Source: Acidimicrobiia bacterium
GTDB lineage: Bacteria > Actinomycetota > Acidimicrobiia > Acidimicrobiales > Bin134
Direction of reading: 5' to 3'
Assembly (NCBI GenBank): GCA_022821445.1
Contig: JAJEDQ010000130.1
Location: 1 to 62,613 of the forward strand
DNA length: 62,613 bases
Shown here: piece by piece, positions 1 through 62,613 of the stretch
Position numbering within the stretch: the stretch's first letter is position 1
Layout of the letters: each line of letters begins with the position of its first letter
The notes under the pieces: generated by a model
The model's input: the letters and a program-made list of their open reading frames with translations, nothing else
Database searches by the model: none
What the model was told of the DNA's origin: nothing
Made by a program: the position numbers and the translations under genes

Positions 1-258
1 AAAGCCCAACCCGCCCAAACAGGCGACACAACCCACCACAGAGTCCGACACGACCGAATCGACAAACCAGGAACCGCCACCCTGCGCCACAACGGCAAAC
101 TCCACCACATCGGCATCGGCCGAGCCCACAAACACACCCCCGTCACCCTCCTCGCCGCCAGCCTCGACACCCGCGTCATCGACACCCAAACCGGAGAACT
201 CCTCCGACACCTCACCCTCAACCCCAACACCGACTACCAACCCCGAAACAAACCCTGA
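1..258 (+). CDS. Transposase C-terminal fragment, IS481-like (5' end outside window)
   Basis: An open frame runs from the first base to TGA at 256-258 and encodes 85 residues with no start inside the window. The translation contains a basic segment (RVRHDRIDKPGTATLRHNGK), then LHHIGIGRAH and a tail ending LTLNPNTDYQPR. This pattern is known from the C-terminal end of actinobacterial IS481-type integrase-core transposases. The catalytic DDE residues would lie upstream and cannot be seen. No terminal inverted repeat was recognised in the short stretch before the tRNA, so whether the element is intact is unknown. Confidence 0.7.
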   Translation, partial: KAQPAQTGDTTHHRVRHDRIDKPGTATLRHNGKLHHIGIGRAHKHTPVTLLAASLDTRVIDTQTGELLRHLTLNPNTDYQPRNKP

Positions 259-312
259 AAACCCGCCCCGCGCAGGTTCACAACGTTCCGATGTCTCGCG
301 ACATCACAGTTG

Positions 313-386
313 TGGAGCTGATGGGACTCGAACCCACGACCCCCTGCTTGCAAAGCAGGTGCTCTAGCCAGCTGAGCTACAGCCCC
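313..386 (-). tRNA. tRNA-Ala(TGC)
   Basis: Read on the minus strand it begins GGGGCTGTAGCTCAG, has an anticodon stem-loop CTGCTTTGCAAGCAG with anticodon TGC, and a T arm GGTTCGAGTCC. The acceptor arms GGGGCTG and CAGCTCC pair with one wobble. The 3' CCA is not clearly encoded. It lies between the transposase tail and the acyl-CoA dehydrogenase; tRNA genes are common insertion flanks, but no attachment-site repeat was seen. Confidence 0.95.
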
Positions 387-480
387 GGACCTCTCAATCG
401 TACCGGCCTCCCTGTTGGGGGAACGATCTAATACCCCGCTCAATGTGACCGGCTGGCGCTGTCGTGGTGGAATTGCCCCG

Positions 481-1605
481 GTGCGTTTCGATCTGAGCGA
501 CGATCAGGAGTTCTTCCGGGAAACCGCACGACGATTCATCGAAGCCGAGGTTCCGATCAGCGTGGTGCGGGAGTGGCACGACCACCCCGACGGCTACCCG
601 CAGAGCTGGTGGCAGGCTGCGGCTGAGTTGGGCTGGACGTCGCTGATGGTGCCCGAGTCGCTGGGCGGCGGCAGCATCTCCGGCCGCCCGATCGTGGACC
701 TCACGATAGTGGCCGACGAGATGGGCCGGGGGGTCACACCCGGGCCGTTCATGCCCACCAACGTGGTGGCCGACACCTTGGGCCGGTCGGGATCGCCCGA
801 CCAGCAGGCGCTGCTCGAGGGGGTTGTGGCCGGCGAGGTGGTGCTGGGGTGGGCGTTCTGCGAGCCCGGCGGCGACTGGACTGCCGACAGCGTAACCGCG
901 GCGGCCGTTCCGTCGAACGGCGGCCACGCGCTCACCGGCACCAAGGTGGGGGTAGAGGCTGGCGCGCAGGCCCACCATCTGCTGGTCACCGCCCGCACCC
1001 AAGACGGATTGGCCCAGTTCTTGGTGCCAGCCGATGCTCCGGGGCTGACCATCACCCCCCAGGAGTCGCTGGACTTGGGCCGCCGATTCGCCGAGGTGCG
1101 CCTCGTCGGAGTGCCTGTCGACCCCGAAGCCATGGTGGGGACACCGGGCACTGCCACCGAGGCCGACGTGGAGCGCCAGCGCCAGGTGATGGTGGTGCTC
1201 CAGTGCGCCGACAACGCCGGGTCGGCGGCCAAGGTGCTGGAGTTCACCGTTCAGTACGCCTTCGACCGCTACTCGTTTGGGCGGCCCCTGGCGTCGTACC
1301 AGGCCCTCAAGCACCGCTTCGCCGACATGAAGCTGTGGTCGGAGGCCTCCCAGGCCGCGGTGGACGGCGCGGCCGACGCGCTGGCCGACGGAGAGGACGA
1401 GGTTCGCATGATGAGCGTGGCCAAGTCGTATGTGGGCGACCACTCGGTGGAGCTCATGCACGACTGCGTGCAGATGCACGGCGGCATCGGCGTCACCTAC
1501 GAGCACGACCTGCACCTGTATCTGCGGCGGGCCACCGTGAACCGGGGGTTGTTCGGAACGCCGGGCGACCACCGGGTATGCCTGTCGAAGATGATGGGGT
1601 ACTAG
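481..1605 (+). CDS. Acyl-CoA dehydrogenase family protein
   Basis: This 374-residue protein oxidises an acyl-CoA thioester at the alpha-beta bond with FAD, by family. The N-terminal helical part starts VRFDLSDDQEFFRE, and the C-terminal FAD/helical domain contains HGGIGVTYEHDLHLYLRRA, a hallmark of this family. The GTG at 481 is preferred because the family N-terminus starts there; an upstream ATG at 415 would add 22 non-homologous residues. The next gene, 75 bases on, is a second acyl-CoA dehydrogenase. Such adjacent pairs form heteromeric enzymes in actinobacterial sterol side-chain degradation (FadE28-FadE29 type), so the two may work as one complex; that is inference. Confidence 0.9.
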   Translation: MRFDLSDDQEFFRETARRFIEAEVPISVVREWHDHPDGYPQSWWQAAAELGWTSLMVPESLGGGSISGRPIVDLTIVADEMGRGVTPGPFMPTNVVADTLGRSGSPDQQALLEGVVAGEVVLGWAFCEPGGDWTADSVTAAAVPSNGGHALTGTKVGVEAGAQAHHLLVTARTQDGLAQFLVPADAPGLTITPQESLDLGRRFAEVRLVGVPVDPEAMVGTPGTATEADVERQRQVMVVLQCADNAGSAAKVLEFTVQYAFDRYSFGRPLASYQALKHRFADMKLWSEASQAAVDGAADALADGEDEVRMMSVAKSYVGDHSVELMHDCVQMHGGIGVTYEHDLHLYLRRATVNRGLFGTPGDHRVCLSKMMGY

Positions 1606-1672
1606 TGTGCCAGCGCCTGCATCTGAGGATGACCGCGGCTGGTCGGGTCTGTCGGAGATGATGGGGTACTAG
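1583..1672 (+). repeat. 23-bp direct repeat spanning an acyl-CoA dehydrogenase stop codon
   Basis: Bases 1583-1605 (TGTCGAAGATGATGGGGTAC and TAG) recur at 1650-1672 with one mismatch. Both copies end in the same MMGY-stop coding sequence. Between them a GTG-started frame of 21 codons (1607-1672) ends in LSEMMGY. This is probably a scar of a small duplication or of a lost gene end, placed just before the ribosome-binding site of the second dehydrogenase. Confidence 0.6.
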
Positions 1673-1680
1673 GGGGAGCG

Positions 1681-2934
1681 ATGGACGACTTTGTGTATGC
1701 CGATACCGATCCCGCCGAGTTGGCCCGATACCGGGAGGAGGTGCAGGCGTGGATGAACGAGAACATGCCCCGTCGCGATCCCGTCAATCCCTGGCACCCC
1801 ACCCAGGACGATGACGAGAGGAGCAGCCGCAATCGAGAGCTTCAGCGGCGGCTTTACGACGGGGGGTACGCCGCGGTGTGCTACCCCAGGGAGTACGGCG
1901 GCCAGAGCCTGACCGCTGCCCACCAGAAGATCATCGACGACGTGAGCATGGACTTCGACATGCCCATCTTGTTCAGTGTGCCCACCCTGTCGATCTGCGG
2001 GCCGGTGGTCTTGGAGTTCGGCACCGAGGAGCAGAAGCAGCGCTACATCCCGGCGTGGATCCGAGGCGACGAGCTGTGGGTGCAGTTCATTTCCGAGCCC
2101 AGCGGGGGCTCCGACATGGCCGGTGCCCTGACCCGGGCCGACCGGGACGGCGAGGAGTTCATCATCAACGGCTCGAAGATTTGGAGCACATTCGCCCAGC
2201 GCTCCGACTACGCCCTCATGCTGGCCCGCACCAACTGGGAGGTGCCCAAGCATCGGGGACTGACCATGTTCATCGTCCCCATCCACCATCCCGGCATCGA
2301 GATCCATCCCATTCAGATGGTGGACCGCTCCGAGGAGTTCTGCCAGGAGTTCTTCAACGACGTGGTCATCCCCGCCGAGAACGTGGTGGGCGAGGTGGAC
2401 GACGGGTGGACGGTGGCCAGCCGATTGCTATTCCACGAGCGGGCCGCGGTGGGCAACGCCTCCCCCTATACCCAGGGCCGCCACCGGAACCGCACCGCCG
2501 ACGGGGTGGAGGATTTGGCCGCCATCGCCCGGGACCACGGCGGCGCCGACATCGGCCGCCACCGCCAGCGGCTGGGATATATGGAGACGCTCAGCCGGGT
2601 GGAGGAACTGCTGTCGGCCCGGGTGGTGAGGGGCATCGAGGGCGGTTTTCTACCCGCGCCAGCCGGATCGCTGGTGCGCCTGTTCCACGGGCTGTCCCGC
2701 ACTGAGCGCCAGACGGTGGCCATGGAGGTGCAGGGCGACCGCGCCCTGGTGTGGAACGAAGGCGAGGATACTGGCGCCTTCGGTACGGAGTACGTGCAGC
2801 GCCAGCAGGCCTGCATCGGCGGCGGCACCACCGAGATGGCCCGCAACATCATCAGCGAACGCATCCTCGGCATGCCCCGCGAACCCGCCGCCGACCGCGA
2901 CCTCCCCTTCAACCAGGTCCCCCGCAGCGGCTAG
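1681..2934 (+). CDS. Acyl-CoA dehydrogenase family protein, second of a pair
   Basis: This 417-residue FAD-dependent acyl-CoA dehydrogenase starts at ATG 1681 behind GGGGGAGCG. Visible family segments are QFISEPSGGSDMAGALTRA (substrate/FAD-binding middle domain), GEEFIINGSKIWSTFA, and the C-terminal GGGTTEMARNIISERILGMPREP, which is strongly conserved in this family. It follows a paralogue on the same strand, so co-transcription and heteromer formation are likely. It ends 20 bases from the convergent dehydrogenase-like gene. The substrate cannot be told from sequence; long branched or steroid-derived CoA esters would suit the neighbourhood. Confidence 0.9.
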   Translation: MDDFVYADTDPAELARYREEVQAWMNENMPRRDPVNPWHPTQDDDERSSRNRELQRRLYDGGYAAVCYPREYGGQSLTAAHQKIIDDVSMDFDMPILFSVPTLSICGPVVLEFGTEEQKQRYIPAWIRGDELWVQFISEPSGGSDMAGALTRADRDGEEFIINGSKIWSTFAQRSDYALMLARTNWEVPKHRGLTMFIVPIHHPGIEIHPIQMVDRSEEFCQEFFNDVVIPAENVVGEVDDGWTVASRLLFHERAAVGNASPYTQGRHRNRTADGVEDLAAIARDHGGADIGRHRQRLGYMETLSRVEELLSARVVRGIEGGFLPAPAGSLVRLFHGLSRTERQTVAMEVQGDRALVWNEGEDTGAFGTEYVQRQQACIGGGTTEMARNIISERILGMPREPAADRDLPFNQVPRSG

Positions 2935-2954
2935 CCGCCGCTTCAACTGCGGCG

Positions 2955-3842
2955 CTACGACGCGAGGGGGCGGCCGAAGAGGAGGGTTTCCTGCCAGGTG
3001 GAGAGGAAGCTCTCGGCCCGGTAGGCGGCGGCGAGGAACAGGCCGTCGGGGTGGTCGGCGATCTCCTCTAGGGAAGCGGTGATCTTGGCGGCGGCGTCGG
3101 CGGCGATGGCCTCGGGAGAGGAGTCGCCGGAGGGCCACCAGGCGAACAGGGCGCCTGCGGTGGAGATGAAGTCGGGGACCACGCTGGTGCCGGCTCGGCT
3201 CAGAATGGCCAGGGCCCGGGCGGTGACCGGGATCGGGCTGTAGGGCACGAGGGTGCACACTTGGAGCTGTTCAGCCATGGTGTGATTGATGGCTCCCATC
3301 TTGGAGCCGGCGAACAGCACGTCGGCTTGGCCGTTCATTTCCACCATCGTGGCGCCCCGATCCTCAACCGCGGCTTTCAGGGCGTCGCAGATCGGTCCCG
3401 TGCCCTCGATGGCCGCGGTGCGGCCGTCCAATCCGCCACTGGCCTGAGCGGCAGCGGCCACCACTCCGGCGACGGTCGCCTGGTCGGCCACATCGCCCAC
3501 CGCCGCTCGGGGATCGGCTTCGGCCAGTGATTCCAGCGCCGCCCTCGGCACCCGGGTTCCCGGCTCGGGCAGGAATCGGCCCGAGGCCACCATGGGGGCG
3601 ATCTCGGCGGTGAACTTGGCCACCGCGTCGGCCCGGTCGTCGTCGAGGGCGTTGATACCCGCCGAAGCTCCGCTGCGGCGCATCTCGAAGGTGGCGAAGG
3701 CGTAGGTGAGCGACCGGGCCAGGTCGCTGGCCCCGCCGGGCAGAATCTTGCGGGCCGAACGGACGAAGCCCACGGACTCGGGCGCGTCGGCCAGATCGAA
3801 GACGATGAAAGCGTCGACCGTTTCGAGTTTCTCAGTGGGCAT
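2955..3842 (-). CDS. Glu/Leu/Phe/Val dehydrogenase-like protein
   Basis: The 295-residue product resembles amino-acid dehydrogenases of the GDH type. It has VDAFIVFDLADAPESVGFVRSARKIL near the N-terminus in two overlapping pieces, RRSGASAGINA around residue 55, and a C-terminal segment ILSRAGTSVVPDFISTAGA that matches the conserved VPD-NAGG region. It is shorter than catalytic GDHs (over 350 residues) and the usual catalytic lysine motif is not evident, so enzymatic activity is uncertain. Its start overlaps the xseB stop by one base (TAATG), so it is co-translated with the exonuclease VII genes, a puzzling pairing. Confidence 0.7.
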   Translation of the reverse strand: MPTEKLETVDAFIVFDLADAPESVGFVRSARKILPGGASDLARSLTYAFATFEMRRSGASAGINALDDDRADAVAKFTAEIAPMVASGRFLPEPGTRVPRAALESLAEADPRAAVGDVADQATVAGVVAAAAQASGGLDGRTAAIEGTGPICDALKAAVEDRGATMVEMNGQADVLFAGSKMGAINHTMAEQLQVCTLVPYSPIPVTARALAILSRAGTSVVPDFISTAGALFAWWPSGDSSPEAIAADAAAKITASLEEIADHPDGLFLAAAYRAESFLSTWQETLLFGRPLAS

Positions 3843-4063
3843 TATTCGGACGGCTCGCCCTCACCGCCGTCCATTCCGGCCACGATCTCCTTCACCCGCA
3901 CCTCGGCGTCGTTGATCCGCCCCCGGCACACCCGGATGAGCTCCGCGGCCCGCTCCACCTTCACCGCCAGCACGTCGATGTCGATGTCCTCGGCCTCCAG
4001 CTCGCTGAGGATCTGTTGGAGTTCGCTCAGGGCATCGGCGTAGCCGATCTCTGGTGTGCTCAT
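3842..4063 (-). CDS. xseB: Exodeoxyribonuclease VII small subunit
   Basis: This 73-residue protein is of the usual length for XseB. The helical pattern IGYADALSELQQILSELEAEDIDIDVLAVKVERAAELIRVCRGRI, read in two halves, matches the family's coiled-coil core (short piece: YADALSELQQILSELE). The small subunit binds XseA to form the complex that degrades single-stranded DNA. It lies 13 bases after xseA and overlaps the following dehydrogenase-like gene, so the whole set forms an operon. Confidence 0.93.
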   Translation of the reverse strand: MSTPEIGYADALSELQQILSELEAEDIDIDVLAVKVERAAELIRVCRGRINDAEVRVKEIVAGMDGGEGEPSE

Positions 4064-4076
4064 CTTCTCGTTCTCC

Positions 4077-5489
4077 TCATTGCCGCTCAGAAACGGTGCT
4101 GTGCAGTTCGCCCTCGGCCACGGTGGTTACCAGCTCATCACCGGCGGCCAGCGCCGCCGGGTCGCGCACAACTTTGCCGCTATGGCGGGTTATCGACCAA
4201 CCACGGGCCAAGATTTTCCGAGGATCGAGCAAGCGCACCCGGCTTTCCAGGTTGGCCAGCTCCTTGGCTGCGGCTCTCGGCCCCCGCTGGGCCTGGACCG
4301 CCACCCCCGACTTCTTCTGCTGCAACGTGCGCCGTCCTTCGACGATGGCCGCCGCAGCCCGGTGGCGCATGGTTCCCGCACAGTCGTCCACTTTGCGGGT
4401 CTCGCTTCGGGTCCGGGTCTCGGCCAGCGCTCGGATCCGCCCCGCCCGGCCTTCCAACCGGCTGCTGGCGCAATGCAGATGGCCCTCGGCGGCCCGGACA
4501 GTGGTCTGGCTCACCGTCGTCAGTCGCCGGTCGGCGTTATCGGCAAGCCGCTGGGCCCATTCGGCAATTGCCGCCCAGGCCAGCTCGGTTGCCTCCATAT
4601 GGGCCCGAGCGGCACCGACGATGAACACCGCTGCCGCCGTAGGCGTTTTCTGGGCCTCGTGGGCCACCTCGTCGATGATGGTCCGGTCGATTTCGTGGCC
4701 CACCCCGGTTACCACCGGCACGGGGGCATCGGCAACGGCTCGGGCCACCACCTCGCTGTCGAAGGCCACCAGATCGGTGCGGGCCCCGCCGCCTCTTACC
4801 ACCGCGATCATATCCACCCCGGTTCGGCCCACGGCGGCAATGGCCGCGGCGATGAGCGGGGGAGCGTCCACCCCCTGCACCGGGGTGTCGGCCAGCACCA
4901 CCTCCCAGGTCAGGCCGCTGTTCTCCAGCTCGTTGTGGAAGTCGTGGTGGGCGGCGCTCCCGTTGGAGGTGACCAGCCCAATCCGCAGCGGGGCCACCGG
5001 GAAGGGGACGGCCTGGTTCTTGGCCAACAGTCCCTCGTCGCTCAGCTTCTCCAACAACCGCAGCCGCTCGGCCTCCAGCTCGCCCAGTGTGAAGTTGGGG
5101 TCGATGCCCGACATGTAAAGCTGGAGCCGGCCCCCCGGGGGCCAGAAGTCCAGCTTGCCCTGGATGCGGACCTTCATCCCGTCTTCCATGGCCATGCCGC
5201 CCTGGCGGCGCAGCGTGTCCTCCACCCGCTCGCGGTTGAATCGGAAAAGCGCCACCGAAATTGACGCCTCGGGTTGTTTGCCCGCGCTGTTGCTCGGGTC
5301 GGGCTCGACCAAGTCAAAGTACATGTGCCCGCTACGGGCCCGGCTCAGATTGCGGATCTCGCCCTCCACCCACAGCTCGTCGCCGAAGGCGTCGCCCAGC
5401 ACCTGCTTGATCCGCTCGGCCAATTCGGCGACGGTGAACGTGGCCGGTCCGGCGACGGCGCCCGGCTCAGCCGAGTCGAACAGGCTCAT
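4077..5489 (-). CDS. xseA: Exodeoxyribonuclease VII large subunit
   Basis: The 470-residue protein has the N-terminal OB-fold (FTVAELAERIKQVLGD, LWVEGEIRNLSRARSGHMYF) and the catalytic domain with LRIGLVTSNGSAAHHDF, DMIAVVRGGGARTDLVAFD and VVTGVGHEIDRTIIDEVA, all XseA signatures. These are followed by a long coiled-coil and the C-terminal ILARGWSITR segment. It cleaves single-stranded DNA into short oligonucleotides for mismatch and recombination repair. Its ATG overlaps the stop of the upstream ABC transporter (ATGA at 5486-5489), and xseB follows. Confidence 0.96.
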   Translation of the reverse strand: MSLFDSAEPGAVAGPATFTVAELAERIKQVLGDAFGDELWVEGEIRNLSRARSGHMYFDLVEPDPSNSAGKQPEASISVALFRFNRERVEDTLRRQGGMAMEDGMKVRIQGKLDFWPPGGRLQLYMSGIDPNFTLGELEAERLRLLEKLSDEGLLAKNQAVPFPVAPLRIGLVTSNGSAAHHDFHNELENSGLTWEVVLADTPVQGVDAPPLIAAAIAAVGRTGVDMIAVVRGGGARTDLVAFDSEVVARAVADAPVPVVTGVGHEIDRTIIDEVAHEAQKTPTAAAVFIVGAARAHMEATELAWAAIAEWAQRLADNADRRLTTVSQTTVRAAEGHLHCASSRLEGRAGRIRALAETRTRSETRKVDDCAGTMRHRAAAAIVEGRRTLQQKKSGVAVQAQRGPRAAAKELANLESRVRLLDPRKILARGWSITRHSGKVVRDPAALAAGDELVTTVAEGELHSTVSERQ

Positions 5490-7360
5490 AACGCGCTCCC
5501 CGCGGGAGACCGCTGCTCGTTGCGCAGCAAGGTGCGATAAAGCTCGGCATAAAGACCGTCGGCGGTCAGCAGATCATCGTGGCGCCCCGACTCCACCAGC
5601 TCTCCCCGGTCGAGCACCAGGATCAAATCGGCGTTGGTGACGGTGGACAGCCGATGGGCGATCACCACCGCGGTCCGTCCCTCCAGCGCGATACCCAAGG
5701 CCTGTTGAACCAGCGCCTCGTTCTCGCTGTCGAGGTGGCTGGTGGCCTCGTCCAGCACCACGATGGCCGGGTCTTTGAGCAGCACCCGGGCAATGGCCAG
5801 CCGCTGCTTCTCACCGCCCGACAGCCGGTAGCCCCGCTCGCCCACCACGGTGTTGTAGCCCTCGGGCAACGAGGCAATGAGGTTGTGGATGTGGGCCGAG
5901 CGGCAGGCTGATTCCATCTCCGCCGCGGTGGCGTCGGGCCGCACATAGCGCAGGTTGTCGGCCACCGTCTCGTGGAACAGATGGGGATCTTGGGGGACCA
6001 CTCCGATTGAAGCCCGCAGTGACTCCTGGGCCACATTCCGCACGTCGGTGCCGTCTATCAGCACCGCGCCATCGTCCACGTCGTAGAGACGGGTCAACAG
6101 GGCGGCCAACGTGGTTTTGCCCGCCCCCGATGGCCCCACCAGCGCCACCAACTGGCCTGGTTCGATCACCGCTGACACATGCCGCAGCACCGGTTGGCCG
6201 GTGGCCTCCGGTGCGGCGGTGTCGGTTTGCAGCGAGGCCAGCCGGTCGTCGCTAGGCGGATAGGTGAAGGTCACCTCGGCCAGCTCGATTCGCCCCTTGG
6301 GCTGTTGCAGCGTGACCGCGTTGGGCCGGTCGGCGATGGGATTGGGCGTGTCCAGCACCTCGAACACCCGCTCGAACGACACCAGCGCGGTCATCACGTC
6401 CACCCGGGCGTTGGTCAAGCTGGTGAGAGGGGTGTAGATCCGCACCACCATGAGCCCCATGGCGGCCAGGGTCCCAACGGTGATTGCCCCGGAGATCACC
6501 AATTGGCCGCCCACCCAGTACAACATGGCGGCCCCCACCGCCCCCACCAGGCTCAAGGCGATGAAGAACGTCCGCCCGTACATGGCGCTGCGCACCCCGA
6601 TGTCGCGCACTCGCCCGGCAGTGGCGCCAAATCCGTCGCGCTCTTGGTTGTGGCGTCCGAACAGCTTCACCAACAGCGCTCCCGACACGTTGAGCTTCTC
6701 GGTCATCACCGTGTTCATGGAAGCGTTGTGCTCCATCGACTCTCGGGTGAGGGCTTGGAGCCTCCTACCCACCCGCTTGGTGGGCAAGATGAACACCGGC
6801 AACAGGGCCAGTGCCATCAGCGTGAGCCGCCACTCCAGCAAGAACATGGCTACCAGCGTGGTGGCCAGCACGATGGTGTTGGACACCACCGACCCCAGCG
6901 TGCCGGTGAACGCCCGCTGGGCGCCGATCACGTCGTTGTTCATCCGGCTGATGAGCGATCCGGTCTGTACCCGGGTGAAGAACGCCATCGGCATCCGCTG
7001 CACGTGGTCGTACAGGCCCACCCGCAAGTCGTAGATCAGCCCCTCGCCGATGCGGGCCGACCAGTAGCGCTCGATGAACGACAGCGCCGCCTCGCCGAAG
7101 GCAGCCAGCACGATGATGCCGGCCAGCAGGTGTACCTGGCCCCGGTCACTGTTGGCGATGGCGTCGTCGATGATCGAGCGGAACAGCAGCGGCGGAACCA
7201 GCGATAGCAGCGCCCCTAGCAAAAGCACCACCACGAAACCGATGAGCATGCCCCGGTAGGGGCGCGCGAAGCCCGCCACCCGGCGGATCGTCTGCCCGGC
7301 TATCTGCTTGCCCTTGACCCCGGTTGGATCGTGGCCGATGGCGCCGTGGGCGCCGCCCAT
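5486..7360 (-). CDS. ABC exporter, fused transmembrane and ATPase domains
   Basis: A half-transporter of about 624 residues. The N-terminal exporter-type membrane domain begins with a helix MLIGFVVVLLLGALLSLVPPL, read in part, and carries EGLIYDLRVGLYDHVQRMP typical of type-1 ABC exporters. The ATPase domain shows Walker A GPSGAGKTT, the signature LSGGEKQRLAIARVLL, Walker B IVVLDEATSHLD and the H-loop AHRLST. The open frame extends further upstream, but the ATG at 7360 matches the family start and leaves 81 bases for a promoter shared with the divergent CopC-like gene. Substrate unknown; lipid or drug export is typical of the family. Confidence 0.9.
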   Translation of the reverse strand: MGGAHGAIGHDPTGVKGKQIAGQTIRRVAGFARPYRGMLIGFVVVLLLGALLSLVPPLLFRSIIDDAIANSDRGQVHLLAGIIVLAAFGEAALSFIERYWSARIGEGLIYDLRVGLYDHVQRMPMAFFTRVQTGSLISRMNNDVIGAQRAFTGTLGSVVSNTIVLATTLVAMFLLEWRLTLMALALLPVFILPTKRVGRRLQALTRESMEHNASMNTVMTEKLNVSGALLVKLFGRHNQERDGFGATAGRVRDIGVRSAMYGRTFFIALSLVGAVGAAMLYWVGGQLVISGAITVGTLAAMGLMVVRIYTPLTSLTNARVDVMTALVSFERVFEVLDTPNPIADRPNAVTLQQPKGRIELAEVTFTYPPSDDRLASLQTDTAAPEATGQPVLRHVSAVIEPGQLVALVGPSGAGKTTLAALLTRLYDVDDGAVLIDGTDVRNVAQESLRASIGVVPQDPHLFHETVADNLRYVRPDATAAEMESACRSAHIHNLIASLPEGYNTVVGERGYRLSGGEKQRLAIARVLLKDPAIVVLDEATSHLDSENEALVQQALGIALEGRTAVVIAHRLSTVTNADLILVLDRGELVESGRHDDLLTADGLYAELYRTLLRNEQRSPAGSAL

Positions 7361-7441
7361 CGCATGCACAAACTGCACGATACGCCCCGCCAGTGACAGT
7401 CGGCTGTTCGTAGGGGGCTCGGCGGGAAATAGTGTGGCGGT

Positions 7442-8050
7442 ATGAGGGCTCGGACCCGCAAGAGGGCCCAGAGGGCAGTGGCGCTGGTGGTGGCGATCGC
7501 CATCGTGCTGGCCCTGCTGTTCTCGCTGCTGGTGGTGTTCAGCGACACCGCCGCCGCCCATGCCGAAATGCGCCGGTCGGCTCCGAACCCGGGTCAAACG
7601 GTGGGCGGTTTGGTCGACCGGGTGGAGATGGAGTTCCGAGAGCCCATACGGCCCCACCAGTCCAACGGAGTGGCGCTGCAATACCCCGACGGCACCCGCG
7701 CTCTGACGAGGATTGAGGTGAACGGCCATCTGGTGCGGGGCCGCTTCAACACGCTCACTGAGCCCGGCACATACAAGGTGATCTGGGAGCTGTTGGACGA
7801 CTCCGATGGCGATTGGGCCTCCGAGGAGTTTGAGTTCACCTACGACCCGGCCGCCGCCCCACCCGAGTGGCTCCCCCCGTCGGCCGCAGAGGGATCAGGC
7901 GGCGATGGCGGCATCGGGGCCAGCACCATCGCGCTGATAGTGATCATCCCTGTGGCCGTGGTGCTGGCCGTGTGGCTCTTCTGGCCCCGCCGCCGCGGGG
8001 CAGACCGGGCCCAGCAGCGGAGGAAGTCCCGCGCCAAGAAGCGCCGCTAG
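7442..8050 (+). CDS. CopC-domain copper-resistance-like membrane-anchored protein
   Basis: The 202-residue protein has an N-terminal membrane segment (ALVVAIAIVLALLFSLLVV), after which the mature part starts AHAEMRRSAPNPGQTV; an N-terminal His of this kind is a copper ligand in CopC proteins. The beta-sandwich follows with VEMEFREPI and GTYKVIWELLDDSDGDW. A second membrane helix (TIALIVIIPVAVVLAVWLF) and a very basic cytoplasmic tail end the protein, so it is an extracytoplasmic domain held at the membrane. It is divergent from the ABC exporter and ends one base before the convergent tadA. Confidence 0.82.
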   Translation: MRARTRKRAQRAVALVVAIAIVLALLFSLLVVFSDTAAAHAEMRRSAPNPGQTVGGLVDRVEMEFREPIRPHQSNGVALQYPDGTRALTRIEVNGHLVRGRFNTLTEPGTYKVIWELLDDSDGDWASEEFEFTYDPAAAPPEWLPPSAAEGSGGDGGIGASTIALIVIIPVAVVLAVWLFWPRRRGADRAQQRRKSRAKKRR

Positions 8051-8051
8051 C

Positions 8052-8501
8052 TCAGCGGCGCTCCGCGAAGAAGTCTCTGAGCAGGGCGGCGGACTCGTCT
8101 CGGCCGACGCCGGCCACCACGTCGAAGCTGTGGTTGAGCCGGGGGTCGGCCCCCAGGTTGTAGAGGGTTCCGCAGGCCCCGGCCTTGGGGTCCTCGGCGG
8201 CGAACACCACCCGGCCCACCCGGGCCATCACCGCCGCGCCGGCGCACATCGGACACGGCTCCAGCGTGGTGGCCAGCACCGCACCGTCGAGGCGGGATGT
8301 GCCCTGAGCCGCGGCCGCATCCCGCAGGGCCAGGATCTCGGCGTGGGCGGTGGGATCGTTGGTGCTCAACCGCTCGTTGTGGCGGGCGGCCAGCACTTCC
8401 CCGTCGATGGCCACCGCCGCGCCGATGGGTACCTCGCCGAGTTCAGCGGCCCGGCGGGCCTCGGCCATGGCCAGCTCCATGAGCGCGCCGTCATCGATCA
8501 C
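8052..8501 (-). CDS. tadA: tRNA adenosine(34) deaminase
   Basis: This 149-residue cytidine/deoxycytidylate-deaminase-fold enzyme carries the zinc site: HAEILAL (His ligand and catalytic Glu) near residue 53 and PCPMCAGA near residue 82. GEVPIGAAV and the C-terminal LRDFFAERR also match TadA. It converts A34 to inosine in tRNA-Arg(ACG). The substrate tRNA-Arg(ACG) is in this same window at 53773, which fits. It converges with the CopC-like gene and lies upstream of tRNA-Ser on the other strand. Confidence 0.95.
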   Translation of the reverse strand: MIDDGALMELAMAEARRAAELGEVPIGAAVAIDGEVLAARHNERLSTNDPTAHAEILALRDAAAAQGTSRLDGAVLATTLEPCPMCAGAAVMARVGRVVFAAEDPKAGACGTLYNLGADPRLNHSFDVVAGVGRDESAALLRDFFAERR

Positions 8502-8555
8502 AAGGTCAGGTTATGGGATGGGAGGCCGCCCACACCGCTCACTATCCTGAAGGGC

Positions 8556-8645
8556 GGAAGGTTGCCAGAGCGGACGAATGGGGCGGCCTCGAAAGCCGTT
8601 GTGGCCTCCGGGTCACCATGGGTTCGAATCCCATACCTTCCGCCA
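8556..8645 (+). tRNA. tRNA-Ser(CGA)
   Basis: A 90-nt class II tRNA with 5' GGAAGGTTGCCAGAGC, anticodon loop CTCGAAA (anticodon CGA), a long variable arm (TGTGGCCTCCGGGTCACCA), T arm GGGTTCGAATCCC and acceptor CCTTCC followed by G and an encoded CCA at 8643-8645. Confidence 0.96.
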
Positions 8646-8775
8646 ATAGAGTTCCCCGATTGGCCAGGAACCTCGAGGACTAATCCCAGCACTTCGCGGA
8701 TTTGCCTGAGCCTCTTCAATTCCAGGTAGTCGGACCAACACATTCATCCACATTCATCCCAAGAGAGGCAGTTTC

Positions 8776-9318
8776 ATGAGCTTTACCGGACCTGTTCGCC
8801 GAATCATCACTGGCCACGACGACGGCGGCACTGCGATTATCGTCGCCGACGGCCCTACAAGCCGGATCTTTGATGCGCTTGGCGAGGAGGGCTTGGTTTT
8901 CCAGGAGATTTGGCACACCACCGAGACGCCTGCGTTGATCGACCGCGACCGACGCGAGGCCGAAGAGCCCGGACTGGTGCTCGCGCCGCCGACAAACGGG
9001 GTCCGCATTCGGGTGTTGGACATTCCGCCCGAAGCCGAGGGGGCGGACATGGACGCCGTGTTCGAGAACATCGGCGCGACCGATGCCAAGCTCGAATCCG
9101 ACCGCCACCGGTCCTTCCACCGCACCGAGACCATCGATTTCGGAATCGTATTATCCGGCGAGGTCGTGCTGTTGATGGACGAGGGCGAGGCGACCGTCTA
9201 CCCAGGCGACATCGTCGTACAACGCGGCACCAACCACGGCTGGATGAACAGAACCGAACAACCGTGCCGAGTCGCCTTCATTCTGATAGACGGCCTATAC
9301 ACCGATGGGCTCGGCTAG
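8776..9318 (+). CDS. Cupin domain protein
   Basis: The 180-residue protein has a C-terminal cupin barrel: motif 1 around TIDFGIVLSGEVVLLMDEGE and motif 2 around YPGDIVVQRGTNHGWMN, with a plausible metal ligand set (His in RSFHRTE, Glu, and His in NHGW). Small cupins of this form accompany aromatic degradation clusters, but the reaction is not known. The start ATG has AGAGAGGCAG upstream. A 66-bp piece of a paralogue, about 91 percent identical (9031-9096 versus 24302-24367), lies in the insert at 24.3 kb. The FAH-family gene downstream is convergent. Confidence 0.85.
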   Translation: MSFTGPVRRIITGHDDGGTAIIVADGPTSRIFDALGEEGLVFQEIWHTTETPALIDRDRREAEEPGLVLAPPTNGVRIRVLDIPPEAEGADMDAVFENIGATDAKLESDRHRSFHRTETIDFGIVLSGEVVLLMDEGEATVYPGDIVVQRGTNHGWMNRTEQPCRVAFILIDGLYTDGLG

Positions 9319-9353
9319 CTCAGGGTGCGGCACTCTCGAGGCACACTGCATCG

Positions 9354-10334
9354 TCATTCGTCGACGACGACAGGCTGGTAAATCTCACCGAAGATAGAAG
9401 TGCCATCGTCGTCAAGAACCTCCATCCGGACGGTTTCTCCATCGCCTAGGAACTGTGTTGACGGCGCCCCCGAGTCGATGATCTCGATCGCGCGGCGCTC
9501 AGCGATGCAGGCTGAGCCCACGGAGCGGTCTGCGCTGGACACCGTTCCCGAACCAATGATCGTTCCCGCAGACAACAGGCGGGTATAAGCAGAGTGGGCG
9601 ATGAGCTCTCCGAAGTGGAAAGTCATCTCGGATCCATGTGGGTGGCCGAACCACTCGCCGCTTCGCTCGACGCGCAATGGGAGGTTCACTCGGCCGTCGC
9701 GCCATGCGCCACCGAGTTCGTCTGGCGTCACCGCGACCGCTGCGAAAGCGGTGGACGGTTTCGCCTGGAGAAAGCCGAATCCAGCCGAGATTTCACGACC
9801 GGCGTAAGCCCGCAGGCTCACGTCATTGATCAACACCAGTAGTTTGACGTGGTCGAGGGCATCGGCGGCAGTGGTCCGCATGGGAACTTCATCGACTACC
9901 ACCCCAAATTCACCTTCAAAGTCGATGCCCTCGTCGAATCGGTATCCGCTGATCGCATCGGTCGGGCCACGCAGGTCGTCGGACGCACCCTGGTAGATGA
10001 ATGGGTAGTCGCTGGGCTCGTTGGGTCGCTCGGGGTGCAGCGCCTGCGACATGAGGTCTAGGTGTGTCTGGAACACCGAGCCGTCGAGCCACTGGGGCGC
10101 CCGCGGTAGCGGTGCCATCGCTTCGCCCGCCTTGAACGCCGCGGAACCGTCGTCGTTACCGGCTTCAATCTGATCAAATCGATCCTGGAGTGCCGGGGCC
10201 ACGTCGTCCCACCGTCTAATCGCCTCGAGCAGTGTTTCTGCGATGTCATCGACCGCCACGCAGTGTTTTAGATCCCGCGAGACCACCACCAAACGCCCGT
10301 TTTCGCTCGGACCAGGCAACGTTGCGAGTTTCAT
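9354..10334 (-). CDS. Fumarylacetoacetate hydrolase (FAH) family protein
   Basis: This 326-residue protein starts MKLATLPGP and contains DFEGEFGVVVDEVPM (metal-binding acidic cluster), LINDVSLR, AGFGFLQAKPSTAFAAVAV and a glycine-rich end LLSAGTIIGSGTVSS. These match the FAH fold used to hydrolyse C-C bonds of acylpyruvates. The length and the layout with an N-terminal SH3-like part resemble true fumarylacetoacetases rather than the short isomerase type. It is the third FAH protein in this region and is followed on the same strand upstream by an alpha/beta hydrolase gene 28 bases away. Confidence 0.88.
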   Translation of the reverse strand: MKLATLPGPSENGRLVVVSRDLKHCVAVDDIAETLLEAIRRWDDVAPALQDRFDQIEAGNDDGSAAFKAGEAMAPLPRAPQWLDGSVFQTHLDLMSQALHPERPNEPSDYPFIYQGASDDLRGPTDAISGYRFDEGIDFEGEFGVVVDEVPMRTTAADALDHVKLLVLINDVSLRAYAGREISAGFGFLQAKPSTAFAAVAVTPDELGGAWRDGRVNLPLRVERSGEWFGHPHGSEMTFHFGELIAHSAYTRLLSAGTIIGSGTVSSADRSVGSACIAERRAIEIIDSGAPSTQFLGDGETVRMEVLDDDGTSIFGEIYQPVVVDE

Positions 10335-10362
10335 CGTGCATCTCCCTCAAAGAACTGCCCGC

Positions 10363-11619
10363 TCACACCGGCCCCGGCACCTCGTCAAACACCTCGGCAA
10401 TCCAGTCCGCAATGAAATGCACGCCGTAGGTCATATTGTCGACGCTGACGTGTTCGACGCCCATTGTTCGGTCGTCGAAGATCTTTAGCTCGCGCTTAGG
10501 GCTGTTTACGAGCTGGTCGTACGTCTGGTGGGCATACTCGAGTGGGATCTGGCGGTCGTTCTGGCCGTGGGTTACGAGGAATGGCACGGTCACCTTGTCC
10601 AGCAGTCCGTCGAGGGTGATCTGGGAGCACAAATCCAGGAACTCGTCCATGTCGGCGGCACCCCACACCCACCGCACGTGTTCCCAATAGTGGGGCACAG
10701 GGCGCTCGCCCTCGTTTTCCAAACGACGGCGCTGGACCTCGCCCCAATTGTGGTTCGCCCCCCAAATGGCACAGAGCGAGAACCGGGGTTCGGCAACGAG
10801 CAAGCGGGGAGCGTAGTAGCCGCCCAAAGAGATGCCAGCCACCCCGATGCGAGAGTTGTCTACGTCGGGACGCGCGCTGACGGCGTCGTAAACCACGCTG
10901 CCCCACTCGCAGGCGGGGGTGGCGAAGAGGCCATGAAGACGCAGCGCCTCACCAGTGCCTGGCTGATCGATGTTGAGGGTATTGATGCCACGTCTGGCGA
11001 GCTGGTCTCCAAGACAGCTCCAGTGGAGCATCTCCTTTGTGGAGTCGAGTCCGTTCACGTAGACCATCGTCGGCCTCGGGCCCTCTCCTCGGTCAGCGCT
11101 CCGGAACCAGGCCGGGATCGTACCGTGGAGGTAAGGAATCTCGACCCGCTCCATGTTTGCGCCGCCCAATTCGACGGAACGGGCGAAGGAGTCAAGCGCC
11201 TTCTGGTACACCGCGGCCCGCTCGGTGCTGCCTTGGGCTTGCATGCGCTCGGCTATTTGATAGTAGAGAGCCGCCCGGTTCAACTTGTCGGCGGCCGCAA
11301 ATCCATGCCCGGCGGCGGAGTCCTCGTCGGCGAGTCCCACCAGTTTGTCGGCCATGATGACCCAAGACTTGAGAAAGTCACCTGTGCCAGGGTTGTCGCC
11401 TTGGGCGGCCGCCTCCCGCAGCGGTGCGCACATCTCCTCGATTTCCCCGATTTGCGCACCGCTTTCCAAGGCGATGCAGACGGAGAGATTCCACACGTAA
11501 TTGCCGGGAAAATACGAGAACATCTCGGCCGTCACCCCCTCGGGCCGCAACGTATCAGCGACATCTTCATCGGCACAGCTGAATCCTCTGATAACGGTCA
11601 TCTGTTGTGCTGATGCCAT
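10363..11619 (-). CDS. Alpha/beta hydrolase, 2,6-dihydroxypseudooxynicotine-hydrolase-like
   Basis: A hydrolase of about 418 residues with an N-terminal helical domain and a C-terminal alpha/beta-hydrolase domain. Visible catalytic parts are GVAGISLGGYYAPR (nucleophile Ser), THGQNDRQIPLEYA (Asp region) and GVEHVSVDN (His); the oxyanion strand reads MVYVNGLDSTKEM. This architecture is shared with FrsA/DUF1100-type C-C bond hydrolases such as the nicotine pathway enzyme. The start is uncertain: ATGs at 11619 and 11601 are both possible, and a longer frame would overlap the divergent P450 start at 11656. It is probably co-transcribed with the FAH gene. Confidence 0.82.
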   Translation of the reverse strand: MASAQQMTVIRGFSCADEDVADTLRPEGVTAEMFSYFPGNYVWNLSVCIALESGAQIGEIEEMCAPLREAAAQGDNPGTGDFLKSWVIMADKLVGLADEDSAAGHGFAAADKLNRAALYYQIAERMQAQGSTERAAVYQKALDSFARSVELGGANMERVEIPYLHGTIPAWFRSADRGEGPRPTMVYVNGLDSTKEMLHWSCLGDQLARRGINTLNIDQPGTGEALRLHGLFATPACEWGSVVYDAVSARPDVDNSRIGVAGISLGGYYAPRLLVAEPRFSLCAIWGANHNWGEVQRRRLENEGERPVPHYWEHVRWVWGAADMDEFLDLCSQITLDGLLDKVTVPFLVTHGQNDRQIPLEYAHQTYDQLVNSPKRELKIFDDRTMGVEHVSVDNMTYGVHFIADWIAEVFDEVPGPV

Positions 11620-11655
11620 GGGAATCCGTATACGGTCGGCGCCGGAGGGAGGGCG

Positions 11656-12849
11656 ATGACCAGCCACACCGCATCAAGGGTCGATCCGTACAGCGACGAG
11701 TTTCTCGCAGAACCGTGGGACGACTTGACCTTGATCCGGGATGCCGGTCACGCGGTCTGGCTCGACCGATACGGAATCTGGGCGATCGCTCGACATGACG
11801 ACGTAGTCGCAGCGCTGCGCAATCACGAGAAGTTCTCGTCGAGTCGGGGCGTGGGGCTGGCCGACCTAGCGGTCGACCAATCATGGCGCCGACCGAGCAT
11901 TCTCGTCGAAGCAGACCCTCCCGAGCACACTCGCAACCGGAAGGTGGTAGCGGGCACGATGACCCCCAAGGCACTGCGATCACTCGAAAGCGCATTCGCT
12001 AAGGCAGCTGGCCGGATAGTCGACGAGTTGATCGATCGCAGGCAATTCGATGGCGTTCGAGACTTGGCCGAGGTGTTTCCCACAGAGGTGTTTCCGCGGG
12101 CTTTCGGGATTGAGGTAAACGACGAGACGCGACAACGGCTACTCGACTACGGATCCCTGGTCTTCAACGGCAACGGTGTCGAGAACCAACGCTTCCGCAC
12201 TGCCATGGCGAATGCAGAAGAGACGATCTCCTGGGTCACGGCGACATGTGCACGCGATGCGCTCCAGTCAGGAGGAATAGGCGCGGCGATCCACGATGCC
12301 GCCGAGGCGGCCGGTTTGACTCCTGATGATGGAGCGATGCTGGTGCGCTCGTTCCTGTCGGCAGGGGTCGATACCACGGTCAGCGGAATTGCATTTGCGC
12401 TCAACAACCTGGCGACGGAGCCCGACCAGTGGCTGCTCGTGCGTGAGAATCCTCTACTGGCACGCGCTGCTTTCGAGGAGACCATACGCCGCGATTGCCC
12501 GGTCATTGGGTTCTTCCGCACGACGACGGGGTCCACCACTGTTGGCGATTTGGAAATCGCCGGAGATCAGAAAGTGCTCATATTGTTCGCAGGTGCCAAC
12601 CGCGATCCACGTCGGTGGAACAACCCCGACGGATTCGATGTCACACGGCGGCTTACCGGGCACTTGGGCTACGGCATCGGAATTCACGCCTGCGTCGGCA
12701 TGGTTATCGCCCGCATGGAGGGGGAGGCCGTCTTCACAGCTCTTCGCGATCGCGTGCGATTGATTGAACCGAATGGGGAACCCATTCCGCGCCTCAACAA
12801 TTCACTGCGCGGGCTCGATTCCCTGCCCCTCAGCATCGAACCGGCATAG
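11656..12849 (+). CDS. Cytochrome P450
   Basis: This 397-residue soluble bacterial P450 shows the I-helix oxygen-activation motif AGVDTTVSG, the K-helix ExxR in EETIRRD, and the heme loop YGIGIHACVGM with the Cys ligand at residue 346. It starts at ATG 11656 behind GGAGGGAGGGCG. It is transcribed away from the hydrolase/FAH pair with 36 bases between starts, so a shared control region is likely. No ferredoxin or reductase gene is adjacent. Substrate unknown; a cyclic or aromatic compound fits the context. Confidence 0.93.
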   Translation: MTSHTASRVDPYSDEFLAEPWDDLTLIRDAGHAVWLDRYGIWAIARHDDVVAALRNHEKFSSSRGVGLADLAVDQSWRRPSILVEADPPEHTRNRKVVAGTMTPKALRSLESAFAKAAGRIVDELIDRRQFDGVRDLAEVFPTEVFPRAFGIEVNDETRQRLLDYGSLVFNGNGVENQRFRTAMANAEETISWVTATCARDALQSGGIGAAIHDAAEAAGLTPDDGAMLVRSFLSAGVDTTVSGIAFALNNLATEPDQWLLVRENPLLARAAFEETIRRDCPVIGFFRTTTGSTTVGDLEIAGDQKVLILFAGANRDPRRWNNPDGFDVTRRLTGHLGYGIGIHACVGMVIARMEGEAVFTALRDRVRLIEPNGEPIPRLNNSLRGLDSLPLSIEPA

Positions 12850-12869
12850 CGGGCGAGCCGTTCAGGCCT

Positions 12870-13805
12870 TCAGGTCGATTCGTCGAAGGTACGCCCGAGA
12901 CGTTTGCGAGCCGAATCAATTAGAAGGCGATCGCGTTCGGCCTCAAGCATTGGCACATCGCGACCAGCGGCTGCTGCTTGAACGCCAGCTACGAGAGCGG
13001 CCTTTGTTGACTGGTCGAGCGCTGGTTTACCGAGGTCTGCCCATCGACGCTCTTGGCTCGGCCCCAGGGCGTCAAGATAGGAGGCCAACCCACCGTCTCC
13101 CCCACCTAAGTGGTAACCCATGTGGACGCCGACCGCAGCCCAACGCAGTCCGGGTCCGTTGATGAGAGCAGTGTCGACGGCTTCGACGTCGGCAATCTCT
13201 TCCGCCACGATGTGAACTGCCTCCCGGTACAGGGCAGACGCCAATCGGTTTGCGATGTGCCCTACAGCGTCTTTTTTCAGCCGGACCGTGACACGATCTG
13301 TTGTTCGGTAGATTGCTTCGACTCGATCGCAGGTAGACGGGTCGATTCCATATATCTCAACGAGGGGTACGAGGTGCGGTGGGTGGAAGGGGTGTGCTGT
13401 GACGAATCGGTCCGAGACTCGAAGGCCAGGTGATAAGTCGCTCCACCGCAGCGATGAGGTCGACGATGCAATGATCGCCGTGTCGGTGACAACGGCCTCG
13501 ATGTCTTCGTACAGGTGCCTTTTGGTCTGGATGGATTCGGGTGCGTTCTCCTGGATTAGCGATGCACCCGACAAGGCTTCAGCAAAGTCATCGGCAAACT
13601 CGACAGAGCCGGCCTCGACGGCCGGGCAGATTTCGGCAAGCTGAGACCGTGCTCGCCTGATCCGTTTGTCTGCGATCTCGTACGTTTTGGTCACCGGATC
13701 CCACAAGGTGACGGCAGCCCCGTAATGAGCGAAGAGAGCCGACCAGCTGGCACCTATCTGCCCCCCTCCGACGACTGCAATTCGCTGTCCCGATAAAGCG
13801 CTCAC
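12870..13805 (-). CDS. 3-hydroxyacyl-CoA dehydrogenase family protein
   Basis: The 311-residue protein has an N-terminal Rossmann fold (IAVVGGGQIGASWSALFAHYG) and the family segments LIQENAPESIQTKRHLYEDI, ASSTSSL, TAHPFHPPHLVPLVEI with the catalytic His, and AVGHIANRLASALYREA. These fit L-3-hydroxyacyl-CoA, hydroxybutyryl-CoA or carnitine-type dehydrogenases. It is the last gene of the minus-strand catabolic operon, overlapping the esterase stop by ATGA (13802-13805). It probably performs a late beta-oxidation-like step on the ring-cleavage product. Confidence 0.88.
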   Translation of the reverse strand: MSALSGQRIAVVGGGQIGASWSALFAHYGAAVTLWDPVTKTYEIADKRIRRARSQLAEICPAVEAGSVEFADDFAEALSGASLIQENAPESIQTKRHLYEDIEAVVTDTAIIASSTSSLRWSDLSPGLRVSDRFVTAHPFHPPHLVPLVEIYGIDPSTCDRVEAIYRTTDRVTVRLKKDAVGHIANRLASALYREAVHIVAEEIADVEAVDTALINGPGLRWAAVGVHMGYHLGGGDGGLASYLDALGPSQERRWADLGKPALDQSTKAALVAGVQAAAAGRDVPMLEAERDRLLIDSARKRLGRTFDEST

Positions 13806-14608
13806 GAAGAGTTGTCGATCAGAAAGTCGATCGAGGTATCCACCAGTTCTGACAAGCGATCGCGTTCGATCTCCTTGTAGAAGTGATCGCCACCTTCGAC
13901 CAGCACCAAAGTCGCCGATGTCCCCGTCTCTTCCAGCGCAGCGGCAAAGCGCTTGCTCTGCGCAACGGGCACATGAACATCGTTGGTGCCATGCACGAGC
14001 TCGAAGCGAGTCGACGTGGCTCGAATGTGATGGACGGGGCTTGCATTCCTGGCCGCATCGGGAAGCTCGTCCACCACACCCCCCAACAACTGAGCCTCAC
14101 GCGAGCCCGGTCCCCGGTCGACGGGCCCCCCCAGCGCTTCAAGATCATCTTGATGTCGAGCAATGTCTGAGGGGGCGGACCAACAGGTTACGGCGGCCAC
14201 CTCGACGTCGAGGCGTGGGTTGAGAGCAGCGAGTGCGGCCAGGTGGGCACCTGAGGACAGACCCCAGAGCGTGAGCGGAATCTCGGAGACCCCGTAAACA
14301 CCGAGATCGGAGGTGACAAAGCGACACGCAGCAATCACATCTTCGAGCTGGGCAGGAAATATGGCCTCGCCGCTTAGCCGATAGTCACAGGCAGCAACGG
14401 CAAGCTGGCGCTCCGCCATCCTCTCGAGGAACTCCTCACCGGGTCCGGTCATGTGCCCTGGCCCGTCGCGCCGCGACCCCCGGCGCCAGCCCCCGCCGTG
14501 CAGGTAGACGCAGACTGCTCGGGGCTCCTCTGGGACGTACAGGTCCAGCGCCAGCGGCCGAAAGCCCATGACTGATGCGTAGGTGATCGCATGGTGGACA
14601 GCGATCAT
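13802..14608 (-). CDS. Alpha/beta hydrolase (esterase/arylformamidase-like)
   Basis: The protein has 268 residues if it begins at ATG 14608, four bases after the preceding amidohydrolase. It has the oxyanion motif YLHGGGWRRGS, the nucleophile elbow WGLSSGAHLAAL, an Asp in GTNDVHVP and a His in EGGDHFYKEI, so a full catalytic triad is present. The HGGG form is typical of hormone-sensitive-lipase-like esterases and kynurenine formamidases. The much longer open frame upstream runs through the amidohydrolase gene and is not used. The role is probably ester or amide hydrolysis within the operon's pathway. Confidence 0.87.
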   Translation of the reverse strand: MIAVHHAITYASVMGFRPLALDLYVPEEPRAVCVYLHGGGWRRGSRRDGPGHMTGPGEEFLERMAERQLAVAACDYRLSGEAIFPAQLEDVIAACRFVTSDLGVYGVSEIPLTLWGLSSGAHLAALAALNPRLDVEVAAVTCWSAPSDIARHQDDLEALGGPVDRGPGSREAQLLGGVVDELPDAARNASPVHHIRATSTRFELVHGTNDVHVPVAQSKRFAAALEETGTSATLVLVEGGDHFYKEIERDRLSELVDTSIDFLIDNSS

Positions 14609-14612
14609 GTCG

Positions 14613-15872
14613 CTAGCGCGCCGCGGGTTGCTTGTGGAATCGGCCGCCCTGCATGATCGCCACGATCCTCTTGGGTTCCTCGAGTACGGTGATGTCGGCG
14701 ATGGGGTCGCCTTCGACGACGAGCACGTCGGCCAAGTAGTTCTCGGCCAGCAATCCCAGTTCATCACCCATGCCCATCAGTTCGCCACCGAGCTTCGTCG
14801 CTGCTACCAGTGTCTCTGTTTCCGTGTAGCCGAGCTCGGTCACGAAGAGGGCCAGGTCGTGTGCGTTCTTGCCGATGGGGTTGTTTGGAAAGCCGTAGTC
14901 GCCACCGGGTAGCACCCTGATGCCACGGGCTCGCATTTTCGGATAGAGCTCACGCATGTGGTCGAGGCATGCCACTGAGCCCATCTGCTCTGCCATAGCC
15001 CGGTCGATCCCGTACTCCTCCCCGGCGTGGATGTTTGCCCAAATGATCCCCGGCGCCGGCGAGACGAACACCTCGTCTTTGGCCTCTTCGAGCATGTCGA
15101 GTGCCTCTTCGTCTGCATATGTGCAGTGGTAGATCGACCGAAAGCCGTGGCGGACGGCGAGCTTCACCGACTCTGCGGCCTGACAATGCGCGGCAAGCCA
15201 GACGCCGTACTCACGAGCAGTTTCTCCAGCGGCCTTCGCCTGGTCCTCAGAGTACTGGGTGATCTGGCTGCCGCCTTGGACGAAGACGTCGTCATTGCTG
15301 AGGAGCAGCTTGATCGAGTCGAACCCCTGCTCAGCGTGGGACCGAACCCAGTCTGCGAGCGCTGCCGGCTTATCCCAGTCCTCCGGCCTGTCGACTGGAC
15401 CTCGGGGCACGGCATCTCGCTCTGCCGCACAAGCCTTGAACCGCGGGCCGGGGATGACGCCGGCATCTAGCTTGTCTCGGAGGGCAACCTCGGTGGGCAT
15501 CGGAATGAGCGATCCCGCGGAGTAGGCGGATGTAAATCCGGCGTCGAGGAGAATGCCGGCGTTTCGCTCGGCGCGGGCGAGTTCCGAAGGAAATCCTTCG
15601 ATTTTCTCAAAGAAGGAGACATCGAGCGGAGGATTGAAAGATGGGTCTATATGGCCGACGGCTGACGGAAACGTGATATGAGCGTGCGATTCGACGAGCC
15701 CAGGCATGACGGTGCAGCCGGTTGCATCAACAATCTCGTGGCCGTCGTGGTGGTCTGGGTGGTGGCCGGATCGGACCTCGGTGATCCGGTCGCCATCAAT
15801 GACTATTTCACCCGGGGTCGCCGCCGATCCGGTCCCGTCGAATACTTGGCCTCCAGTGATGATGATGGACAT
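14613..15872 (-). CDS. Metal-dependent amidohydrolase
   Basis: This 419-residue cytoplasmic TIM-barrel hydrolase carries the metal-binding motif GLVESHAHITF near residue 60 and later His/Asp ligands (YGVWLAAHCQA, YHCTYADEE, LPGGDYGFPNN). The N- and C-terminal beta domain is visible in IIITGGQVFDGTG and ADVLVVEGDPIADI. It resembles imidazolonepropionase or prolidase-like amidohydrolases, which open cyclic amides or cleave acyl-amino bonds. It lies 33 bases after a FAH gene in the long minus-strand operon. Exact substrate unknown. Confidence 0.88.
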   Translation of the reverse strand: MSIIITGGQVFDGTGSAATPGEIVIDGDRITEVRSGHHPDHHDGHEIVDATGCTVMPGLVESHAHITFPSAVGHIDPSFNPPLDVSFFEKIEGFPSELARAERNAGILLDAGFTSAYSAGSLIPMPTEVALRDKLDAGVIPGPRFKACAAERDAVPRGPVDRPEDWDKPAALADWVRSHAEQGFDSIKLLLSNDDVFVQGGSQITQYSEDQAKAAGETAREYGVWLAAHCQAAESVKLAVRHGFRSIYHCTYADEEALDMLEEAKDEVFVSPAPGIIWANIHAGEEYGIDRAMAEQMGSVACLDHMRELYPKMRARGIRVLPGGDYGFPNNPIGKNAHDLALFVTELGYTETETLVAATKLGGELMGMGDELGLLAENYLADVLVVEGDPIADITVLEEPKRIVAIMQGGRFHKQPAAR

Positions 15873-15905
15873 GGGTTTGGTTCCATTCCTTGGTAGTCGA
15901 GTGTG

Positions 15906-16790
15906 TCAACTGTCGGTCGGTGCGTACAGGTCCATGGTGTATGGCTCTGTGTCGTGTGCTGCGCTCCACCGAACTACGTGATTGCGCAAGATGCCAACGG
16001 CTTCTATCTCGGCCTCGATCTGATCTCCGGGCCGGAGGTAGTAGTCGAAGGGATTGGGCTGCACGGCGGCGACGCCGGAGATCGTCCCCGTCGTGATGAT
16101 GTCGCCAGCTGAGTAACCCTGGGGCGAGTGGTAAGCGACGAGGTGGGGGATGTCGATGCGCATCTGTTTCGTATGGCCCTTCTGACGGACATCTCCGTTG
16201 ACGCGTAGTTCCATGGCCAGGTTCTGGGCGTCATCGATTTCGTCGGCGGTGACGATGTAGGGCCCAATGGGGCAGAACGTCTCGATCGCCTTTGAGAACG
16301 AGAAGACTCCAGACTCCATCTCTCGGCGCTGGATGTCACGAGCTGTGATGTCGTTGAACACCATGTACCCAGCGATGTGGTCAACAGCCTCCTCGGCGCT
16401 GAACCAACGTCCTTGCTTGCCGATGATGATGGCTAGTTCGAGCTCGTAGTCGACCTCATTGGTGAGACCCTCGGGATACACGATTGCATCGTCAGGTCCG
16501 ATGATCGCGTCGACATTTTGAAAAAAGACGATCCCTTTGTGGACGGGATGTGACCAGTCAACGGCAGCGAGCTCCTCGTGGTGGTCGAGGAAGTTGCCCG
16601 CGGTGTGGAAGAACTTCTTGGGCACGATCGGCGCTTCAAGGCGAACTTCGCTCATGGCGATGCGTTCGCCGGTCTCGCGAACGTCACCAGCTCGCTCGAA
16701 GTACTCGCGAGTTGTTCCGCATTCGAGTTCGACCATTAGATCATCCTCGATGCGGCCGACTCTTCCGTTGTTGAAAGTTGCGAGTTTCAT
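15906..16790 (-). CDS. FAH family hydrolase/isomerase
   Basis: The 294-residue protein begins MKLATFNNGRVGRI and has the short FAH layout: FFHTAGNFLDHHEEL, the metal-binding stretch NEVDYELELAIIIGK, MVFNDITARDIQRRE, and GDIITTGTISGVA. This form includes 2-hydroxyhepta-2,4-diene-1,7-dioate isomerase and acylpyruvase. It is located between a carboxymuconolactone-decarboxylase-like gene and an amidohydrolase in the operon that also encodes an extradiol dioxygenase, which makes processing of a ring-cleavage product the likely role. Confidence 0.9.
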   Translation of the reverse strand: MKLATFNNGRVGRIEDDLMVELECGTTREYFERAGDVRETGERIAMSEVRLEAPIVPKKFFHTAGNFLDHHEELAAVDWSHPVHKGIVFFQNVDAIIGPDDAIVYPEGLTNEVDYELELAIIIGKQGRWFSAEEAVDHIAGYMVFNDITARDIQRREMESGVFSFSKAIETFCPIGPYIVTADEIDDAQNLAMELRVNGDVRQKGHTKQMRIDIPHLVAYHSPQGYSAGDIITTGTISGVAAVQPNPFDYYLRPGDQIEAEIEAVGILRNHVVRWSAAHDTEPYTMDLYAPTDS

Positions 16791-16806
16791 GGGAATCTCC
16801 GGCCTT

Positions 16807-17403
16807 TCAATTGGAACAATTCAAATCTTGGGGAAGTGCGACCCGGAGGACTCTAAGTTGCATGGCGAGGGTGGCGTAGTAGCCGACGAGGGTCATCAGC
16901 TCGAACAGCCCCGGGAGGCCGAGAGCAGCTACGACGCGGTCGTAGAGCTCGTCGTCGAAATCGCCACATTCGTGGAGCGAGCGCACTGCCTGAACCACCG
17001 TCCGGTCGTTTGCGTCGGGCCACACCGCTGTAGAGTCGTCGCCCTCACGGATCGCGGTGATCTCAGCATTTGTGACACCCGCTGCTCGTGCGATTGGCTC
17101 GTGCGCGTGCCGCTCGAACTCGGATTTCCATGCGGCTGCGACCACGAGTATGGCGAGCTCCCGGGTCCGATCGGTCAACTTTGTTTCGTAGCGGATCGCT
17201 GCGCCAACCGCTTGGAGGGCAGATCCAAGAGCCGGTTGGAGCAGGAAGGCATTGAAAGGTCCTTCCAATCCACCGTCAGCATTGACAATCGAGAAGTACT
17301 GCGGGTCGCGCGACCTTAAGCCGGTGGTGAGCTCGTCGTAGAGACGTTGCTGGGCTTCGTTGAGCTCGGCTGGTCGGAAACGTTCAATCGGGCGCGCGAT
17401 CAT
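16807..17403 (-). CDS. Carboxymuconolactone decarboxylase / AhpD-like protein
   Basis: This 198-residue all-helical protein has LTDRTRELAILVVAAAW, SEFERHAHEPIARAAGV and YYATLAMQLRVL, the usual segments of the carboxymuconolactone decarboxylase family. The Cys pair of AhpD peroxidases is absent, while the Glu-His of the EFERHAHE stretch is present, which argues for a decarboxylase- or lactonase-like role. Its start overlaps the stop of the upstream FAH gene (17400-17403). Confidence 0.87.
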   Translation of the reverse strand: MIARPIERFRPAELNEAQQRLYDELTTGLRSRDPQYFSIVNADGGLEGPFNAFLLQPALGSALQAVGAAIRYETKLTDRTRELAILVVAAAWKSEFERHAHEPIARAAGVTNAEITAIREGDDSTAVWPDANDRTVVQAVRSLHECGDFDDELYDRVVAALGLPGLFELMTLVGYYATLAMQLRVLRVALPQDLNCSN

Positions 17404-18254
17404 GACTCCGACTCCATCTTGACCGCATTGCGCAGCGTACCCACGTGTGACACCGAGACTTCGACGATGTCACCCTCGCGGAGGTATCGAGGGGGGCTTT
17501 CGCGGTTTCCCACGCCCGCTGGTGTACCGGTGGCGATGACGTCGCCGGGTTCGAGCGTCACCCCGCGGGAGAGGTATTCCACTAGCTCGACAGCCGAGTA
17601 GATCATCTTGCTTGTTGAGGAGTGCTGTTTCCTGACACCGCTCACTACCGTTGTGACCTCGAGATCGTCAAGGTCAATGTCGGTGGAGTCGACGAGGCAT
17701 GGCCCCATGGGGGTGAAGGTGTCAAAGCTCTTGCCCAAGGTGAACTGCTTGAGGGGGGTCTCGAGTTGGGCCCGACGGCCCGAGACGTCGTTCACTGCCG
17801 TGATGGCTCCGATTGCTGTCCGTGCGCTGGCGGCGTTGGCGCGGTATGCCGATCGGCCGATCACAATACCCATCTCACCCTCCCAGTCGGGACGGGTCTC
17901 TTCTTGGGGCACGATGATGGTTTGTCCGTGCCCGATCACCGACGATGGGAATTTCGCGAACACAACTGGTTCTTCGGGTTCCTCGTTATTCGATTCTGCT
18001 GCGTGGTCGCGGTAGTTGATCCCAATGGCGAGGATCTTGGCTGGTCGGACTGGCGCGTCGAGCGCCACGTTGTCGAAGGGGTAATTCGGGCCATCGGCAC
18101 TGCGGAGCTGGTTCCAGGCCTCGGTGGTTGGAATGAAGCCGCGCTCGGAAGCCGGCCCCGCATCGACGACGGTATCGCCTTCGAGACGACCCACGCGACG
18201 GCTGCCGTCCACGGCGAACACGACCGCCCTTAGCGACCCGGGGGCACCAGTCAC
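17400..18254 (-). CDS. FAH family hydrolase
   Basis: A 284-residue FAH-fold protein. It has ILAIGINYRDHAAESN, the metal-binding part DWEGEMGIVIGRSAYR, TAVNDVSGR, and the C-terminal GDVIATGTPAGVG. This is the common 2-keto-4-pentenoate hydratase/OHED hydrolase-like subgroup. Two FAH enzymes in one operon suggest successive tautomerase and hydrolase steps. The initiating codon sits directly after the SDR gene (one-base gap), so the two are translationally linked. Confidence 0.9.
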   Translation of the reverse strand: MTGAPGSLRAVVFAVDGSRRVGRLEGDTVVDAGPASERGFIPTTEAWNQLRSADGPNYPFDNVALDAPVRPAKILAIGINYRDHAAESNNEEPEEPVVFAKFPSSVIGHGQTIIVPQEETRPDWEGEMGIVIGRSAYRANAASARTAIGAITAVNDVSGRRAQLETPLKQFTLGKSFDTFTPMGPCLVDSTDIDLDDLEVTTVVSGVRKQHSSTSKMIYSAVELVEYLSRGVTLEPGDVIATGTPAGVGNRESPPRYLREGDIVEVSVSHVGTLRNAVKMESES

Positions 18255-19052
18255 CTACGCACCCACCATGTTGAAGCCTCCATCAGCCAGCATGTACGCG
18301 CCCGTAATGTGGTTGGCGTCGTCGGTGGCGAGGAACAGCGCAGCCCCAGCAATCTCGGCTGGCCCTGGGATGTGGTTCATGGGGGTCATGGACCGCAGTT
18401 CCTCCGCTCGACCGCTCTTCCAGTCCTCTCGGCCGAGAGTTGCTTCGGTCTCGATGAAGCCCGGGGCGAAAGTGTTGATACGGACGGTGGGGGCAAACGC
18501 ATGGGCGTAGGACTTTGTGAGCCCGATCAAGGCATATTTGGCCGCGGCGTACTGCGGAGCTCGAGCGCTGCCGCGAACCACGACCGTCGACCCGATGTTG
18601 ACTATGTTGCCGTGGCCTTGTTCGAGCATCCGCGTACCAAACTCATGAATGCAGAACATCGTTCCCTTCACATCGACGTCGATGACGTGATCGATCGAGG
18701 CTTCAGTGACATCGCGCCAGGACATCTGCTCTCGGGCCACATCACCCACGTTGTTGACCAGGGTGTCGACGGTCTCGATCTCAGCAAAGGACTTCTCCGC
18801 CATGGCCCGAACCTGATTCCAATCCGAGATATCGGCTTGCAGGAGCAGCGCAGAACTGCCTGTCGCCTGTACCCGCTCAACGGTGCGCTTAGCGCCCTCC
18901 ATCGAGTTCCGGTAGTGCACGCCGACGACCCGGGCCCCCTCCTGGGCGGCCCGCACGGCAATCTCGGCACCGAAGCCGGTGCCTGCCCCCGTAACGAGAA
19001 CAGATCGACCTTCGAAGCGCTTGGGCATGGGAACTTGCGTGGGAGCCATCAA
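18255..19052 (-). CDS. Short-chain dehydrogenase/reductase
   Basis: This 265-residue classical SDR has the cofactor motif VTGAGTGFGAEIA, the NNVGD segment, the active-site Ser in NIGSTVVV, and YAAAK as the catalytic Tyr-Lys pair. The C-terminal part reads PGPAEIAGAALFLATDDANHITG, read in parts, which is usual. It oxidises or reduces an alcohol/ketone with NAD(P). It lies between the extradiol dioxygenase and a FAH gene in the minus-strand operon. Confidence 0.92.
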   Translation of the reverse strand: MMAPTQVPMPKRFEGRSVLVTGAGTGFGAEIAVRAAQEGARVVGVHYRNSMEGAKRTVERVQATGSSALLLQADISDWNQVRAMAEKSFAEIETVDTLVNNVGDVAREQMSWRDVTEASIDHVIDVDVKGTMFCIHEFGTRMLEQGHGNIVNIGSTVVVRGSARAPQYAAAKYALIGLTKSYAHAFAPTVRINTFAPGFIETEATLGREDWKSGRAEELRSMTPMNHIPGPAEIAGAALFLATDDANHITGAYMLADGGFNMVGA

Positions 19053-19118
19053 TTCCTTTCGATGGGGAATCTCGCAACTGAGAGGTCTGCACCATGCCGA
19101 AACTCGGAAAGGCGTTTG

Positions 19119-20057
19119 TCAGACTGGCGGAGGGACATAGAGCCCTCGGTCCGGGTCGTTGTGGCTCTTTTGCGCAATGTCGGGGCCCATTGGGTTGGCG
19201 GTTCCCCATTGGTCGGCGACCATGGGCTCGACTATCGGGTACTTGTGGGGTACCCAGGTGGCCTCGTCCACCAACTCGAGTTCGGTCGTGTACTCCATTG
19301 TGTTGCCAGCCGGATCGATGAAATAGTTGAACATGTTGTCGCCGGCCTTGTGCTTGCCGGGCCCCCAGATGCGCTCGATGCCGGCCCGCATCACCCGGCC
19401 CGTCGCCATCATGTTCTCCTCCACACCACGCATCTCGAATGAAAGGTGATGGAGAGACGCATGCGGGCCGCGGACGACCGCGAAGGTGTGATGCCAGGGG
19501 CTGCAACGCAGAAACCACATCAGGTCGCCCATGCCAGGCATCGTCAGCTGGTCGCTGATCGCCATTCCGAGGTGCTGCATGTACCAAGCGACCGTGCTCT
19601 CCGGATCGGCCGAGTTGATAACGACGTGTGACAGCGATCGCGGGATCGCCTCCATCGGCTCGATCTCGCGGGCTTCGTGCTCTTCGACTTCGCAGCAGAC
19701 CTCGAGCGTGCGTCCGTCACCGTCGAAGAATCGGAAGCCGTACCCGCCGCCGTAGGTCGTCAAATCCCTGGGCTCGGTCACCAGCTGAACATTGGCGCTG
19801 CCGAGCAAGGACGCGAGCCGGTCGACCGCGGCGCGATCTGCGGCGCCCAGGCTGATGAGGTCGATCCGCTTGTCGTCGGCCTCCCGCAGCCGCACGACAA
19901 AGGGTTCAGGTGAGCCTTCTGCGGCCATATAGGACAAGTTGCCGTCGGTGGCGACCTCGCTGAGGCCCCAGGTGTCGAGGTAGAAATTCCGCTGCTCCGC
20001 GTAGTTGGACACCGCGAGGTCGACGTGGCGGAGGTGGGTTATCAATCGTTCTGTCAT
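19119..20057 (-). CDS. VOC-family extradiol dioxygenase
   Basis: This 312-residue two-domain vicinal-oxygen-chelate protein has the repeated modules RHVDLAVSNYAEQRNFYLD and SHVVINSADPESTVAWYMQ. Likely iron ligands are the His in SHVVIN, the His in LHHLSFEM and the Glu in NTMEYTTELE, the 2-His-1-carboxylate set of type I extradiol dioxygenases. Length also matches catechol-2,3-dioxygenase relatives. The start was set to ATG 20057 (GGAAG upstream) because the family begins there; an upstream ATG at 20096 adds 13 residues. It follows the FAD monooxygenase, which could supply a hydroxylated ring as substrate. Confidence 0.88.
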   Translation of the reverse strand: MTERLITHLRHVDLAVSNYAEQRNFYLDTWGLSEVATDGNLSYMAAEGSPEPFVVRLREADDKRIDLISLGAADRAAVDRLASLLGSANVQLVTEPRDLTTYGGGYGFRFFDGDGRTLEVCCEVEEHEAREIEPMEAIPRSLSHVVINSADPESTVAWYMQHLGMAISDQLTMPGMGDLMWFLRCSPWHHTFAVVRGPHASLHHLSFEMRGVEENMMATGRVMRAGIERIWGPGKHKAGDNMFNYFIDPAGNTMEYTTELELVDEATWVPHKYPIVEPMVADQWGTANPMGPDIAQKSHNDPDRGLYVPPPV

Positions 20058-20080
20058 AAGTACTTCCGGCTCCGAGATGG

Positions 20081-21205
20081 TCAGGCCGGCTCGCATAGCG
20101 CGCCGAGCGTTCGCATGAATAGTCCGGGGATGTCTGCGTCGGGGTCATCGTCGATCATCCACTGCCCCACTTGCACCGACGCATCCACCACGGTCTTGGC
20201 CCGGTCGTAACGGCGATCCATGAATGCGTCGAGCGCGGACGCGAGATCACTGTGGGCCAGCAAACTCTCGCCTAGGACTAACGCGTCCTCCATGGCCTGT
20301 GCGGCACCCTGCGCAATCGTCGGCGGGCAGGTATGGGCAGCATCGCCGATCAGGACTACGCGGCCGCGCCACCAGGGCGGTTCGAGGATCATTTTCTCGA
20401 ACCAGGTGTAGTGGACGGTCGCTGGGTCGATCATCAGCTCGCGAATGTCCTCCCACGGTCCTTGGTAGGCCCCGGAAAGCTCGCGCATATAGGCGAGCTG
20501 GTCTTCTGGCGGCATCTCTTCGCGATCTTGCATCGGTTCCACGATGTAGGCGTACAGGGAATCCTCACCAGTTGGGCAGTAGCCGGCGATGTAGGCGGGA
20601 CCCGCGTAACAGAGGTCGGTGCGCTCTACCGAGTCTGGTCGGCTCGTGAAGACTCGGAAGATTCCCATGCCGGTGGGCTCGGGCCTGGTAGTGATCCCGA
20701 TCATGTCCCGCACCGTCGACTTGACACCGTCGGCTCCGATTACAACGTCGTAGCGGCAGTTAGTCCCGTCGCTGAATGTCACATCAACCCCCGCGCCTTC
20801 GTCATCGAAGTTGGCTACCGTCATGCCGAAACTCAGCGTTGCGCCGGCTGCCGACGCGGTGTCGACGAGAATCTCAGCTAGGTGCCTCCGTTCCATTCCG
20901 AGGGTCGCCGGGAGATCCTGGCCACCAGTCTTGATGTCATCGAGTTCCGCCACAAGGGTGCCGTCGGGTATGCGGATCCCGGTGGTGTCGAATGCGTAGC
21001 CGGCGTCTGATGCTGCTTCCCAGGCACCGATCTCTCGGAGCACTCGCAATGCGTTGCCTTGGATGGTGATACCTGAGCCAAGTGCGGTCACGTCGTTTTG
21101 GATTTCCACTATGTCTACATCGACGCCGTCTCTGGCTAGGACTGCGGCGACGACACATCCTGCGCTGCCCGCGCCCACCACTAGGGCCGTTTCAACTGCT
21201 GCCAT
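20081..21205 (-). CDS. FAD-dependent aromatic-type monooxygenase
   Basis: A 374-residue flavoprotein hydroxylase with dinucleotide fold ALVVGAGSAGCVVAAVLARDG near the N-terminus (in parts), the DG motif GADGVKSTVR, and the second FAD motif VLIGDAAHTCPPTIAQGAAQAMED in parts. The ATG at 21205 has AGGGGAA 7 bases upstream; the longer frame to 21271 would run through the promoter. It heads the minus-strand operon and is divergent from a LysR gene that is now a remnant. The first ten codons are repeated at 25562-25591. Confidence 0.92.
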   Translation of the reverse strand: MAAVETALVVGAGSAGCVVAAVLARDGVDVDIVEIQNDVTALGSGITIQGNALRVLREIGAWEAASDAGYAFDTTGIRIPDGTLVAELDDIKTGGQDLPATLGMERRHLAEILVDTASAAGATLSFGMTVANFDDEGAGVDVTFSDGTNCRYDVVIGADGVKSTVRDMIGITTRPEPTGMGIFRVFTSRPDSVERTDLCYAGPAYIAGYCPTGEDSLYAYIVEPMQDREEMPPEDQLAYMRELSGAYQGPWEDIRELMIDPATVHYTWFEKMILEPPWWRGRVVLIGDAAHTCPPTIAQGAAQAMEDALVLGESLLAHSDLASALDAFMDRRYDRAKTVVDASVQVGQWMIDDDPDADIPGLFMRTLGALCEPA

Positions 21206-21375
21206 TCGACTTTCCCCTGCAAATGCGAAAACTGACTTGTCTTTGCTTGGCGAACAGTACTCAAGTGGCATTCATCAGCGAAGGTGAAACTGATAATACG
21301 TGCCATTGGTTTGAGCTATAGGGGAGGATTTCGGTGAGAACCGACGGAGGCAATGAGCCGGCCACCGATCTCAAC
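21176..21375. repeat. 200-bp direct repeat, copy 1 (monooxygenase/LysR divergent promoter)
   Basis: These 200 bases match 25562-25761 without gaps and with six mismatches (97 percent). Each copy covers the first ten codons of the monooxygenase (minus), the intergenic promoter region and the first fourteen codons of the LysR gene (plus). The copies face the same way and bracket a 4186-bp insert. Confidence 0.95.
21206..21333. promoter_or_regulatory. Divergent promoter region, monooxygenase operon / LysR remnant
   Basis: The 128 bases between the two starts hold a GATAAT hexamer and, at 21272-21289, TTCATCAGCGAAGGTGAA, an interrupted inverted repeat of the kind LysR-type regulators bind. A Shine-Dalgarno GGGGAGG lies before the GTG at 21334. 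The same sites exist in the second repeat copy next to the intact LysR gene, which could therefore still control this promoter in trans. Confidence 0.5.
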
Positions 21376-21398
21376 CTACGGACAGCTCTTGCTGGGCC
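21334..21398 (+). pseudogene. LysR-family regulator remnant with internal deletion
   Basis: Translation starts MRTDGGNEPATDLN exactly like the intact LysR at 25720. Base 21375 is then joined to CTACGGACAGCTCTTGCTGG (21376-21398, 23 bases), which equals positions 26064-26086 of the intact gene. The missing stretch corresponds to 302 bases (25762-26063), not a multiple of three, so the frame is lost and the DNA-binding domain is gone. Confidence 0.88.
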
Positions 21399-21505
21399 AG
21401 GCGCTGGCGCCAGACCCGCCGGTCCTCCGAAATGCTCCACCGGTGGAGATCGGCCAGACCGCCTCCCAGGGCGAGACGATCCTCGTCAGACCCTTCAGAC
21501 ACTGA
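21399..21505 (+). other. Unidentified coding tail after the LysR remnant
   Basis: In the frame of the LysR inner fragment the reading continues with residues PPVLRNAPPVEIGQTASQGE and ends ILVRPFRH-stop at 21505, overlapping the 3' end of the convergent metallo-hydrolase by 11 bases. It does not resemble LysR and may be the end of another lost gene. It was not recognised. Confidence 0.3.
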
Positions 21506-22664
21506 GTTCCAGCATGTCCTCGCCGATGATCAGGCGCCCGGAGTAGCCGTCCTGAGCGGCGGCGAGCACATCCGCCGGGGTCGTCGACGGCACGATGTGG
21601 GACAACACCAGGTTGCGAACGCCGGCCGGCTCGGCGACGTCTCGACCAACCTGCTCGACGGTGGTGTGCGCAGTCAGCAGGTGTTCGCGCACTGCCGGAC
21701 CGACATCGGGCGGGAGAATCGACGCGAGCCGGTCGGCAAAGGCCGGATCAATGACCTCGTGCACCAAGTAGTCCGCCCCATGCGCGAGGTCGATCAGATT
21801 CTCCGAAACCGTCGTGTCACCGGAGACCACGATCGACCCGTCAGGAGTGTCGAACCGGAAGCCGTATGCAGGAGCCGTCGGGTGGTGATCGACGAGCGTC
21901 GCCGTCACGCGCACGTCGCCGTCCTCCCAAACCTCGATTGGGCCCGACAACCGGGGCGGGATGCCAGCCGGATCGACCGTCCAGTGTGGCGAGTGGTCGA
22001 TGTCGTGGACATCGAACCAGTCGTCGGGAATCTTGAAGTTGCTGTCTCGCGCCCGATCGTTGAAGTCTGCCGCGAATGCCTTTCGCAGATACCCGGTCAT
22101 GCCTTCGATCCCCGGCGTCGGGTCGTCCGGCTCGATCACCGAGGGTTCGGGCCGGTGCGGCGGGAACACTCGGGGGAGCGTGTCTCGGCGTCCAGGACCG
22201 AACACCTGAACTGGGTCGGTCGCTTTGTTCGCCATCATGGTCCCCGTGGCGTAGAGGGCCGGCCAGTCCACGCAGTGATCACTGTGCATGTGCGTGAAGA
22301 ACAGTGCCCGGAGCGACAGGAAGGTGTTGCTGGAATCGCCGCCGTTCTCACGCTGACCGAGTGCTGCCAAACGGTTGAGCGAGCCGACCCCGAGATCGAC
22401 GACATACATGCGGTCCGCATGGATGATTGCGGTGCAGACACCGACGCGGCTCGGATTGCTGATGACAGGCCCACCGGCCACACCGACCGTCACTAAACGG
22501 GTTCGTCCGCCGGCGCGGTCGCTCGGCGCCATCGCTTCGAACCCCGGGGCTATGCGTGGCGACGCTGAGGCGGCCACAGCAGCATCCTCCGCAAGCGCTG
22601 CCAGCACCTCTCCCCGTTCGCGCTCCGGCATGCTGTTCACGGCCCGACTCACCACATCGCACAT
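21495..22664 (-). CDS. MBL-fold metallo-hydrolase (RNase Z / arylsulfatase-like)
   Basis: This protein of about 389 residues has the metallo-beta-lactamase motif THMHSDHCVDW (HxHxDH), later GSIVVSGDTTVSENL with the Asp ligand, and LVLSHIVPS with the last His. The layout is that of RNase Z-like hydrolases that cleave phosphodiester or sulfate-ester bonds; no tRNA-binding exosite arm is evident. ATG 22664 is preferred over 22718, which would run into the truncated sulfatase frame. It is the last gene of the minus-strand set in the insert, downstream of the sulfatases. Confidence 0.83.
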   Translation of the reverse strand: MCDVVSRAVNSMPERERGEVLAALAEDAAVAASASPRIAPGFEAMAPSDRAGGRTRLVTVGVAGGPVISNPSRVGVCTAIIHADRMYVVDLGVGSLNRLAALGQRENGGDSSNTFLSLRALFFTHMHSDHCVDWPALYATGTMMANKATDPVQVFGPGRRDTLPRVFPPHRPEPSVIEPDDPTPGIEGMTGYLRKAFAADFNDRARDSNFKIPDDWFDVHDIDHSPHWTVDPAGIPPRLSGPIEVWEDGDVRVTATLVDHHPTAPAYGFRFDTPDGSIVVSGDTTVSENLIDLAHGADYLVHEVIDPAFADRLASILPPDVGPAVREHLLTAHTTVEQVGRDVAEPAGVRNLVLSHIVPSTTPADVLAAAQDGYSGRLIIGEDMLELSV

Positions 22665-22698
22665 CGTCTTCGCATTTCGTCCTGACTGTTCCGCGCCT

Positions 22699-22788
22699 TC
22701 AGACCGAGCCCATGGCACCCAAGCACCCGATCGACTGCCCAGCGTGGTCGTCGGTCAAGACGACGACGATGTTCGGGCGCCGAGTCAT
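22699..22788 (-). pseudogene. Truncated second sulfatase, N-terminal 26 codons
   Basis: The frame starts MTRRPNIVVVLTDDHAGQSI and stops after 29 residues. The RPN-VV-LTDD segment is the standard N-terminus of sulfatases, including the metal-binding Asp pair. Its ATG overlaps the stop of the complete sulfatase (ATGA, 22785-22788), which is how tandem co-translated genes look. The rest of the gene is missing and the metallo-hydrolase follows. Confidence 0.8.
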
Positions 22789-24254
22789 CCTGCCTCCATC
22801 GACCGGGAGCCCGCCGGCTGAGGCAGGTCGACCTGCGGAAATCGGGGATTGTCATCCCACGGCATCACGTCGGCGGTCGCGACCATCCACCGCAACAGCT
22901 CGGCGCTCAGCGTCGCTTCGAGCTCGGCGTGCTCGGGCTGGCCTGCGAGATTGTGCAGCTCCTGAGGGTCGGCGCGCCGGTCATAGAGCTCTGGCGGCTC
23001 GTACAGGCGCCACACATAGGTCCACTCCGTCGAGCGGATGGCCACCGCCTTGCCGACCGTCTCGGGTCGTTCGTGTTGCGCCTTGCCTTTGAGGTCGTAC
23101 GGAAAGCCCGGGTTCTCCAGCTGGCCGTGTTCTTCGACGAGGAAGCCGCCCTCGGTGAACGCGTACTCCCGGTGCCCGACGTCCGGATCTCGAAGCACCG
23201 GAACGAGGCTGCGCCCGAAATGGGTGTAGTCGGGCTCGAAACCAGCGAAATCGTAGAGCGTGGGGACAATGTCGATCAGCTCGACCATCGCGTCGACAGC
23301 GCGTCCTTCGGCGATGCCGGGTCCGGCCATCACCAGCGGATCTCGGGTGAGGCAGTCGTGCATGCCGGAGGGCCACTTCTCGATCAGGTCGTAGTCCCCC
23401 AGGTACTCGCCGTGGTCGCTGAAGAAGACCACCACGGTGCTCTCGAGGTCGTCTCCGGCCGCTGCGAGTATGCGGCCGAACTGTGAGTCGAGCCGGGAGA
23501 CCATGCCGTGATAGACCGCCGCGATCTCGCGCCACTCCTCGTCGGAGAGGCGGCCGAGCCCGTAGGTGTCGCGAACGTTCTGCATGAACGCCGGTTCGTG
23601 ACCCGACTGCACATGCCCCGCCCGCTGCGGCAGCGCGGCGCGGTCGTGCATCGAGTACCAAGGCTCAGTCGCCGCGAACGGGCAGTGCGGGAAGATCATG
23701 GGCACGTAGAGCAGCCACGGCCGGTCATGAGGTCGCTCGGCCAGCCACGCCTCGGCGGTTCGGGTGCACGCCTCGTCGAAGTCGTGGTCGTGCTCGTCGT
23801 CGACCTTGCCGATGTAGAACGCTCTCGACATCGGCCAGTCGGGATGCATCTGCCCCTTGGGGGCCATCATTGGGGTGTCCGGCGGCGTTGCCCAGCCGTA
23901 TTCGTGACAGCTCTCCTCGGTGGCGCCAGGTGCCCAGGTGTCGCCACGCTCACCGACATGGACGACGTGGTAGCCACGCTGCTTGAACGACTTCAAGACA
24001 TTCGGGTCGTCGGGGCGCAACAGATGGGTGAGGCTGCGGTGCCCCCGCGTGTGCGGATACCAACCGGTCAGAAACGACGCCCGGCTCGGCGAACACACGG
24101 GATGCTGGGTGAAGCAATTCGTGAAGCGGGTCCCTCGCTCTGCCAGGGCATCGATGTTCGGCGTACTGGCGAAGTCGGCACCGAACGCGCCGACTGCGTC
24201 GGCTCGTAGCTGGTCGGCCACGATCATCAACACGTTCGGCCGGTTGTTTGTCAT
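22785..24254 (-). CDS. Sulfatase (type I, formylglycine-dependent)
   Basis: The 489-residue protein begins RPNVLMIVADQLRADAVGAF with the metal-binding Asp, then has the sulfatase signature CSPSRAS with the Cys to be converted to formylglycine at residue 54, and FFSDHGEYLGDYDLIEKW with the second metal-binding DH pair. It has no signal peptide, so it acts in the cytoplasm. It would hydrolyse a sulfate or related ester; choline-sulfatase-like or aryl substrates are possible. The stop overlaps the truncated second sulfatase. Confidence 0.93.
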   Translation of the reverse strand: MTNNRPNVLMIVADQLRADAVGAFGADFASTPNIDALAERGTRFTNCFTQHPVCSPSRASFLTGWYPHTRGHRSLTHLLRPDDPNVLKSFKQRGYHVVHVGERGDTWAPGATEESCHEYGWATPPDTPMMAPKGQMHPDWPMSRAFYIGKVDDEHDHDFDEACTRTAEAWLAERPHDRPWLLYVPMIFPHCPFAATEPWYSMHDRAALPQRAGHVQSGHEPAFMQNVRDTYGLGRLSDEEWREIAAVYHGMVSRLDSQFGRILAAAGDDLESTVVVFFSDHGEYLGDYDLIEKWPSGMHDCLTRDPLVMAGPGIAEGRAVDAMVELIDIVPTLYDFAGFEPDYTHFGRSLVPVLRDPDVGHREYAFTEGGFLVEEHGQLENPGFPYDLKGKAQHERPETVGKAVAIRSTEWTYVWRLYEPPELYDRRADPQELHNLAGQPEHAELEATLSAELLRWMVATADVMPWDDNPRFPQVDLPQPAGSRSMEAG

Positions 24255-24272
24255 GAGCCCGCCCCTTCGATG

Positions 24273-24377
24273 GAAGCCAGCAGGTCATCAGCTTCACCCC
24301 TGAAGCCGAGGGCGCGGACATGAACGCCGTCTTCGAGAACATCGGCGCCACCGACGCCAAGCTCGAGCACCGTGCGC
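24273..24377 (+). pseudogene. Cupin gene remnant
   Basis: On the plus strand the stretch reads PEAEGADMNAVFENIGATDA and continues AKLEHRAR, nearly the same as residues 86-108 of the cupin encoded at 8776 (PEAEGADMDAVFENIGATDA). At DNA level 24302-24367 differs from 9031-9096 in 6 of 66 positions, mostly third codon positions. There is no start codon context and the motif-bearing C-terminal half is absent. It lies between the sulfatase start and the Rieske stop. Confidence 0.85.
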
Positions 24378-24378
24378 G

Positions 24379-25428
24379 TCACTTCGCTGTGGATGGTTCG
24401 GCTTCGAGCTGGCGTCCGATGACCCGTCGAGCTGCGAGCGCACCGGAATCGATCTTCAGGCTGACCTCGGTCACCACGTCGCTTTGCCCGAGTACCCGTT
24501 CGACGTGCGCTAGTGCTTCCACGTCCTGGAGAACCACCGTGCGCTGCATGTCGGCCATCGCCTCGTCGACCCCCTCGTCGTCAACCGAGAAGTTGCGACA
24601 CAACGCCCAGAAGTCGAGGGTGGTCCCTGCCGTGGACGGAGTGATGGCGTACAAGATCTTCAGATGAGCGGCATCGGGGTCGCTGCCGTCGAGGGCCGGG
24701 GCGACTCCCGCCGGTGCGATCCGAGAGTGCAGGACGTACTGGCAGATCGGGCGGTATTCGATGTCCTGCCAGCGATCGATCGGCGATGTCATTCCCGTGG
24801 TCTCGGAGTAGAACTTGGGACACTCGACCGCCGCCATGCGACGGCTGACCCTGACGGTCCCGGTCGCGTCATCGACCTCGGTCTCGATCGGCGTCGCTGC
24901 GACTTCGCGGGTTCCGATGTAGCCGGCATGGAGGAAGGTCTCGTGCGACAGATCGAGCAAGTTGTCAACCAACAGCCCGTAGCGAGCGGCGATCGGTTCC
25001 ATACCGTGGAGTACTGCCCAGCCAGGCTCACTGAGCCATGGAAGGACCGGCGGCGCTGCCACTCCTGGGTGCGTGGGATCCCCGATCCACACCCAGATCC
25101 ACGGCCCGGTCTGACAAAGGGGGTACGACGCAACTGAGGCGCTCGAGGGAATTCTCGACTGGTTCGGCGCCCAGACGCACGTGCCGGACGACGAGAACGT
25201 CAGTCCGTGGTAGCCGCATTGCAGCTGCCCATCGACGACCTGGCCTAGTGACAGGGGGTAATTCCGATGAGGGCATCGGTCGACGAGCGCCGCTAGCGTT
25301 CCCTCGGCGTCCCGGAACAAAACGATGTTCTCGCCGCACACGGTGCGTGCCAGCGGGCCGTCACCGAGCTCGTCGACGGAGGCGATGACGAACCACTGGT
25401 TGGTCGGGAGCTCGGTGGGCATGGTCAT
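24379..25428 (-). CDS. Rieske oxygenase alpha subunit (vanillate O-demethylase VanA-like)
   Basis: This protein of about 349 residues has the Rieske [2Fe-2S] ligands in DRCPHRNYPLSLG and QCGYHGLTF (C-x-H ... C-x2-H) and a catalytic-domain iron site visible as DLSHETFLHAGY (His/His). The N-terminus MPTELPTNQWFVIAS and the length fit the VanA/phthalate-oxygenase group that demethylates aryl ethers or hydroxylates rings. The ATG at 25428 has GAGGACAACG upstream. No reductase gene is adjacent. If it is a vanillate demethylase it would feed the protocatechuate cluster, but substrate prediction here is inference. Confidence 0.87.
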   Translation of the reverse strand: MTMPTELPTNQWFVIASVDELGDGPLARTVCGENIVLFRDAEGTLAALVDRCPHRNYPLSLGQVVDGQLQCGYHGLTFSSSGTCVWAPNQSRIPSSASVASYPLCQTGPWIWVWIGDPTHPGVAAPPVLPWLSEPGWAVLHGMEPIAARYGLLVDNLLDLSHETFLHAGYIGTREVAATPIETEVDDATGTVRVSRRMAAVECPKFYSETTGMTSPIDRWQDIEYRPICQYVLHSRIAPAGVAPALDGSDPDAAHLKILYAITPSTAGTTLDFWALCRNFSVDDEGVDEAMADMQRTVVLQDVEALAHVERVLGQSDVVTEVSLKIDSGALAARRVIGRQLEAEPSTAK

Positions 25429-25468
25429 CGTTGTCCTCGATTCGCGATACATCGGTCGTTCGAAGTGA

Positions 25469-25591
25469 TCACAGGGCGGCGAGGAGCGACTCGAGTGCTG
25501 TCATGTACTGCTCGTGGCCGCCGAGTGCGTCGTGGATGCCGTGCGCCTGGCCGGTAGCGGTCACCACTAGGGCCGATTCAACTGCTGCCAT
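25469..25591 (-). pseudogene. Monooxygenase N-terminal remnant fused to a foreign tail
   Basis: The first ten codons (MAAVESALVV) equal the start of the intact FAD monooxygenase at 21205, with its ribosome-binding site and promoter. At 25561/25562 the match stops and a different tail (TATGQAHGIHDALGGHEQYM, ending LLAAL-stop) follows. The tail looks like the 3' end of another gene, perhaps upstream partner of the Rieske gene; I do not recognise it. Confidence 0.8.
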
Positions 25592-25761
25592 TCGACATTC
25601 CCCTGCAAATGCGGAAACTGACTTGTCTTTGCTTGGCGAACAGTACTCAAGAGGCATTCATCAGCGAAGGTGAAACTGATAATATGTGCCATTGGTTTGA
25701 GCTATAGGGGAGGATTTCGGTGAGAACCGACGAAGGCAATGAGCCGGCCACCGATCTCAAC
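25562..25761. repeat. 200-bp direct repeat, copy 2
   Basis: The copy ends 14 codons into the intact LysR gene and begins ten codons into the monooxygenase remnant. See copy 1 at 21176-21375 for the comparison. It retains the complete divergent promoter region including TTCATCAGCGAAGGTGAA and the GGGGAGG ribosome-binding site. Confidence 0.95.
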
Positions 25762-26694
25762 GTCCTTGACCTCAATCTTCTCATCGCTTTGGACGCCCTG
25801 TTGCGTGAGCAGAGCGTGACCCGGGCCGCCGGCCGACTTCTGCGCAGCCAACCGGCTTTGTCCGGCTCACTTCAGCGGCTGCGCCGCCAGTTCGATGACG
25901 AGCTGCTTGTCCGGGTGGGAAATCGATACGAGTTGACCCCGTTGGCCGCCCAGCTCAAGACTCGCGTTGCGGTCCTGCTCGCCGACGTTGGACGTCTTTA
26001 CGAGACGCGTTCAACTTTTGACAGTGCCCGATCTACCCGGGAGTTCACAATTGCGGTGTCCGACTACGGACAGCTCTTGCTGGGCCGTGCAATCGCGGCT
26101 GAGCTGGAGTCAGCAGCCCCTCACGCTCGTCTCCGGTTCCGACCTTTGAACGACGAATTGATTGCCACCGCCGCAACGGCGGTGAGGAATGTGGATGGCT
26201 TTGTTCTTCCTGTGGGCCTCATCGAGGGCATTCCACACTTCAAGGCCTATGAGGATCGTTGGGTTCTTTTGGTAGACATCGACAACCCAAAGGTCGGAGA
26301 ACAGGTCACACTTGACGAACTAAGCGAATTGGAATGGGTAACGGCCTTTCACCGCGAGGACTCGCCGGTACCTCCAGTTCGCCAACTTCAATTGCTTGGT
26401 GTGGACATGAGGGTCAGAGTCGTAGTGGAGGGGTTCGTGCCCTTGCCGTTGTACGTTCAGGGAACCGATTCCATTGCCGTAATCCAAGAGGGCTTGGCCC
26501 GACAGATCGCCCCGGCTGAGCGGTTCCGATTCCTCGAGTGTCCATTCGATGTCGTTCCACTCGCTGAGTCATTCTGGTGGCATCCGTCACTTCAGAACGA
26601 TCCCGGTCACGCGTGGTTTCGAGAATTGATAGGTCAGGCTGGCCAACGCATAGAGAAAAAACTGCTCGAAATCAACTCCTCTTCCAATAACTAG
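25720..26694 (+). CDS. LysR-family transcriptional regulator
   Basis: The 324-residue protein has the N-terminal winged helix-turn-helix (LNLLIALDALLREQSVTRAA, SQPALSGSLQRLRRQFDD) and a periplasmic-binding-type effector domain beginning around REFTIAVSDYGQLLLG. This layout resembles NodD/LinR-type LysR proteins. It starts at GTG 25720 behind GGGGAGGATTTC. It is divergent from the remnant of the monooxygenase whose intact copy lies at 21205 under an almost identical promoter, so it probably controls the ring-degradation operon. The effector is probably an aromatic compound. Confidence 0.92.
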   Translation: MRTDEGNEPATDLNVLDLNLLIALDALLREQSVTRAAGRLLRSQPALSGSLQRLRRQFDDELLVRVGNRYELTPLAAQLKTRVAVLLADVGRLYETRSTFDSARSTREFTIAVSDYGQLLLGRAIAAELESAAPHARLRFRPLNDELIATAATAVRNVDGFVLPVGLIEGIPHFKAYEDRWVLLVDIDNPKVGEQVTLDELSELEWVTAFHREDSPVPPVRQLQLLGVDMRVRVVVEGFVPLPLYVQGTDSIAVIQEGLARQIAPAERFRFLECPFDVVPLAESFWWHPSLQNDPGHAWFRELIGQAGQRIEKKLLEINSSSNN

Positions 26695-26708
26695 AGCCGA
26701 TATCGAGT

Positions 26709-26732
26709 ATCAGCAGTTTCCGCTTTGCTGAT
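26709..26732 (+). terminator. Possible hairpin after LysR
   Basis: Arms ATCAGCA (26709-26715) and TGCTGAT (26726-26732) form a 7-bp stem with a 10-base loop, 14 bases after the LysR stop. No T-tract follows, so termination is uncertain. Confidence 0.35.
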
Positions 26733-26784
26733 GATGTAGGCGTTGGTATGTTCCCCCGTGGGGCGATGTGCGTCCCTTGACACG

Positions 26785-26798
26785 CCCGCATGTGCGGG
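26785..26798 (+). promoter_or_regulatory. Inverted repeat upstream of the ABC importer operon
   Basis: CCCGCA and TGCGGG flank a 2-base spacer 25 bases before the lipoprotein start, after a TTGACA hexamer at about 26778. It may be an operator or leader hairpin. The Shine-Dalgarno GAGGGGG lies between it and the ATG. Confidence 0.4.
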
Positions 26799-26823
26799 TG
26801 GACTCTGAGGGGGTCGATACACG

Positions 26824-28452
26824 ATGAAACAATCCAGCCGACTTTTGAGGCTTCTGGCAGTCTTGCTCGCTCTCGTGCTGGTCACCGCCGCCTGTGGGGA
26901 TAATGACGACGATGCCAGCCCCGGGGCAGGGGACTCAGTTGCCGATTCCGGCGATGCGGCCCCGTCCGGCGACGACAGCGGCGATTCCGGCGATGCGGCC
27001 CCGTCCAGCGGAGGTTTAACGCTCACGGTGGCCCTTGAATCCGATTACTCGCCGGCGACATACAACCCTCAGGCCTACGCACTGCAACAATTCCCGTTCC
27101 ACAGTCTGCTGTACGACTCACTCTTTGTTACGACTAGCGACGGCGAGATCGTGCCGAACATCGTCACCGAGTTCGCGACCAACGAGGAGGCGACGCAGCT
27201 GACGTTTTCGCTTCGCGAAGACTTAGTCTTCGATGACGGCAGTCCTCTTGACGCAGAGCTGGTGAAGGCCAATTTGGATCGGCGGCTCGAGGAAGATCTG
27301 CGGTCGTATAGCCTCTTCGGAGAGGGCCAGGAAGGCGAGATCGCCGATGTCGTCGTCAGCGGGCCGTACGAAGTCACGATTCACTGGGCGTTCGAGCAAG
27401 GAATTGCAAACGGCCACGAATTCCTCGCCGACAACGTCGGTGCGATCGTCGGACCCAACGGTGCGGCCGACAGCACCACCCTCGAGACAGCTCCAGAAGG
27501 CTCTGGCCCGTACCGTCTCGACCTTGACGCGAGCACCCGTGGAGCCACCTATGTCCTCCGCAAGTGGGCTGACCACTGGAATGCCGATGCCTACGCCTAT
27601 GACACGATCATCTTCAACATCATCACCGACGCGCAGGCCCGGGCAAACGCAGTCCTCTCCGGGGAGGCCGACCTGGCGATCAAGATCGAACCAAACCAGA
27701 TCAACCAACTGGAGTCAGAAGGTGCCCTTGCCAAGATTGGGGGCACCGTCGCGGCTGTGAACGTGCTCGACAAGACTGGTGAGCGAGTGCCCGCCTTCGG
27801 ATTTGTCGAGACCCGCCACGCTCTGTCGCTGGCGATCGATCGTCAGACCATCGTTGATGCACTGCGGCCTGGCGCCCGGCCGACTGTGCAGTACTTCCCC
27901 GAGCAGGCTGTCGGATTCGACCCGACGTTGAATGAGCGGTACGCCTACGACCCCGACCGAGCCCGCGAGCTGTTGGCATCGGTCGGTCTCGAGGACGGCT
28001 TCGAAGTCGACAAGGTGGTGCTCGGCGAGCCGACCGATGTTGAGCTCGCCATCCAGCGGATGTGGCAGGAAGAGCTGGGGGTCACCCTGAACTTCCCGGC
28101 CGTCACCAACACCGGCGAGCTCTTCGCTTCCGTCAATACGACTGCCATCATCATCAACGAGTGGGGTCTCGGCCTCCGGCCCGCCGGATTCGTCGCAGGT
28201 CCTGTGACCAGTGGCTTCATGAACACCCAGGGCGCCGAGAGTGAGGCAATCAGCTCAGTGCTGGGCCCGGCGCTGGGTGGCAACCCAGAAGCCCTGGTAG
28301 CGCTGAACAACGCACTGGTCGACGAGGGCTGGTGGATTGGCCTCTACGAGACCTTCACATACGCTGGCTACAATCCCGACTCCATCCAGGGAGTGCCGTT
28401 CGGGGGCATCTCGGGCATCGTCGTCATGGCTGATGTCGAACCGGTGGGCTGA
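26824..28452 (+). CDS. ABC transporter substrate-binding lipoprotein, family 5
   Basis: The 542-residue protein has a lipoprotein signal (LLAVLLALVLVTAAC, lipidated Cys at 24), an acidic Ser/Gly/Asp linker containing a 13-codon repeat (DSGDAAPS twice), and the family 5 solute-binding fold: EFATNEEATQLTFSLREDLVF in parts, SGPYRLD, ATYVLRKWADHWNADAYAYD and RHALSLAIDRQTIVDALRPG. This family binds oligopeptides, opines, nickel or oligosaccharides. It opens an operon with two permease and two ATPase domains and a GH1 glycosidase, so a glycosylated aromatic or sugar ligand is possible. Confidence 0.93.
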   Translation: MKQSSRLLRLLAVLLALVLVTAACGDNDDDASPGAGDSVADSGDAAPSGDDSGDSGDAAPSSGGLTLTVALESDYSPATYNPQAYALQQFPFHSLLYDSLFVTTSDGEIVPNIVTEFATNEEATQLTFSLREDLVFDDGSPLDAELVKANLDRRLEEDLRSYSLFGEGQEGEIADVVVSGPYEVTIHWAFEQGIANGHEFLADNVGAIVGPNGAADSTTLETAPEGSGPYRLDLDASTRGATYVLRKWADHWNADAYAYDTIIFNIITDAQARANAVLSGEADLAIKIEPNQINQLESEGALAKIGGTVAAVNVLDKTGERVPAFGFVETRHALSLAIDRQTIVDALRPGARPTVQYFPEQAVGFDPTLNERYAYDPDRARELLASVGLEDGFEVDKVVLGEPTDVELAIQRMWQEELGVTLNFPAVTNTGELFASVNTTAIIINEWGLGLRPAGFVAGPVTSGFMNTQGAESEAISSVLGPALGGNPEALVALNNALVDEGWWIGLYETFTYAGYNPDSIQGVPFGGISGIVVMADVEPVG

Positions 28453-28473
28453 TGCCTAAATTGAGCTGACGAG

Positions 28474-28507
28474 GAGGGGTTCGCCGGCAGAGGTCGGCGA
28501 GCCCCTC
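28474..28507 (+). terminator. Strong intercistronic hairpin between binding protein and permease
   Basis: GAGGGGTTCGCCG (28474-28486) pairs with CGGCGAGCCCCTC (28495-28507) over 13 positions with one wobble; loop of 8. No U-run follows. Such a hairpin usually stabilises the upstream mRNA and reduces read-through, giving an excess of binding protein over permease. Confidence 0.65.
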
Positions 28508-28558
28508 TTGCTCCATCCAGGCCGTTGGCCTGCTCAGAATATTGGGGGATCCGGAACC

Positions 28559-29500
28559 ATGCCGTTGTACATAGCAAAACGGCTTGCTATCGGCGTCGGA
28601 ACCATCTGGGCAGCCTTCACGCTTACATTCCTCCTCGTTCACAGTACCGACAACAGCCCCGGTGCCGTTCGACTCGGGATGGGGGCCACCCCCGAAGAGG
28701 TCGAGGTCGAAAACGAGCGCCTTGGCTGGAATCGACCCCTCCTGACTCAATACGCAGACGACCTAGGAAAGATGGTGCGGCTCGATTTCGGTCAGTCCCT
28801 CATCAACCGCGGAGATGTCAGGGACCAGCTCTCAGATCGGCTGCCGGTCACAGCTTCGATCTCGGTTCTGGCCACATTGCTCGCGGGCATCGTTGGCACC
28901 GCACTTGGGGTAGTAGCCGCAGTACGCGGCCGCGGTACGGCCAAGGCTGTCAACGCGTTTTCTGGTTTCTCGCTCTCAATTCCCTCGTTCTGGCTTGGTG
29001 TGGTGCTCGTCTACTTCTTCGCGATTCGGCTCGACCTTCTGCCAGCAACGGGATACAGCCGGTTCAGCGAGGGCGTCGGGAGTTGGCTACAGAGCCTCGC
29101 CCTCCCGGTTATCACTCTCGCGATCGGCGGTGCTGCCGTGGTGGCCCGAATGGCCGCGTCCGGAATGCGAGAGGCCTTGGCACGCGAGTACATAACAACC
29201 CTGCGGGCTATTGGCACACCAGAGTGGAGAATTCGCTACATACATGCCCTGCGGGCGGCGAGTCTGCCCGTGGTCGGCGCGCTTGGCGTCCAGTTCATCG
29301 TGCTTTTCGGTGGGTCGGTCATCATCGAAAACCTCTTCGCCCTTCCGGGGATCGGTCAAGCTGCTTTGTTTGGGGCAACAGGCAACGACTTCCCCATCCT
29401 CATCGGCGTGGTGGTCATGTCCACGGCCGTGGTGGTGATTACTAACCTCGTCCTAGACCTTCTCACCGCCGTACTCGATCCGAAGTTGCGGACCAGATGA
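28559..29500 (+). CDS. ABC transporter permease (DppB-like)
   Basis: This 313-residue inner-membrane permease starts at ATG 28559 (GGGGGATCC upstream). It begins YIAKRLAIGVGTIWAAFTLT as DppB proteins do, has six hydrophobic segments, and carries the EAA-type loop around MREALAREYITTLRAIGTPE. The C-terminal IENLFALPGIGQAALFGA is also characteristic. Its stop overlaps the next start (ATGA, 29497-29500). Confidence 0.93.
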   Translation: MPLYIAKRLAIGVGTIWAAFTLTFLLVHSTDNSPGAVRLGMGATPEEVEVENERLGWNRPLLTQYADDLGKMVRLDFGQSLINRGDVRDQLSDRLPVTASISVLATLLAGIVGTALGVVAAVRGRGTAKAVNAFSGFSLSIPSFWLGVVLVYFFAIRLDLLPATGYSRFSEGVGSWLQSLALPVITLAIGGAAVVARMAASGMREALAREYITTLRAIGTPEWRIRYIHALRAASLPVVGALGVQFIVLFGGSVIIENLFALPGIGQAALFGATGNDFPILIGVVVMSTAVVVITNLVLDLLTAVLDPKLRTR

Positions 29501-30354
29501 GCAGCATTCGGCAAGCCAAACAGCAGCGCATTCCGGCGTTCCTGCGATCGTGGGGAGGAGTGTTCGGGGCCGGATGGCTGATCTTTATGTTTCTCGCCTC
29601 GATCACTGCTCGTTGGTGGCGCCCTTACGACGTCGCGGAGCAGGACCTGATCGCACGGCTGCAGGGGCCCTCAAGCGAGTATTGGCTCGGTACCGATGCT
29701 GTGGGCCGCGACCTGTTCAGCCGAGTCTTCACCGCCGGCGCCTTACCCCTTCAGGCGTCGGCGGTGATGGTTCTCGTCGCTTTCGGCATCGGTCTGCCGC
29801 TTATCCTCATCGCGGCGGAACGAGGCGGACGCGTCGAAGAGGCCATCGGTCGCTTCGCTGAGACAATCATGTCGCTGCCATCCACGGTGATCCTGTTGGC
29901 GGCAATCGGGGCTATCGGCAATCGCATCTATCCCGTCATGATGATCTTCGGCCTGTTGGTCTCAGCAGCGCTGTACCGGATACTGATCGGGGTTGCGAAG
30001 TCCAGCCGACAACATCTGTACATTGATGCTGCCCGAGTCGACGGCATGGGCTCCATTCGGGTCAACCTTGCCCATGTACTGCCCAGCATGGCCCGCCCGA
30101 TCGCCGTTCAGGCAGCCATTGTCTACGCGATCGGACTGCTGATCATCAATGGTCTGGCGTTTCTCGGGTTCGGGCCCGGAGAACCTCAGCCCAGCTGGGG
30201 ATTCATGATCAAAGACGCCTCCGACAACATTTTCAACTCCCCGTGGATGATGGTTCCCTCCCGGCGTCGCCCTCTCGCTCACGGTCATGGCGGCGAATGC
30301 GCTGGCCGATGCGCTGGCCGGACCCCTCGGCATCCCGGAGTACACCCCCCCTAA
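29497..30354 (+). CDS. ABC permease domain (DppC-like), 5' part of a frameshifted permease-ATPase fusion
   Basis: The frame encodes a DppC-type permease: GTDAVGRDLFSRVFTAG, multiple membrane helices, and the EAA loop SSRQHLYIDAARVDGMGSIR. It is normal as far as NIFNSPWMMVP (to about 30258). After that the residues (SRRRPLAHGHGGECAGRCAG) are unlike any permease, while the expected end GVALSLTVMAANALADALAG is found one frame over. One surplus C in 30260-30262 would explain it. The correct product would continue into the ATPase at 30287 as one polypeptide, an arrangement known in actinobacteria. Confidence 0.85.
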   Translation: MSSIRQAKQQRIPAFLRSWGGVFGAGWLIFMFLASITARWWRPYDVAEQDLIARLQGPSSEYWLGTDAVGRDLFSRVFTAGALPLQASAVMVLVAFGIGLPLILIAAERGGRVEEAIGRFAETIMSLPSTVILLAAIGAIGNRIYPVMMIFGLLVSAALYRILIGVAKSSRQHLYIDAARVDGMGSIRVNLAHVLPSMARPIAVQAAIVYAIGLLIINGLAFLGFGPGEPQPSWGFMIKDASDNIFNSPWMMVPSRRRPLAHGHGGECAGRCAGRTPRHPGVHPP

Positions 30355-31438
30355 GCGTCGCCGAACTATCTCCGCTTCCCCAGCACAGCAGTCTGAGGGC
30401 ACAGACAACCTCGCCCTTTCGGTCCGCGATTTGTCGGTGGTTGTCGAGGGGGGACCGACCCTTGTAAGCGGGATATCCTTCGATCTCCGACAAGGTGAAG
30501 TTATGGGCCTGGTCGGTGAGTCTGGCTGCGGCAAGACGATGACCGCCAGATCGCTCCTCGGCTTGCTTCCCGCGGGCGTGGAAGTGAGTAGCGGTTCCAT
30601 CATCTGGCAGGGAAGGCAGATCGCCGGTCTGCCCGAACGGGATGCGATCAAGATCCGCGGGCGGGAGATCGCCATGATTTCCCAGGAACCCATGGTCGCG
30701 CTGGATCCGCTGTTCTCCGTAAAGTCGCAACTCACCCGTCCGCTTCGGCGGTTTCGCGGCGTGGGGAGACGCGAGGCCCGGCGAATCGCCCTTGAGCTTC
30801 TCCGACAGGTCGGCATAGTCGATGCCGAACGGGTGCTCAGGTGCTACCCGCATCAACTCTCGGGCGGCATGGCCCAGCGGGTCGCGATCGCGCTGGCGCT
30901 CACCGGCTCGCCGAAGCTCCTGATTGCCGATGAGACGACCACCGCCCTGGATGTGACTGTGCAGGCCGAGATTCTGAGCCTATTGCGGGCACTGGTTGCT
31001 GAAACGGGCATGTCAGTGTTGTTGGTCTCCCACGACCTCGGTGTGGTGGCCGATATCTGCGACCGGATCGCGGTTATGTACTCCGGACAAGTCGTAGAGG
31101 CCGGAACGGTGGCAGAAGTGCTCGAAGACCCGTATCACCCCTACACGATGGCGCTTCTCGGCGCGAACCCACATGTCGCCGACGATGCCCCTGAGCCCGA
31201 GCGGCTGGCTGCGATCTCCGGCAGCGTGCCGCCTCCGGGCAATTGGCCGGAGGGGTGCCGCTTTGCGGACCGCTGCCAGTTCGCGGCAAGCGAATGCAGT
31301 GTCGCCTTCGAGCCCGAGCCCGCCCACGTAGACGGCATGTCGCTGTGCATTCGAACTGGAGAACTCCGACGAACTGGCGCGCAGTGGGCGCCTGAGCACC
31401 GCGGCGCCGAACTGGCTGTGGAATCGGAGGCCCCATGA
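30287..31438 (+). CDS. ABC ATPase domain (DppD-like), 3' part of a frameshifted permease-ATPase fusion
   Basis: The first ATG in this frame (MAANALADALAGPLGIPEY) is still permease sequence, followed by a short linker and an ATPase domain: Walker A VGESGCGKTMTA, signature LSGGMAQRVAIALAL, Walker B LLIADETTTALD, H-loop SHDLGVV, and the oligopeptide-type C-terminal Cys region CRFADRCQFAASEC. The frame is open back to 30251, so no independent start with a ribosome-binding site exists. As sequenced, the ATPase would need re-initiation or frameshifting. The stop overlaps the next gene (ATGA). Confidence 0.88.
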   Translation: MAANALADALAGPLGIPEYTPPKRRRTISASPAQQSEGTDNLALSVRDLSVVVEGGPTLVSGISFDLRQGEVMGLVGESGCGKTMTARSLLGLLPAGVEVSSGSIIWQGRQIAGLPERDAIKIRGREIAMISQEPMVALDPLFSVKSQLTRPLRRFRGVGRREARRIALELLRQVGIVDAERVLRCYPHQLSGGMAQRVAIALALTGSPKLLIADETTTALDVTVQAEILSLLRALVAETGMSVLLVSHDLGVVADICDRIAVMYSGQVVEAGTVAEVLEDPYHPYTMALLGANPHVADDAPEPERLAAISGSVPPPGNWPEGCRFADRCQFAASECSVAFEPEPAHVDGMSLCIRTGELRRTGAQWAPEHRGAELAVESEAP

Positions 31439-32451
31439 CCACGACCGTCCAGTCGAATCCTCCGGCAATTGAGGTACGCGACCTCGTCGTCCGTTATGGC
31501 GGGGGTCGACGAGCCATGAAGACGCCTCCCGCGGTCGATGGTGTCTGCTTCGACATAGCGCCCGGTGAGACACTCGGACTCGTCGGCGAGTCGGGGTCGG
31601 GCAAGTCCACGATCGGAAAGGCGCTTCTGGGGTTGCAGCCGCCCACCGAAGGCACCATATGGCTGCACGGCAAGGACGTCACTACGGCATCATTGAAGGA
31701 GCGCCGGACCCTCGCATCCGAATTGCGCGTCGTTTTTCAAGACCCGTATTCGTCGCTTAATCCGGCCCGGCGAATCGGGCAAACCCTTGCTGAGTCGCTG
31801 CGCCTGATCGGGATAAAAGGTGACGCCGCTCGCGCCCGCGCCATCACAACCCTCGAATCCGTCGGGCTGCCCAGTGACAGCATTGACCGCTTCCCTTCGC
31901 AGTTCTCAGGTGGTCAGCGCCAGCGGATCGCCATCGCCCGCGCACTCGTTCGCGACCCCAACGTGCTCGTCCTCGACGAACCTGTGAGCGCCCTCGATCT
32001 ATCCACCCAGGCTCAAGTACTCAACCTGCTCGCCGATCTCCGCGACGAGCACAAGCTGGCGTACCTGTTCATTGCCCACGATCTCGGCGTCGTCCGCTTC
32101 CTCGCCCATCGAGTTGTGGTGCTGTACCGCGGCCAAGTCATGGAGTCCGGCCCGGTCGAGGATGTGACAAGCCGCCCCCGCCATCCGTACAGCGTGGCGC
32201 TGACCGCTGCGGCGCCGGTTCCTCGTCCGGCCGAGCAGATCGATCGTCGCGCCCACCGTGAGGCTCTCAGCGTAGGCTCGGCCAGCACCGCGCCCCCCGA
32301 CCCCAAAGGTTGCCCGTTCGCCTCTCGCTGCCCGTTGGCCGATGGGCAGTGTCATGCCGAGCGGCCGATGCTCCGACTGATCGGCGGTCAACGCGTCGCC
32401 TGTCACCACGCCGAACAAGTCGGTGTGACCTGGCCCCCACCCCCAAACTGA
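31435..32451 (+). CDS. ABC transporter ATPase (DppF-like)
   Basis: The 338-residue ATPase shows Walker A GESGSGKSTIGKALLG, Q-loop VVFQDPYSSLNP, signature FSGGQRQRIAIARAL, Walker B VLVLDEPVSALD and H-loop AHDLGVVRF. The C-terminal oligopeptide-transporter extension has CPFASRCPLADGQC. It powers the importer with the DppD-like domain. It overlaps the previous gene by four bases and is followed 25 bases on by the glycosidase. Confidence 0.95.
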   Translation: MTTTVQSNPPAIEVRDLVVRYGGGRRAMKTPPAVDGVCFDIAPGETLGLVGESGSGKSTIGKALLGLQPPTEGTIWLHGKDVTTASLKERRTLASELRVVFQDPYSSLNPARRIGQTLAESLRLIGIKGDAARARAITTLESVGLPSDSIDRFPSQFSGGQRQRIAIARALVRDPNVLVLDEPVSALDLSTQAQVLNLLADLRDEHKLAYLFIAHDLGVVRFLAHRVVVLYRGQVMESGPVEDVTSRPRHPYSVALTAAAPVPRPAEQIDRRAHREALSVGSASTAPPDPKGCPFASRCPLADGQCHAERPMLRLIGGQRVACHHAEQVGVTWPPPPN

Positions 32452-32476
32452 TCGGGCAGCTCGCCTAGGAGGAACC

Positions 32477-33718
32477 ATGACATATTCGACGAACCCGGCC
32501 TCATTCCTATGGGGCGCGGCCACCGCTGGCCACCAGATCGAAGGCAACAACACCAATAGCGACACATGGTTCCTCGAGCACGTTGAGCCGACGGTGTTCG
32601 CCGAACCGTCCGGGGCGGCGTGCAATTCGTTCGAACGGTGGGAGGACGACCTCGCGCTCGTCGCCGGAATGGGTTTGAACAGCTACCGGTTTTCGGTGGA
32701 GTGGGCCAGGATCGAGCCGAACCCGGGAGAGTTCAGCACCGCCGCCCTCGACCACTATGAGCGGATCGTCGACGGCTGTCTTGAGCGGGACCTCGCTCCG
32801 GTCGTTACCTACAATCACTTCACCGCCCCGCACTGGTTTGGAGCTCGGGGCGGCTTCTTGGATGCCGATGCGCCGATGCGGTTCGCCACCTACTGCGCCA
32901 GGGTCACAGAGGCATTCGGTGACCGCATCGCTTACGGACTCACCCTCAACGAGCCCCAGTTGCATCGCTTGCTGGCGTGGATCCCGCTTCCCGACTTCGT
33001 GTACGAGGCGAACAAAGCGACTCTTGCCGCGGCGTCAAAGGCCGCGGGCGTCGATCGGTACCGGGTGGCCAATGTCTGGATTCCAGCTGAGTTCGAGGAG
33101 TTTGACGATGGATTCGCAGCAGGACATGAGGCGGCCCGCGCCGCTATCAAGGCGGCCGTACCTGATCTTCCAATTGGCCTCAGCATCGCCATGTGCGACG
33201 ACTGCGTTGTCGGCGACGACACGACCGTGCGTGATCGCAAGCGGGCGGAGTGCTACGACCGCTGGCTGGACATAGCTGCCAACGACGACTTCATCGGCGT
33301 ACAGAACTATGAGCGACGCTGGTACGACGGCGACGGAGCCGTTGAGGTCGACTCGTCACTGCCATTGAACGACATGGGCTCGGCCGTCGAACCCGGTTCA
33401 CTGGCCGGGGCGGCGGCCTACGCGTACGAGCGCTCCGGCGTCCCAGTTCTGGTAACCGAGCACGGGGTGGCGACCGACGACGACACCCTGCGAGCTGGCC
33501 TAATTCCACCCGCCCTCGACCAACTGATGGATCTTCGTGACGGTGGTGTCCCCCTGCTCGGGTACTTCCATTGGTCGCTCCTCGACAATTTCGAGTGGGT
33601 GTCCGGCTACAACCATCACCTCGGGCTGCACGAGGTGGACTTCAAGACCTTTTTGCGCACACCAAAGCCGAGTGCCCGGGTCTACGCCGATGTCGTTGCC
33701 CGCCACCACGCAGGCTGA
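32477..33718 (+). CDS. Glycoside hydrolase family 1 (beta-glucosidase-like)
   Basis: This 413-residue GH1 enzyme has the N-terminal signature FLWGAATAGHQIEG, the acid/base in TLNEPQ, and the nucleophile in LVTEHGVATDD (the usual ENG is EHG here). WSLLDNFEWVSGYNHHLGLHEVD, in parts, matches the family end. There is no signal peptide, so it acts inside the cell on imported beta-glycosides. The ATG has AGGAGGAACC upstream and it closes the importer operon. That order suggests that the transporter brings in a glucoside whose aglycone may enter the protocatechuate pathway; this is inference. Confidence 0.93.
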   Translation: MTYSTNPASFLWGAATAGHQIEGNNTNSDTWFLEHVEPTVFAEPSGAACNSFERWEDDLALVAGMGLNSYRFSVEWARIEPNPGEFSTAALDHYERIVDGCLERDLAPVVTYNHFTAPHWFGARGGFLDADAPMRFATYCARVTEAFGDRIAYGLTLNEPQLHRLLAWIPLPDFVYEANKATLAAASKAAGVDRYRVANVWIPAEFEEFDDGFAAGHEAARAAIKAAVPDLPIGLSIAMCDDCVVGDDTTVRDRKRAECYDRWLDIAANDDFIGVQNYERRWYDGDGAVEVDSSLPLNDMGSAVEPGSLAGAAAYAYERSGVPVLVTEHGVATDDDTLRAGLIPPALDQLMDLRDGGVPLLGYFHWSLLDNFEWVSGYNHHLGLHEVDFKTFLRTPKPSARVYADVVARHHAG

Positions 33719-33723
33719 CCGGT

Positions 33724-34836
33724 TCAACGCCACACGTCATTTGCAACCGCGACGACATGTCGGAGCTTGGCCCACTGCTGGTCCTCGGTCATGACGTTGC
33801 CGTGAACCGTCGAAGAAAACCCGCACTGCGGGCTGAGACAGAGCTGGTCAATTGCGACATAGCCACTGGCGTCATCGATCCTTGACTTGAGGTCGTCAGG
33901 ATCCTCGAGCTCGGGGAACTTGGAGGTCACCAGCCCGAGCACAACGGTCTTATCTTCGGGAACAAATCGCAACGGAGCGAAGTCGCCGGAACGCTCGTCG
34001 TCGTATTCCAGGAAGTAGGCGTCGACGTCGAGTTCGCTGAACAACACTTCAGCCACCGGTTCGTACCCACCGCTAGCAAAATAGGTGCTGCGAAAGTTGC
34101 CACGACAGAGGTGAATACAGACCGTGAGATCGTCGGGGCAACCTTCAAGGGCCGCATTGATCAGCGCCGCATAGGTTTGAGGGAGCGCATTGGGGTCGTC
34201 CCCTCGATCGATGGCGCCTTGACGCATGCCAGGATCGCAAAGGTACGCCAGGTTGGTATCGTCGAGTTGCACATAGCGACATCCGGCGGCGTAGAGCGCG
34301 GCGAGTTCGTCCCGATATACCTTCGCGAGATCCTCGAAAAACGAATCGAGGTAGGGGTACGACACGATGTCTATTCCGGCGCGTCCTCCCCGGAAATGCG
34401 CCATCGTCGGCGACGGGATAGTGACTTTGGTGAGGCAGCCCGCCGGTGTGTGACTGGAGACGAATTCATAGTCGGCGACCTGAATCGGATGGTCGTGAGT
34501 GAGTCTGCCGGTCACTGTGATCCGCGGAGGCGCCTGATGAACGGTCTCTTCCGAGTCGGATGTCGCCGCGATCATGCCCTCGACTGTGATACCGCCGAGC
34601 TGCTGGAGGAAGTCCAGGTGGAACCACTCTCTGCGAAACTCACCGTCGGTGATGCTACGGATACCAGTCTCGGCCAGACGATTGACCAAAGCAGCGATCT
34701 CGGTGTCTTCAACTACGCGCAGCCCAGCTGCATCGATCTGCCCAGCTTGGTGGTTCACCCGAGCTTGGAGGATTGTCGGCGTGCGCAGCAGGCTACCGAC
34801 ATGATCGGCTCGAAATGGGGGGTTGGTCTTGGACAT
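33724..34836 (-). CDS. MetE-like cobalamin-independent methyltransferase family protein
   Basis: The 370-residue protein starts RADHVGSLLRTPTIL and has ITDGEFRREWFHLDFLQQLG, RYVQLDDTNLAYLCDP and the probable zinc ligands CIHLCRGN and LCLSPQCGFSS, which match the C-terminal catalytic half of MetE. It lacks the N-terminal MetE domain. Stand-alone MetE-C homologues may transfer methyl groups to thiols from other donors. It is convergent with GH1 and lies 29 bases after ligC on the same strand, so it is co-transcribed with the aromatic pathway. A role in methyl transfer from methoxy-aromatics is a hypothesis. Confidence 0.85.
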   Translation of the reverse strand: MSKTNPPFRADHVGSLLRTPTILQARVNHQAGQIDAAGLRVVEDTEIAALVNRLAETGIRSITDGEFRREWFHLDFLQQLGGITVEGMIAATSDSEETVHQAPPRITVTGRLTHDHPIQVADYEFVSSHTPAGCLTKVTIPSPTMAHFRGGRAGIDIVSYPYLDSFFEDLAKVYRDELAALYAAGCRYVQLDDTNLAYLCDPGMRQGAIDRGDDPNALPQTYAALINAALEGCPDDLTVCIHLCRGNFRSTYFASGGYEPVAEVLFSELDVDAYFLEYDDERSGDFAPLRFVPEDKTVVLGLVTSKFPELEDPDDLKSRIDDASGYVAIDQLCLSPQCGFSSTVHGNVMTEDQQWAKLRHVVAVANDVWR

Positions 34837-34865
34837 TGACGCATTCCTTGCGTGGTCGGTTCAGC

Positions 34866-35810
34866 TCAGCTCCGAAGCTGCTGCTCAAGCTTGTGGAGCC
34901 ACTTGTAGCAACTCATGACTTGGCGGACGGAGCTATTGGGCTCGCGGCCCTCGCGGATGGCGGCAATGAACTCACGGTCTTGGAGCTCGATGCCGTTCAT
35001 GGAAACGTCGACATGAGACACGTCGATGGGTTCGTCGCGCCCCGTGAAGAGGTCGTCGTAGCGGGCAATGTAGGTGCCGGAATCGCCGATGTAGCGGAAA
35101 AATGTGCCGAACGGTCCGTCGTTATTGAACGAAAGTGAGAGCGTGAGGATCGAACCACCGCTGGTCTTCATCTGGATCGACATGTCCATGGCGATGCCGA
35201 GTTCGGGATGGTGGGGGCCTTCGAGCACATTGGCCGCTACGATCTCCTCACCGACCTGGTAGGCGAATAGGTCCACCGTGTGGGCGGCGTGGTGCCAAAG
35301 CAGGTGATCGGTCCATGAACGAGGTTTTCCCAGGGCGTTGGTGTTGGTGCGCCTAAAGAAGTATGTCTGCACGTCCATCTGCTGGATGTTGAGCTCGCCA
35401 GCCTGGAGCTTGCTGCGCAGCCACTGATGCGACGGGTTGAAGCGCCGGGTGTGACCGACCATGGCCACAAGGCCCGAACGCTCCTGTGTAGCGAGCACGG
35501 CTTCCGCCTCGGCAAGCGAATCGGCGAGCGGGATCTCGACTTCGACGTGCTTGCCAGCCTCCATGCAGGCAATCGACTGGCGAGCGTGCATCGGAGTGGG
35601 GGTGGCCAGGATTACGGCGTCCACCTCGTCAACGTTCAGAGCCTCGTCGAGTTCGGTTCCCCAGTGGGTTATGCCGAATTCTTCGGCGACCTCGCGGGCG
35701 GTGTTGGACACGGGGTCGATGACCGATATGACTTCGGCACCATCGATGGCGTCTATTCCCTCTAGGTGTTTGCGACCAAAGGCACCGGCACCAGCAAGGG
35801 CAAGCTTCAT
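34866..35810 (-). CDS. ligC: 4-carboxy-2-hydroxymuconate-6-semialdehyde dehydrogenase
   Basis: The 314-residue Gfo/Idh/MocA-fold oxidoreductase begins MKLALAGAGAFGRKHLEGID (NAD(P)-binding glycine motif) and has CMEAGKHVEVEIPLADS and VGHTRRFNPSHQWL. The long stretches RSWTDHLLWHHAAHTVDLFA, GTFFRYIGDSGTYIARYDDL and QDREFIAAIREGREPNSS match LigC closely as I recall it. It oxidises the protocatechuate 4,5-cleavage product (hemiacetal form) to 2-pyrone-4,6-dicarboxylate. ATG 35810 (AGGATC upstream) gives the family N-terminus. It is divergent from galD with a palindromic operator between. Confidence 0.93.
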   Translation of the reverse strand: MKLALAGAGAFGRKHLEGIDAIDGAEVISVIDPVSNTAREVAEEFGITHWGTELDEALNVDEVDAVILATPTPMHARQSIACMEAGKHVEVEIPLADSLAEAEAVLATQERSGLVAMVGHTRRFNPSHQWLRSKLQAGELNIQQMDVQTYFFRRTNTNALGKPRSWTDHLLWHHAAHTVDLFAYQVGEEIVAANVLEGPHHPELGIAMDMSIQMKTSGGSILTLSLSFNNDGPFGTFFRYIGDSGTYIARYDDLFTGRDEPIDVSHVDVSMNGIELQDREFIAAIREGREPNSSVRQVMSCYKWLHKLEQQLRS

Positions 35811-35865
35811 CGTAGATCCTCTCGGCTTCCACTCGTGCAGATGATCTTGCCACCTGCCCGCCAGG

Positions 35866-35889
35866 AATGTCGACAATCTTGTTGACATT
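35866..35889. promoter_or_regulatory. Probable GntR operator between ligC and galD
   Basis: Arms AATGTCGACAA (35866-35876) and TTGTTGACATT (35879-35889) form an inverted repeat with one mismatch and a 2-base spacer. It includes TGTCGACAATC, which is also in the ligJ/ligA promoter at 41077. The position, 16 bases before the galD start and 56 before ligC, would block both promoters. Confidence 0.65.
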
Positions 35890-35904
35890 TGCGAAACTCG
35901 TCCA

Positions 35905-36978
35905 ATGGAAGGCGGCATTCCTTGCATGATCATGCGCGGTGGATCGTCCAAGGGGGCCTACTTCCTGCAAGAAGACTTGCCCACTGGTGCCGATGAGCGT
36001 GCTTCCCTGCTTCGTCGGATCATGGGCTCACCAGACCCTCGCCAGATCGACGGGATTGGGGGGGCCCACCCACTAACGTCGAAGGTGGCAATTGTCGCGC
36101 CGTCTCCCGACGGAGAGGCCGATGTCGACTATCTATTCCTCCAGGTCAACGTTGAAGACGACATAGTTTCCGACCGGCAGAACTGTGGCAACCTGCTTGC
36201 CGGCGTCGCCCCGTTTGCAATCGAACGAGGCGTCATCGATGCTCCCAGCGATGGCGAGGCGACGGTGAGGATCCGCATGCTCAACACCGACTCGATTGCC
36301 ACTGCGCGGCTCGAAGTGCGCGACGGCACCCCGGTCTACGACGGCGATATGACGATTTCGGGCGTGCCAGGAACCGCCGCAGCGATCTCTCTGGAGTTCG
36401 AGGAAATTGCCGGGAGCTCGGCCGCTGCGCTACTCCCGACCGGCAAGCCGTTTGATGAAGTCGAGGGCATCGCCTGCACGATGGTTGACAATGGCATGCC
36501 GGTGGTCGTGATGGCGGCGGCCGACCTCGGTGTCACCGGCTATGAGCCATGCGCCGTCCTCGAAGGCAACGAGGCCCTGCGCACGAAACTCGAAGCGATC
36601 CGCGTCCAAGCGGGATACCGAATGGGCCTCGGTGACGTCAGCGCAACGACAGTGCCGAAGCTCACGTTCGTCGCCCCACCGCAGGCGGGTGGAAATCTCT
36701 GTACTCGCACCTTCATTCCCCACCGGTGCCACGACGCTATAGGTGTGTTTGGTGCGGTGGCGGTCGCCACCGCCGCACTGCTTCGCGGGTCGCCGGCGCA
36801 CGAACTGCTCACTCCACCCGACGACAGCGTGGTCCGGCTCGAGCACCCCACCGGCCATTTTGACGCAGTCATAGAGATCAGCACCGATGCCGACGGCACG
36901 ATCGAGGTTCCCCGCGTCGGGATAATTCGAACCACCCGAAAGCTAATGGACGGCACCGTCTTCCCTCGTCCGGAGTAG
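35905..36978 (+). CDS. galD: 4-oxalomesaconate tautomerase (PrpF family)
   Basis: This 357-residue PrpF-fold isomerase starts GGIPCMIMRGGSSKGAYFL and contains SPDPRQIDGIGGAHPLTSKV and QNCGNLLAGVAPFAIERG, typical of GalD/LigU-type enzymes with the catalytic Cys/Lys region. It converts the keto to the enol form (or shifts the double bond) of 4-oxalomesaconate so that LigJ can hydrate it. It heads the plus-strand unit galD-ligI-gntR and is two bases from ligI. Confidence 0.92.
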   Translation: MEGGIPCMIMRGGSSKGAYFLQEDLPTGADERASLLRRIMGSPDPRQIDGIGGAHPLTSKVAIVAPSPDGEADVDYLFLQVNVEDDIVSDRQNCGNLLAGVAPFAIERGVIDAPSDGEATVRIRMLNTDSIATARLEVRDGTPVYDGDMTISGVPGTAAAISLEFEEIAGSSAAALLPTGKPFDEVEGIACTMVDNGMPVVVMAAADLGVTGYEPCAVLEGNEALRTKLEAIRVQAGYRMGLGDVSATTVPKLTFVAPPQAGGNLCTRTFIPHRCHDAIGVFGAVAVATAALLRGSPAHELLTPPDDSVVRLEHPTGHFDAVIEISTDADGTIEVPRVGIIRTTRKLMDGTVFPRPE

Positions 36979-36980
36979 CA

Positions 36981-37886
36981 ATGGCTACTCGTAATCCTCC
37001 CCACACGTTCCCGCTTGAACGAACCGTGGCTGGCCCCCGACCCGAGATCAGTCCGCCGGTGGCGTTCACCCCTCCGCCGCTAGCGTGCGACGCCCACTGC
37101 CACGTCTTCGGCCCGGCCGCGGCGTTCCCGTTCTCCCCCAACCGTACCTACACGCCGCCCGACTCCGGGATCGACGACTTTCTACGCCTTCAGGACCGTC
37201 TCGGTCTCTCGCGTGCAGTGTTCGTGCAGGCCAGCTGCCACGGCTCGGACAACACTGCGATGGTCGACGCAATCAAGCGTGGTGGGGGGAGATTTGCCGG
37301 TGTGGCGATGATCGATCAGTCGTATACCGACGACGACTTAATCGAGTTGCACGAAAACCGAGTGCGGGGCATCCGATTCAACTTTGTCGCCCATCTCGGC
37401 GGTGCCCCCGACCTCGACGAGTTCTGGGAGCTTGTGTACCGGGTCGCCAAGTTCGATTGGCACATTGTCCTGCACTTCGACGCAAAGGACTTCGCCACAT
37501 ACACCGACGTCCTCGATGCCATACCAGTCCCGTACATCATCGATCACATGGCCCGCGTCCCCGCCGCGCACGGTATCCATCAGGAGCCGTTCCAGCGACT
37601 GCTCGAACGCATCTCCACCGACGATCGCTGCTGGGTGAAGATCAGTTGCGCCGAACGTCTCACAGAAGGACAGGTAGCACCATTCGACGATGTCATTCCA
37701 TTGGCTCGGGCGCTCGTCGAAGCAGCCCCTGATCGACTCCTGTGGGGCACCGACTGGCCCCATCCGAACCTCAATGTCATGCCCGACGAAGGCGAGCTTC
37801 TCGATCTCCTTGCAGCCTTCGCTCCCGACGAATCCGTACGAAACCGCATTCTGGTGGACAATCCCCAGGTGCTGTATACCTTCTAG
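36981..37886 (+). CDS. ligI: 2-pyrone-4,6-dicarboxylate hydrolase
   Basis: The 301-residue amidohydrolase has the metal-free-like LigI layout: CDAHCHVFGPAAAFPFSP, RAVFVQASCHGSDN, GIRFNFVAHLGG, PYIIDHMARVPA and the C-terminal LLWGTDWPHPNLN with the catalytic Asp. It hydrolyses the lactone 2-pyrone-4,6-dicarboxylate, made by LigC, to oxalomesaconate. Genes for the steps before and after (ligC, galD) are adjacent, which supports the call. Confidence 0.93.
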   Translation: MATRNPPHTFPLERTVAGPRPEISPPVAFTPPPLACDAHCHVFGPAAAFPFSPNRTYTPPDSGIDDFLRLQDRLGLSRAVFVQASCHGSDNTAMVDAIKRGGGRFAGVAMIDQSYTDDDLIELHENRVRGIRFNFVAHLGGAPDLDEFWELVYRVAKFDWHIVLHFDAKDFATYTDVLDAIPVPYIIDHMARVPAAHGIHQEPFQRLLERISTDDRCWVKISCAERLTEGQVAPFDDVIPLARALVEAAPDRLLWGTDWPHPNLNVMPDEGELLDLLAAFAPDESVRNRILVDNPQVLYTF

Positions 37887-37891
37887 TTGCT

Positions 37892-38530
37892 ATGAGCCGC
37901 GCTGATTCCGTCACCGACACCCTTCGGCAGGCCATCCTGAAGGGCCGATTCGAGCCGGGAGATCGCCTCCTGGAAGTGGCGCTTGCCGAGGAGTACGCGG
38001 TGGGCCGGGCCGCGATTCGGTCTGCGCTCTTGGAGCTGACGTCCGGGGGACTCGTGAAGCGAGAGGCCAACCGTGGCGCGACTGTGCGGCGGATTTCGAT
38101 CGCCGAGGCGATCCAGATCACCGAAGCACGCGCCGTTCTCGAGAGTCTCATCGCCGCCAGGGCGGCCCGCAATGCGTCAGCCGAATGCCACTCAGAACTC
38201 CGCCAGATCATCGCCGAAATGGAAGAAGCTGTCAGCGACGGCCAGAGCCAGGCCTATTCCGAGCTCAATGGACACATGCACTGCCGCCTAAGGGAAATGA
38301 GCGGCCACCATATTGCCTCGCAGCTGGTCGCTAATCTGCGCGATCGCGCCGCCCATCACCAGTACCGGCTCGCATTGATGCCGGGCCGCCCAATCGAGTC
38401 CCTGGAGGAGCATCGGGCAATTGTCGAAGCAGTCGTCGCTGGCGAAGAGGACACGGCTGCGCAGGCAATGCAAAACCACCTCCACTCGGTGATCGACGTG
38501 TTGACACGATGGGGCGACGCTCCCCGCTGA
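37892..38530 (+). CDS. GntR-family regulator with FCD domain
   Basis: This 212-residue protein has an N-terminal winged helix (TDTLRQAILKGRFEPGDRLL, YAVGRAAIRSALLELTSGGL) and a helical FCD effector domain with the metal-site pattern AYSELNGHMHCRLREM and LEEHRAIVEAVVAGE. ATG 37892 lies five bases after ligI and gives the family start; the longer frame runs back through ligI. It is the only regulator in the cluster and FCD-type GntR proteins bind TTGTCNNACAA-like palindromes, so the two TGTCGACAATC elements are its likely targets and a pathway intermediate its effector. Confidence 0.9.
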   Translation: MSRADSVTDTLRQAILKGRFEPGDRLLEVALAEEYAVGRAAIRSALLELTSGGLVKREANRGATVRRISIAEAIQITEARAVLESLIAARAARNASAECHSELRQIIAEMEEAVSDGQSQAYSELNGHMHCRLREMSGHHIASQLVANLRDRAAHHQYRLALMPGRPIESLEEHRAIVEAVVAGEEDTAAQAMQNHLHSVIDVLTRWGDAPR

Positions 38531-38569
38531 AGGCTTGACGTCCTGGTACGGGGCTCAATTTGACGGGGA

Positions 38570-39358
38570 TCAGATGTCGGGGAGATCTGGCAGACCTTCG
38601 GCAAGAACCGATTCGAGAATTTGCATCGTGGCTTGAGTCATAGTGGATGCCACAACGAGTTCGTCGAGGAGGTCGACGGCGGCCGCCATCTCATCGAGAC
38701 GTCGCTTGGCGTGGAGGCCAGTTCCTTCTACGAGACGGCGGATAAACTGCTCGTCGGCATCGGCCAGCTGTCCCATCACGCTCTGCCAGGTCTCGACGGC
38801 GAGATCGGCCTTTCGGGCGCCCCTCAAGGACTCGATCAAAACGGCGGCAACGCCTTTGATCACGACGCTGCGCAGCAGCTTTCGGGTGGCGGCCTCACCC
38901 GGTTCGGTGCCTACGACCTCGACCGTGGCACCGAGAGGGGTGACGGCAGCGAGGAACTCGGCGGCGGCGGGGCCGGAGGCGAGCATCGGCGTGCGCAGGC
39001 CACGATCCGGAACGGTGGTCATAAGTGCGATGTCGGTGAACCGGAGGCTTGCGCCTGCCGCCATAGTTGCGAGCTCTCGTTTCTTTGCCGGTGACGATGT
39101 CGACAAGTCGGCATAGACGGCACCCGTGGGAATCGTGTGGAGGGCTTGGGTCAGCGCGTCCAAAGCATCAGCGCCCGCCGTGATGGCGAGTACGAACTCG
39201 GCGTCGACCACCGCAGACGCAGGATCCGTCACACGCATGACACCGGTTGGCGTGTCAACGTCAGCCGGATCAAATCCGATGACCTCGGCCCTGGCGGCGG
39301 CGAGGTCTCGGCTGATCTCCGATCCCGCTTCGCCTAGGCCGAAGACTGCGATGCGCAT
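38570..39358 (-). CDS. NAD(P)-binding dehydrogenase with DUF1932-like C-terminus
   Basis: The 262-residue protein begins MRIAVFGLGEAGSEISRDLA, a Rossmann motif of the 6-phosphogluconate-dehydrogenase superfamily. It continues with GAVYADLSTSSPAKK and a helical C-terminal domain (LLRSVVIKGVAAVLIESLRG) like DUF1932. Its ATG overlaps the ligK stop by one base (TGATG), so it is coupled to the aldolase and should act on a nearby intermediate, possibly reducing or oxidising a 2-hydroxy acid. The exact reaction is unknown. Confidence 0.8.
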   Translation of the reverse strand: MRIAVFGLGEAGSEISRDLAAARAEVIGFDPADVDTPTGVMRVTDPASAVVDAEFVLAITAGADALDALTQALHTIPTGAVYADLSTSSPAKKRELATMAAGASLRFTDIALMTTVPDRGLRTPMLASGPAAAEFLAAVTPLGATVEVVGTEPGEAATRKLLRSVVIKGVAAVLIESLRGARKADLAVETWQSVMGQLADADEQFIRRLVEGTGLHAKRRLDEMAAAVDLLDELVVASTMTQATMQILESVLAEGLPDLPDI

Positions 39359-40062
39359 CATTCGAGTGACTCGACCCACTCGACGCCCATAGCGGCGAGC
39401 TCGGCGCGCAGCCCGTAGAAGTCGAGTCCAAGCTCGCCAGCTTCGAGCCTTGCTCGAGTGCCTGCCTCCTTGGCAAGCCGCGCATTCGATTGCTCAAGCG
39501 CCCAGGCCGCTTCTCCGCGAGCTACGACCACAACTCCATCATCGTCGGCGCATATCACATCGCCGGGATGGACGATCTGCTCGCCGATGCGAATCGGTAC
39601 GTTGACCGAACCGGCGGTGTTCTTTACCGTGCCTTGGCAAGAGACATGGCGACTCCAAACGGGGAAGCCCATTTCTCGCAGTTCAGCGGTGTCGCGAACA
39701 CCTGCGTCCGTGACAAGGGCCCGCACGCCCCGGGCCATTACCGACGTGCCGAGTAGATCCCCGAATCCGCCGTGGGTCGACGGTGCGGTGGTGGTGACAA
39801 CCAGGATGTCGCCAGAGCCGCACTGTTCGACGGCAGCGTGGATCATTCCGTTGTCGCCTGGATGACAGAGGACGGTGACTGCGGTGCCGGCGACGCGGGC
39901 ACCAGTCTGTATCGGCGTGATCTCGGCGCCGAAATAACCACGACGGCCGATGGCCTCGTGCACAGTGGCCGTGCCCATCGAGGCAAGGGAGTCAACGGTG
40001 TCGAGCGGCGCTCGCTCGATTGAAGTGACGACGACGTGGCGTGGTCCATGGATATTGGTCAT
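39358..40062 (-). CDS. ligK: 4-carboxy-4-hydroxy-2-oxoadipate aldolase (LigK/RraA-like)
   Basis: The 234-residue protein of the RraA/HMG-CHA aldolase family has TVHEAIGRRGYF, GTAVTVLCHPGDNGMIHAAV, GSGDILVVTTTA, and the active-site region GVRALVTDAGVRDTAELREMGFPVW with HPGDVICADDDGVVVVA binding divalent metal. It splits carboxy-hydroxy-oxoadipate into oxaloacetate and pyruvate, the last step of 4,5-cleavage. ATG 40062 sits just after the ligJ stop (40064); longer frames are not family-like. Confidence 0.93.
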   Translation of the reverse strand: MTNIHGPRHVVVTSIERAPLDTVDSLASMGTATVHEAIGRRGYFGAEITPIQTGARVAGTAVTVLCHPGDNGMIHAAVEQCGSGDILVVTTTAPSTHGGFGDLLGTSVMARGVRALVTDAGVRDTAELREMGFPVWSRHVSCQGTVKNTAGSVNVPIRIGEQIVHPGDVICADDDGVVVVARGEAAWALEQSNARLAKEAGTRARLEAGELGLDFYGLRAELAAMGVEWVESLE

Positions 40063-40063
40063 T

Positions 40064-41065
40064 TCAGGCTCCGAGACGGGGGTAGACGCGGCGAATATTT
40101 GATTCGTAGATCGCCGCCCGATCGGCATCGGTGATGTTCGCAGCGTCGATATAGACCTTTGTGTCATCGAAGTAATTCCCGGTGTCAGGATCGATGCCGC
40201 GCACGGCACCGACCATCTCCGATGCGAATAGGACGTTTTCCATCGGAACGACGTCGACGAGCAGATCGATTCCAGGCTGGTGGTACACGCAGGTATCGAA
40301 CCAGATGTGATCCATGAGCCCGTCGAAGTCCCAGCCTTTGTCTTGGGCAAGGCCTTTGAAGCGACCCCAGTGGTACGGGACAGCGCCTCCGCCGTGGGGT
40401 ATCACCCAGCGCAGTCCGGGGAAGCTACTCATGAACCCGGACGTGAGCGCTTGGACGAATGCTGTTGTATCGGCGCCGAGATAATGGGAACCGGTGGTTA
40501 AGAAGTGCTCATTGCACGATGTGGAGACATGGATCATTCCGGGTACGTCGAGTTCCTGCATGGCCTCCCAAAGGGGCCACCAGTAGCGGTTCCAGAGCGG
40601 CGGCCCGTTCCAGAGGCCACCGGATGGATCGGGATTCACGTTGCAGCCGATGAAGCCCATCTCCTGGACACAGCGGCGCAGCTCATGCACCGACGAGTCG
40701 ATAGCCACTCCGGGTGATTGCGGCAGTTGGCATACTGGGGCGAAATTCTCGGGAAAAAGGTCGCAGCAACGTCGAATCAACTCGTTCTGGTGTTCGGTCC
40801 AGAATAGTGACGTGTATTCGTTGCCCAAATGGTGACCCATCCAACTGGCTCGCGGCGAGAAGATCGTGAGATCGGTGCCCCGCTCCCTCTGGAACTTCAG
40901 CTGGGCGCCCTCGAGCGACTCGCGGATTTGGTCGTCGCTGACATTGATGACCCCTTTCTCTCCCACGTGGAGCGGATCAGCCTCGACTTCAGCAGTTTGA
41001 GCCTTTCGCCACTCGCCAACCGACGGCGGTGTAGTGGTGTAATGGCCATGGCAATCTATGACCAA
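40064..41065 (-). CDS. ligJ: 4-oxalomesaconate hydratase (amidohydrolase family)
   Basis: This protein of about 333 residues starts VIDCHGHYTTTPPSVGEW with the metal-binding HGH and has SPRASWMGHHLG, GCNVNPDPSGG, HVSTSC, WVIPHGGGAVPYHWGRFKGL and VLFASEMVGA. These match LigJ-type hydratases. A TTG at 41065 with AGGGGGCCCG just before it is the likely start; no ATG fits the family N-terminus. It hydrates oxalomesaconate to the LigK substrate. It is divergent from ligA across a palindromic operator and coupled to ligK. Confidence 0.92.
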   Translation of the reverse strand: MVIDCHGHYTTTPPSVGEWRKAQTAEVEADPLHVGEKGVINVSDDQIRESLEGAQLKFQRERGTDLTIFSPRASWMGHHLGNEYTSLFWTEHQNELIRRCCDLFPENFAPVCQLPQSPGVAIDSSVHELRRCVQEMGFIGCNVNPDPSGGLWNGPPLWNRYWWPLWEAMQELDVPGMIHVSTSCNEHFLTTGSHYLGADTTAFVQALTSGFMSSFPGLRWVIPHGGGAVPYHWGRFKGLAQDKGWDFDGLMDHIWFDTCVYHQPGIDLLVDVVPMENVLFASEMVGAVRGIDPDTGNYFDDTKVYIDAANITDADRAAIYESNIRRVYPRLGA

Positions 41066-41076
41066 CGGGCCCCCTG

Positions 41077-41090
41077 GATTGTCGACAATC
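41077..41090. promoter_or_regulatory. Perfect 14-bp palindrome, probable GntR operator between ligJ and ligA
   Basis: GATTGTCGACAATC is a perfect palindrome 11 bases upstream of the ligJ start and 65 before ligA. Its TGTCGACAATC half is shared with the ligC/galD operator at 35868-35878. A CATACT hexamer downstream (41106) could serve as a ligA -10. Confidence 0.7.
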
Positions 41091-41155
41091 GTGTAAACAG
41101 TTTGCCATACTGCGCACGCGCAACAACGGGGCCTACAACTCACCGAGGAGATCCA

Positions 41156-41554
41156 ATGGCTATCGAAAAGCCCTACCTCGACATTCCCGGCACGATCGTC
41201 TTTGATGCCGACCAGGCTCGTCTGGGGTATCACCTCAACCAGTTCGCAATGTCGCTCATGAACGCCGACAACCGCAAGCGGTTCAAAGCCGACGAGGATG
41301 CCTACCTCGACGAGTGGGGTATGACCCACGAGCAGAAGCAAGCAGTTGTCGACCGCGATTTCAACCGTCTCCTCGCCCTTGGTGGCAACATCTACTTCCT
41401 GGCCAAAATCGGTGCGACCGACGGTCTCAGTTACGTCCAGATTGTGTCCTCGATGACCGAGAACGACGCCGACCAGCATGCCGCGATGATGATCGCCGGC
41501 GGTCGGTCGGTTGATGGCAACCGGTATCTGCATGAGTGGGAGGATCGCCCGTGA
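41156..41554 (+). CDS. ligA: Protocatechuate 4,5-dioxygenase alpha subunit
   Basis: This 132-residue small helical subunit begins MAIEKPYLDIPGTIVFDADQ and has GYHLNQFAMSLMNADNRKRF, EDAYLDEWGMTHEQKQAVVD and GGNIYFLAKIGATDG, all LigA features. It caps the active site of LigB. The ATG at 41156 follows GAGGAGATCCA. The stop overlaps the ligB GTG (GTGA, 41551-41554). Confidence 0.95.
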   Translation: MAIEKPYLDIPGTIVFDADQARLGYHLNQFAMSLMNADNRKRFKADEDAYLDEWGMTHEQKQAVVDRDFNRLLALGGNIYFLAKIGATDGLSYVQIVSSMTENDADQHAAMMIAGGRSVDGNRYLHEWEDRP

Positions 41555-42420
41555 GCGCCCGCATCGCTGCGGCCTTGTTCATGTCGCATGTCCCCGCCAT
41601 TGGTGTCGCTTCTGACTTGGGCAAGACCGAGGAGCCCTATTGGAAGCCACTATTCGACGGCATGCAGCCGGCGCGCGACTGGATAGCGGCCAATCCGCCC
41701 GACGTTGTGATCCTGGTGTACAACGACCATGGCAATGCGTTTTCCCTCCAGATGATCCCGACGTTCGCGCTCGGCATGGCCCCGTTCTACGAACCCGCCG
41801 ACGAGGGCTGGGGGCCACGGCCGGTACCCACAGTCGAAGGGCACCCGGCGTTGTCGGCACATATCGCCCAAAGTGTTATCCCAGCCGGTTTTGACCTCAC
41901 CCTCGTCAATGAGATGACCGTTGACCACGGTCTCACCGTTCCGCTCACCATGATGTTTGACAAGCCCGATGCGTGGCCGTGCAAGGTGGTGCCGCTTGCG
42001 GTCAACGTGGTACAGCATCCGACACCCTCTGGGCGACGATGCCTCGAGCTCGGCAAGGCTTTGCGAACCGCCGTCGAGACCTTCGATGACGACATCATCG
42101 TCCAGATCTGGGGGACCGGCGGTATGAGTCACCAACTTCAGGGTGCCCGGGCCGGATTGATCAACGCGGAGTTCGACAATCGATTCATGGACGACATGAT
42201 CAACGACCCCGAAGTCCTCGCCGAAGTGCCGCCGGTCGAGTACTTGCGTGAAGCAGGCAGTGAGGGGATCGAGCTGGTTATGTGGCTGATCGCCCGTGGC
42301 TCCATGTCCGACTTGGCCGGCGGAGGTAGTCCAGGGGAGGTGCATCGCCTGTATCACGTGCCCGCGAGCAACACCGCGGTCGGACAGCTGGTTCTTGAGA
42401 ACGGCACGGTTACTGCGTGA
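41551..42420 (+). CDS. ligB: Protocatechuate 4,5-dioxygenase beta subunit
   Basis: The 289-residue type II extradiol dioxygenase has the iron-binding SHVPAIG (His near residue 13) and VYNDHGNAFSL (His near residue 59), then PALSAHIAQSV, MTVDHGLTVPL and the end GTGGMSHQLQG with the catalytic His. It opens the ring of protocatechuate between C4 and C5 with Fe(II) and oxygen. The GTG at 41551 overlaps the ligA stop. Gallate dioxygenase is related, but the separate ligA subunit argues for LigAB. Confidence 0.94.
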   Translation: MSARIAAALFMSHVPAIGVASDLGKTEEPYWKPLFDGMQPARDWIAANPPDVVILVYNDHGNAFSLQMIPTFALGMAPFYEPADEGWGPRPVPTVEGHPALSAHIAQSVIPAGFDLTLVNEMTVDHGLTVPLTMMFDKPDAWPCKVVPLAVNVVQHPTPSGRRCLELGKALRTAVETFDDDIIVQIWGTGGMSHQLQGARAGLINAEFDNRFMDDMINDPEVLAEVPPVEYLREAGSEGIELVMWLIARGSMSDLAGGGSPGEVHRLYHVPASNTAVGQLVLENGTVTA

Positions 42421-43601
42421 GGAGGCAAGTGGTCATTGTTGGCGGGGGACCGGCCGGATCGCTGCTGCTGCACATCCTTCACAACGCTGGAATCGACGCG
42501 ATCGTCCTAGAACGACAAACCCGCGACTACGTTTTGGGCCGCATCCGCGCTGGTGTGCTCGAGTGGGGCACTGTCGAAGTTCTGCGGGCCAACGGACTTG
42601 GGCGCAACATGGATGCCGAGGGACATGTCCACGACACGATCAACATCGCATGGCGCGGATCCGAACTGCTAACCGTCGACACCAACCTCCAAATGGGCCG
42701 TCAAATGATGGGTTATGGCCAAACCCGCATCCAAAAGGACCTCTACGATGCGAGTGACGCGGTCGGAAGCGAGATCGTCTTTGAAGCGGATGACGTAGCC
42801 ATACACGACATTGAGACAGAAGCGCCATGGGTTACCTACTGCCACAACGGGGTCAACGAACGCATTGACTGCGACTACGTGGTTGGCTGCGACGGTTTCC
42901 ACGGCATCAGCCGCCAAACCATACCGAAGTCGATCCGCACCGAGTACCTCAAGGAATACCCATTCGGCTGGCTGGGCATCCTCGCCGAGACCCCTCCAGT
43001 CCCGTACCTCCTGTACGCCAACCATCATCGCGGCTTCGCCCTTTGCTCCAGCCGCAATCCGATGCTGGCACGCTTCTACGTGCAGTGTGAGCTGACCGAT
43101 TCCGTCGATGACTGGTCAGATGACCGCTTCTACGAGGAGTTAACGGCCCGCCTCCCTGCTGATCAGGTCGCGCTCATCTCGCCAGCTCCATCGATTGAGA
43201 AGTCAATAGCGCCGCTTCGCAGCTATGTAGCGGAGCCGCTACGCCACGGGCGCCTGTTTCTCGCCGGCGACGCCGCCCACATCGTGCCGCCTACTGGGGC
43301 CAAGGGCCTCAATCTGGCGGTGGCCGACGTTCACTATCTGTCGCAAGCGCTGATGGCCGTCTATGCCGGGAACACGTCCGGCATCAACCGCTATTCCGAC
43401 GTGGCATTGCGCCGTGTATGGAGCGCGGTCCGGTTTAGCTTCTGGATGACGAACCTGCTCCATCGGTTCCCCGGCCAAACGGCTTTCGAGCAGCGCACTC
43501 AGGAACAGGAGCTGCGCTACATCTCCAGCTCCCCGGCAGCTCAGCAGTCGCTAGCAGAGCAATACACCGGTCTTCCGTTCGAGACCCTTGGCGCCGACTA
43601 A
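42417..43601 (+). CDS. pobA: 4-hydroxybenzoate 3-monooxygenase
   Basis: The 394-residue FAD monooxygenase equals the usual PobA length. It has VVIVGGGPAGSLLLHILHNAG, the PobA segment VLGRIRAGVLEWGTVEVLRA, YGQTRIQKDLYDA, GCDGFHGISR and GRLFLAGDAAHIVPPTGAKG. It hydroxylates 4-hydroxybenzoate to protocatechuate with NAD(P)H. The GTG at 42417 overlaps the ligB stop; a second GTG at 42429 is possible. Being in one unit with ligAB it provides their substrate. Confidence 0.94.
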   Translation: MRRQVVIVGGGPAGSLLLHILHNAGIDAIVLERQTRDYVLGRIRAGVLEWGTVEVLRANGLGRNMDAEGHVHDTINIAWRGSELLTVDTNLQMGRQMMGYGQTRIQKDLYDASDAVGSEIVFEADDVAIHDIETEAPWVTYCHNGVNERIDCDYVVGCDGFHGISRQTIPKSIRTEYLKEYPFGWLGILAETPPVPYLLYANHHRGFALCSSRNPMLARFYVQCELTDSVDDWSDDRFYEELTARLPADQVALISPAPSIEKSIAPLRSYVAEPLRHGRLFLAGDAAHIVPPTGAKGLNLAVADVHYLSQALMAVYAGNTSGINRYSDVALRRVWSAVRFSFWMTNLLHRFPGQTAFEQRTQEQELRYISSSPAAQQSLAEQYTGLPFETLGAD

Positions 43602-43680
43602 AGCACCGAGACAAGGCAGGCAACTCGGGGCGGTCAGCGGGAAACGAATGCATCCAACCAATGAAGTACTTTCGAGGACC

Positions 43681-44664
43681 ATGGCGAGCATGATCCGGCG
43701 GTTTTACATCCTTCCTGTGAATCCCGGGGTTCCCGACGCGACGGTGCAGGAGATGATCGGCGTGCTGGGCGCTGCTGATCGGTTCATTCCGGGTTTGTTG
43801 GACTCCTCGGCCGGCGTTGATTTCGACTCGCGCACGGTGCTGTGGGAGAACACTTTTGTCGACGAGGCGAGCTACTCCGGGCCCTACATGGTGCACCCGT
43901 ACCACATCGGGGCCATCGACAACTACGTCATGCCCGACAGCCCCGAGTGCATCACTGACAACACCTACGCCACGCGCTACACGACGCCCGACGCCACCCA
44001 GAAGGTACGAGGCGGGATCCGCCGGGTGCTGCTGTTGAACGCGAGCACTGAGTCCGACGCGTCGGCGATCGAGGCCCTCGCCGCGCAGCCCCCGGAAATG
44101 GCGGCCTCGGTGTTCGGCGCCGACGACGTGGGGTGGGTGTCGGCCAAGGGTCGGGCTTGGACCCATGTCTGGGAGCAGGCCTTCACCGACATGGCCCAGC
44201 TCAAGCGCCACCTCGCCACGGACGAGGGCATGGCCTGTTCCAGTGTCGAGGGTTTCGCCAGCCTCGGCATCGGCCTGGGTTCGCTGAAGATCTTCACCTG
44301 CCCGTTCGAGCTCTCACCCGCTGAGCACCAGTCGCCGCCCGAGACGCCGCCGGACACCGCTCCCGTGCTGTACACCATCACCGCTCGCACTGCCGCGGCC
44401 GACGCAGACGCCTACGTGGAGCTGCTCGAACGCTGCTATGACCCGTTCATGGCCGAGAACGGCACCACCCTTCTAGAGCGCTGGCGCACCGTCGATCAGG
44501 GCTACCTAGAGGCCGAGGTCCACTCCACCTGGCAGATCGACTCCCTTGCCGCCTACTGCGACCTCCGGGCCAAAACCATTTCCGACCCGCAATGGACCGC
44601 CTACGCCAAAGACGCCATGCCCCTAGTGCAAGGCGGATCACGACGCTTCCACCGAGCGGTTTGA
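43681..44664 (+). CDS. Dabb/ferredoxin-like alpha-beta barrel domain protein
   Basis: The product is 327 residues long from ATG 43681, where CGAGGACC precedes. The parts MIRRFYILPVNPGVPDATVQ, AADRFIPGLLDSSAGVDF and WENTFVDEASYSGPYMVHPYH recall stress-responsive Dabb or EthD-like dimeric alpha-beta barrels, with a second similar half after YTITARTAAADADAYVELLE. Such proteins bind or cyclise aromatic/polyketide compounds or act as oxygenases without cofactor. It follows pobA by 79 bases, so it may extend the operon. A fragment of its 5' end recurs at 45370. Function unknown. Confidence 0.72.
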   Translation: MASMIRRFYILPVNPGVPDATVQEMIGVLGAADRFIPGLLDSSAGVDFDSRTVLWENTFVDEASYSGPYMVHPYHIGAIDNYVMPDSPECITDNTYATRYTTPDATQKVRGGIRRVLLLNASTESDASAIEALAAQPPEMAASVFGADDVGWVSAKGRAWTHVWEQAFTDMAQLKRHLATDEGMACSSVEGFASLGIGLGSLKIFTCPFELSPAEHQSPPETPPDTAPVLYTITARTAAADADAYVELLERCYDPFMAENGTTLLERWRTVDQGYLEAEVHSTWQIDSLAAYCDLRAKTISDPQWTAYAKDAMPLVQGGSRRFHRAV

Positions 44665-44698
44665 ACGCCATTTTCCACGGCGGACAGTTCTTGGGGGT

Positions 44699-45100
44699 TC
44701 AGTTCATTTGAATGTGGTGGACGGTGATGTCGAGGCCGGTTGACCTGGCCAGTCGACCGTCGGCGGTCAACAGTGGGACCCCAGTGGCGCGGGCGGCGGC
44801 GATGTAGAAGGCGTCATAGGCGCTGACGTTGCTGTAGTACTCCCAGGCCGACAAGGCGAGCGTTCGATGCGAGATGCGGTCGATTGGCCAGATGGCGAGA
44901 TCGCCCAGGGCCATCACGGCCCTGTCTTCATCTAGGCGTCCGGTAAGCACGGCGCGGCGCAGTACCGACATCACTTCTGGGTCGAGCAGCTCAGGGGCGG
45001 CCAGTGATGCGTTTTCGACCGTGTCGGCAAGCGTGATCCCTAACGGGGTTCGCAATAGGTACTCGACTGCCACTGAGGCGTCGATCACATAGCCGGTCAT
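44699..45100 (-). CDS. vapC: PIN-domain toxin (VapC family)
   Basis: This 133-residue PIN protein has the four acidic site residues: YVIDASVAVEYLL (Asp 6), APELLDPEV (Glu), SAYDAFYIAAA (Asp) and LLTADGRLA (Asp). It is a probable RNase that targets tRNA or rRNA and is held inactive by the antitoxin encoded just upstream; the two overlap by four bases (45097-45100). Confidence 0.92.
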   Translation of the reverse strand: MTGYVIDASVAVEYLLRTPLGITLADTVENASLAAPELLDPEVMSVLRRAVLTGRLDEDRAVMALGDLAIWPIDRISHRTLALSAWEYYSNVSAYDAFYIAAARATGVPLLTADGRLARSTGLDITVHHIQMN

Positions 45101-45330
45101 TCAAGCTCTGCGTCGCGAGATGCCCGCACCTCGGCGATCAGGGAGGCAACTTCAATCCCGAGGTCTGTGGTCGGGCGAGTGTCAAGGTGCTTGCTCCACT
45201 CCCACCGGGCAAGCTCCCTCTCGATCGCATCCAGCACCGCCGCGCTCATGGTGCAATTCCGCTCCAGGGCATGCTGGCGCAGCCGCTCGTGAAGAACATC
45301 AGGCATGTTCCGAACCTGAAGATTGGCCAT
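45097..45330 (-). CDS. vapB: Ribbon-helix-helix antitoxin (FitA/VapB-like)
   Basis: The 77-residue protein starts MANLQVRNMPDVLHERLRQH and has an RHH fold with NCTMSAAVLDAIERELAR, the FitA/VapB pattern, and an acidic C-terminal toxin-binding tail. It should bind both VapC and its own promoter. A truncated copy of the first 35 codons, with its promoter, lies at 46808-46927. Confidence 0.92.
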   Translation of the reverse strand: MANLQVRNMPDVLHERLRQHALERNCTMSAAVLDAIERELARWEWSKHLDTRPTTDLGIEVASLIAEVRASRDAELE

Positions 45331-45343
45331 AGCATGACACTAG

Positions 45344-45358
45344 CATGAAAAATTCATG
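45344..45358. promoter_or_regulatory. Antitoxin operator palindrome
   Basis: CATGAAAAATTCATG, arms CATGAA/TTCATG around AAA, lies 13 bases before the vapB start, with two further AGCATG half-sites between. The truncated copy keeps a similar CATGAGATATTCATG, which supports selective function in TA autoregulation. Confidence 0.6.
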
Positions 45359-45369
45359 TAACTTACCTT

Positions 45370-45416
45370 CAACCAATGCCTTATGTTTGAGGACCATGGC
45401 GAACATGATCCGACGG
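45370..45416 (+). pseudogene. Remnant of the 5' end of the Dabb-domain gene
   Basis: These 47 bases match 43655-43701 at 39 positions, including GAGGACCATGGCGAACATGA where the start codon and ribosome-binding site lie. The residual frame reads MANMIRRTPAG-stop. It appears that a second copy once stood here and was deleted or replaced by the next gene at 45483. Confidence 0.65.
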
Positions 45417-45482
45417 ACGCCGGCCGGCTGATGTTCACCACACCTTCCGCCAAGATCTGGCTTGTCATTGTGAGGAGACAAA

Positions 45483-46586
45483 ATGGCTGAGCAAGACCCT
45501 TCAGTTGCGGCTTGGCGGGCGTATTGCCAGTCGATTGCCGACGCCGGGGAGATGGTGTTCGCGCCCGGGGCGCCCGATGATCCCGATGTGCGGGCGGAGG
45601 GAATCCGGGCGCTGAGCCGGTACATGGCCTTCGGACTGGAGCAGTGCCTGGAGCGGGCCGACCCGGCTCGCCCTGAGTTCGTGGATGTGCAGACCACCAT
45701 CCGCAAGTTCATGGGCGACAACCCCGACCAGACCTACTTCTCGGCTGCCGTGAGAGGCGACCGGTCGTATCGGATCAACGCCACCATGGCCGGCGCAGTG
45801 GCGGTGGAGATCGGGGTGTACGCCGGCAATTTCGGCAGTGACGGCGGTCGCCGGCTGGTGGACGCGGTGGAGGACACCACGCTGCGGGTGGATGCCGACG
45901 GCAGCTACGAGCTGCTGCTCACCCCCGATCCCGAGCCCGACAACCCCAACCAGCTCCGCCTCGATCCCGACTCCAGTTCGGTGCTCATCCGCACCTACTT
46001 CACCGACCTGGCGGTGCGGCTGGCCCATCCCCGCCCCACCATCGAGGCCATCCCACCGGCCGGAGGAGCCCCCATGCTCACCCCCGATCAGCTCAAGCGG
46101 GGGTTGGAGCTGGCCGCCCTGCACACCGCCGGATCATTCGGCTGGTGGGTCAATCACAAGCTGGAGAAGCTGAGCGGTACGCCCATCAACACTTTCCCGC
46201 CCCTGGTGGATGAGGGCGACATGCACACCCCGCAGAATGTGCGCTACCTATCCGGCGAATGGCGCCTGGCGCCCGACGAAGCGCTGCTGGTGGACTTCGA
46301 CCCGTCGGGCGGGGCCGACTACTGGGCGTGGGTGCTGTTGAACCACTGGGGCGAGACGGTGGACTGGCGTACCCGCACCACGGTCATCAACGGCGACCGT
46401 GCCGTGCGCCGCGACGACGGCTCCGTGCGGCTGGTGGTGGCCCACCAAGACCCCGGCCTGCCCAACTGGATGGACACCGCCGGCCACCCCGCCGGATCGC
46501 TAAGCCTCCGCTGGTTCCGCTCCTCCGCCCCGCTTCCCACCGCGGAAACCCAAGTAGTCCCCTTCACCCAACTCCCGAATTCCTGA
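45483..46586 (+). CDS. DUF1214-like protein
   Basis: The 367-residue protein is not assigned a reaction. The C-terminal half (WRLAPDEALLVDFDPSGGAD, WAWVLLNHWGETVDW, RDDGSVRLVVAHQDPG, PAGSLSLRWF) resembles DUF1214 domains. The N-terminal half contains PDQTYFSAAVRGDRSYRI, also seen in such proteins of actinobacteria. It has no signal peptide or membrane span. The ATG has GTGAGGAGACAAA upstream. It stands within a run of toxin-antitoxin genes and its 3' end overlaps the convergent RHH gene by 23 bases. Confidence 0.75.
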   Translation: MAEQDPSVAAWRAYCQSIADAGEMVFAPGAPDDPDVRAEGIRALSRYMAFGLEQCLERADPARPEFVDVQTTIRKFMGDNPDQTYFSAAVRGDRSYRINATMAGAVAVEIGVYAGNFGSDGGRRLVDAVEDTTLRVDADGSYELLLTPDPEPDNPNQLRLDPDSSSVLIRTYFTDLAVRLAHPRPTIEAIPPAGGAPMLTPDQLKRGLELAALHTAGSFGWWVNHKLEKLSGTPINTFPPLVDEGDMHTPQNVRYLSGEWRLAPDEALLVDFDPSGGADYWAWVLLNHWGETVDWRTRTTVINGDRAVRRDDGSVRLVVAHQDPGLPNWMDTAGHPAGSLSLRWFRSSAPLPTAETQVVPFTQLPNS

Positions 46587-46773
46587 CCCTGCCTTCGAGC
46601 CAACCCATCTCGTCTTCAGTGAGTCGACCCCTCAGTTCAGCTCCGATCTCGTCTTGCCGTAGTCGCCGAACCGCCAGCGCAATCGTGTCACCCACTGTTG
46701 TGCCGAGAGATGCCGCGAGCCTCTTCAATTCCTGATGAGTCGCCATATCGATATGCACAATGGCGCTTTGCAT
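46564..46773 (-). CDS. Orphan ribbon-helix-helix antitoxin-like protein
   Basis: The 69-residue protein from ATG 46773 has an RHH beta strand (SAIVHIDMATH), helices LKRLAASLGTTVGDTIALAV and an acidic tail (LTEDEMGWLEGRVR). This is the form of MazE/VapB-like antitoxins. No toxin gene follows: its 3' end overlaps the convergent DUF1214-like gene. It is either an orphan antitoxin or an isolated regulator. The upstream region has TGTATAC and repeated ATTCATG words that could be its operator. Confidence 0.7.
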   Translation of the reverse strand: MQSAIVHIDMATHQELKRLAASLGTTVGDTIALAVRRLRQDEIGAELRGRLTEDEMGWLEGRVRNSGVG

Positions 46774-46807
46774 GTATTCATGTTTCCAGATTTGTATACA
46801 TTCGCAA

Positions 46808-46927
46808 TCACTGCGTTGCCGCTGCATCCAGCACCGCCGCGCTCATGGTGCAATTCCGCTCAAGAGCGTGCTGGCGCAACCGCTCGTGAAGAACATCAGG
46901 CATGTTCCGAACCTGAAGATTGGCCAC
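46808..46927 (-). pseudogene. Truncated duplicate of the VapB/FitA antitoxin
   Basis: From GTG 46927 the frame reads ANLQVRNMPDVLHERLRQHA, then LERNCTMSAAVLDA as in the intact antitoxin at 45330, and stops after 39 residues with a different end (AATQ). The DNA-binding half is nearly complete; the toxin-binding tail and the toxin are missing. The start codon has changed from ATG to GTG. Confidence 0.85.
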
Positions 46928-46980
46928 AGCATGATTTTGGCATGAGATATTCATGCATCTTCGTAGCTGTTCGCTTATTG

Positions 46981-47003
46981 GACATAATGTCTACTTGGTA
47001 GAC
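46981..47003. promoter_or_regulatory. Two overlapping palindromes before a small two-gene unit
   Basis: GACATAATGTC (46981-46991) is a perfect 5+1+5 palindrome. GTCTACTTGGTAGAC (46989-47003) is a perfect 6+3+6 palindrome that shares GTC with it. They lie 8 bases before the GTG at 47011 and look like an autoregulatory operator. Confidence 0.6.
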
Positions 47004-47010
47004 TAATGGC

Positions 47011-47175
47011 GTGCAGATAACGCTGGAGCTCGACGAAGCAGAGCTTGCCCATACCCTGGAGGCGCTCGGTGGTGTTGTCGAGATCCTTGAACGCCGGAGC
47101 GATGAACTGGTTGCGGCCATCATCCTCCGCGACGTGACCGCCAAAATCTTGCGAGCAATTGAGGAGTCAAGATGA
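47011..47175 (+). CDS. Small hypothetical protein, 54 aa
   Basis: GTG 47011 opens a frame of 54 residues: QITLELDEAELAHTLEALGG, then a helical part VVEILERRSDELVAAIILRD and a short end. The beta-strand-like start followed by helices recalls small antitoxin-like or RHH proteins, but I do not recognise a family. The stop overlaps the next ATG (ATGA, 47172-47175), so the two are co-translated. Confidence 0.55.
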   Translation: MQITLELDEAELAHTLEALGGVVEILERRSDELVAAIILRDVTAKILRAIEESR

Positions 47176-47399
47176 GCACTGTGAAATCACGCTGGGACCT
47201 CTCCGAGGTAGAGGTTTCCAAGAGCGCTGAGGATGCGGCATTGAAAGTCGTCCAACGCCTGACCCGCCAAAAGGAAGACCTTGCGTTGCAGTGGGCCACT
47301 GCGATCCGCCTCGCCCAAGCGAACGGAGCGTCGCTGCGCGACATCGCTGCCGTTGCCGATGCCTCCCCTCAGACTATCGCCAAGATCTGCAAGGGATAA
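47172..47399 (+). CDS. Small helix-turn-helix protein, 75 aa
   Basis: The 75-residue protein has a long helix (SAEDAALKVVQRLTRQKEDL) and a C-terminal HTH-like stretch GASLRDIAAVADASPQTIAK. It probably binds the palindromes upstream of the pair. It may be the regulator of a two-component toxin-antitoxin-like unit; neither partner is identified as a toxin. Confidence 0.65.
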   Translation: MSTVKSRWDLSEVEVSKSAEDAALKVVQRLTRQKEDLALQWATAIRLAQANGASLRDIAAVADASPQTIAKICKG

Positions 47400-47470
47400 T
47401 GGAGCCGCGTCGCCCAAGCCTGTGAAGGCCCCGTCGAAGTCCGCCCCCTGCAAGGCGAGTAGTAGATGCC

Positions 47471-47848
47471 TTAGCCTTTGTCTCCGAGCGGAAGGTGCCT
47501 GACCCTTATGCGGTCGTCAGTTATCACCAAGATGGCACCTTGGTCTAGATCCTCGGTGACGTCTTCTAGGTGGCGCAAGATGACAGCGGCCTGCTGTTCA
47601 GCGCGGGGCATACTACGAGCTCGAAACAAGATTACTGACGGCAAAGTGGCTCTTAGAACGGCCAGCAGCGCCCCGAAGTCGGTGTCGCCCGAAACCACTA
47701 TGCGTCCTTCTTCGGCAGCCAGCAAGAGCAGTTCGCGATCCTCCGCACGCTCTAGCCCTAGTTCGGAAGTATGCACTGCATCGTGACCGGAGTCGCGGAG
47801 CAACTCCGCTAAGTGGGGTGATCGGTTGTGATCGATCAGGAACTTCAC
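47471..47848 (-). CDS. DUF5615 PIN-like protein (probable toxin)
   Basis: The 125-residue protein starts MKFLIDHNRSPHLAELLRDS and has SGHDAVHTSELGLERAEDRE and RIVVSGDTDFGALLAV, the DUF5615/Mut7-C-like PIN pattern with conserved Asp residues (IDHN, EDRE, DTDFG). It is a putative RNase toxin, paired with the DUF433 protein (four-base overlap 47845-47848). Confidence 0.88.
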   Translation of the reverse strand: MKFLIDHNRSPHLAELLRDSGHDAVHTSELGLERAEDRELLLLAAEEGRIVVSGDTDFGALLAVLRATLPSVILFRARSMPRAEQQAAVILRHLEDVTEDLDQGAILVITDDRIRVRHLPLGDKG

Positions 47849-48069
47849 GCCGTGGGTTGCAGCAGAATCTCACGATCAGAGACGGTGTCCGCAGCGAACC
47901 GAAGTGCCGCAGCCACGTCTTCGAGCTCGAGAGGGGGCAGTTCGGCAATGACCTCGTCGGGGGTCATTCCATTGGCGATCATGTTGACCACGGTCGCCAC
48001 CGGAATTCGCATGCCCCTTACACAAGGTACTCCCCCCATTTGATTGGGATTCACGGTAATCCGGTTCAC
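47845..48069 (-). CDS. DUF433 antitoxin-like protein
   Basis: The 74-residue protein reads ITVNPNQMGGVPCVRGMRIP and VATVVNMIANGMTPDEVIAE with the hallmark GxPCIRG-type motif of DUF433 and a winged-helix-like fold. DUF433-DUF5615 pairs are known toxin-antitoxin candidates. The start codon overlaps nothing upstream; a short gap separates it from the arylsulfatase stop. Confidence 0.9.
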   Translation of the reverse strand: MNRITVNPNQMGGVPCVRGMRIPVATVVNMIANGMTPDEVIAELPPLELEDVAAALRFAADTVSDREILLQPTA

Positions 48070-48135
48070 AGTTTCAGCGTACCCCTAAACCGAGTCGCCC
48101 CGGTTCTCAGTTTTGGAATCCACCGGCCCAGCTTG

Positions 48136-50457
48136 TCAGCCGAGGGCTTGGCCGATTTGTCGCAGGACTTCTAGGTGGAGGAAGGGGGCGTCGGGGGCTA
48201 TGGGGCCGGGGGTGAAGGTGGCGGAGCGGAGGGTTCCGGTGTAGGGGAACGGGCCTTGGCGCTGGTAGAGGTCCCAGGAGACCGGTGAGGCCCGGTCGAT
48301 GCCGATGTCGATGCCGTGGGCGGGTGCGATCACAGCTAGGGCGACGAGATCGTCGCGCTGGGCCGCTACGTTGCCGTCGACTTCGACGGTGACAGTCCAG
48401 CGCCAGCCCTCCGTCGCGGTGACGGCGAGGCGGACGCTTTCAGTGCCGTCGGGCATGGGGCCGGCGTCGACGCGCGTCATCTGGCCGTAGCCGTTGTGCT
48501 CGAAGCGGAGCTCGCCGTTTTCCACGTAGAGGATGTAGCCGCCGCCTTGGTCGCCGTGGCTCAACAGCACGCCCTCATCGCCGTCGGCGTGGGCCATGTC
48601 GAGGGTCGCCTCGAAGCTGCGCAGGCGGGTGAGCAGGCGGGCGAACGCGCCGTCGAGCGAGCCCGCCTCGCGGTAGACGGTGAGCGGCTGGGCGATCTCG
48701 TCCTCGCGGGGCGACCGCTGCAAGAAGATGAACCCGAGGCCCTCGTCCAGCGGGTACACGTTGTTGGCCCAGGCGGCGCGCCCCCAGCCTTCGGCCATCT
48801 CCTTGACCCGCTCCGGTTGGTCGGGCGCGAGATCGCGCATCTGAGTCGGGTCGCCGTGCAGGTCGAAGAGCTGCCACTCGTGGTCGCCGAAGGGGGTGCG
48901 CGGCTCGTGGTAGGTGAGGAGGTCGAATCCGTCGGAGTAGAAGCCGCGATGGCCCATGATCTGGTAGTACTGCGACTCGTGCTCGACCGGCGCCTCCGGG
49001 TCGGCGAGCGACGCCGCGAAGCTCACGCCGTTCATGGGGAGCAAGTTGATCCCGTGGCGCTGGTCGGGCCGCTCGATGCCGACCAGCTCCAAGAGCGTCG
49101 GCATCAGATCGGTGCCGTGGGCGTACTGGCGGCGCAGCTGCCCGGCCTTATCGGCGAGGAGTGCGGGCCAGGAGATGATCAGCGGGCTGCGGACTCCGCC
49201 GGCAAACGTGGTGCCCTTGTAGAGGCGGAACGGCGTCGACGACGCCATCGCCCAGCCTGTCGGATAGTGGCTCAGCGCCTGCGGGCCGCCGATGAGGTGG
49301 CGCCGGGCCCAGTCCTTCTCGAAGCGGGCCGCCTCGCTGGCCTCGTCAGGCTGGCCCCGCATGATCTCGGTGAGCAGGTCTAGATACGACGTGGTGCCCT
49401 GGTCGCCCCCCTCCTTGGATGCGCCGTTGTCCGACGCGAACACGATGATCGTGCTGTCGATCTCACCCATCTCCTCCAGCGACTCCAAGAGGCGCCCCAG
49501 GTTCTGGTCGAGGTTGTCGACCATCCCCGCGTAGCACTCCATGTAGCGCTGGTAGATCTCCTGGCGCCGCTCGTCGAGCTCGGCCCAGGCTCCCACGTCG
49601 GAACCGGCCTCAGAGTTGCGGGGCGGCAACTCGGTGTCGGCGTCGAACAGGCCTAGGGCCTTTTGCCGCTCGAAGCGCTCCTCGCGCACCGCGTCCCAGC
49701 CCGCCTCGTAGCGCCCCCGGTACTTGGCCATGTCAGCCGCCGGGGCCTGAAGCGGGGCGTGCGGGGCCGAGTGGGAGAAGTACAAGAAGAACGGCTGGGT
49801 GGGGTCGGCCGACTTCGTCTCGCGGATCATCTCGATGGCGTGGTCGGTGAGGTCGTCGGCGTAGAAGTAGTCGTCGGGGAACCGGTCCACGTGGCGCACG
49901 TGGTTGTCGACGTAGATCTCGTCGGGCTGAAACGAACTGAGCACGTTCGACATGCTGCCGTACCAGCGGTCGAACCCCCGCTGGAGCGGCCACCCGTGTC
50001 GGGGGCCGATGGCCGAATGGTCGGTCTCTTTCACCAGGTGCCACTTGCCCACCATCAGCGTCGTGTAGTGGCGGTCTCTCAATACCTCCGCGATGGTCAT
50101 CACCTCGGCGGAGAGCTCCATGGAGTAGCCCGGAAATCCGGGGTCGTTGAGCACGAACCCAACACCGGCGGCATGCGCATTCACCCCGGTGAGCAGCGAC
50201 GCCCTGCTCGGCGAGCAGACCGGGTTGACGTGGAAGTTCGTGTAGCGCAGGCCGCTGTCGGCCAGGCGGTCGATGTTGGGCGTGTCGATCTCGCCCCCAA
50301 AGCACCCCGGATCAGACCACCCCATATCGTCTGCCAGCACGAAAACGATGTTGGGCGACCCCGCTGGTGCCCGGTTCGCCGTGGGCCACCACGGCGTGGA
50401 GTGCGCGAACGTCGTCGCAATCTCGCCCTCGAACGGAGGAGTCGGACCCTGAGTCAT
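48136..50457 (-). CDS. Arylsulfatase, large cytoplasmic form
   Basis: This 773-residue protein has the sulfatase domain SPNIVFVLADDMGWSDPGCF with metal-binding Asp pair near residue 42, the signature CSPSRASLLTG with the formylglycine Cys at residue 81, and later IVFASDNGASKEGGDQG. A C-terminal beta-rich domain (about residues 580-770) accounts for the extra length. No signal peptide is seen. ATG 50457 lies after a non-coding stretch; the longer frame to 50535 is not supported. It may release sulfate from aryl or sterol sulfates. It is a separate lineage from the 489-aa sulfatase at 22785. Confidence 0.93.
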   Translation of the reverse strand: MTQGPTPPFEGEIATTFAHSTPWWPTANRAPAGSPNIVFVLADDMGWSDPGCFGGEIDTPNIDRLADSGLRYTNFHVNPVCSPSRASLLTGVNAHAAGVGFVLNDPGFPGYSMELSAEVMTIAEVLRDRHYTTLMVGKWHLVKETDHSAIGPRHGWPLQRGFDRWYGSMSNVLSSFQPDEIYVDNHVRHVDRFPDDYFYADDLTDHAIEMIRETKSADPTQPFFLYFSHSAPHAPLQAPAADMAKYRGRYEAGWDAVREERFERQKALGLFDADTELPPRNSEAGSDVGAWAELDERRQEIYQRYMECYAGMVDNLDQNLGRLLESLEEMGEIDSTIIVFASDNGASKEGGDQGTTSYLDLLTEIMRGQPDEASEAARFEKDWARRHLIGGPQALSHYPTGWAMASSTPFRLYKGTTFAGGVRSPLIISWPALLADKAGQLRRQYAHGTDLMPTLLELVGIERPDQRHGINLLPMNGVSFAASLADPEAPVEHESQYYQIMGHRGFYSDGFDLLTYHEPRTPFGDHEWQLFDLHGDPTQMRDLAPDQPERVKEMAEGWGRAAWANNVYPLDEGLGFIFLQRSPREDEIAQPLTVYREAGSLDGAFARLLTRLRSFEATLDMAHADGDEGVLLSHGDQGGGYILYVENGELRFEHNGYGQMTRVDAGPMPDGTESVRLAVTATEGWRWTVTVEVDGNVAAQRDDLVALAVIAPAHGIDIGIDRASPVSWDLYQRQGPFPYTGTLRSATFTPGPIAPDAPFLHLEVLRQIGQALG

Positions 50458-50641
50458 GCAAGCAACATAGTTGCGCGCCTCACCCTTGGGCTCGCTGCTG
50501 ATGCCGGCGGCTCCGGCGATGCCAAGGCCTCCCAAGCCCCATCGCTTGTGACAACAACCGACGAGGTGGAGGGTTCCGGTTGCGGTGTATGGGTAGCCTC
50601 GTCAGCATGGTCGTGACCCCCGATGAGCAAAGACGCGTTCT

Positions 50642-51115
50642 GTGACCATCGCTGAATCCGAGTTGGCGGCGGCTCGAAGTGCTTGGGGGGTCGGCCTGGT
50701 CTCGATTGCTCAGGCCTATGAAGCAGACGGGATCGACGGTGCCCGTGGGGTGGCCGCTCGCGTTCTGGATGACATCTATGGGTACGACATGGGGCCGGTG
50801 CTGTTCAAGCCGACCATGGCCAGTGGCGAGCAGACGTTCCGGCCCACCAAACGGGGAGCGCTGTCCTACTTTGTGGGCCACGACCCGGAGTTTCCTCTCG
50901 ACAGCGGGTTCGGGCTCAAGGGCTGGCGAGACGTCAAGTCAGAAACCGCGGCAAGCTTCGTCGAGGGCCACGTAGCCATGTGGATGGGGTGGGTAACGAT
51001 GGCCGACAAGGACGGTCAAGTCACCAAGGTCGACAAGAGCTTCGGCTACAAGAAGGATGCCGACGGCGTGCTGCGCATCGTGCTCCATCACTCGTCGCTG
51101 CCCTACCAGCCGTGA
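50642..51115 (+). CDS. Conserved SnoaL-like small protein
   Basis: The 157-residue protein begins at GTG 50642. The parts GYDMGPVLFKPTMASGEQTF, RPTKRGALSYFVGHD and the end LRIVLHHSSLPYQP recall a widespread marine family with SnoaL/NTF2-like fold, sometimes wrongly labelled as phosphoribosyl-AMP cyclohydrolase. No catalytic metal site is evident. It is convergent with the BVMO gene 17 bases away. Function unknown. Confidence 0.7.
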   Translation: MTIAESELAAARSAWGVGLVSIAQAYEADGIDGARGVAARVLDDIYGYDMGPVLFKPTMASGEQTFRPTKRGALSYFVGHDPEFPLDSGFGLKGWRDVKSETAASFVEGHVAMWMGWVTMADKDGQVTKVDKSFGYKKDADGVLRIVLHHSSLPYQP

Positions 51116-51132
51116 GGCCGAGACCCCGCGAT

Positions 51133-52788
51133 TCAGACGGTCGCTGAGTTACCGGCCGGTTGGAAGACGAAGCCCTTGTAGCCGTTGGCGGCGATTTCTT
51201 CGCAGATCTCGCGGTAGGTGTGGGTGCCGCCGAGGTAGAAGGTGACCCCTCGGGGCTTGCCCTCGATGTTGGCGCCGGTCCACCAGGAGTCGGTCTTGCC
51301 GACGATGGTCTGGGCCGCGATCTCGTGGACTTGCCGGGTCCATTCGGCCTCGGCCTCGGGATCGGAGTCGATGCGGTCGAGATTGTTTTCGAGCATGTGG
51401 GCCAGGCAGTCGGTGATCCAGTCGACGTGCTGTTCGATGGAGAAGATCACGTTGCTGAACACCGCGGGGCTGCCCGGACCCGTGATCATGAACAGGTTGG
51501 GAAATCCCGACGCCACCAGGCCGAGATAGGTGCCAGCCCCATCAGACCATTTGGCCCGGAGCGGCAATCCGCCGACTCCCTGGATGTCCATGGCCAAAAG
51601 GGCACCGGTCATGCCGTCGAATCCAGTGGCATAGACGATCAGGTCGAGGTCGTAGGAGTCCTCGGTGGTCCGCAAACCCCGAGGTGTGATCTCCTCAATT
51701 GGGGCGGCTGCCACATCCACCAGGGTCACGTTGGGACGGTTGTAAGTCTCGAAGTAGTCGATTTCCACGATCAGCCGCCGGGCGCCGAGGGGGTGGTCGA
51801 TGGCCAGGAGGCTCTCGGCCACCGCCGAGTCTTCGACTTTCTCCCTGATCTTGTCCTGAACGAACTCCGACGTGAGCTGGTTCGAATCGGCGTTGGTCAT
51901 CACGTCGTCGAAGGTTCGGGCGAAGCCCGGCCCCCCGAGCGCCCACGAGTCCTCCAGGATCCTCGTCCGGGTGGCCTCGTCCACCTCCAGGGCCGACGAG
52001 ACCTCGGGAGGCCGGCGCCCCATCCCCACCGGACTCGCCTTCTTGAGCTCCCACCGCTCGCGATAGTTGTGCTTCAGCTCCTCAAGCGCGTCGTCGTCGA
52101 TTGGCCGATTGCGGGCCGGGATGGCGAACTGCGGGGTGCGCTGGAACACGAACAGGTGCTCGGCCTGTTTGGCCAGCTGCGGGATCGCCTGCACGCCAGT
52201 GGAACCGGTGCCGATCACCCCGACCCGCATGCCGGTCACGTTGATGCCGCCCTTCGGCCAGCGGGCAGTGTGGATCTGCTGGCCCTCGAACGTCTCGGCC
52301 CCCTCGAACCGGGGCGTGTTCACCTCCGACAAGCAGCCCGCGGCCGACACCACAAACCGGGCCGACACCGTGACGTCACTGGACGTGCGGATGATCCAGC
52401 GGTTCCGGTCGTCGTCGAAGCGGGCCTGATCCACCCGGGTGTCGAACTCGATGTCCCGGCGCAGGTCGAAGCGGTCGGCGACGTGGTTGAAGTAGCGCTC
52501 TAGCTCCGGCTGGGTGGGAAACCGCTCGGTCCACTCCCACTCCTGCTCAAGTTCTTCGGAGAACGTATAGCAGTAGTCCCAGCTCTCCACATCGCACCGG
52601 GCACCGGGGTACCGGTTCCAGAACCAGGTTCCGCCGACCCCGTCGCCTTTCTCGAAGACCCTGGCCGACAAGCCGAGCCCACGCATCCGATGGAGGGCGT
52701 ACAGCCCCGCGGCACCGGCGCCGATGATGACGACGTCGAATTCCTGCGGGGTCGTTGGATCTTCGATAAGGCAAGCATCGCGGATCAC
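51133..52788 (-). CDS. Flavin-containing monooxygenase, Baeyer-Villiger type
   Basis: This 551-residue protein has two Rossmann motifs, VVIIGAGAAGLYALHRMRGL for FAD and GMRVGVIGTGSTGVQAIPQL for NADPH, and between them FEGQQIHTARWPKGG, the BVMO fingerprint FxGxxxHTxxWP. VGGTWFWNRYPGARCDVESW is typical of cyclohexanone-monooxygenase relatives. The GTG at 52788 follows GGGAGAGA. It inserts oxygen next to a ketone to form an ester or lactone; substrates may be cyclic or steroid ketones. Confidence 0.93.
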   Translation of the reverse strand: MIRDACLIEDPTTPQEFDVVIIGAGAAGLYALHRMRGLGLSARVFEKGDGVGGTWFWNRYPGARCDVESWDYCYTFSEELEQEWEWTERFPTQPELERYFNHVADRFDLRRDIEFDTRVDQARFDDDRNRWIIRTSSDVTVSARFVVSAAGCLSEVNTPRFEGAETFEGQQIHTARWPKGGINVTGMRVGVIGTGSTGVQAIPQLAKQAEHLFVFQRTPQFAIPARNRPIDDDALEELKHNYRERWELKKASPVGMGRRPPEVSSALEVDEATRTRILEDSWALGGPGFARTFDDVMTNADSNQLTSEFVQDKIREKVEDSAVAESLLAIDHPLGARRLIVEIDYFETYNRPNVTLVDVAAAPIEEITPRGLRTTEDSYDLDLIVYATGFDGMTGALLAMDIQGVGGLPLRAKWSDGAGTYLGLVASGFPNLFMITGPGSPAVFSNVIFSIEQHVDWITDCLAHMLENNLDRIDSDPEAEAEWTRQVHEIAAQTIVGKTDSWWTGANIEGKPRGVTFYLGGTHTYREICEEIAANGYKGFVFQPAGNSATV

Positions 52789-52900
52789 TCTCTCCCTGCG
52801 GAAGTAGTAGCCGGGTTATGGGTGACGCACTTGAACCGAGACCCCCGTCAGGGGTGGCGGGAGTAGGCTGAGAGCGTTGTCAATCGGGAAGGGGGCGGAT

Positions 52901-53716
52901 ATGAGCGACGAAGAAGACGTCGGAATGCTGGGCTCACTCGAGATCCCCTCCACCAATCGGCTCCTCGTCAGACTCAGCGGGCTGGTCATGGCGATTTCCA
53001 CGCTGTTCAGCTGGTTGGTGGGAGGGCCGGACAGCTTCCCCAACATTGCCGGTGTCGGGCAGTCAACGTTTGGCGTCGGCCTCGCGGTATTTCTTGTGGG
53101 GTTGCTGCTCTTGCTGAAGCGGATGTCCGTTGGGGTCACCCTGGGTGCAGCCTTGGGTGCACTTGGAATCACACTGATCTTTGTCTCGCTCATGAGGCCG
53201 AACGACATAGAGTTCGGAGTTGGGGTTTGGATCGGGATGGGTGCGTCAGCCGCCGCCGTGTTGGGGGCGCTAATGCTGGCATTCGAATCAGACGACGAAC
53301 CCATTTTGGAGGCTCAGCCCATGCCGCTTGCGCTGGGAGCGGCCCTCGCCGTCGTGGCCTCGTTCTGGCTTGACTGGTCCAGCTTTGCCTATTTCAGCCC
53401 CCACATCGGCTTTACTGATTCTGGTCCCCGCAACGGGCTGGAAGAAGACCTGCTCTTCGGCTATCCGATTCTCATTGCGGGCGTGATTGCCTTGGTGGTC
53501 GCAGTTGAATTGATGACGAATCCACCCCAGATTCAAGAGCGAAGACATCAGATCCTCCTTCTGGTGGCGCGGGTAGCAGGCGTCATTGCCATTGTGACTG
53601 CTGGCTCGAATGTGTTGGCCATGTCGGTGCTGGGTTTCACCGCTGTATTCAGTTCCGGTCCGCTGGTGGCCCTGGCCGGAGGGGTCATTGTGACCCGCTC
53701 GATACGACACACCTGA
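52901..53716 (+). CDS. Multi-pass membrane protein of unknown function
   Basis: The 271-residue protein starts at ATG 52901 behind AAGGGGGCGG. It has a hydrophilic N-terminus (SDEEDVGMLGSLEIPSTNRL) and about eight hydrophobic segments, e.g. LSGLVMAISTLFSWLVGG, VGLAVFLVGLLLLL, VWIGMGASAAAVLGALML, LALGAALAVVASFWLDW and ALVVAVEL. No recognised domain or charged motif is seen. It stands alone between the BVMO gene and tRNA-Arg. Confidence 0.75.
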   Translation: MSDEEDVGMLGSLEIPSTNRLLVRLSGLVMAISTLFSWLVGGPDSFPNIAGVGQSTFGVGLAVFLVGLLLLLKRMSVGVTLGAALGALGITLIFVSLMRPNDIEFGVGVWIGMGASAAAVLGALMLAFESDDEPILEAQPMPLALGAALAVVASFWLDWSSFAYFSPHIGFTDSGPRNGLEEDLLFGYPILIAGVIALVVAVELMTNPPQIQERRHQILLLVARVAGVIAIVTAGSNVLAMSVLGFTAVFSSGPLVALAGGVIVTRSIRHT

Positions 53717-53772
53717 TCGCGCCAATCCAGTGGCAACCAGGGCCAAGGCGCCGGGTACACTGGCTGCTGCCC

Positions 53773-53850
53773 GCGCTTGTAGCTCAGTTGGATTAGAGCG
53801 TCTGACTACGGATCAGAAGGCCGGGGGTTCGAGTCCCTCCAAGCGCGCCA
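53773..53850 (+). tRNA. tRNA-Arg(ACG)
   Basis: Starts GCGCTTGTAGCTCAG, has anticodon loop CTACGGA (anticodon ACG), T arm GGGTTCGAGTCCC and acceptor CAAGCGC with discriminator G and encoded CCA (53848-53850). A34 of this tRNA is the known target of TadA, encoded at 8052. Confidence 0.96.
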
Positions 53851-53922
53851 CGCAGACCGAAGCAGCAGCCGGCCTCAAATGCTTTGCCTCGCAAATGCCG
53901 CATGCCCCGAATCGGGGGCCGG

Positions 53923-54258
53923 TCACAGTCGGGGCTCGGCCACCATGGTGAGGTCGGCGGCGCCGCTGTCGGGCACTCTCGGCTGGCGCCAGACCTCCAC
54001 CGGCAGCGATGCCTCGCACAGTGAGAACAGCAAGAACATCAGGTTTCGCACCTCGTCGGGCAGATCGGCCAGGTCATGGCGGTCGCAGTAGGAGAGGATC
54101 TCTTCGAATCGCGGAGTGATGGCGTCATAGAGGGCCTGCATCTCATCGACCGTCGACGCCAAGCGTTTTTCGTACCGCTCCCGCCACGTTTCGAGGGCCC
54201 AGTCTTCGAACTGGGCCAAGTCTGCGAACTCCTCGGGCAGAGCCAAGGGGGCGCTCAT
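53923..54258 (-). CDS. Small helical protein coupled to a Rieske oxygenase
   Basis: The 111-residue protein from ATG 54258 reads LPEEFADLAQFEDWALETWR, helical throughout, with SYCDRHDLADLPDEVRNLMF and a C-terminal VEVWRQPRVPDSG. It is too short for a ring-hydroxylase beta subunit (usually 160-190 residues). Its start overlaps the Rieske stop (ATGA, 54255-54258), which implies a stoichiometric partner, perhaps assembly or electron-transfer related. No family recognised. Confidence 0.7.
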   Translation of the reverse strand: MSAPLALPEEFADLAQFEDWALETWRERYEKRLASTVDEMQALYDAITPRFEEILSYCDRHDLADLPDEVRNLMFLLFSLCEASLPVEVWRQPRVPDSGAADLTMVAEPRL

Positions 54259-55556
54259 GCGGACACCTCCGCCGGCATCCAGGGATAGGAGTCGGGACGC
54301 CGACCGGCCGCCACCTGCTCTCGCGCCGCGGCGTGATGGTGGCGGCACAGCACCTCTTGATCGTTCAGAACGAATGTGTCCACCACGCCGGTCTCGATCA
54401 TCGACTGGGTGGCTTCGAGCGTGTTCGCGTCCTGGAGGGCGAACTCCTTGAACACCGAGAAGGCGTATTCCTGTGCCACCCGCTGCGAGGAGGTCTCGGG
54501 CGGCACGAAGTACAGCGAGGACTCAAAGGTGTGCGAGCTCGGGCTGTCGGGCCAGTACGAGTAGGTGAGGTACCAGCCCGTCTCCCAAATCAGGATCATG
54601 AAGTTGGGCCACAGCAGGAACGAGTCGATGCCCCAGGCTCGGTGCCCCGACGGATTGACCAGGGGCGGCAGGTTCTCGTTGTTGTTGACAACGGCCGGTT
54701 TGTCCCACGGTCCGAACAGCCCGCTGCGGAGGAAGTTCTCCATCGGCTTGACCATGCGCGGGTCGGCCGGCGGTGACATGCCGCCCCACGACGACACCAT
54801 GGAGTGGGGGCTGAACAGCTCGTAGTGGAGCCCTTCGAACCCGACAGCGGCGAGTTTCTGGCCCTCCTCGGAAGTCGACTGCTGCTGGTGGAGGACTGGG
54901 GCGTGGTAGAACTCGACGAACGCGTCGATGAACAGCTTCCAGTTGCTGTTGATCTTCGAAGTCACGCTGTAGCGCTGGGTCATCTCACCGTAGGGGTAGC
55001 CGGCCAGGCCGGTCGCCAGGTCGCCCAGCGCCTCGGTCAGGGTTTGGGACGGCTGGGGGTCGAGGTTCACGAAGATGAACCCCTCCCACACGTCGCACGC
55101 CACGCTCACCAGGCCGAGGGTCTCCTTGTCGAGGTCGAAGAACTCCTCCTCCTGCTGCACAAACACCAGTGATCCGTCGAGGGCGTAGCGCCAGGCGTGG
55201 TACTTGCACGAGAACTGGCGGCAGTAGCCCGAGGTCTCCTGCCCCGGATAGTCGTGCCAGACGAGCTTGTTGCCGCGGTGACGGCAGATGTTGTGGAACG
55301 CCCGGACGATTTCGCCCTGATCCTTGACGATGACGAGGCTGCGGTTGGCCCAGGCGAACTCTTTGGTGAAATAGCTGCCGACTCGAGAGAGCTGCTCGAC
55401 ACGTCCTACGCACAGCCATTCCTTGGTGAAGATGCTGTCTATCTCTTGTTGCCAGATGTCGGGATCGAACGAGTCGCGATACGAGATCGGCCCGGTGCCC
55501 AGCCCCGGATAGTGCTGGGTCCAACTGCCTTCCGCTGGTTTCGGGAAATGAGCCAT
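54255..55556 (-). CDS. Rieske aromatic ring-hydroxylating oxygenase, alpha subunit
   Basis: The 433-residue protein has the Rieske ligands CRHRGNKLVW and CKYHAWRYALDG (C-x-H ... C-x2-H), then NWKLFIDAFVEFYHAPVLHQ with the catalytic His pair and DAFVE, as in ring-hydroxylating dioxygenases. ATG 55556 (start MAHFPKP) matches the family. The neighbours, amidohydrolases and a CoA transferase, suggest a pathway for a cyclic acid. Reductase and ferredoxin genes are not adjacent. Confidence 0.9.
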   Translation of the reverse strand: MAHFPKPAEGSWTQHYPGLGTGPISYRDSFDPDIWQQEIDSIFTKEWLCVGRVEQLSRVGSYFTKEFAWANRSLVIVKDQGEIVRAFHNICRHRGNKLVWHDYPGQETSGYCRQFSCKYHAWRYALDGSLVFVQQEEEFFDLDKETLGLVSVACDVWEGFIFVNLDPQPSQTLTEALGDLATGLAGYPYGEMTQRYSVTSKINSNWKLFIDAFVEFYHAPVLHQQQSTSEEGQKLAAVGFEGLHYELFSPHSMVSSWGGMSPPADPRMVKPMENFLRSGLFGPWDKPAVVNNNENLPPLVNPSGHRAWGIDSFLLWPNFMILIWETGWYLTYSYWPDSPSSHTFESSLYFVPPETSSQRVAQEYAFSVFKEFALQDANTLEATQSMIETGVVDTFVLNDQEVLCRHHHAAAREQVAAGRRPDSYPWMPAEVSA

Positions 55557-55573
55557 GGGGTCTCCTCTTGCCG

Positions 55574-56803
55574 TTACGGCTGCTTGTGGACGCGTCCGTC
55601 TTTCATCACGAAAGCCATGCGCCGGGTAACGGAGATGTCTTCGAGCGGGTTGCCGGGCACGCCGACGATGTCGGCCAGCATCTCCGGGGCGAGTCGCCCA
55701 AGATCGGGCCGGTCGATGAGCTGGGCCGCCACCGTTGTCGCCGCTCGAATGGCCCCGAGGGGGGTCATGCCCCGCTTCACCAGCACTTCGAGCTCCTCCG
55801 CGTTGCGACCGTGGAAGATCGCAGGGGCGTCGGTGCCGCATGCGATCTTCACCCCGGCCTCGATGGCGGCGGTAATCGAGGCCTTGGCCTTGGGGAACAC
55901 CTCACCCGCCTTGGCTTGGAGAGCCGGCGGCTGGTTCGAGACGTCCCAGTTCTCGGCGAGCGCCGTGGTCGACACCAAGAACGTGTCGGTCTCCAGCAGG
56001 CGCTCGATGGTGGGGGCGGTGATCATGAAGCCGTGTTCAATGCAATCGATGCCGGCATCGAGGGCGGCGTTGACCGCGGTGTCGCCGTGAGCGTGAGCGG
56101 CCACCTTCAGGCCTCGCCTGTGGGCCTCGTCGGCGATGGCCGCGAACTCCTCGGCCGAGTACTGCTGGGCCCCTGACGGGCCGGTGGGGGTCATTACCCC
56201 GCCCGATGCACAGCACTTGATGAGCTGGGCGCCGTGGCGAATCTGGTAGCGCACCGCTTTGCGCACCTCGTCGACCCCGTCGGCCACCCCCTCCTCGACG
56301 GTGAGCGGCATGATGCCCGGCGCCAGCCCCGACTGGGCGCTCGGATCGAGATGGCCTCCAGTGGGGACGATGGCGTGTCCGGCGGGTACCACACGCGGAC
56401 CCTCGATCCAACCGGCGTCGATGGCCTCGCTGAGCGCCACATCGAGCAGATAGCCCCCCGTTTTCACGAACAGCCCGAGGTTGCGCACCGTGGTGAACCC
56501 GGCCCGCAGCGTTCGCCGGGCGTTTGCTGCGGCCCGCAGCGTCATCTTCACCGGGTCGACTCGAACGGGGTCGCTCAGCCCCGCGCCGGGACCCCCGATT
56601 ACGAGGTCCACCTCCATGTCCATCAGCCCGGGCATCAGGGTGATCTCGGGGAGGTCGATCACCTCGTGGGCATCGGCATCGACGTCTCCGATCCCGGCGA
56701 TGCGGTTGCCCTCGACACGGATGGCGGCGCCCGCGAGCACCTCGCCGCTGTCAACATCGAGGACTCCGGCGGGGCGGAGCACCGTGACGGTGGGGTCGGC
56801 CAT
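55574..56803 (-). CDS. Metal-dependent amidohydrolase
   Basis: The 409-residue enzyme lacks a clear HxH in the first strand (LPEITLMPGLMDMEVDLVIG, where GLIDxHxH is expected), having MDMEVDL instead. Other ligands are visible: KCCASGGV, VAAHAHGDTAVNAAL with HxH, EHGFMI and ACGTDAP. It resembles imidazolonepropionase/aryldialkylphosphatase-like hydrolases. The changed first motif may mean altered metal binding. It lies 17 bases before the Rieske gene in the same operon. Confidence 0.85.
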   Translation of the reverse strand: MADPTVTVLRPAGVLDVDSGEVLAGAAIRVEGNRIAGIGDVDADAHEVIDLPEITLMPGLMDMEVDLVIGGPGAGLSDPVRVDPVKMTLRAAANARRTLRAGFTTVRNLGLFVKTGGYLLDVALSEAIDAGWIEGPRVVPAGHAIVPTGGHLDPSAQSGLAPGIMPLTVEEGVADGVDEVRKAVRYQIRHGAQLIKCCASGGVMTPTGPSGAQQYSAEEFAAIADEAHRRGLKVAAHAHGDTAVNAALDAGIDCIEHGFMITAPTIERLLETDTFLVSTTALAENWDVSNQPPALQAKAGEVFPKAKASITAAIEAGVKIACGTDAPAIFHGRNAEELEVLVKRGMTPLGAIRAATTVAAQLIDRPDLGRLAPEMLADIVGVPGNPLEDISVTRRMAFVMKDGRVHKQP

Positions 56804-56814
56804 GGTTCGTCCTT

Positions 56815-58125
56815 TCAGCTCGCGATGCCGGCTTCAATGGCGGCGCGAGCGCGCTTGCGGAACTGCTCGATCTTCTGATCGGGGGCGATCTGTCGATTGC
56901 TCCGCGGCTTGATGGAGATGTCGTGATCAGACACCGATGCCCGCAGCGCACCCACCGTGGCGCTGGCCCGGTCGATGTGGGAGAACGGGTCGAAGTTGTA
57001 CCAGCGCATCGCGGTCTCATGGGTCATCGCCGTGATGTCGTCGTCTCCCACGTCGCAGCGCACGAACTGCTCCATCAGATGTTCGGGGGCGGTGGGCCAG
57101 GTGGAGTCGCTGTGGGGGTAGTCGCATTCCCACGCCATGTTCTCCACGCCGATGCGGTGGCGCAGCTCGATGCCGAGGTCGTCGACGATAAAGCACGTGA
57201 GGAAGTTCCGTCGGAACACCTCGCTCGGCAACAGGCCGTCGAAGTCTTGGAGCGTCCACGGGCTGTGCAGTTCGTACACGCGGTCGATGCGCTCGAGGAA
57301 GTACGGAATCCACCCGGTGCCCCCCTCGGACAGGGCCACCTTGATGCCGGGGTACTCCTTGGTCACCCGCGACCAGATGAGATCGGCCGCCGCCGACTGG
57401 ATGTTCATCGGTTGCAGGGTCATCATCACGTCGGCGGGGGAGTCGAGGGCGGGGATCGACAGCCGGCCCGAGGAGCCGAGGTGGATCGACAACACGGTGT
57501 CGGTGTCGCACAGCGCCCGCCACAGCGGATCCCAGAACTCGCTGTGGAAGCTCGGGTAGCCGAGGGCGGCGGGGTTCTCGGTGAACGTGAGCGAGTGGCA
57601 TCCCTTTGCGGCCACCCGCCGCACCTCTTCGGCGCACAGTTCGGCGCTCCATATCATCGGCAGCGCCATGGGAATGAAGCGGCCCGGATGGCTCGCGCAC
57701 CACTCGTCAATGTGCCAGTCGTTGTAGGCCCGCACGAGCGCCAAAGAGAAGTCCTCGTCGTCGGTGGCAAACAGCCGGGCGGCGAAACCGGGAAACGACG
57801 GGAAGTTCATCGAGGCCAGCACCCCGCCCGCGCTCATGTCCTTCACCCGCTCTTTGACGTCGTAGCAACCCGGGCGGATCTCATCGAGCCCCTGGGGCTC
57901 GAGGCCGAACTCCTCCTTGGGCCGCCCGGCGATGGCGTTCAGTGCCGAGTTCTCGACACGCCGTCCCCCGAACTCCCACACGTCGGTGCCCTCGTCGGTG
58001 CGCACCAGTTGCGGGGCCTGCTTCAAGTAATCGGGAGCAATGTGGCCCACGAACAGGTCGGGCGGCTCGATGATGTGGTCGTCGACGCTGACCAGAATGA
58101 GGTCTTCGGTTCGGGTGGTCGGCAT
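56815..58125 (-). CDS. Amidohydrolase-2 family protein (TIM-barrel)
   Basis: The 436-residue protein begins ILVSVDDHIIEPPDLFVGHI, the DxH start typical of this family in actinobacteria. It has HPGRFIPMALPMIW, STVLS-like IHLGSSGRL, IKVALSEGGTGWIPYFLERI and MAWECDYPHSDSTWP with the catalytic Asp. Such proteins act as decarboxylases or hydrolases on ring-opening products. It is the second gene of the minus-strand set after the CoA transferase, 11 bases from the next. Confidence 0.9.
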   Translation of the reverse strand: MPTTRTEDLILVSVDDHIIEPPDLFVGHIAPDYLKQAPQLVRTDEGTDVWEFGGRRVENSALNAIAGRPKEEFGLEPQGLDEIRPGCYDVKERVKDMSAGGVLASMNFPSFPGFAARLFATDDEDFSLALVRAYNDWHIDEWCASHPGRFIPMALPMIWSAELCAEEVRRVAAKGCHSLTFTENPAALGYPSFHSEFWDPLWRALCDTDTVLSIHLGSSGRLSIPALDSPADVMMTLQPMNIQSAAADLIWSRVTKEYPGIKVALSEGGTGWIPYFLERIDRVYELHSPWTLQDFDGLLPSEVFRRNFLTCFIVDDLGIELRHRIGVENMAWECDYPHSDSTWPTAPEHLMEQFVRCDVGDDDITAMTHETAMRWYNFDPFSHIDRASATVGALRASVSDHDISIKPRSNRQIAPDQKIEQFRKRARAAIEAGIAS

Positions 58126-58174
58126 GGAAGCGCTCCTCGGTCAGCAGTCCTCGTACTCTACGTTCGGGCCCAAA

Positions 58175-59395
58175 TCACGTCACTGCGCTCTGGATCTTGA
58201 GGTCGATGATCGCCTCGTCGTCAAGGCCCAAGACGTCGCGGAGGATCTCGTCGCCGTGCTCGTTGAAGCCGGGGGCACGACGGGGCGACGGTGCGGCCCC
58301 GTCGTAGTGCACCGGCGGGGAAACCAGTCGGTAGGGCGCCCCGGCGACGTCGGTGTAGGCCTGCACGTACTCGTTGGCCACCGCCTGTGGGTCGTCGGCC
58401 ACCTGAAGGGCGTCCTGCACCGGGGCCCATTGCCCGGCGAAGTCGCCGAGCACCTCGATCCACTCCTCGTAGGTCTGGGTGGCGAAGATCTCCGCCAGGA
58501 TCTCGGCCGCAGCCGGCGCGTTGGCGGTGATCGACGCGGTGTCGGCGAACCTCTCGTCGGCGGCCAGATCCGGCCGGCTGAGCACTCGGCACATCTCCGG
58601 CCAGTACTTTGCCGCTTGCAGGCAAGTGAGCGCGATGGCCCGGCCGTCGCTGGTGAGGTAGTAGCCGGTGAGCGGGTTGCGAATGGCGGTGCCCGGCGGG
58701 CGGCCTCGCCAGGCGGCGCCGGACTGGAGCGACAGGGCGATGGCGGCGGCCATCGACCACATGCCGACGCCGAGCAGCGAGACATCCACCACTGTGGCCT
58801 CTCCGGTGCGCTCGCGGTGGAACAGTGCCCCCATGATGCCGCCGGCGATGGTCATCCCGCCGATGGAGTCGCCGAACGCGGGCGCCGGGGGCGGGGGCAC
58901 CTCCTCGCTGCCGACGGGCATCTGGCCGGCGGCGATGCCGGCCCGGGCCCAATAGGCCAGCGAGTCGTATGAGCCCTTGCCCGCTTCGGGGCCGCGCGCT
59001 CCCTGCCCGCTGCCGCGCACGTAGATGATGTGGGGATTGCGGCCCCTGATCTCGTCGACGTCGATCCGCAGCTTGGCCCGAACGTCGGGCAGCTTGTTGG
59101 TGAGGAACACATCGCTCACCGCGGCCAGGCGGTACAGCACGTCGAGCCCGGCTTCGGTGGTTAGGTCGATCCCGATGCTCTTCTTCCCCCGATTCGAGTG
59201 CTCGAGCAGCACGTGGGCCCCATCGCCGATGGAGACGGTGCCGCTCGAGGCCAGACCTCGCATGGCGTCGCCGCGTTCGTGGTGCTCCACCTTGATTACC
59301 TCCGCACCCCACTCGGCGAGAAGGGCCGATGCGGCGGGGACGAAGGTGTGTTCAGCCACCTCGAGGATCCGGACGCCGTGCATCGGTAGGGTCAT
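58175..59395 (-). CDS. CoA transferase, family III (CaiB/BaiF)
   Basis: The 406-residue protein has GVRILEVAEHTFVPAASALL, AEWGAEVIKVEHHERGDAMR and SVGRLSYDSLAYWARA-like GKGSYDSLAYWARAGIA, as well as the catalytic-Asp region SNRGKKSIGIDLTTEAG. It transfers CoA between acids, activating a substrate for beta-oxidation-like steps. It heads the operon that includes the Rieske oxygenase and amidohydrolases; the TetR gene is divergent. Confidence 0.92.
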   Translation of the reverse strand: MTLPMHGVRILEVAEHTFVPAASALLAEWGAEVIKVEHHERGDAMRGLASSGTVSIGDGAHVLLEHSNRGKKSIGIDLTTEAGLDVLYRLAAVSDVFLTNKLPDVRAKLRIDVDEIRGRNPHIIYVRGSGQGARGPEAGKGSYDSLAYWARAGIAAGQMPVGSEEVPPPPAPAFGDSIGGMTIAGGIMGALFHRERTGEATVVDVSLLGVGMWSMAAAIALSLQSGAAWRGRPPGTAIRNPLTGYYLTSDGRAIALTCLQAAKYWPEMCRVLSRPDLAADERFADTASITANAPAAAEILAEIFATQTYEEWIEVLGDFAGQWAPVQDALQVADDPQAVANEYVQAYTDVAGAPYRLVSPPVHYDGAAPSPRRAPGFNEHGDEILRDVLGLDDEAIIDLKIQSAVT

Positions 59396-59440
59396 CGCCT
59401 GCTCCTCGGTATTGCCGCTGCGTCGGTACTCTTGGTGGGT

Positions 59441-59455
59441 GGAAATCTAGTTTCC
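59441..59455. promoter_or_regulatory. Candidate TetR operator
   Basis: GGAAATCTAGTTTCC is a palindrome around CTAG with one central asymmetric position on each side. It lies in the 187-base divergent region between the CoA transferase (start 59395) and the TetR gene (59583). Its placement suggests control of both. Confidence 0.5.
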
Positions 59456-59582
59456 GTTGTCTGATAATGCCACTATTCGCCGGGGCGAAACCGGGTCGAC
59501 GAACCCTGCTTGACGATCGGGAAAACGAGCTTTACCACCTGCGGTAGCCGCATTTTCGGGGACTGGAGTACCCTGGGCGGCT

Positions 59583-60263
59583 ATGGCGGGAGCATCGAAT
59601 GCGCTGACAGAAGCCGCGAGCGGCGAATCGGCGTGGCGAAGCCGGGTGATCGAACGCTCCACCCGGGTGGCGCGGGAGCGAGCATCGGAACGAGCACAGC
59701 ATTTCCTCGATGCCGCCCGGGCCGTGATGAACGAGAAGGGCTCCACCGAGTTCACGGTGCAGGAGGTGGTGGACCGAGCGCCTCATTCCCTGCGGAGCTT
59801 CTACCAGTACTTCGATGGCAAGTACGAGCTCCTTTTGACGCTGTTCGAAGAAGAAATGGGCCTGGCCGTCGACGGCCTCATCGCCGCATCGTCTGAGGGG
59901 GAGCCGCTGGATCGCCTGGAGCGAGTTATTCGCGACCTGTACGACCTGTGCGCCCCCAGCCGGGTGTCCAGGCAGCCGCTGTTCTCGGAATTCGCCTTCC
60001 GCCTCCTCGTCGACCATCCCGAGGAAGTGGCGGCGGCTTTCGCTCCGCTGATCAATTACATCAGCGAGGTGGTTGGGGCCGCCGCCGATGCGGGGCTGTT
60101 GCGCCCGGGCCGCCCTCGTCGGATGGCCGCGCTCCTGGTGCAAACGGCAACGTTCACCGCTGGTCGCAACGTCGGCGCCCGTCAACCCATCACGGGCGAC
60201 GAAGTCTGGGAGTTCTGCCTCCGCGCCATCGTCCCCGACCACGTTGCAAACCAGCGCCTTTAG
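59583..60263 (+). CDS. TetR-family transcriptional regulator
   Basis: This 226-residue regulator has the N-terminal HTH (AARAVMNEKGSTEFTVQEVV, APHSLRSFYQYFDGKYELLL) and a helical ligand domain. The start may be later: the first 30 residues are not part of the fold. It is divergent from the CoA transferase operon and convergent with the SDR (stop-to-stop gap of five bases). It probably represses the operon until a CoA thioester or acid ligand is present. Confidence 0.9.
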   Translation: MAGASNALTEAASGESAWRSRVIERSTRVARERASERAQHFLDAARAVMNEKGSTEFTVQEVVDRAPHSLRSFYQYFDGKYELLLTLFEEEMGLAVDGLIAASSEGEPLDRLERVIRDLYDLCAPSRVSRQPLFSEFAFRLLVDHPEEVAAAFAPLINYISEVVGAAADAGLLRPGRPRRMAALLVQTATFTAGRNVGARQPITGDEVWEFCLRAIVPDHVANQRL

Positions 60264-60268
60264 CGCGC

Positions 60269-61039
60269 TCAGACGATGACGCGGCCTCCGTTGACGCCGA
60301 ACAACTGCCCCGTAACGTAATCAGCCTCGTCGCGCACCAAATGGGCCACTGCGGCGGCGATGTCCTCCGGCCTGCCCACTCGCCGGACGGGGGTGGTGGG
60401 GATGTGCTGGTCGATCCCAGTTCCGAGGTTGCCGCTCTCGGCCGCGGCGTGCAGCGAGGGGGTTTCGATGAAGCTGGGCGAGACGGTGTTGACCGTTATG
60501 CCCTTGCGGCCGAGCTCTTTGGCCAGTGAGCGCGTGAGCGAGATCAGCCCGCCCTTCGACGCGGAGTAATGGGTTTGGCGGGCATTGCCGGTTTGCGCGC
60601 TCGACGACGAGATGTTCACGATGCGACCCCATTGCGCCTCGGTCATGTCGGGCACCACTGCTTGGCAGCATTGGAAAGGCCCGCGGAGGTTGACGGCCAT
60701 CACCTGGTCGAACGCGTCGCCATCGATGTCGAGGAACTTCTCAAATGGGCTGATTCCCGCGTTGTTAATGAGAATCGCAATGGGGCCGAACGCGGCCCGC
60801 ACCTCGTTCATTCCCTCCTCAATTGAGGCCGAGTCGCTCACGTCCATTGCGACGGCAACGGCGGAACCTCCGGTCTCGACAATGGCCGAGGCCACCGAGG
60901 CGGCGGTATCGGGGTTCACATCGGTCACCCCCATGTGGGCGCCTTCGGCGGCCAGGCGGTGAGCGATAGCGGTACCCAGGCCGGAGCCGGCACCGGTGAC
61001 CACAGCGGTGCGAGGTCGGTCCCAGGCCGGCAGGGTCAC
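60269..61039 (-). CDS. Short-chain dehydrogenase/reductase
   Basis: The 256-residue classical SDR has VVTGAGSGLGTAIAHRLA, NNAGISP, NISSSSAQTG and YSASKGGLI (catalytic Tyr-Lys). The GTG at 61039 with GGGAGGCGATGC before it is chosen because the family start lies there, and it overlaps the stop of the preceding gene (GTGA). The C-terminal YVTGQLFGVNGGRVI is typical. It completes the operon P450-ferredoxin-SnoaL-SDR. Confidence 0.93.
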   Translation of the reverse strand: MTLPAWDRPRTAVVTGAGSGLGTAIAHRLAAEGAHMGVTDVNPDTAASVASAIVETGGSAVAVAMDVSDSASIEEGMNEVRAAFGPIAILINNAGISPFEKFLDIDGDAFDQVMAVNLRGPFQCCQAVVPDMTEAQWGRIVNISSSSAQTGNARQTHYSASKGGLISLTRSLAKELGRKGITVNTVSPSFIETPSLHAAAESGNLGTGIDQHIPTTPVRRVGRPEDIAAAVAHLVRDEADYVTGQLFGVNGGRVIV

Positions 61040-61485
61040 GCATCGCCTCCCGGGGTCGGGCGCGCGGGGTCGTGGGGCCGCCCGGAGTCGCGGGCGCCGC
61101 TGCGGCGAAGGAAGGTCATGGACCGCGAGGCCAGCCGCCAACCGGCATCGGTCCGTCGGTACTGGTCGGTGTACCAGCCGATGCGGAGGTGGTGGTCTTC
61201 TTGGGCGACGAAACAAAGGGGTTGGGTGCCGGTGGCCTCGTCGCCATCAAGATCGATGGCCGGTGCTCCGCAGAGGAACAGCCCGTCGGGGGCCGCTTCA
61301 ACGAGGGCGGGGAAGTCGCTGAGCGTGTACGACTCGCCGAAGGCGCTGTAGGTGCCGTCGGCGGTGAACACTGCCATCACCTCATCGATGCTGGTGCGGG
61401 TCATCGCCGACGCATAGCGGGCCAGAAGCTGCTCGATCTCGACGATGTCGCAGAGGTCGCGCTCGGACAGGCCTGCTGATTCCAT
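61036..61485 (-). CDS. SnoaL-like/NTF2-fold protein
   Basis: This protein has about 149 residues from ATG 61485 (GAGGGAGAGC before it). The N-terminal pattern LCDIVEIEQLLARYASAMTR, then DEVMAVFTADGTYSAFGES and YTDQYRRTDAGWRLASRSM, is the fold of SnoaL/ring-hydroxylase beta-like proteins. Such small barrels isomerise or hydrate steroid-like ketones or bind ligands. An upstream ATG (61533) is less likely. The stop is shared with the SDR start. Confidence 0.87.
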   Translation of the reverse strand: MESAGLSERDLCDIVEIEQLLARYASAMTRTSIDEVMAVFTADGTYSAFGESYTLSDFPALVEAAPDGLFLCGAPAIDLDGDEATGTQPLCFVAQEDHHLRIGWYTDQYRRTDAGWRLASRSMTFLRRSGARDSGRPHDPARPTPGGDA

Positions 61486-61560
61486 GCTCTCCCTCACTAT
61501 TGGCCCTCCGCTGCTGGCCCCGGTGTCATTCACGCCAGAAACGTGATCCTTGGAGGCATG

Positions 61561-61788
61561 CTACTGAACCCGGATTGCCCTTGTCGGGCAGCGGATTTCA
61601 GCCTCCCGCACCGCGGCATTGTGCTCAACGGGCACTTCTTCCACCACGGCCCGGGCGTAGCCGGCCTCTTCCAGCACGAACACCTCGCCGCAGAGCATCA
61701 CGCACACCCCGTGGCCGCCGCACACGTCGTCGTCCACCGACACCCTCATTGGGCCGCCGCACACGTCGTCGTCCACCGACACCCTCAT
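61561..61788 (-). CDS. Small ferredoxin (P450 partner) with N-terminal 13-codon duplication
   Basis: The 75-residue ferredoxin carries CGGHGVCVMLC and a distal CPTRAI: a C-x2-H-x2-C-x3-C...CP pattern in which His replaces one ligand, as in actinobacterial [3Fe-4S] or [4Fe-4S] ferredoxins that donate electrons to P450s. A 39-bp duplication repeats MRVSVDDDVCGGP before the normal start. The inner ATG (61749) gives the standard 62-residue length; the outer (61788) overlaps the P450 stop by four bases. Confidence 0.9.
   Translation of the reverse strand: MRVSVDDDVCGGPMRVSVDDDVCGGHGVCVMLCGEVFVLEEAGYARAVVEEVPVEHNAAVREAEIRCPTRAIRVQ
61713..61788 (-). repeat. Tandem duplication of the ferredoxin start, 37-bp copies, period 39
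   Basis: Bases 61713-61749 and 61752-61788 are identical over 37 positions, separated by 2 bases (period 39, in frame). Each copy has its own ATG and the first Cys codon, giving two candidate starts and one extra cysteine. Confidence 0.93.
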
Positions 61789-62613
61789 AGGGAATCGGCG
61801 CCTGCCGGGGCGAACTCGAGGCCCAGGAAGGCCAGGCCCCTCAGTATGTGGGTGGGCACGTAGACAAAGCGCCGCTCGTCGGGTGGGCCGTGGACATCCT
61901 CGGAGATGGCGATGTCGGCCATTCGGTCGAGGATGCGGTTGAGGCTCACCCGGGCCTCGGCCCGGGCCAGAGGGGCGCCGGGGCAGGTGTGGATGCCCCG
62001 GCCGAAGGCCAGGTGCGAGCGGGCGTTGTCGCGCTCGATGTCGAGAGTGTGCGGGTTTGGGAACTGCTCGGGGTCGCGGTTGGCCGCCCCGTTGAGCAGC
62101 ATGACCGTGGTGCCCGCGGCCAGATCCACTCCGCCGACGGTCACCGGACGCTGGGCCAGGCGGAAGTCGCCCTTGATGGGGCTCTCCACGCGCAGCGCCT
62201 CCTCCACGAAGTTGTCGATCAGCGAGCGGTCGTTGCGGATTCGCTTCTGGAGCTCGGGATCCTCGGCCAAGAAGAACAGCATGGTGCTGAGCAGCCGCAC
62301 GGTGGTCTCGGTGCCGGCGGCAAACAGGTTGGCGGCGATGCGCACCGCGTCGAGCACCTCGGGGGTGGAGCCGTCTGGGAAGGTGGCGGTGGCCAGCCCG
62401 GTGAGCACGTCGTCGCGGGGGTTGGCCCGGCGGTCCTCGATGTAGGCGCTGAACTGGCTGTAGAGGAACTCGAGGGGGTTGTGGGCCATGGCGTGCTCGT
62501 CGGTGGAGCCGATTCCGTGGTCGTCGGGCCGGTGCAGGAGTTGCTGGGTGAAGTTGGCCCGGTCGTCGTCGGGCACCCCCAGCAGGTCGGCCACCACCAG
62601 CAGGGCGAACGGC
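61785..62613 (-). CDS. Cytochrome P450, C-terminal part (5' end outside window)
   Basis: The frame runs from stop 61785 to the window end without a family start, so at least 276 residues are visible and the N-terminal 100-130 are missing. It shows the I-helix AAGTETTVRLLS, ExxR in EEALRVES, and the heme loop FGRGIHTCPGAPLARAEA with the Cys ligand. It is coupled to the ferredoxin. It is a different P450 from that at 11656 and probably a CYP125/CYP142- or CYP51-type neighbour in sterol-like pathways; this is not proven. Confidence 0.92.
   Translation of the reverse strand, partial: PFALLVVADLLGVPDDDRANFTQQLLHRPDDHGIGSTDEHAMAHNPLEFLYSQFSAYIEDRRANPRDDVLTGLATATFPDGSTPEVLDAVRIAANLFAAGTETTVRLLSTMLFFLAEDPELQKRIRNDRSLIDNFVEEALRVESPIKGDFRLAQRPVTVGGVDLAAGTTVMLLNGAANRDPEQFPNPHTLDIERDNARSHLAFGRGIHTCPGAPLARAEARVSLNRILDRMADIAISEDVHGPPDERRFVYVPTHILRGLAFLGLEFAPAGADSL

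Follow-up and report, generated by a model that had tools for sequence, protein, structure and literature searches.

How did the control region shared by two divergent genes come to lie on both sides of three others? In the window, by which we mean the whole stretch of 62,613 nucleotides analysed, a monooxygenase gene and the gene of a LysR-type regulator stand on either side of a block of three enzyme genes, and their divergent promoter region is present at each end of that block (Table 1).

The duplicated control region and the block that it encloses

The 4.2-kb insert bracketed by repeats, as described in a sequence-only reading of this DNA, is real. BLAST aligned the two copies in the same orientation over 200 bp at 97% identity (6 mismatches), and the E-value of 4e-93 excludes chance as the source of the repeat. 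A repeat search gave untrimmed boundaries of 21171-21375 and 25557-25761 at 96% identity, which BLAST shortens to 200 bp. The copies are 4386 bp apart and enclose 4.2 kb. Each contains 30 bp of the monooxygenase gene (10 codons), the 128-bp divergent intergenic region and 42 bp of the LysR gene (14 codons).

Table 1. Features of the repeat-bracketed locus and of the island that carries it (positions in the window).
Feature	Position	Strand	Remarks
Catabolic island carrying the structure	8749-46821		near tRNA-Ser (8556-8645)
FAD-dependent monooxygenase, 374 aa, intact	20081-21205	-	PF01494, E 4e-38; NCBIfam NF005313 above cut-off
Left repeat copy	21176-21375		attached to the intact monooxygenase gene
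LysR stub	21334-21398	+	first 14 codons, then 23 nt of LysR interior; 302 bp absent between
Possible start of a truncated gene (GTG-started ORF from 21502)	21399-21502	-	overlaps the stop of the MBL gene; no Pfam match
MBL-fold metallo-hydrolase, 389 aa	21495-22664	-	PF12706, E 3e-9
Sulfatase, 489 aa	22785-24254	-	PF00884, E 1e-42
Cupin-gene fragment, 68 nt	24299-24366	+	91% to the island's own cupin gene at 9028-9095
Rieske oxygenase, VanA-like	24379-25428	-	PF00355 and PF19112
Fusion ORF, 40 codons	25469-25591	-	10 monooxygenase codons and a 30-codon tail of unknown origin
Right repeat copy	25562-25761		attached to the intact LysR gene
LysR-type regulator, intact	25720-26694	+	PF00126, E 9e-14

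The joints carry more than the repeat itself. Directly after the 14 LysR codons of the left copy, nucleotides 21376-21398 are identical (23/23) to LysR-internal positions 26064-26086 in a self-comparison. At the opposite edge of the block, the fusion ORF that begins with the ten copied monooxygenase codons is open in 5/5 genomes, with a pN/pS of 0.87. A Pfam search at E 10 of both insert-edge ORFs, including the tail of the fusion ORF, gave no match. Microhomology at the joints was not clear by eye, and there were no inverted repeat pairs of at least 25 nt in 19000-28000. Neither the 23-nt LysR piece nor the cupin fragment had figured in the sequence-only reading.

The block is a mosaic, one piece of which was copied from the island's own cupin gene: it contains the cupin fragment and has a GC content of 0.655 as compared with 0.620 for the whole island. 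In the long ORF of the MBL gene, most aligned homologues begin at residue 19, where its start was placed; the start of the Rieske gene was set, by reading the sequence, at the ATG at 25428 behind GAGGA. When copies that have the insertion were compared with one another, pN/pS was 0.06 for the Rieske gene (over 24379-25419) and 0.20 for the sulfatase gene; the value for the Rieske gene looks like the outcome of purifying selection. In one of the five genomes (G020), the MBL gene carries a frameshift.

The sequence-only reading had explained the two partial neighbours by reciprocal gene loss. The monooxygenase start was set at 21205, giving 374 aa, the length of 84 of 120 homologues among the matches listed. 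The gene is intact in all five genomes and, among copies with the insertion, has a pN/pS of 0.21; for LysR the same kind of comparison, summed over 6 genome pairs, gave 36 synonymous and 0 nonsynonymous differences. Neither old gene is damaged, and both are constrained, judged from these substitutions; reciprocal loss is not needed. When an insertion duplicates its target, a stub remains at either end and no gene is lost. Two neighbours that seem half lost between repeats can thus be explained by a single event of this kind, and the reciprocal losses become superfluous.

The arrangement elsewhere was compared at distant loci of actinobacteria. Nine loci had a monooxygenase relative of at least about 49% identity, and none of them had the insert genes nearby (E 1e-8, within 11-12 kb). 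A LysR relative was present in six of the nine, always divergent from the monooxygenase gene, and absent from three. In one distant actinobacterium (L069) the two relatives, 54% and 44% identical to the monooxygenase and LysR, respectively, are directly adjacent; in the other five loci with a LysR relative, the two are separated by one or more FAH-like genes. One of these five (L100), which is counted among the nine, is the third record of the plasmid collection to have a monooxygenase relative of about 50%. The adjacent, divergent pair of L069, with no insert genes found nearby, bears out the view that the insert split a divergent pair and that the control region was duplicated.

Distribution and age of the structure

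The same structure was found in 4 of 21 other genomes of the genus; the repeat spacing is 4386 bp in three of these and 4387 bp in the fourth. The three enzyme genes thus lie between copies of the control region in five related species of uncultured Acidimicrobiia, that of the window included, and both copies retain the 128-bp intergenic region in all five genomes. In none of these insert-bearing genomes does the same gene order occur without the repeat, an arrangement that the sequence-only reading had named as evidence against its account. Left and right copies differ by three fixed differences in the five genomes, and a tree of the copies places all left ones on one side of one branch (support 96/93). 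The event is not recent, because five species have the structure and the left and right copies are split by a supported branch; the earlier suggestion of a recent integration is not supported, and a strain-specific event is rejected on the same grounds. A search for an uninterrupted monooxygenase-LysR locus, also proposed by that reading, used a zero-mismatch pattern that allows the empty site and matched 0/22 genus genomes. This result carries little weight, since only 5/22 carry the genes, the pattern tolerated no mismatch, and metagenomes contain monooxygenase proteins of 74-76% identity.

The structure lies on an island of 35-38 kb that is common to several species, at about 99% identity versus about 90-95% in the flanks: it is 99.3% identical to that of G003 over 38 kb and 99.1% to that of G012 over 34.9 kb, whereas alignments of 600 bp or more in the flanks gave 89.7-95.0%. 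The left edge of the island adjoins tRNA-Ser in the window. In G003 and G012, two genes that by eye resemble those of ABC transporters separate the tRNA from the island. The case for the island as a tRNA element borne by an integrase is weakened, as no integrase domain was found in the window ORFs scanned.

A donor of the block was sought in several collections. In the genus, the whole insert occurs only in the same 5/22 genomes, and others match the cupin fragment only; beyond the five copies, the edge fragments gave only matches of 18-36 nt (E 0.006 to 0.09), which we took as chance. No MBL relative was found among 295 other genomes of the phylum, a drawn sample, at E 1e-90; those listed in the protein database are 52-79% identical, the closest named one being 64% (Mumia). 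Of the Rieske protein, one relative (52% identical, with no other query protein within 1.5 kb) was found among 295 other genomes drawn from the class at E 1e-60, and G003, G005, G020 and G012 were not among the matches of that sample. For LysR, G012 was the one genome with a match at E 1e-40 among 394 others of the class.

Origin of the structure

On balance, we consider it probable that the 4.16-kb mosaic fragment came to lie between the repeat copies by one illegitimate insertion that duplicated its target. A staggered break or template-switching repair would have opened the divergent promoter in a single event; the stretch copied to both sides would have been of about 200 bp, or of 525 bp from which 302 bp were later lost; and a scrap of other DNA would have been joined in during the same repair. 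Once complete, the structure probably passed from species to species together with the island.

An alternative starts from a larger segment, of monooxygenase gene, promoter and LysR gene, that was duplicated in tandem; deletions followed, and the insert was taken up in the middle. The left stub can be viewed in this way, as an internally deleted LysR gene that lacks 302 bp; on that view, perhaps 525 bp (25562-26086) or a longer stretch had been copied. Illegitimate recombination that yields a tandem duplication is, moreover, a known route to promoter capture (PMC11111574). However, this course of events costs one duplication, at least two deletions and one insertion, and self-comparison of the DNA at E 1e-3 detected nothing more of the monooxygenase or LysR gene between the repeats. 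We regard it as unlikely. Integration of a circular DNA, with a promoter fragment beside the insert, through one homologous crossover within the 200 bp would leave exactly the observed order of gene A, repeat, insert, repeat and gene B, and the LysR deletion on the left could then be derived from the donor. It presupposes, however, a donor in which the pieces were already joined, and the insert ORFs scanned with Pfam had no replication or transfer domain, which makes such an integration quite improbable in our estimation. Neither plasmid nor phage collections yielded a donor of the block: 72,556 plasmid records gave five partial matches, the best of which covers 9% at 71%, and 50,697 phage records gave no match.

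Two further explanations concern the repeat itself. Two strains or loci might have been misjoined at it during assembly, given that the four other genomes are metagenome assemblies according to their titles and that the genome of the window is in 256 contigs. Joints and spacing nevertheless agree across five contigs of five genomes. The longest exact run common to both copies is only 43-70 nt, as compared with assembly words of 141 bases, which is how we understand the prefix k141 in the names of the four other contigs. The assembly error that had been raised as a possible objection is, on this evidence, very unlikely. Still less credible is an element, transposon-like or site-specific, whose ends are direct repeats of 200 bp. 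Direct repeats do stand at both ends of the block, but the Pfam scan of the insert ORFs revealed no transposase, recombinase or integrase domain, the repeat consists of gene-start and promoter sequence, and there is no third copy in the genome of the window (92.7% complete). The joints supply exact sequences by which the empty state and the donor can be sought.

Regulation of the inserted genes

The Rieske, sulfatase and MBL genes are all on the minus strand to the left of the right repeat copy, and the copied control region points into them. The copied monooxygenase promoter in that repeat, directed to the left, would be predicted to transcribe all three; the joint at 25561 probably separated these genes from their own upstream region. 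Regulatory capture of the insert genes by the copied promoter is plausible because this extra promoter points into them. Control by LysR, which would then co-regulate them with the monooxygenase gene, is possible in view of that direction and of the apparent purifying selection on the Rieske gene, and a promoter of the Rieske gene's own is a possible alternative driver.

No terminator-like site was listed between the right repeat and the Rieske start. A weak one is present inside the Rieske gene (24987-24975, minus strand), ahead of the sulfatase and MBL genes; 2 such sites were observed in the region versus 1.7 expected. A promoter of the sigma-70 type was not found. The LysR operator motif is T-N11-A, and the 128-bp intergenic region contains four such strings with partial symmetry; no alignable LysR operator was found across the intergenic regions of five distant loci. 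The five genomes have six variable sites in the right repeat copy and one in the left (Fisher p 0.12), a distribution that gives no support to a constrained second promoter.

Orientation and gene types here are those of a LysR gene divergent from an aromatic catabolic monooxygenase cluster. Unlike the usual divergent pair, the present one is split by 4.2 kb and has its control region in two copies. In the passages of PMC11111574 considered, which cite Anderson and Roth 1978 and Li and Bock 2019, illegitimate tandem duplication is a non-homologous rearrangement that copies a promoter, and the cases of promoter capture cited are laboratory ones. Promoter capture is thus a known principle, of which the present case is a natural variant. 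Both involve a copied promoter behind which promoterless genes may land; in contrast to the cases cited there, here a whole LysR-type divergent control region brackets the insert, expression is predicted, both old neighbours are intact and the product is common to five species. Direct repeats around duplicated or new material can also be left by DNA uptake, in the natural-transformation merodiploids of PMC3784515. That study describes duplications of about 100-900 kb through homologous pairing of existing repeats, whereas here 200 bp are duplicated and a further copy of the repeat was not found.

We suggest, with some reserve and as a possibility on which we would not insist, that one accident of repair left a complete LysR divergent control region on both sides of a block built from scraps, that the horizontally spreading catabolic island thereby acquired three enzymes already connected to its existing regulator while the old genes were unharmed, all in one step, and that the new genes were recruited by way of this copied switch. 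If the copied promoter does drive the insert genes, this would be a natural one-step wiring to an existing regulator, preserved in five species.

The duplicated control region and its age

The FAD monooxygenase and the LysR gene are divergent genes separated by an insert that carries genes for an MBL-fold metallo-hydrolase, a sulfatase and a Rieske oxygenase. A 200-bp repeat of 97% identity in the same orientation, claimed by the sequence-only reading, was confirmed in self-comparison (194/200 identical, E 4e-93), with a start-to-start distance of 4386 bp. Each copy spans the whole 128-bp intergenic region, together with the first 30 bp of the monooxygenase gene on one side and the first 42 bp of LysR on the other. 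The monooxygenase start was set at 21205, where an AGGGGA motif, read from the sequence, precedes it; the resulting length, 374 aa, is that of 84 of the 120 homologues listed. No third copy was found in the window's genome, matches beyond the locus being only 15–31 nt.

Features of the locus and its surroundings, in window coordinates
Feature	Position	Strand	Remark
tRNA-Ser	8556-8645		
Island, match to G003	8749-46821		99.3% identical
Island, match to G012	8749-43655		99.1% identical
Cupin gene of the island	8776-9318		source of fragment in insert
Cupin segment matched in insert	9028-9095		
FAD monooxygenase	20081-21205	minus	
Left repeat	21176-21375		
Cupin-like fragment in insert	24299-24366		68 nt, 91% identical
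Right repeat	25562-25761		
LysR	25720-26694	plus	
LysR segment matched in left stub	26064-26086		23 nt, identical
Second ring-cleavage set	33724-43601		
138-bp repeat	45227-45364 / 46824-46961		90.6% identical
Second sulfatase	48136-50535		799 aa

The monooxygenase was present at 99–100% in 4 of 98 other relatives searched, all four being Acidimicrobiia metagenome-assembled genomes among the 21 others of the genus (G003, G005, G012 and G020); a fifth match, from another family, was 33% identical. As the genome set holds one genome per species, the five carriers are five species. Both repeats and the 23-nt LysR piece occur in every other carrier, at a spacing of 4386 bp or, in G020, which carries a 1-nt insertion in its MBL gene, 4387 bp. 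Assembly error was set aside, because four other genomes show both repeats at matching spacing and the copies within one genome, differing at 4–7 of 200 sites, share exact runs of at most 43–70 bases.

In a tree of the ten repeat copies, one branch (support 96/93) parts the left copies from the right copies. Three left/right differences are fixed, and mean pairwise differences are 0.4 (left-left), 3.4 (right-right) and 5.8 (left-right); right copies have six variable sites and left copies one, which is not a significant difference (p 0.12). From the left/right split, the duplication is likely older than the ancestor shared by all five copies of the island. With the structure in five species and its copies so divided, the event is older than proposed in the sequence-only reading, which had considered that it could be recent.

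The surrounding island

As judged by sequence comparison, the setting of the structure is a catabolic island common to several species. The flanks align to G003 and G012 at 89.7–95.0% in the longer alignments (88.7–96.6% in 1-kb bins). In G005 and G020, whose contigs end before the island's right edge, identity in 1-kb bins steps from 90.7–95.1% left of ~8 kb to 97.5–100% inside. The GC content is 0.620 in the island, 0.676 to its left and 0.653 to its right. Calculated from listed match positions, the flanks lie 42.5–45.4 kb apart in the window's own genome, G003 and G012, and 0.24–8.8 kb apart in all six genus genomes without the monooxygenase in which a single contig carries both flanks (G013, 237 bp; G002, 2156; G006, 2573; G018, 3610; G007, 6013; G019, 8808). 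The island is 35–38 kb long, with tRNA-Ser on one side and a gene for a flavin monooxygenase on the other; when compared with G003 and G012, its left edge is ~100 bp from the tRNA. Two ABC-transporter-like genes, recognized by eye, stand between tRNA-Ser and island in G003 and G012 and are absent there in the window, so that the tRNA does not mark a constant left boundary.

The island encodes an ABC transporter and two ring-cleavage sets, one with a VOC dioxygenase, the FAD monooxygenase, an SDR and FAA hydrolases, the other with LigB, a second FAD monooxygenase, PrpF, a GFO/IDH oxidoreductase and Amidohydro_2 proteins. The latter resembles a protocatechuate 4,5-cleavage set. Judging from the families PF19112, PF00355 and PF00884, the VanA-like Rieske protein and the sulfatase of the insert could feed demethylated or desulfated aromatics to these genes.

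Near the right edge, a 138-bp direct repeat covers the start and upstream region of a FitA-like antitoxin gene, with a DUF1214 gene between its copies; the G003 match stops just ahead of the second copy. This repeat may represent a further joint of that type. A second sulfatase gene just outside the island has a ~100-nt stretch 72.5% identical to the insert's sulfatase.

Origin of the insert

The uninterrupted monooxygenase-LysR pair that the sequence-only reading had set as its check was found in none of 22 genus genomes (exact pattern), only five of which have the genes; adjacent divergent relatives do occur in a distant actinobacterial locus, L069, with ~200 bp between aligned parts. L069 is one of nine distant loci, six from other phylum genomes (monooxygenase relative at E 1e-90 in 6/395, a drawn sample) and three from a plasmid collection. 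LysR relatives (41.7–44.7% identical) are present in six of the nine, always divergent from the monooxygenase, and the five besides L069 have at least one FAH-like gene in between. VOC relatives (57–61%) lie near the monooxygenase in seven loci, and an MBL, sulfatase or Rieske gene in none (E 1e-8, within 11–12 kb). Therefore, divergent LysR without the insert is the commoner state among the nine, and, from these loci, of which three have no LysR relative, would be the ancestral one.

The left LysR stub continues, directly after the repeat, with 23 nt from within LysR, 302 bp being missing between, and the segment between the Rieske and sulfatase genes matches the island's own cupin gene. At the right end, ten monooxygenase codons are fused to a tail of 30 codons that closes with a stop; at the left, an ORF with a GTG start overlaps the MBL stop. 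Neither edge ORF had a Pfam match at E 10. The insert has a GC content of 0.655 versus 0.620 for the island overall. We interpret the insert as a patchwork whose ragged ends are fragments, rather than an element with defined termini.

An insertion that duplicated its target, here the control region and the starts of both genes, would produce the order gene A, repeat, insert, repeat, gene B. Both genes would stay whole, with a B stub to the left of the insert and an A stub to its right. The reciprocal gene loss that had been proposed would then be unnecessary, the stubs being a by-product of duplication. End-joining or template-switching repair would leave scraps such as the 23-nt LysR piece and the internal cupin fragment. 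We rank one insertion with target duplication first and think it somewhat probable. The left joint would fit equally a 525-bp duplication with later loss of 302 bp. A larger duplication followed by deletions we consider unlikely. Single-crossover integration of a circular donor would yield an identical geometry, but no such donor was found in plasmid or phage collections, and we consider this route slightly less likely still.

Promoter capture via deletion or tandem duplication, including illegitimate recombination, is described in PMC11111574, and the structure here represents a naturally occurring variant of this established principle. A literature search mostly confined to papers outside subscription found no report of a duplicated LysR divergent control region bracketing acquired genes.

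Control and maintenance of the inserted genes

The original upstream region of the Rieske gene was likely severed at 25561. Going upstream from this gene, the first complete control region is that of the right repeat, with its monooxygenase promoter directed towards the gene, and a pattern scan listed no terminator-like site between repeat and Rieske start. These features support a plausible capture by the copied promoter but do not prove it: the Rieske start and the repeat are 133 bp apart, with other sequence filling the gap, a pattern scan found no sigma-70-like promoter, one weak terminator-like site falls inside the Rieske gene and so precedes the sulfatase and MBL genes, no LysR operator was alignable across the distant loci, and the right copy shows no visibly stronger constraint than the left.

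Differences were counted among insertion-bearing copies only; because the counts add up all genome pairs used, a single change may enter them repeatedly. On this basis pN/pS is 0.06 for Rieske, 0.20 for sulfatase and 0.21 for monooxygenase (10 pairs each) and 0.48 for MBL (6 pairs; G020 left out owing to a frameshift), and LysR has 36 synonymous and no nonsynonymous differences (6 pairs; G020, whose contig ends within the gene, left out). Thus, the Rieske and sulfatase genes seem to have been maintained in working order, and the MBL gene to a lesser degree. The 40-codon fusion ORF at the insert's right end (0.87, 10 pairs) changes as if non-coding. The frameshift in G020 is at window ~21766; a protein from another source, P0126, departs from the common MBL sequence near the same place.
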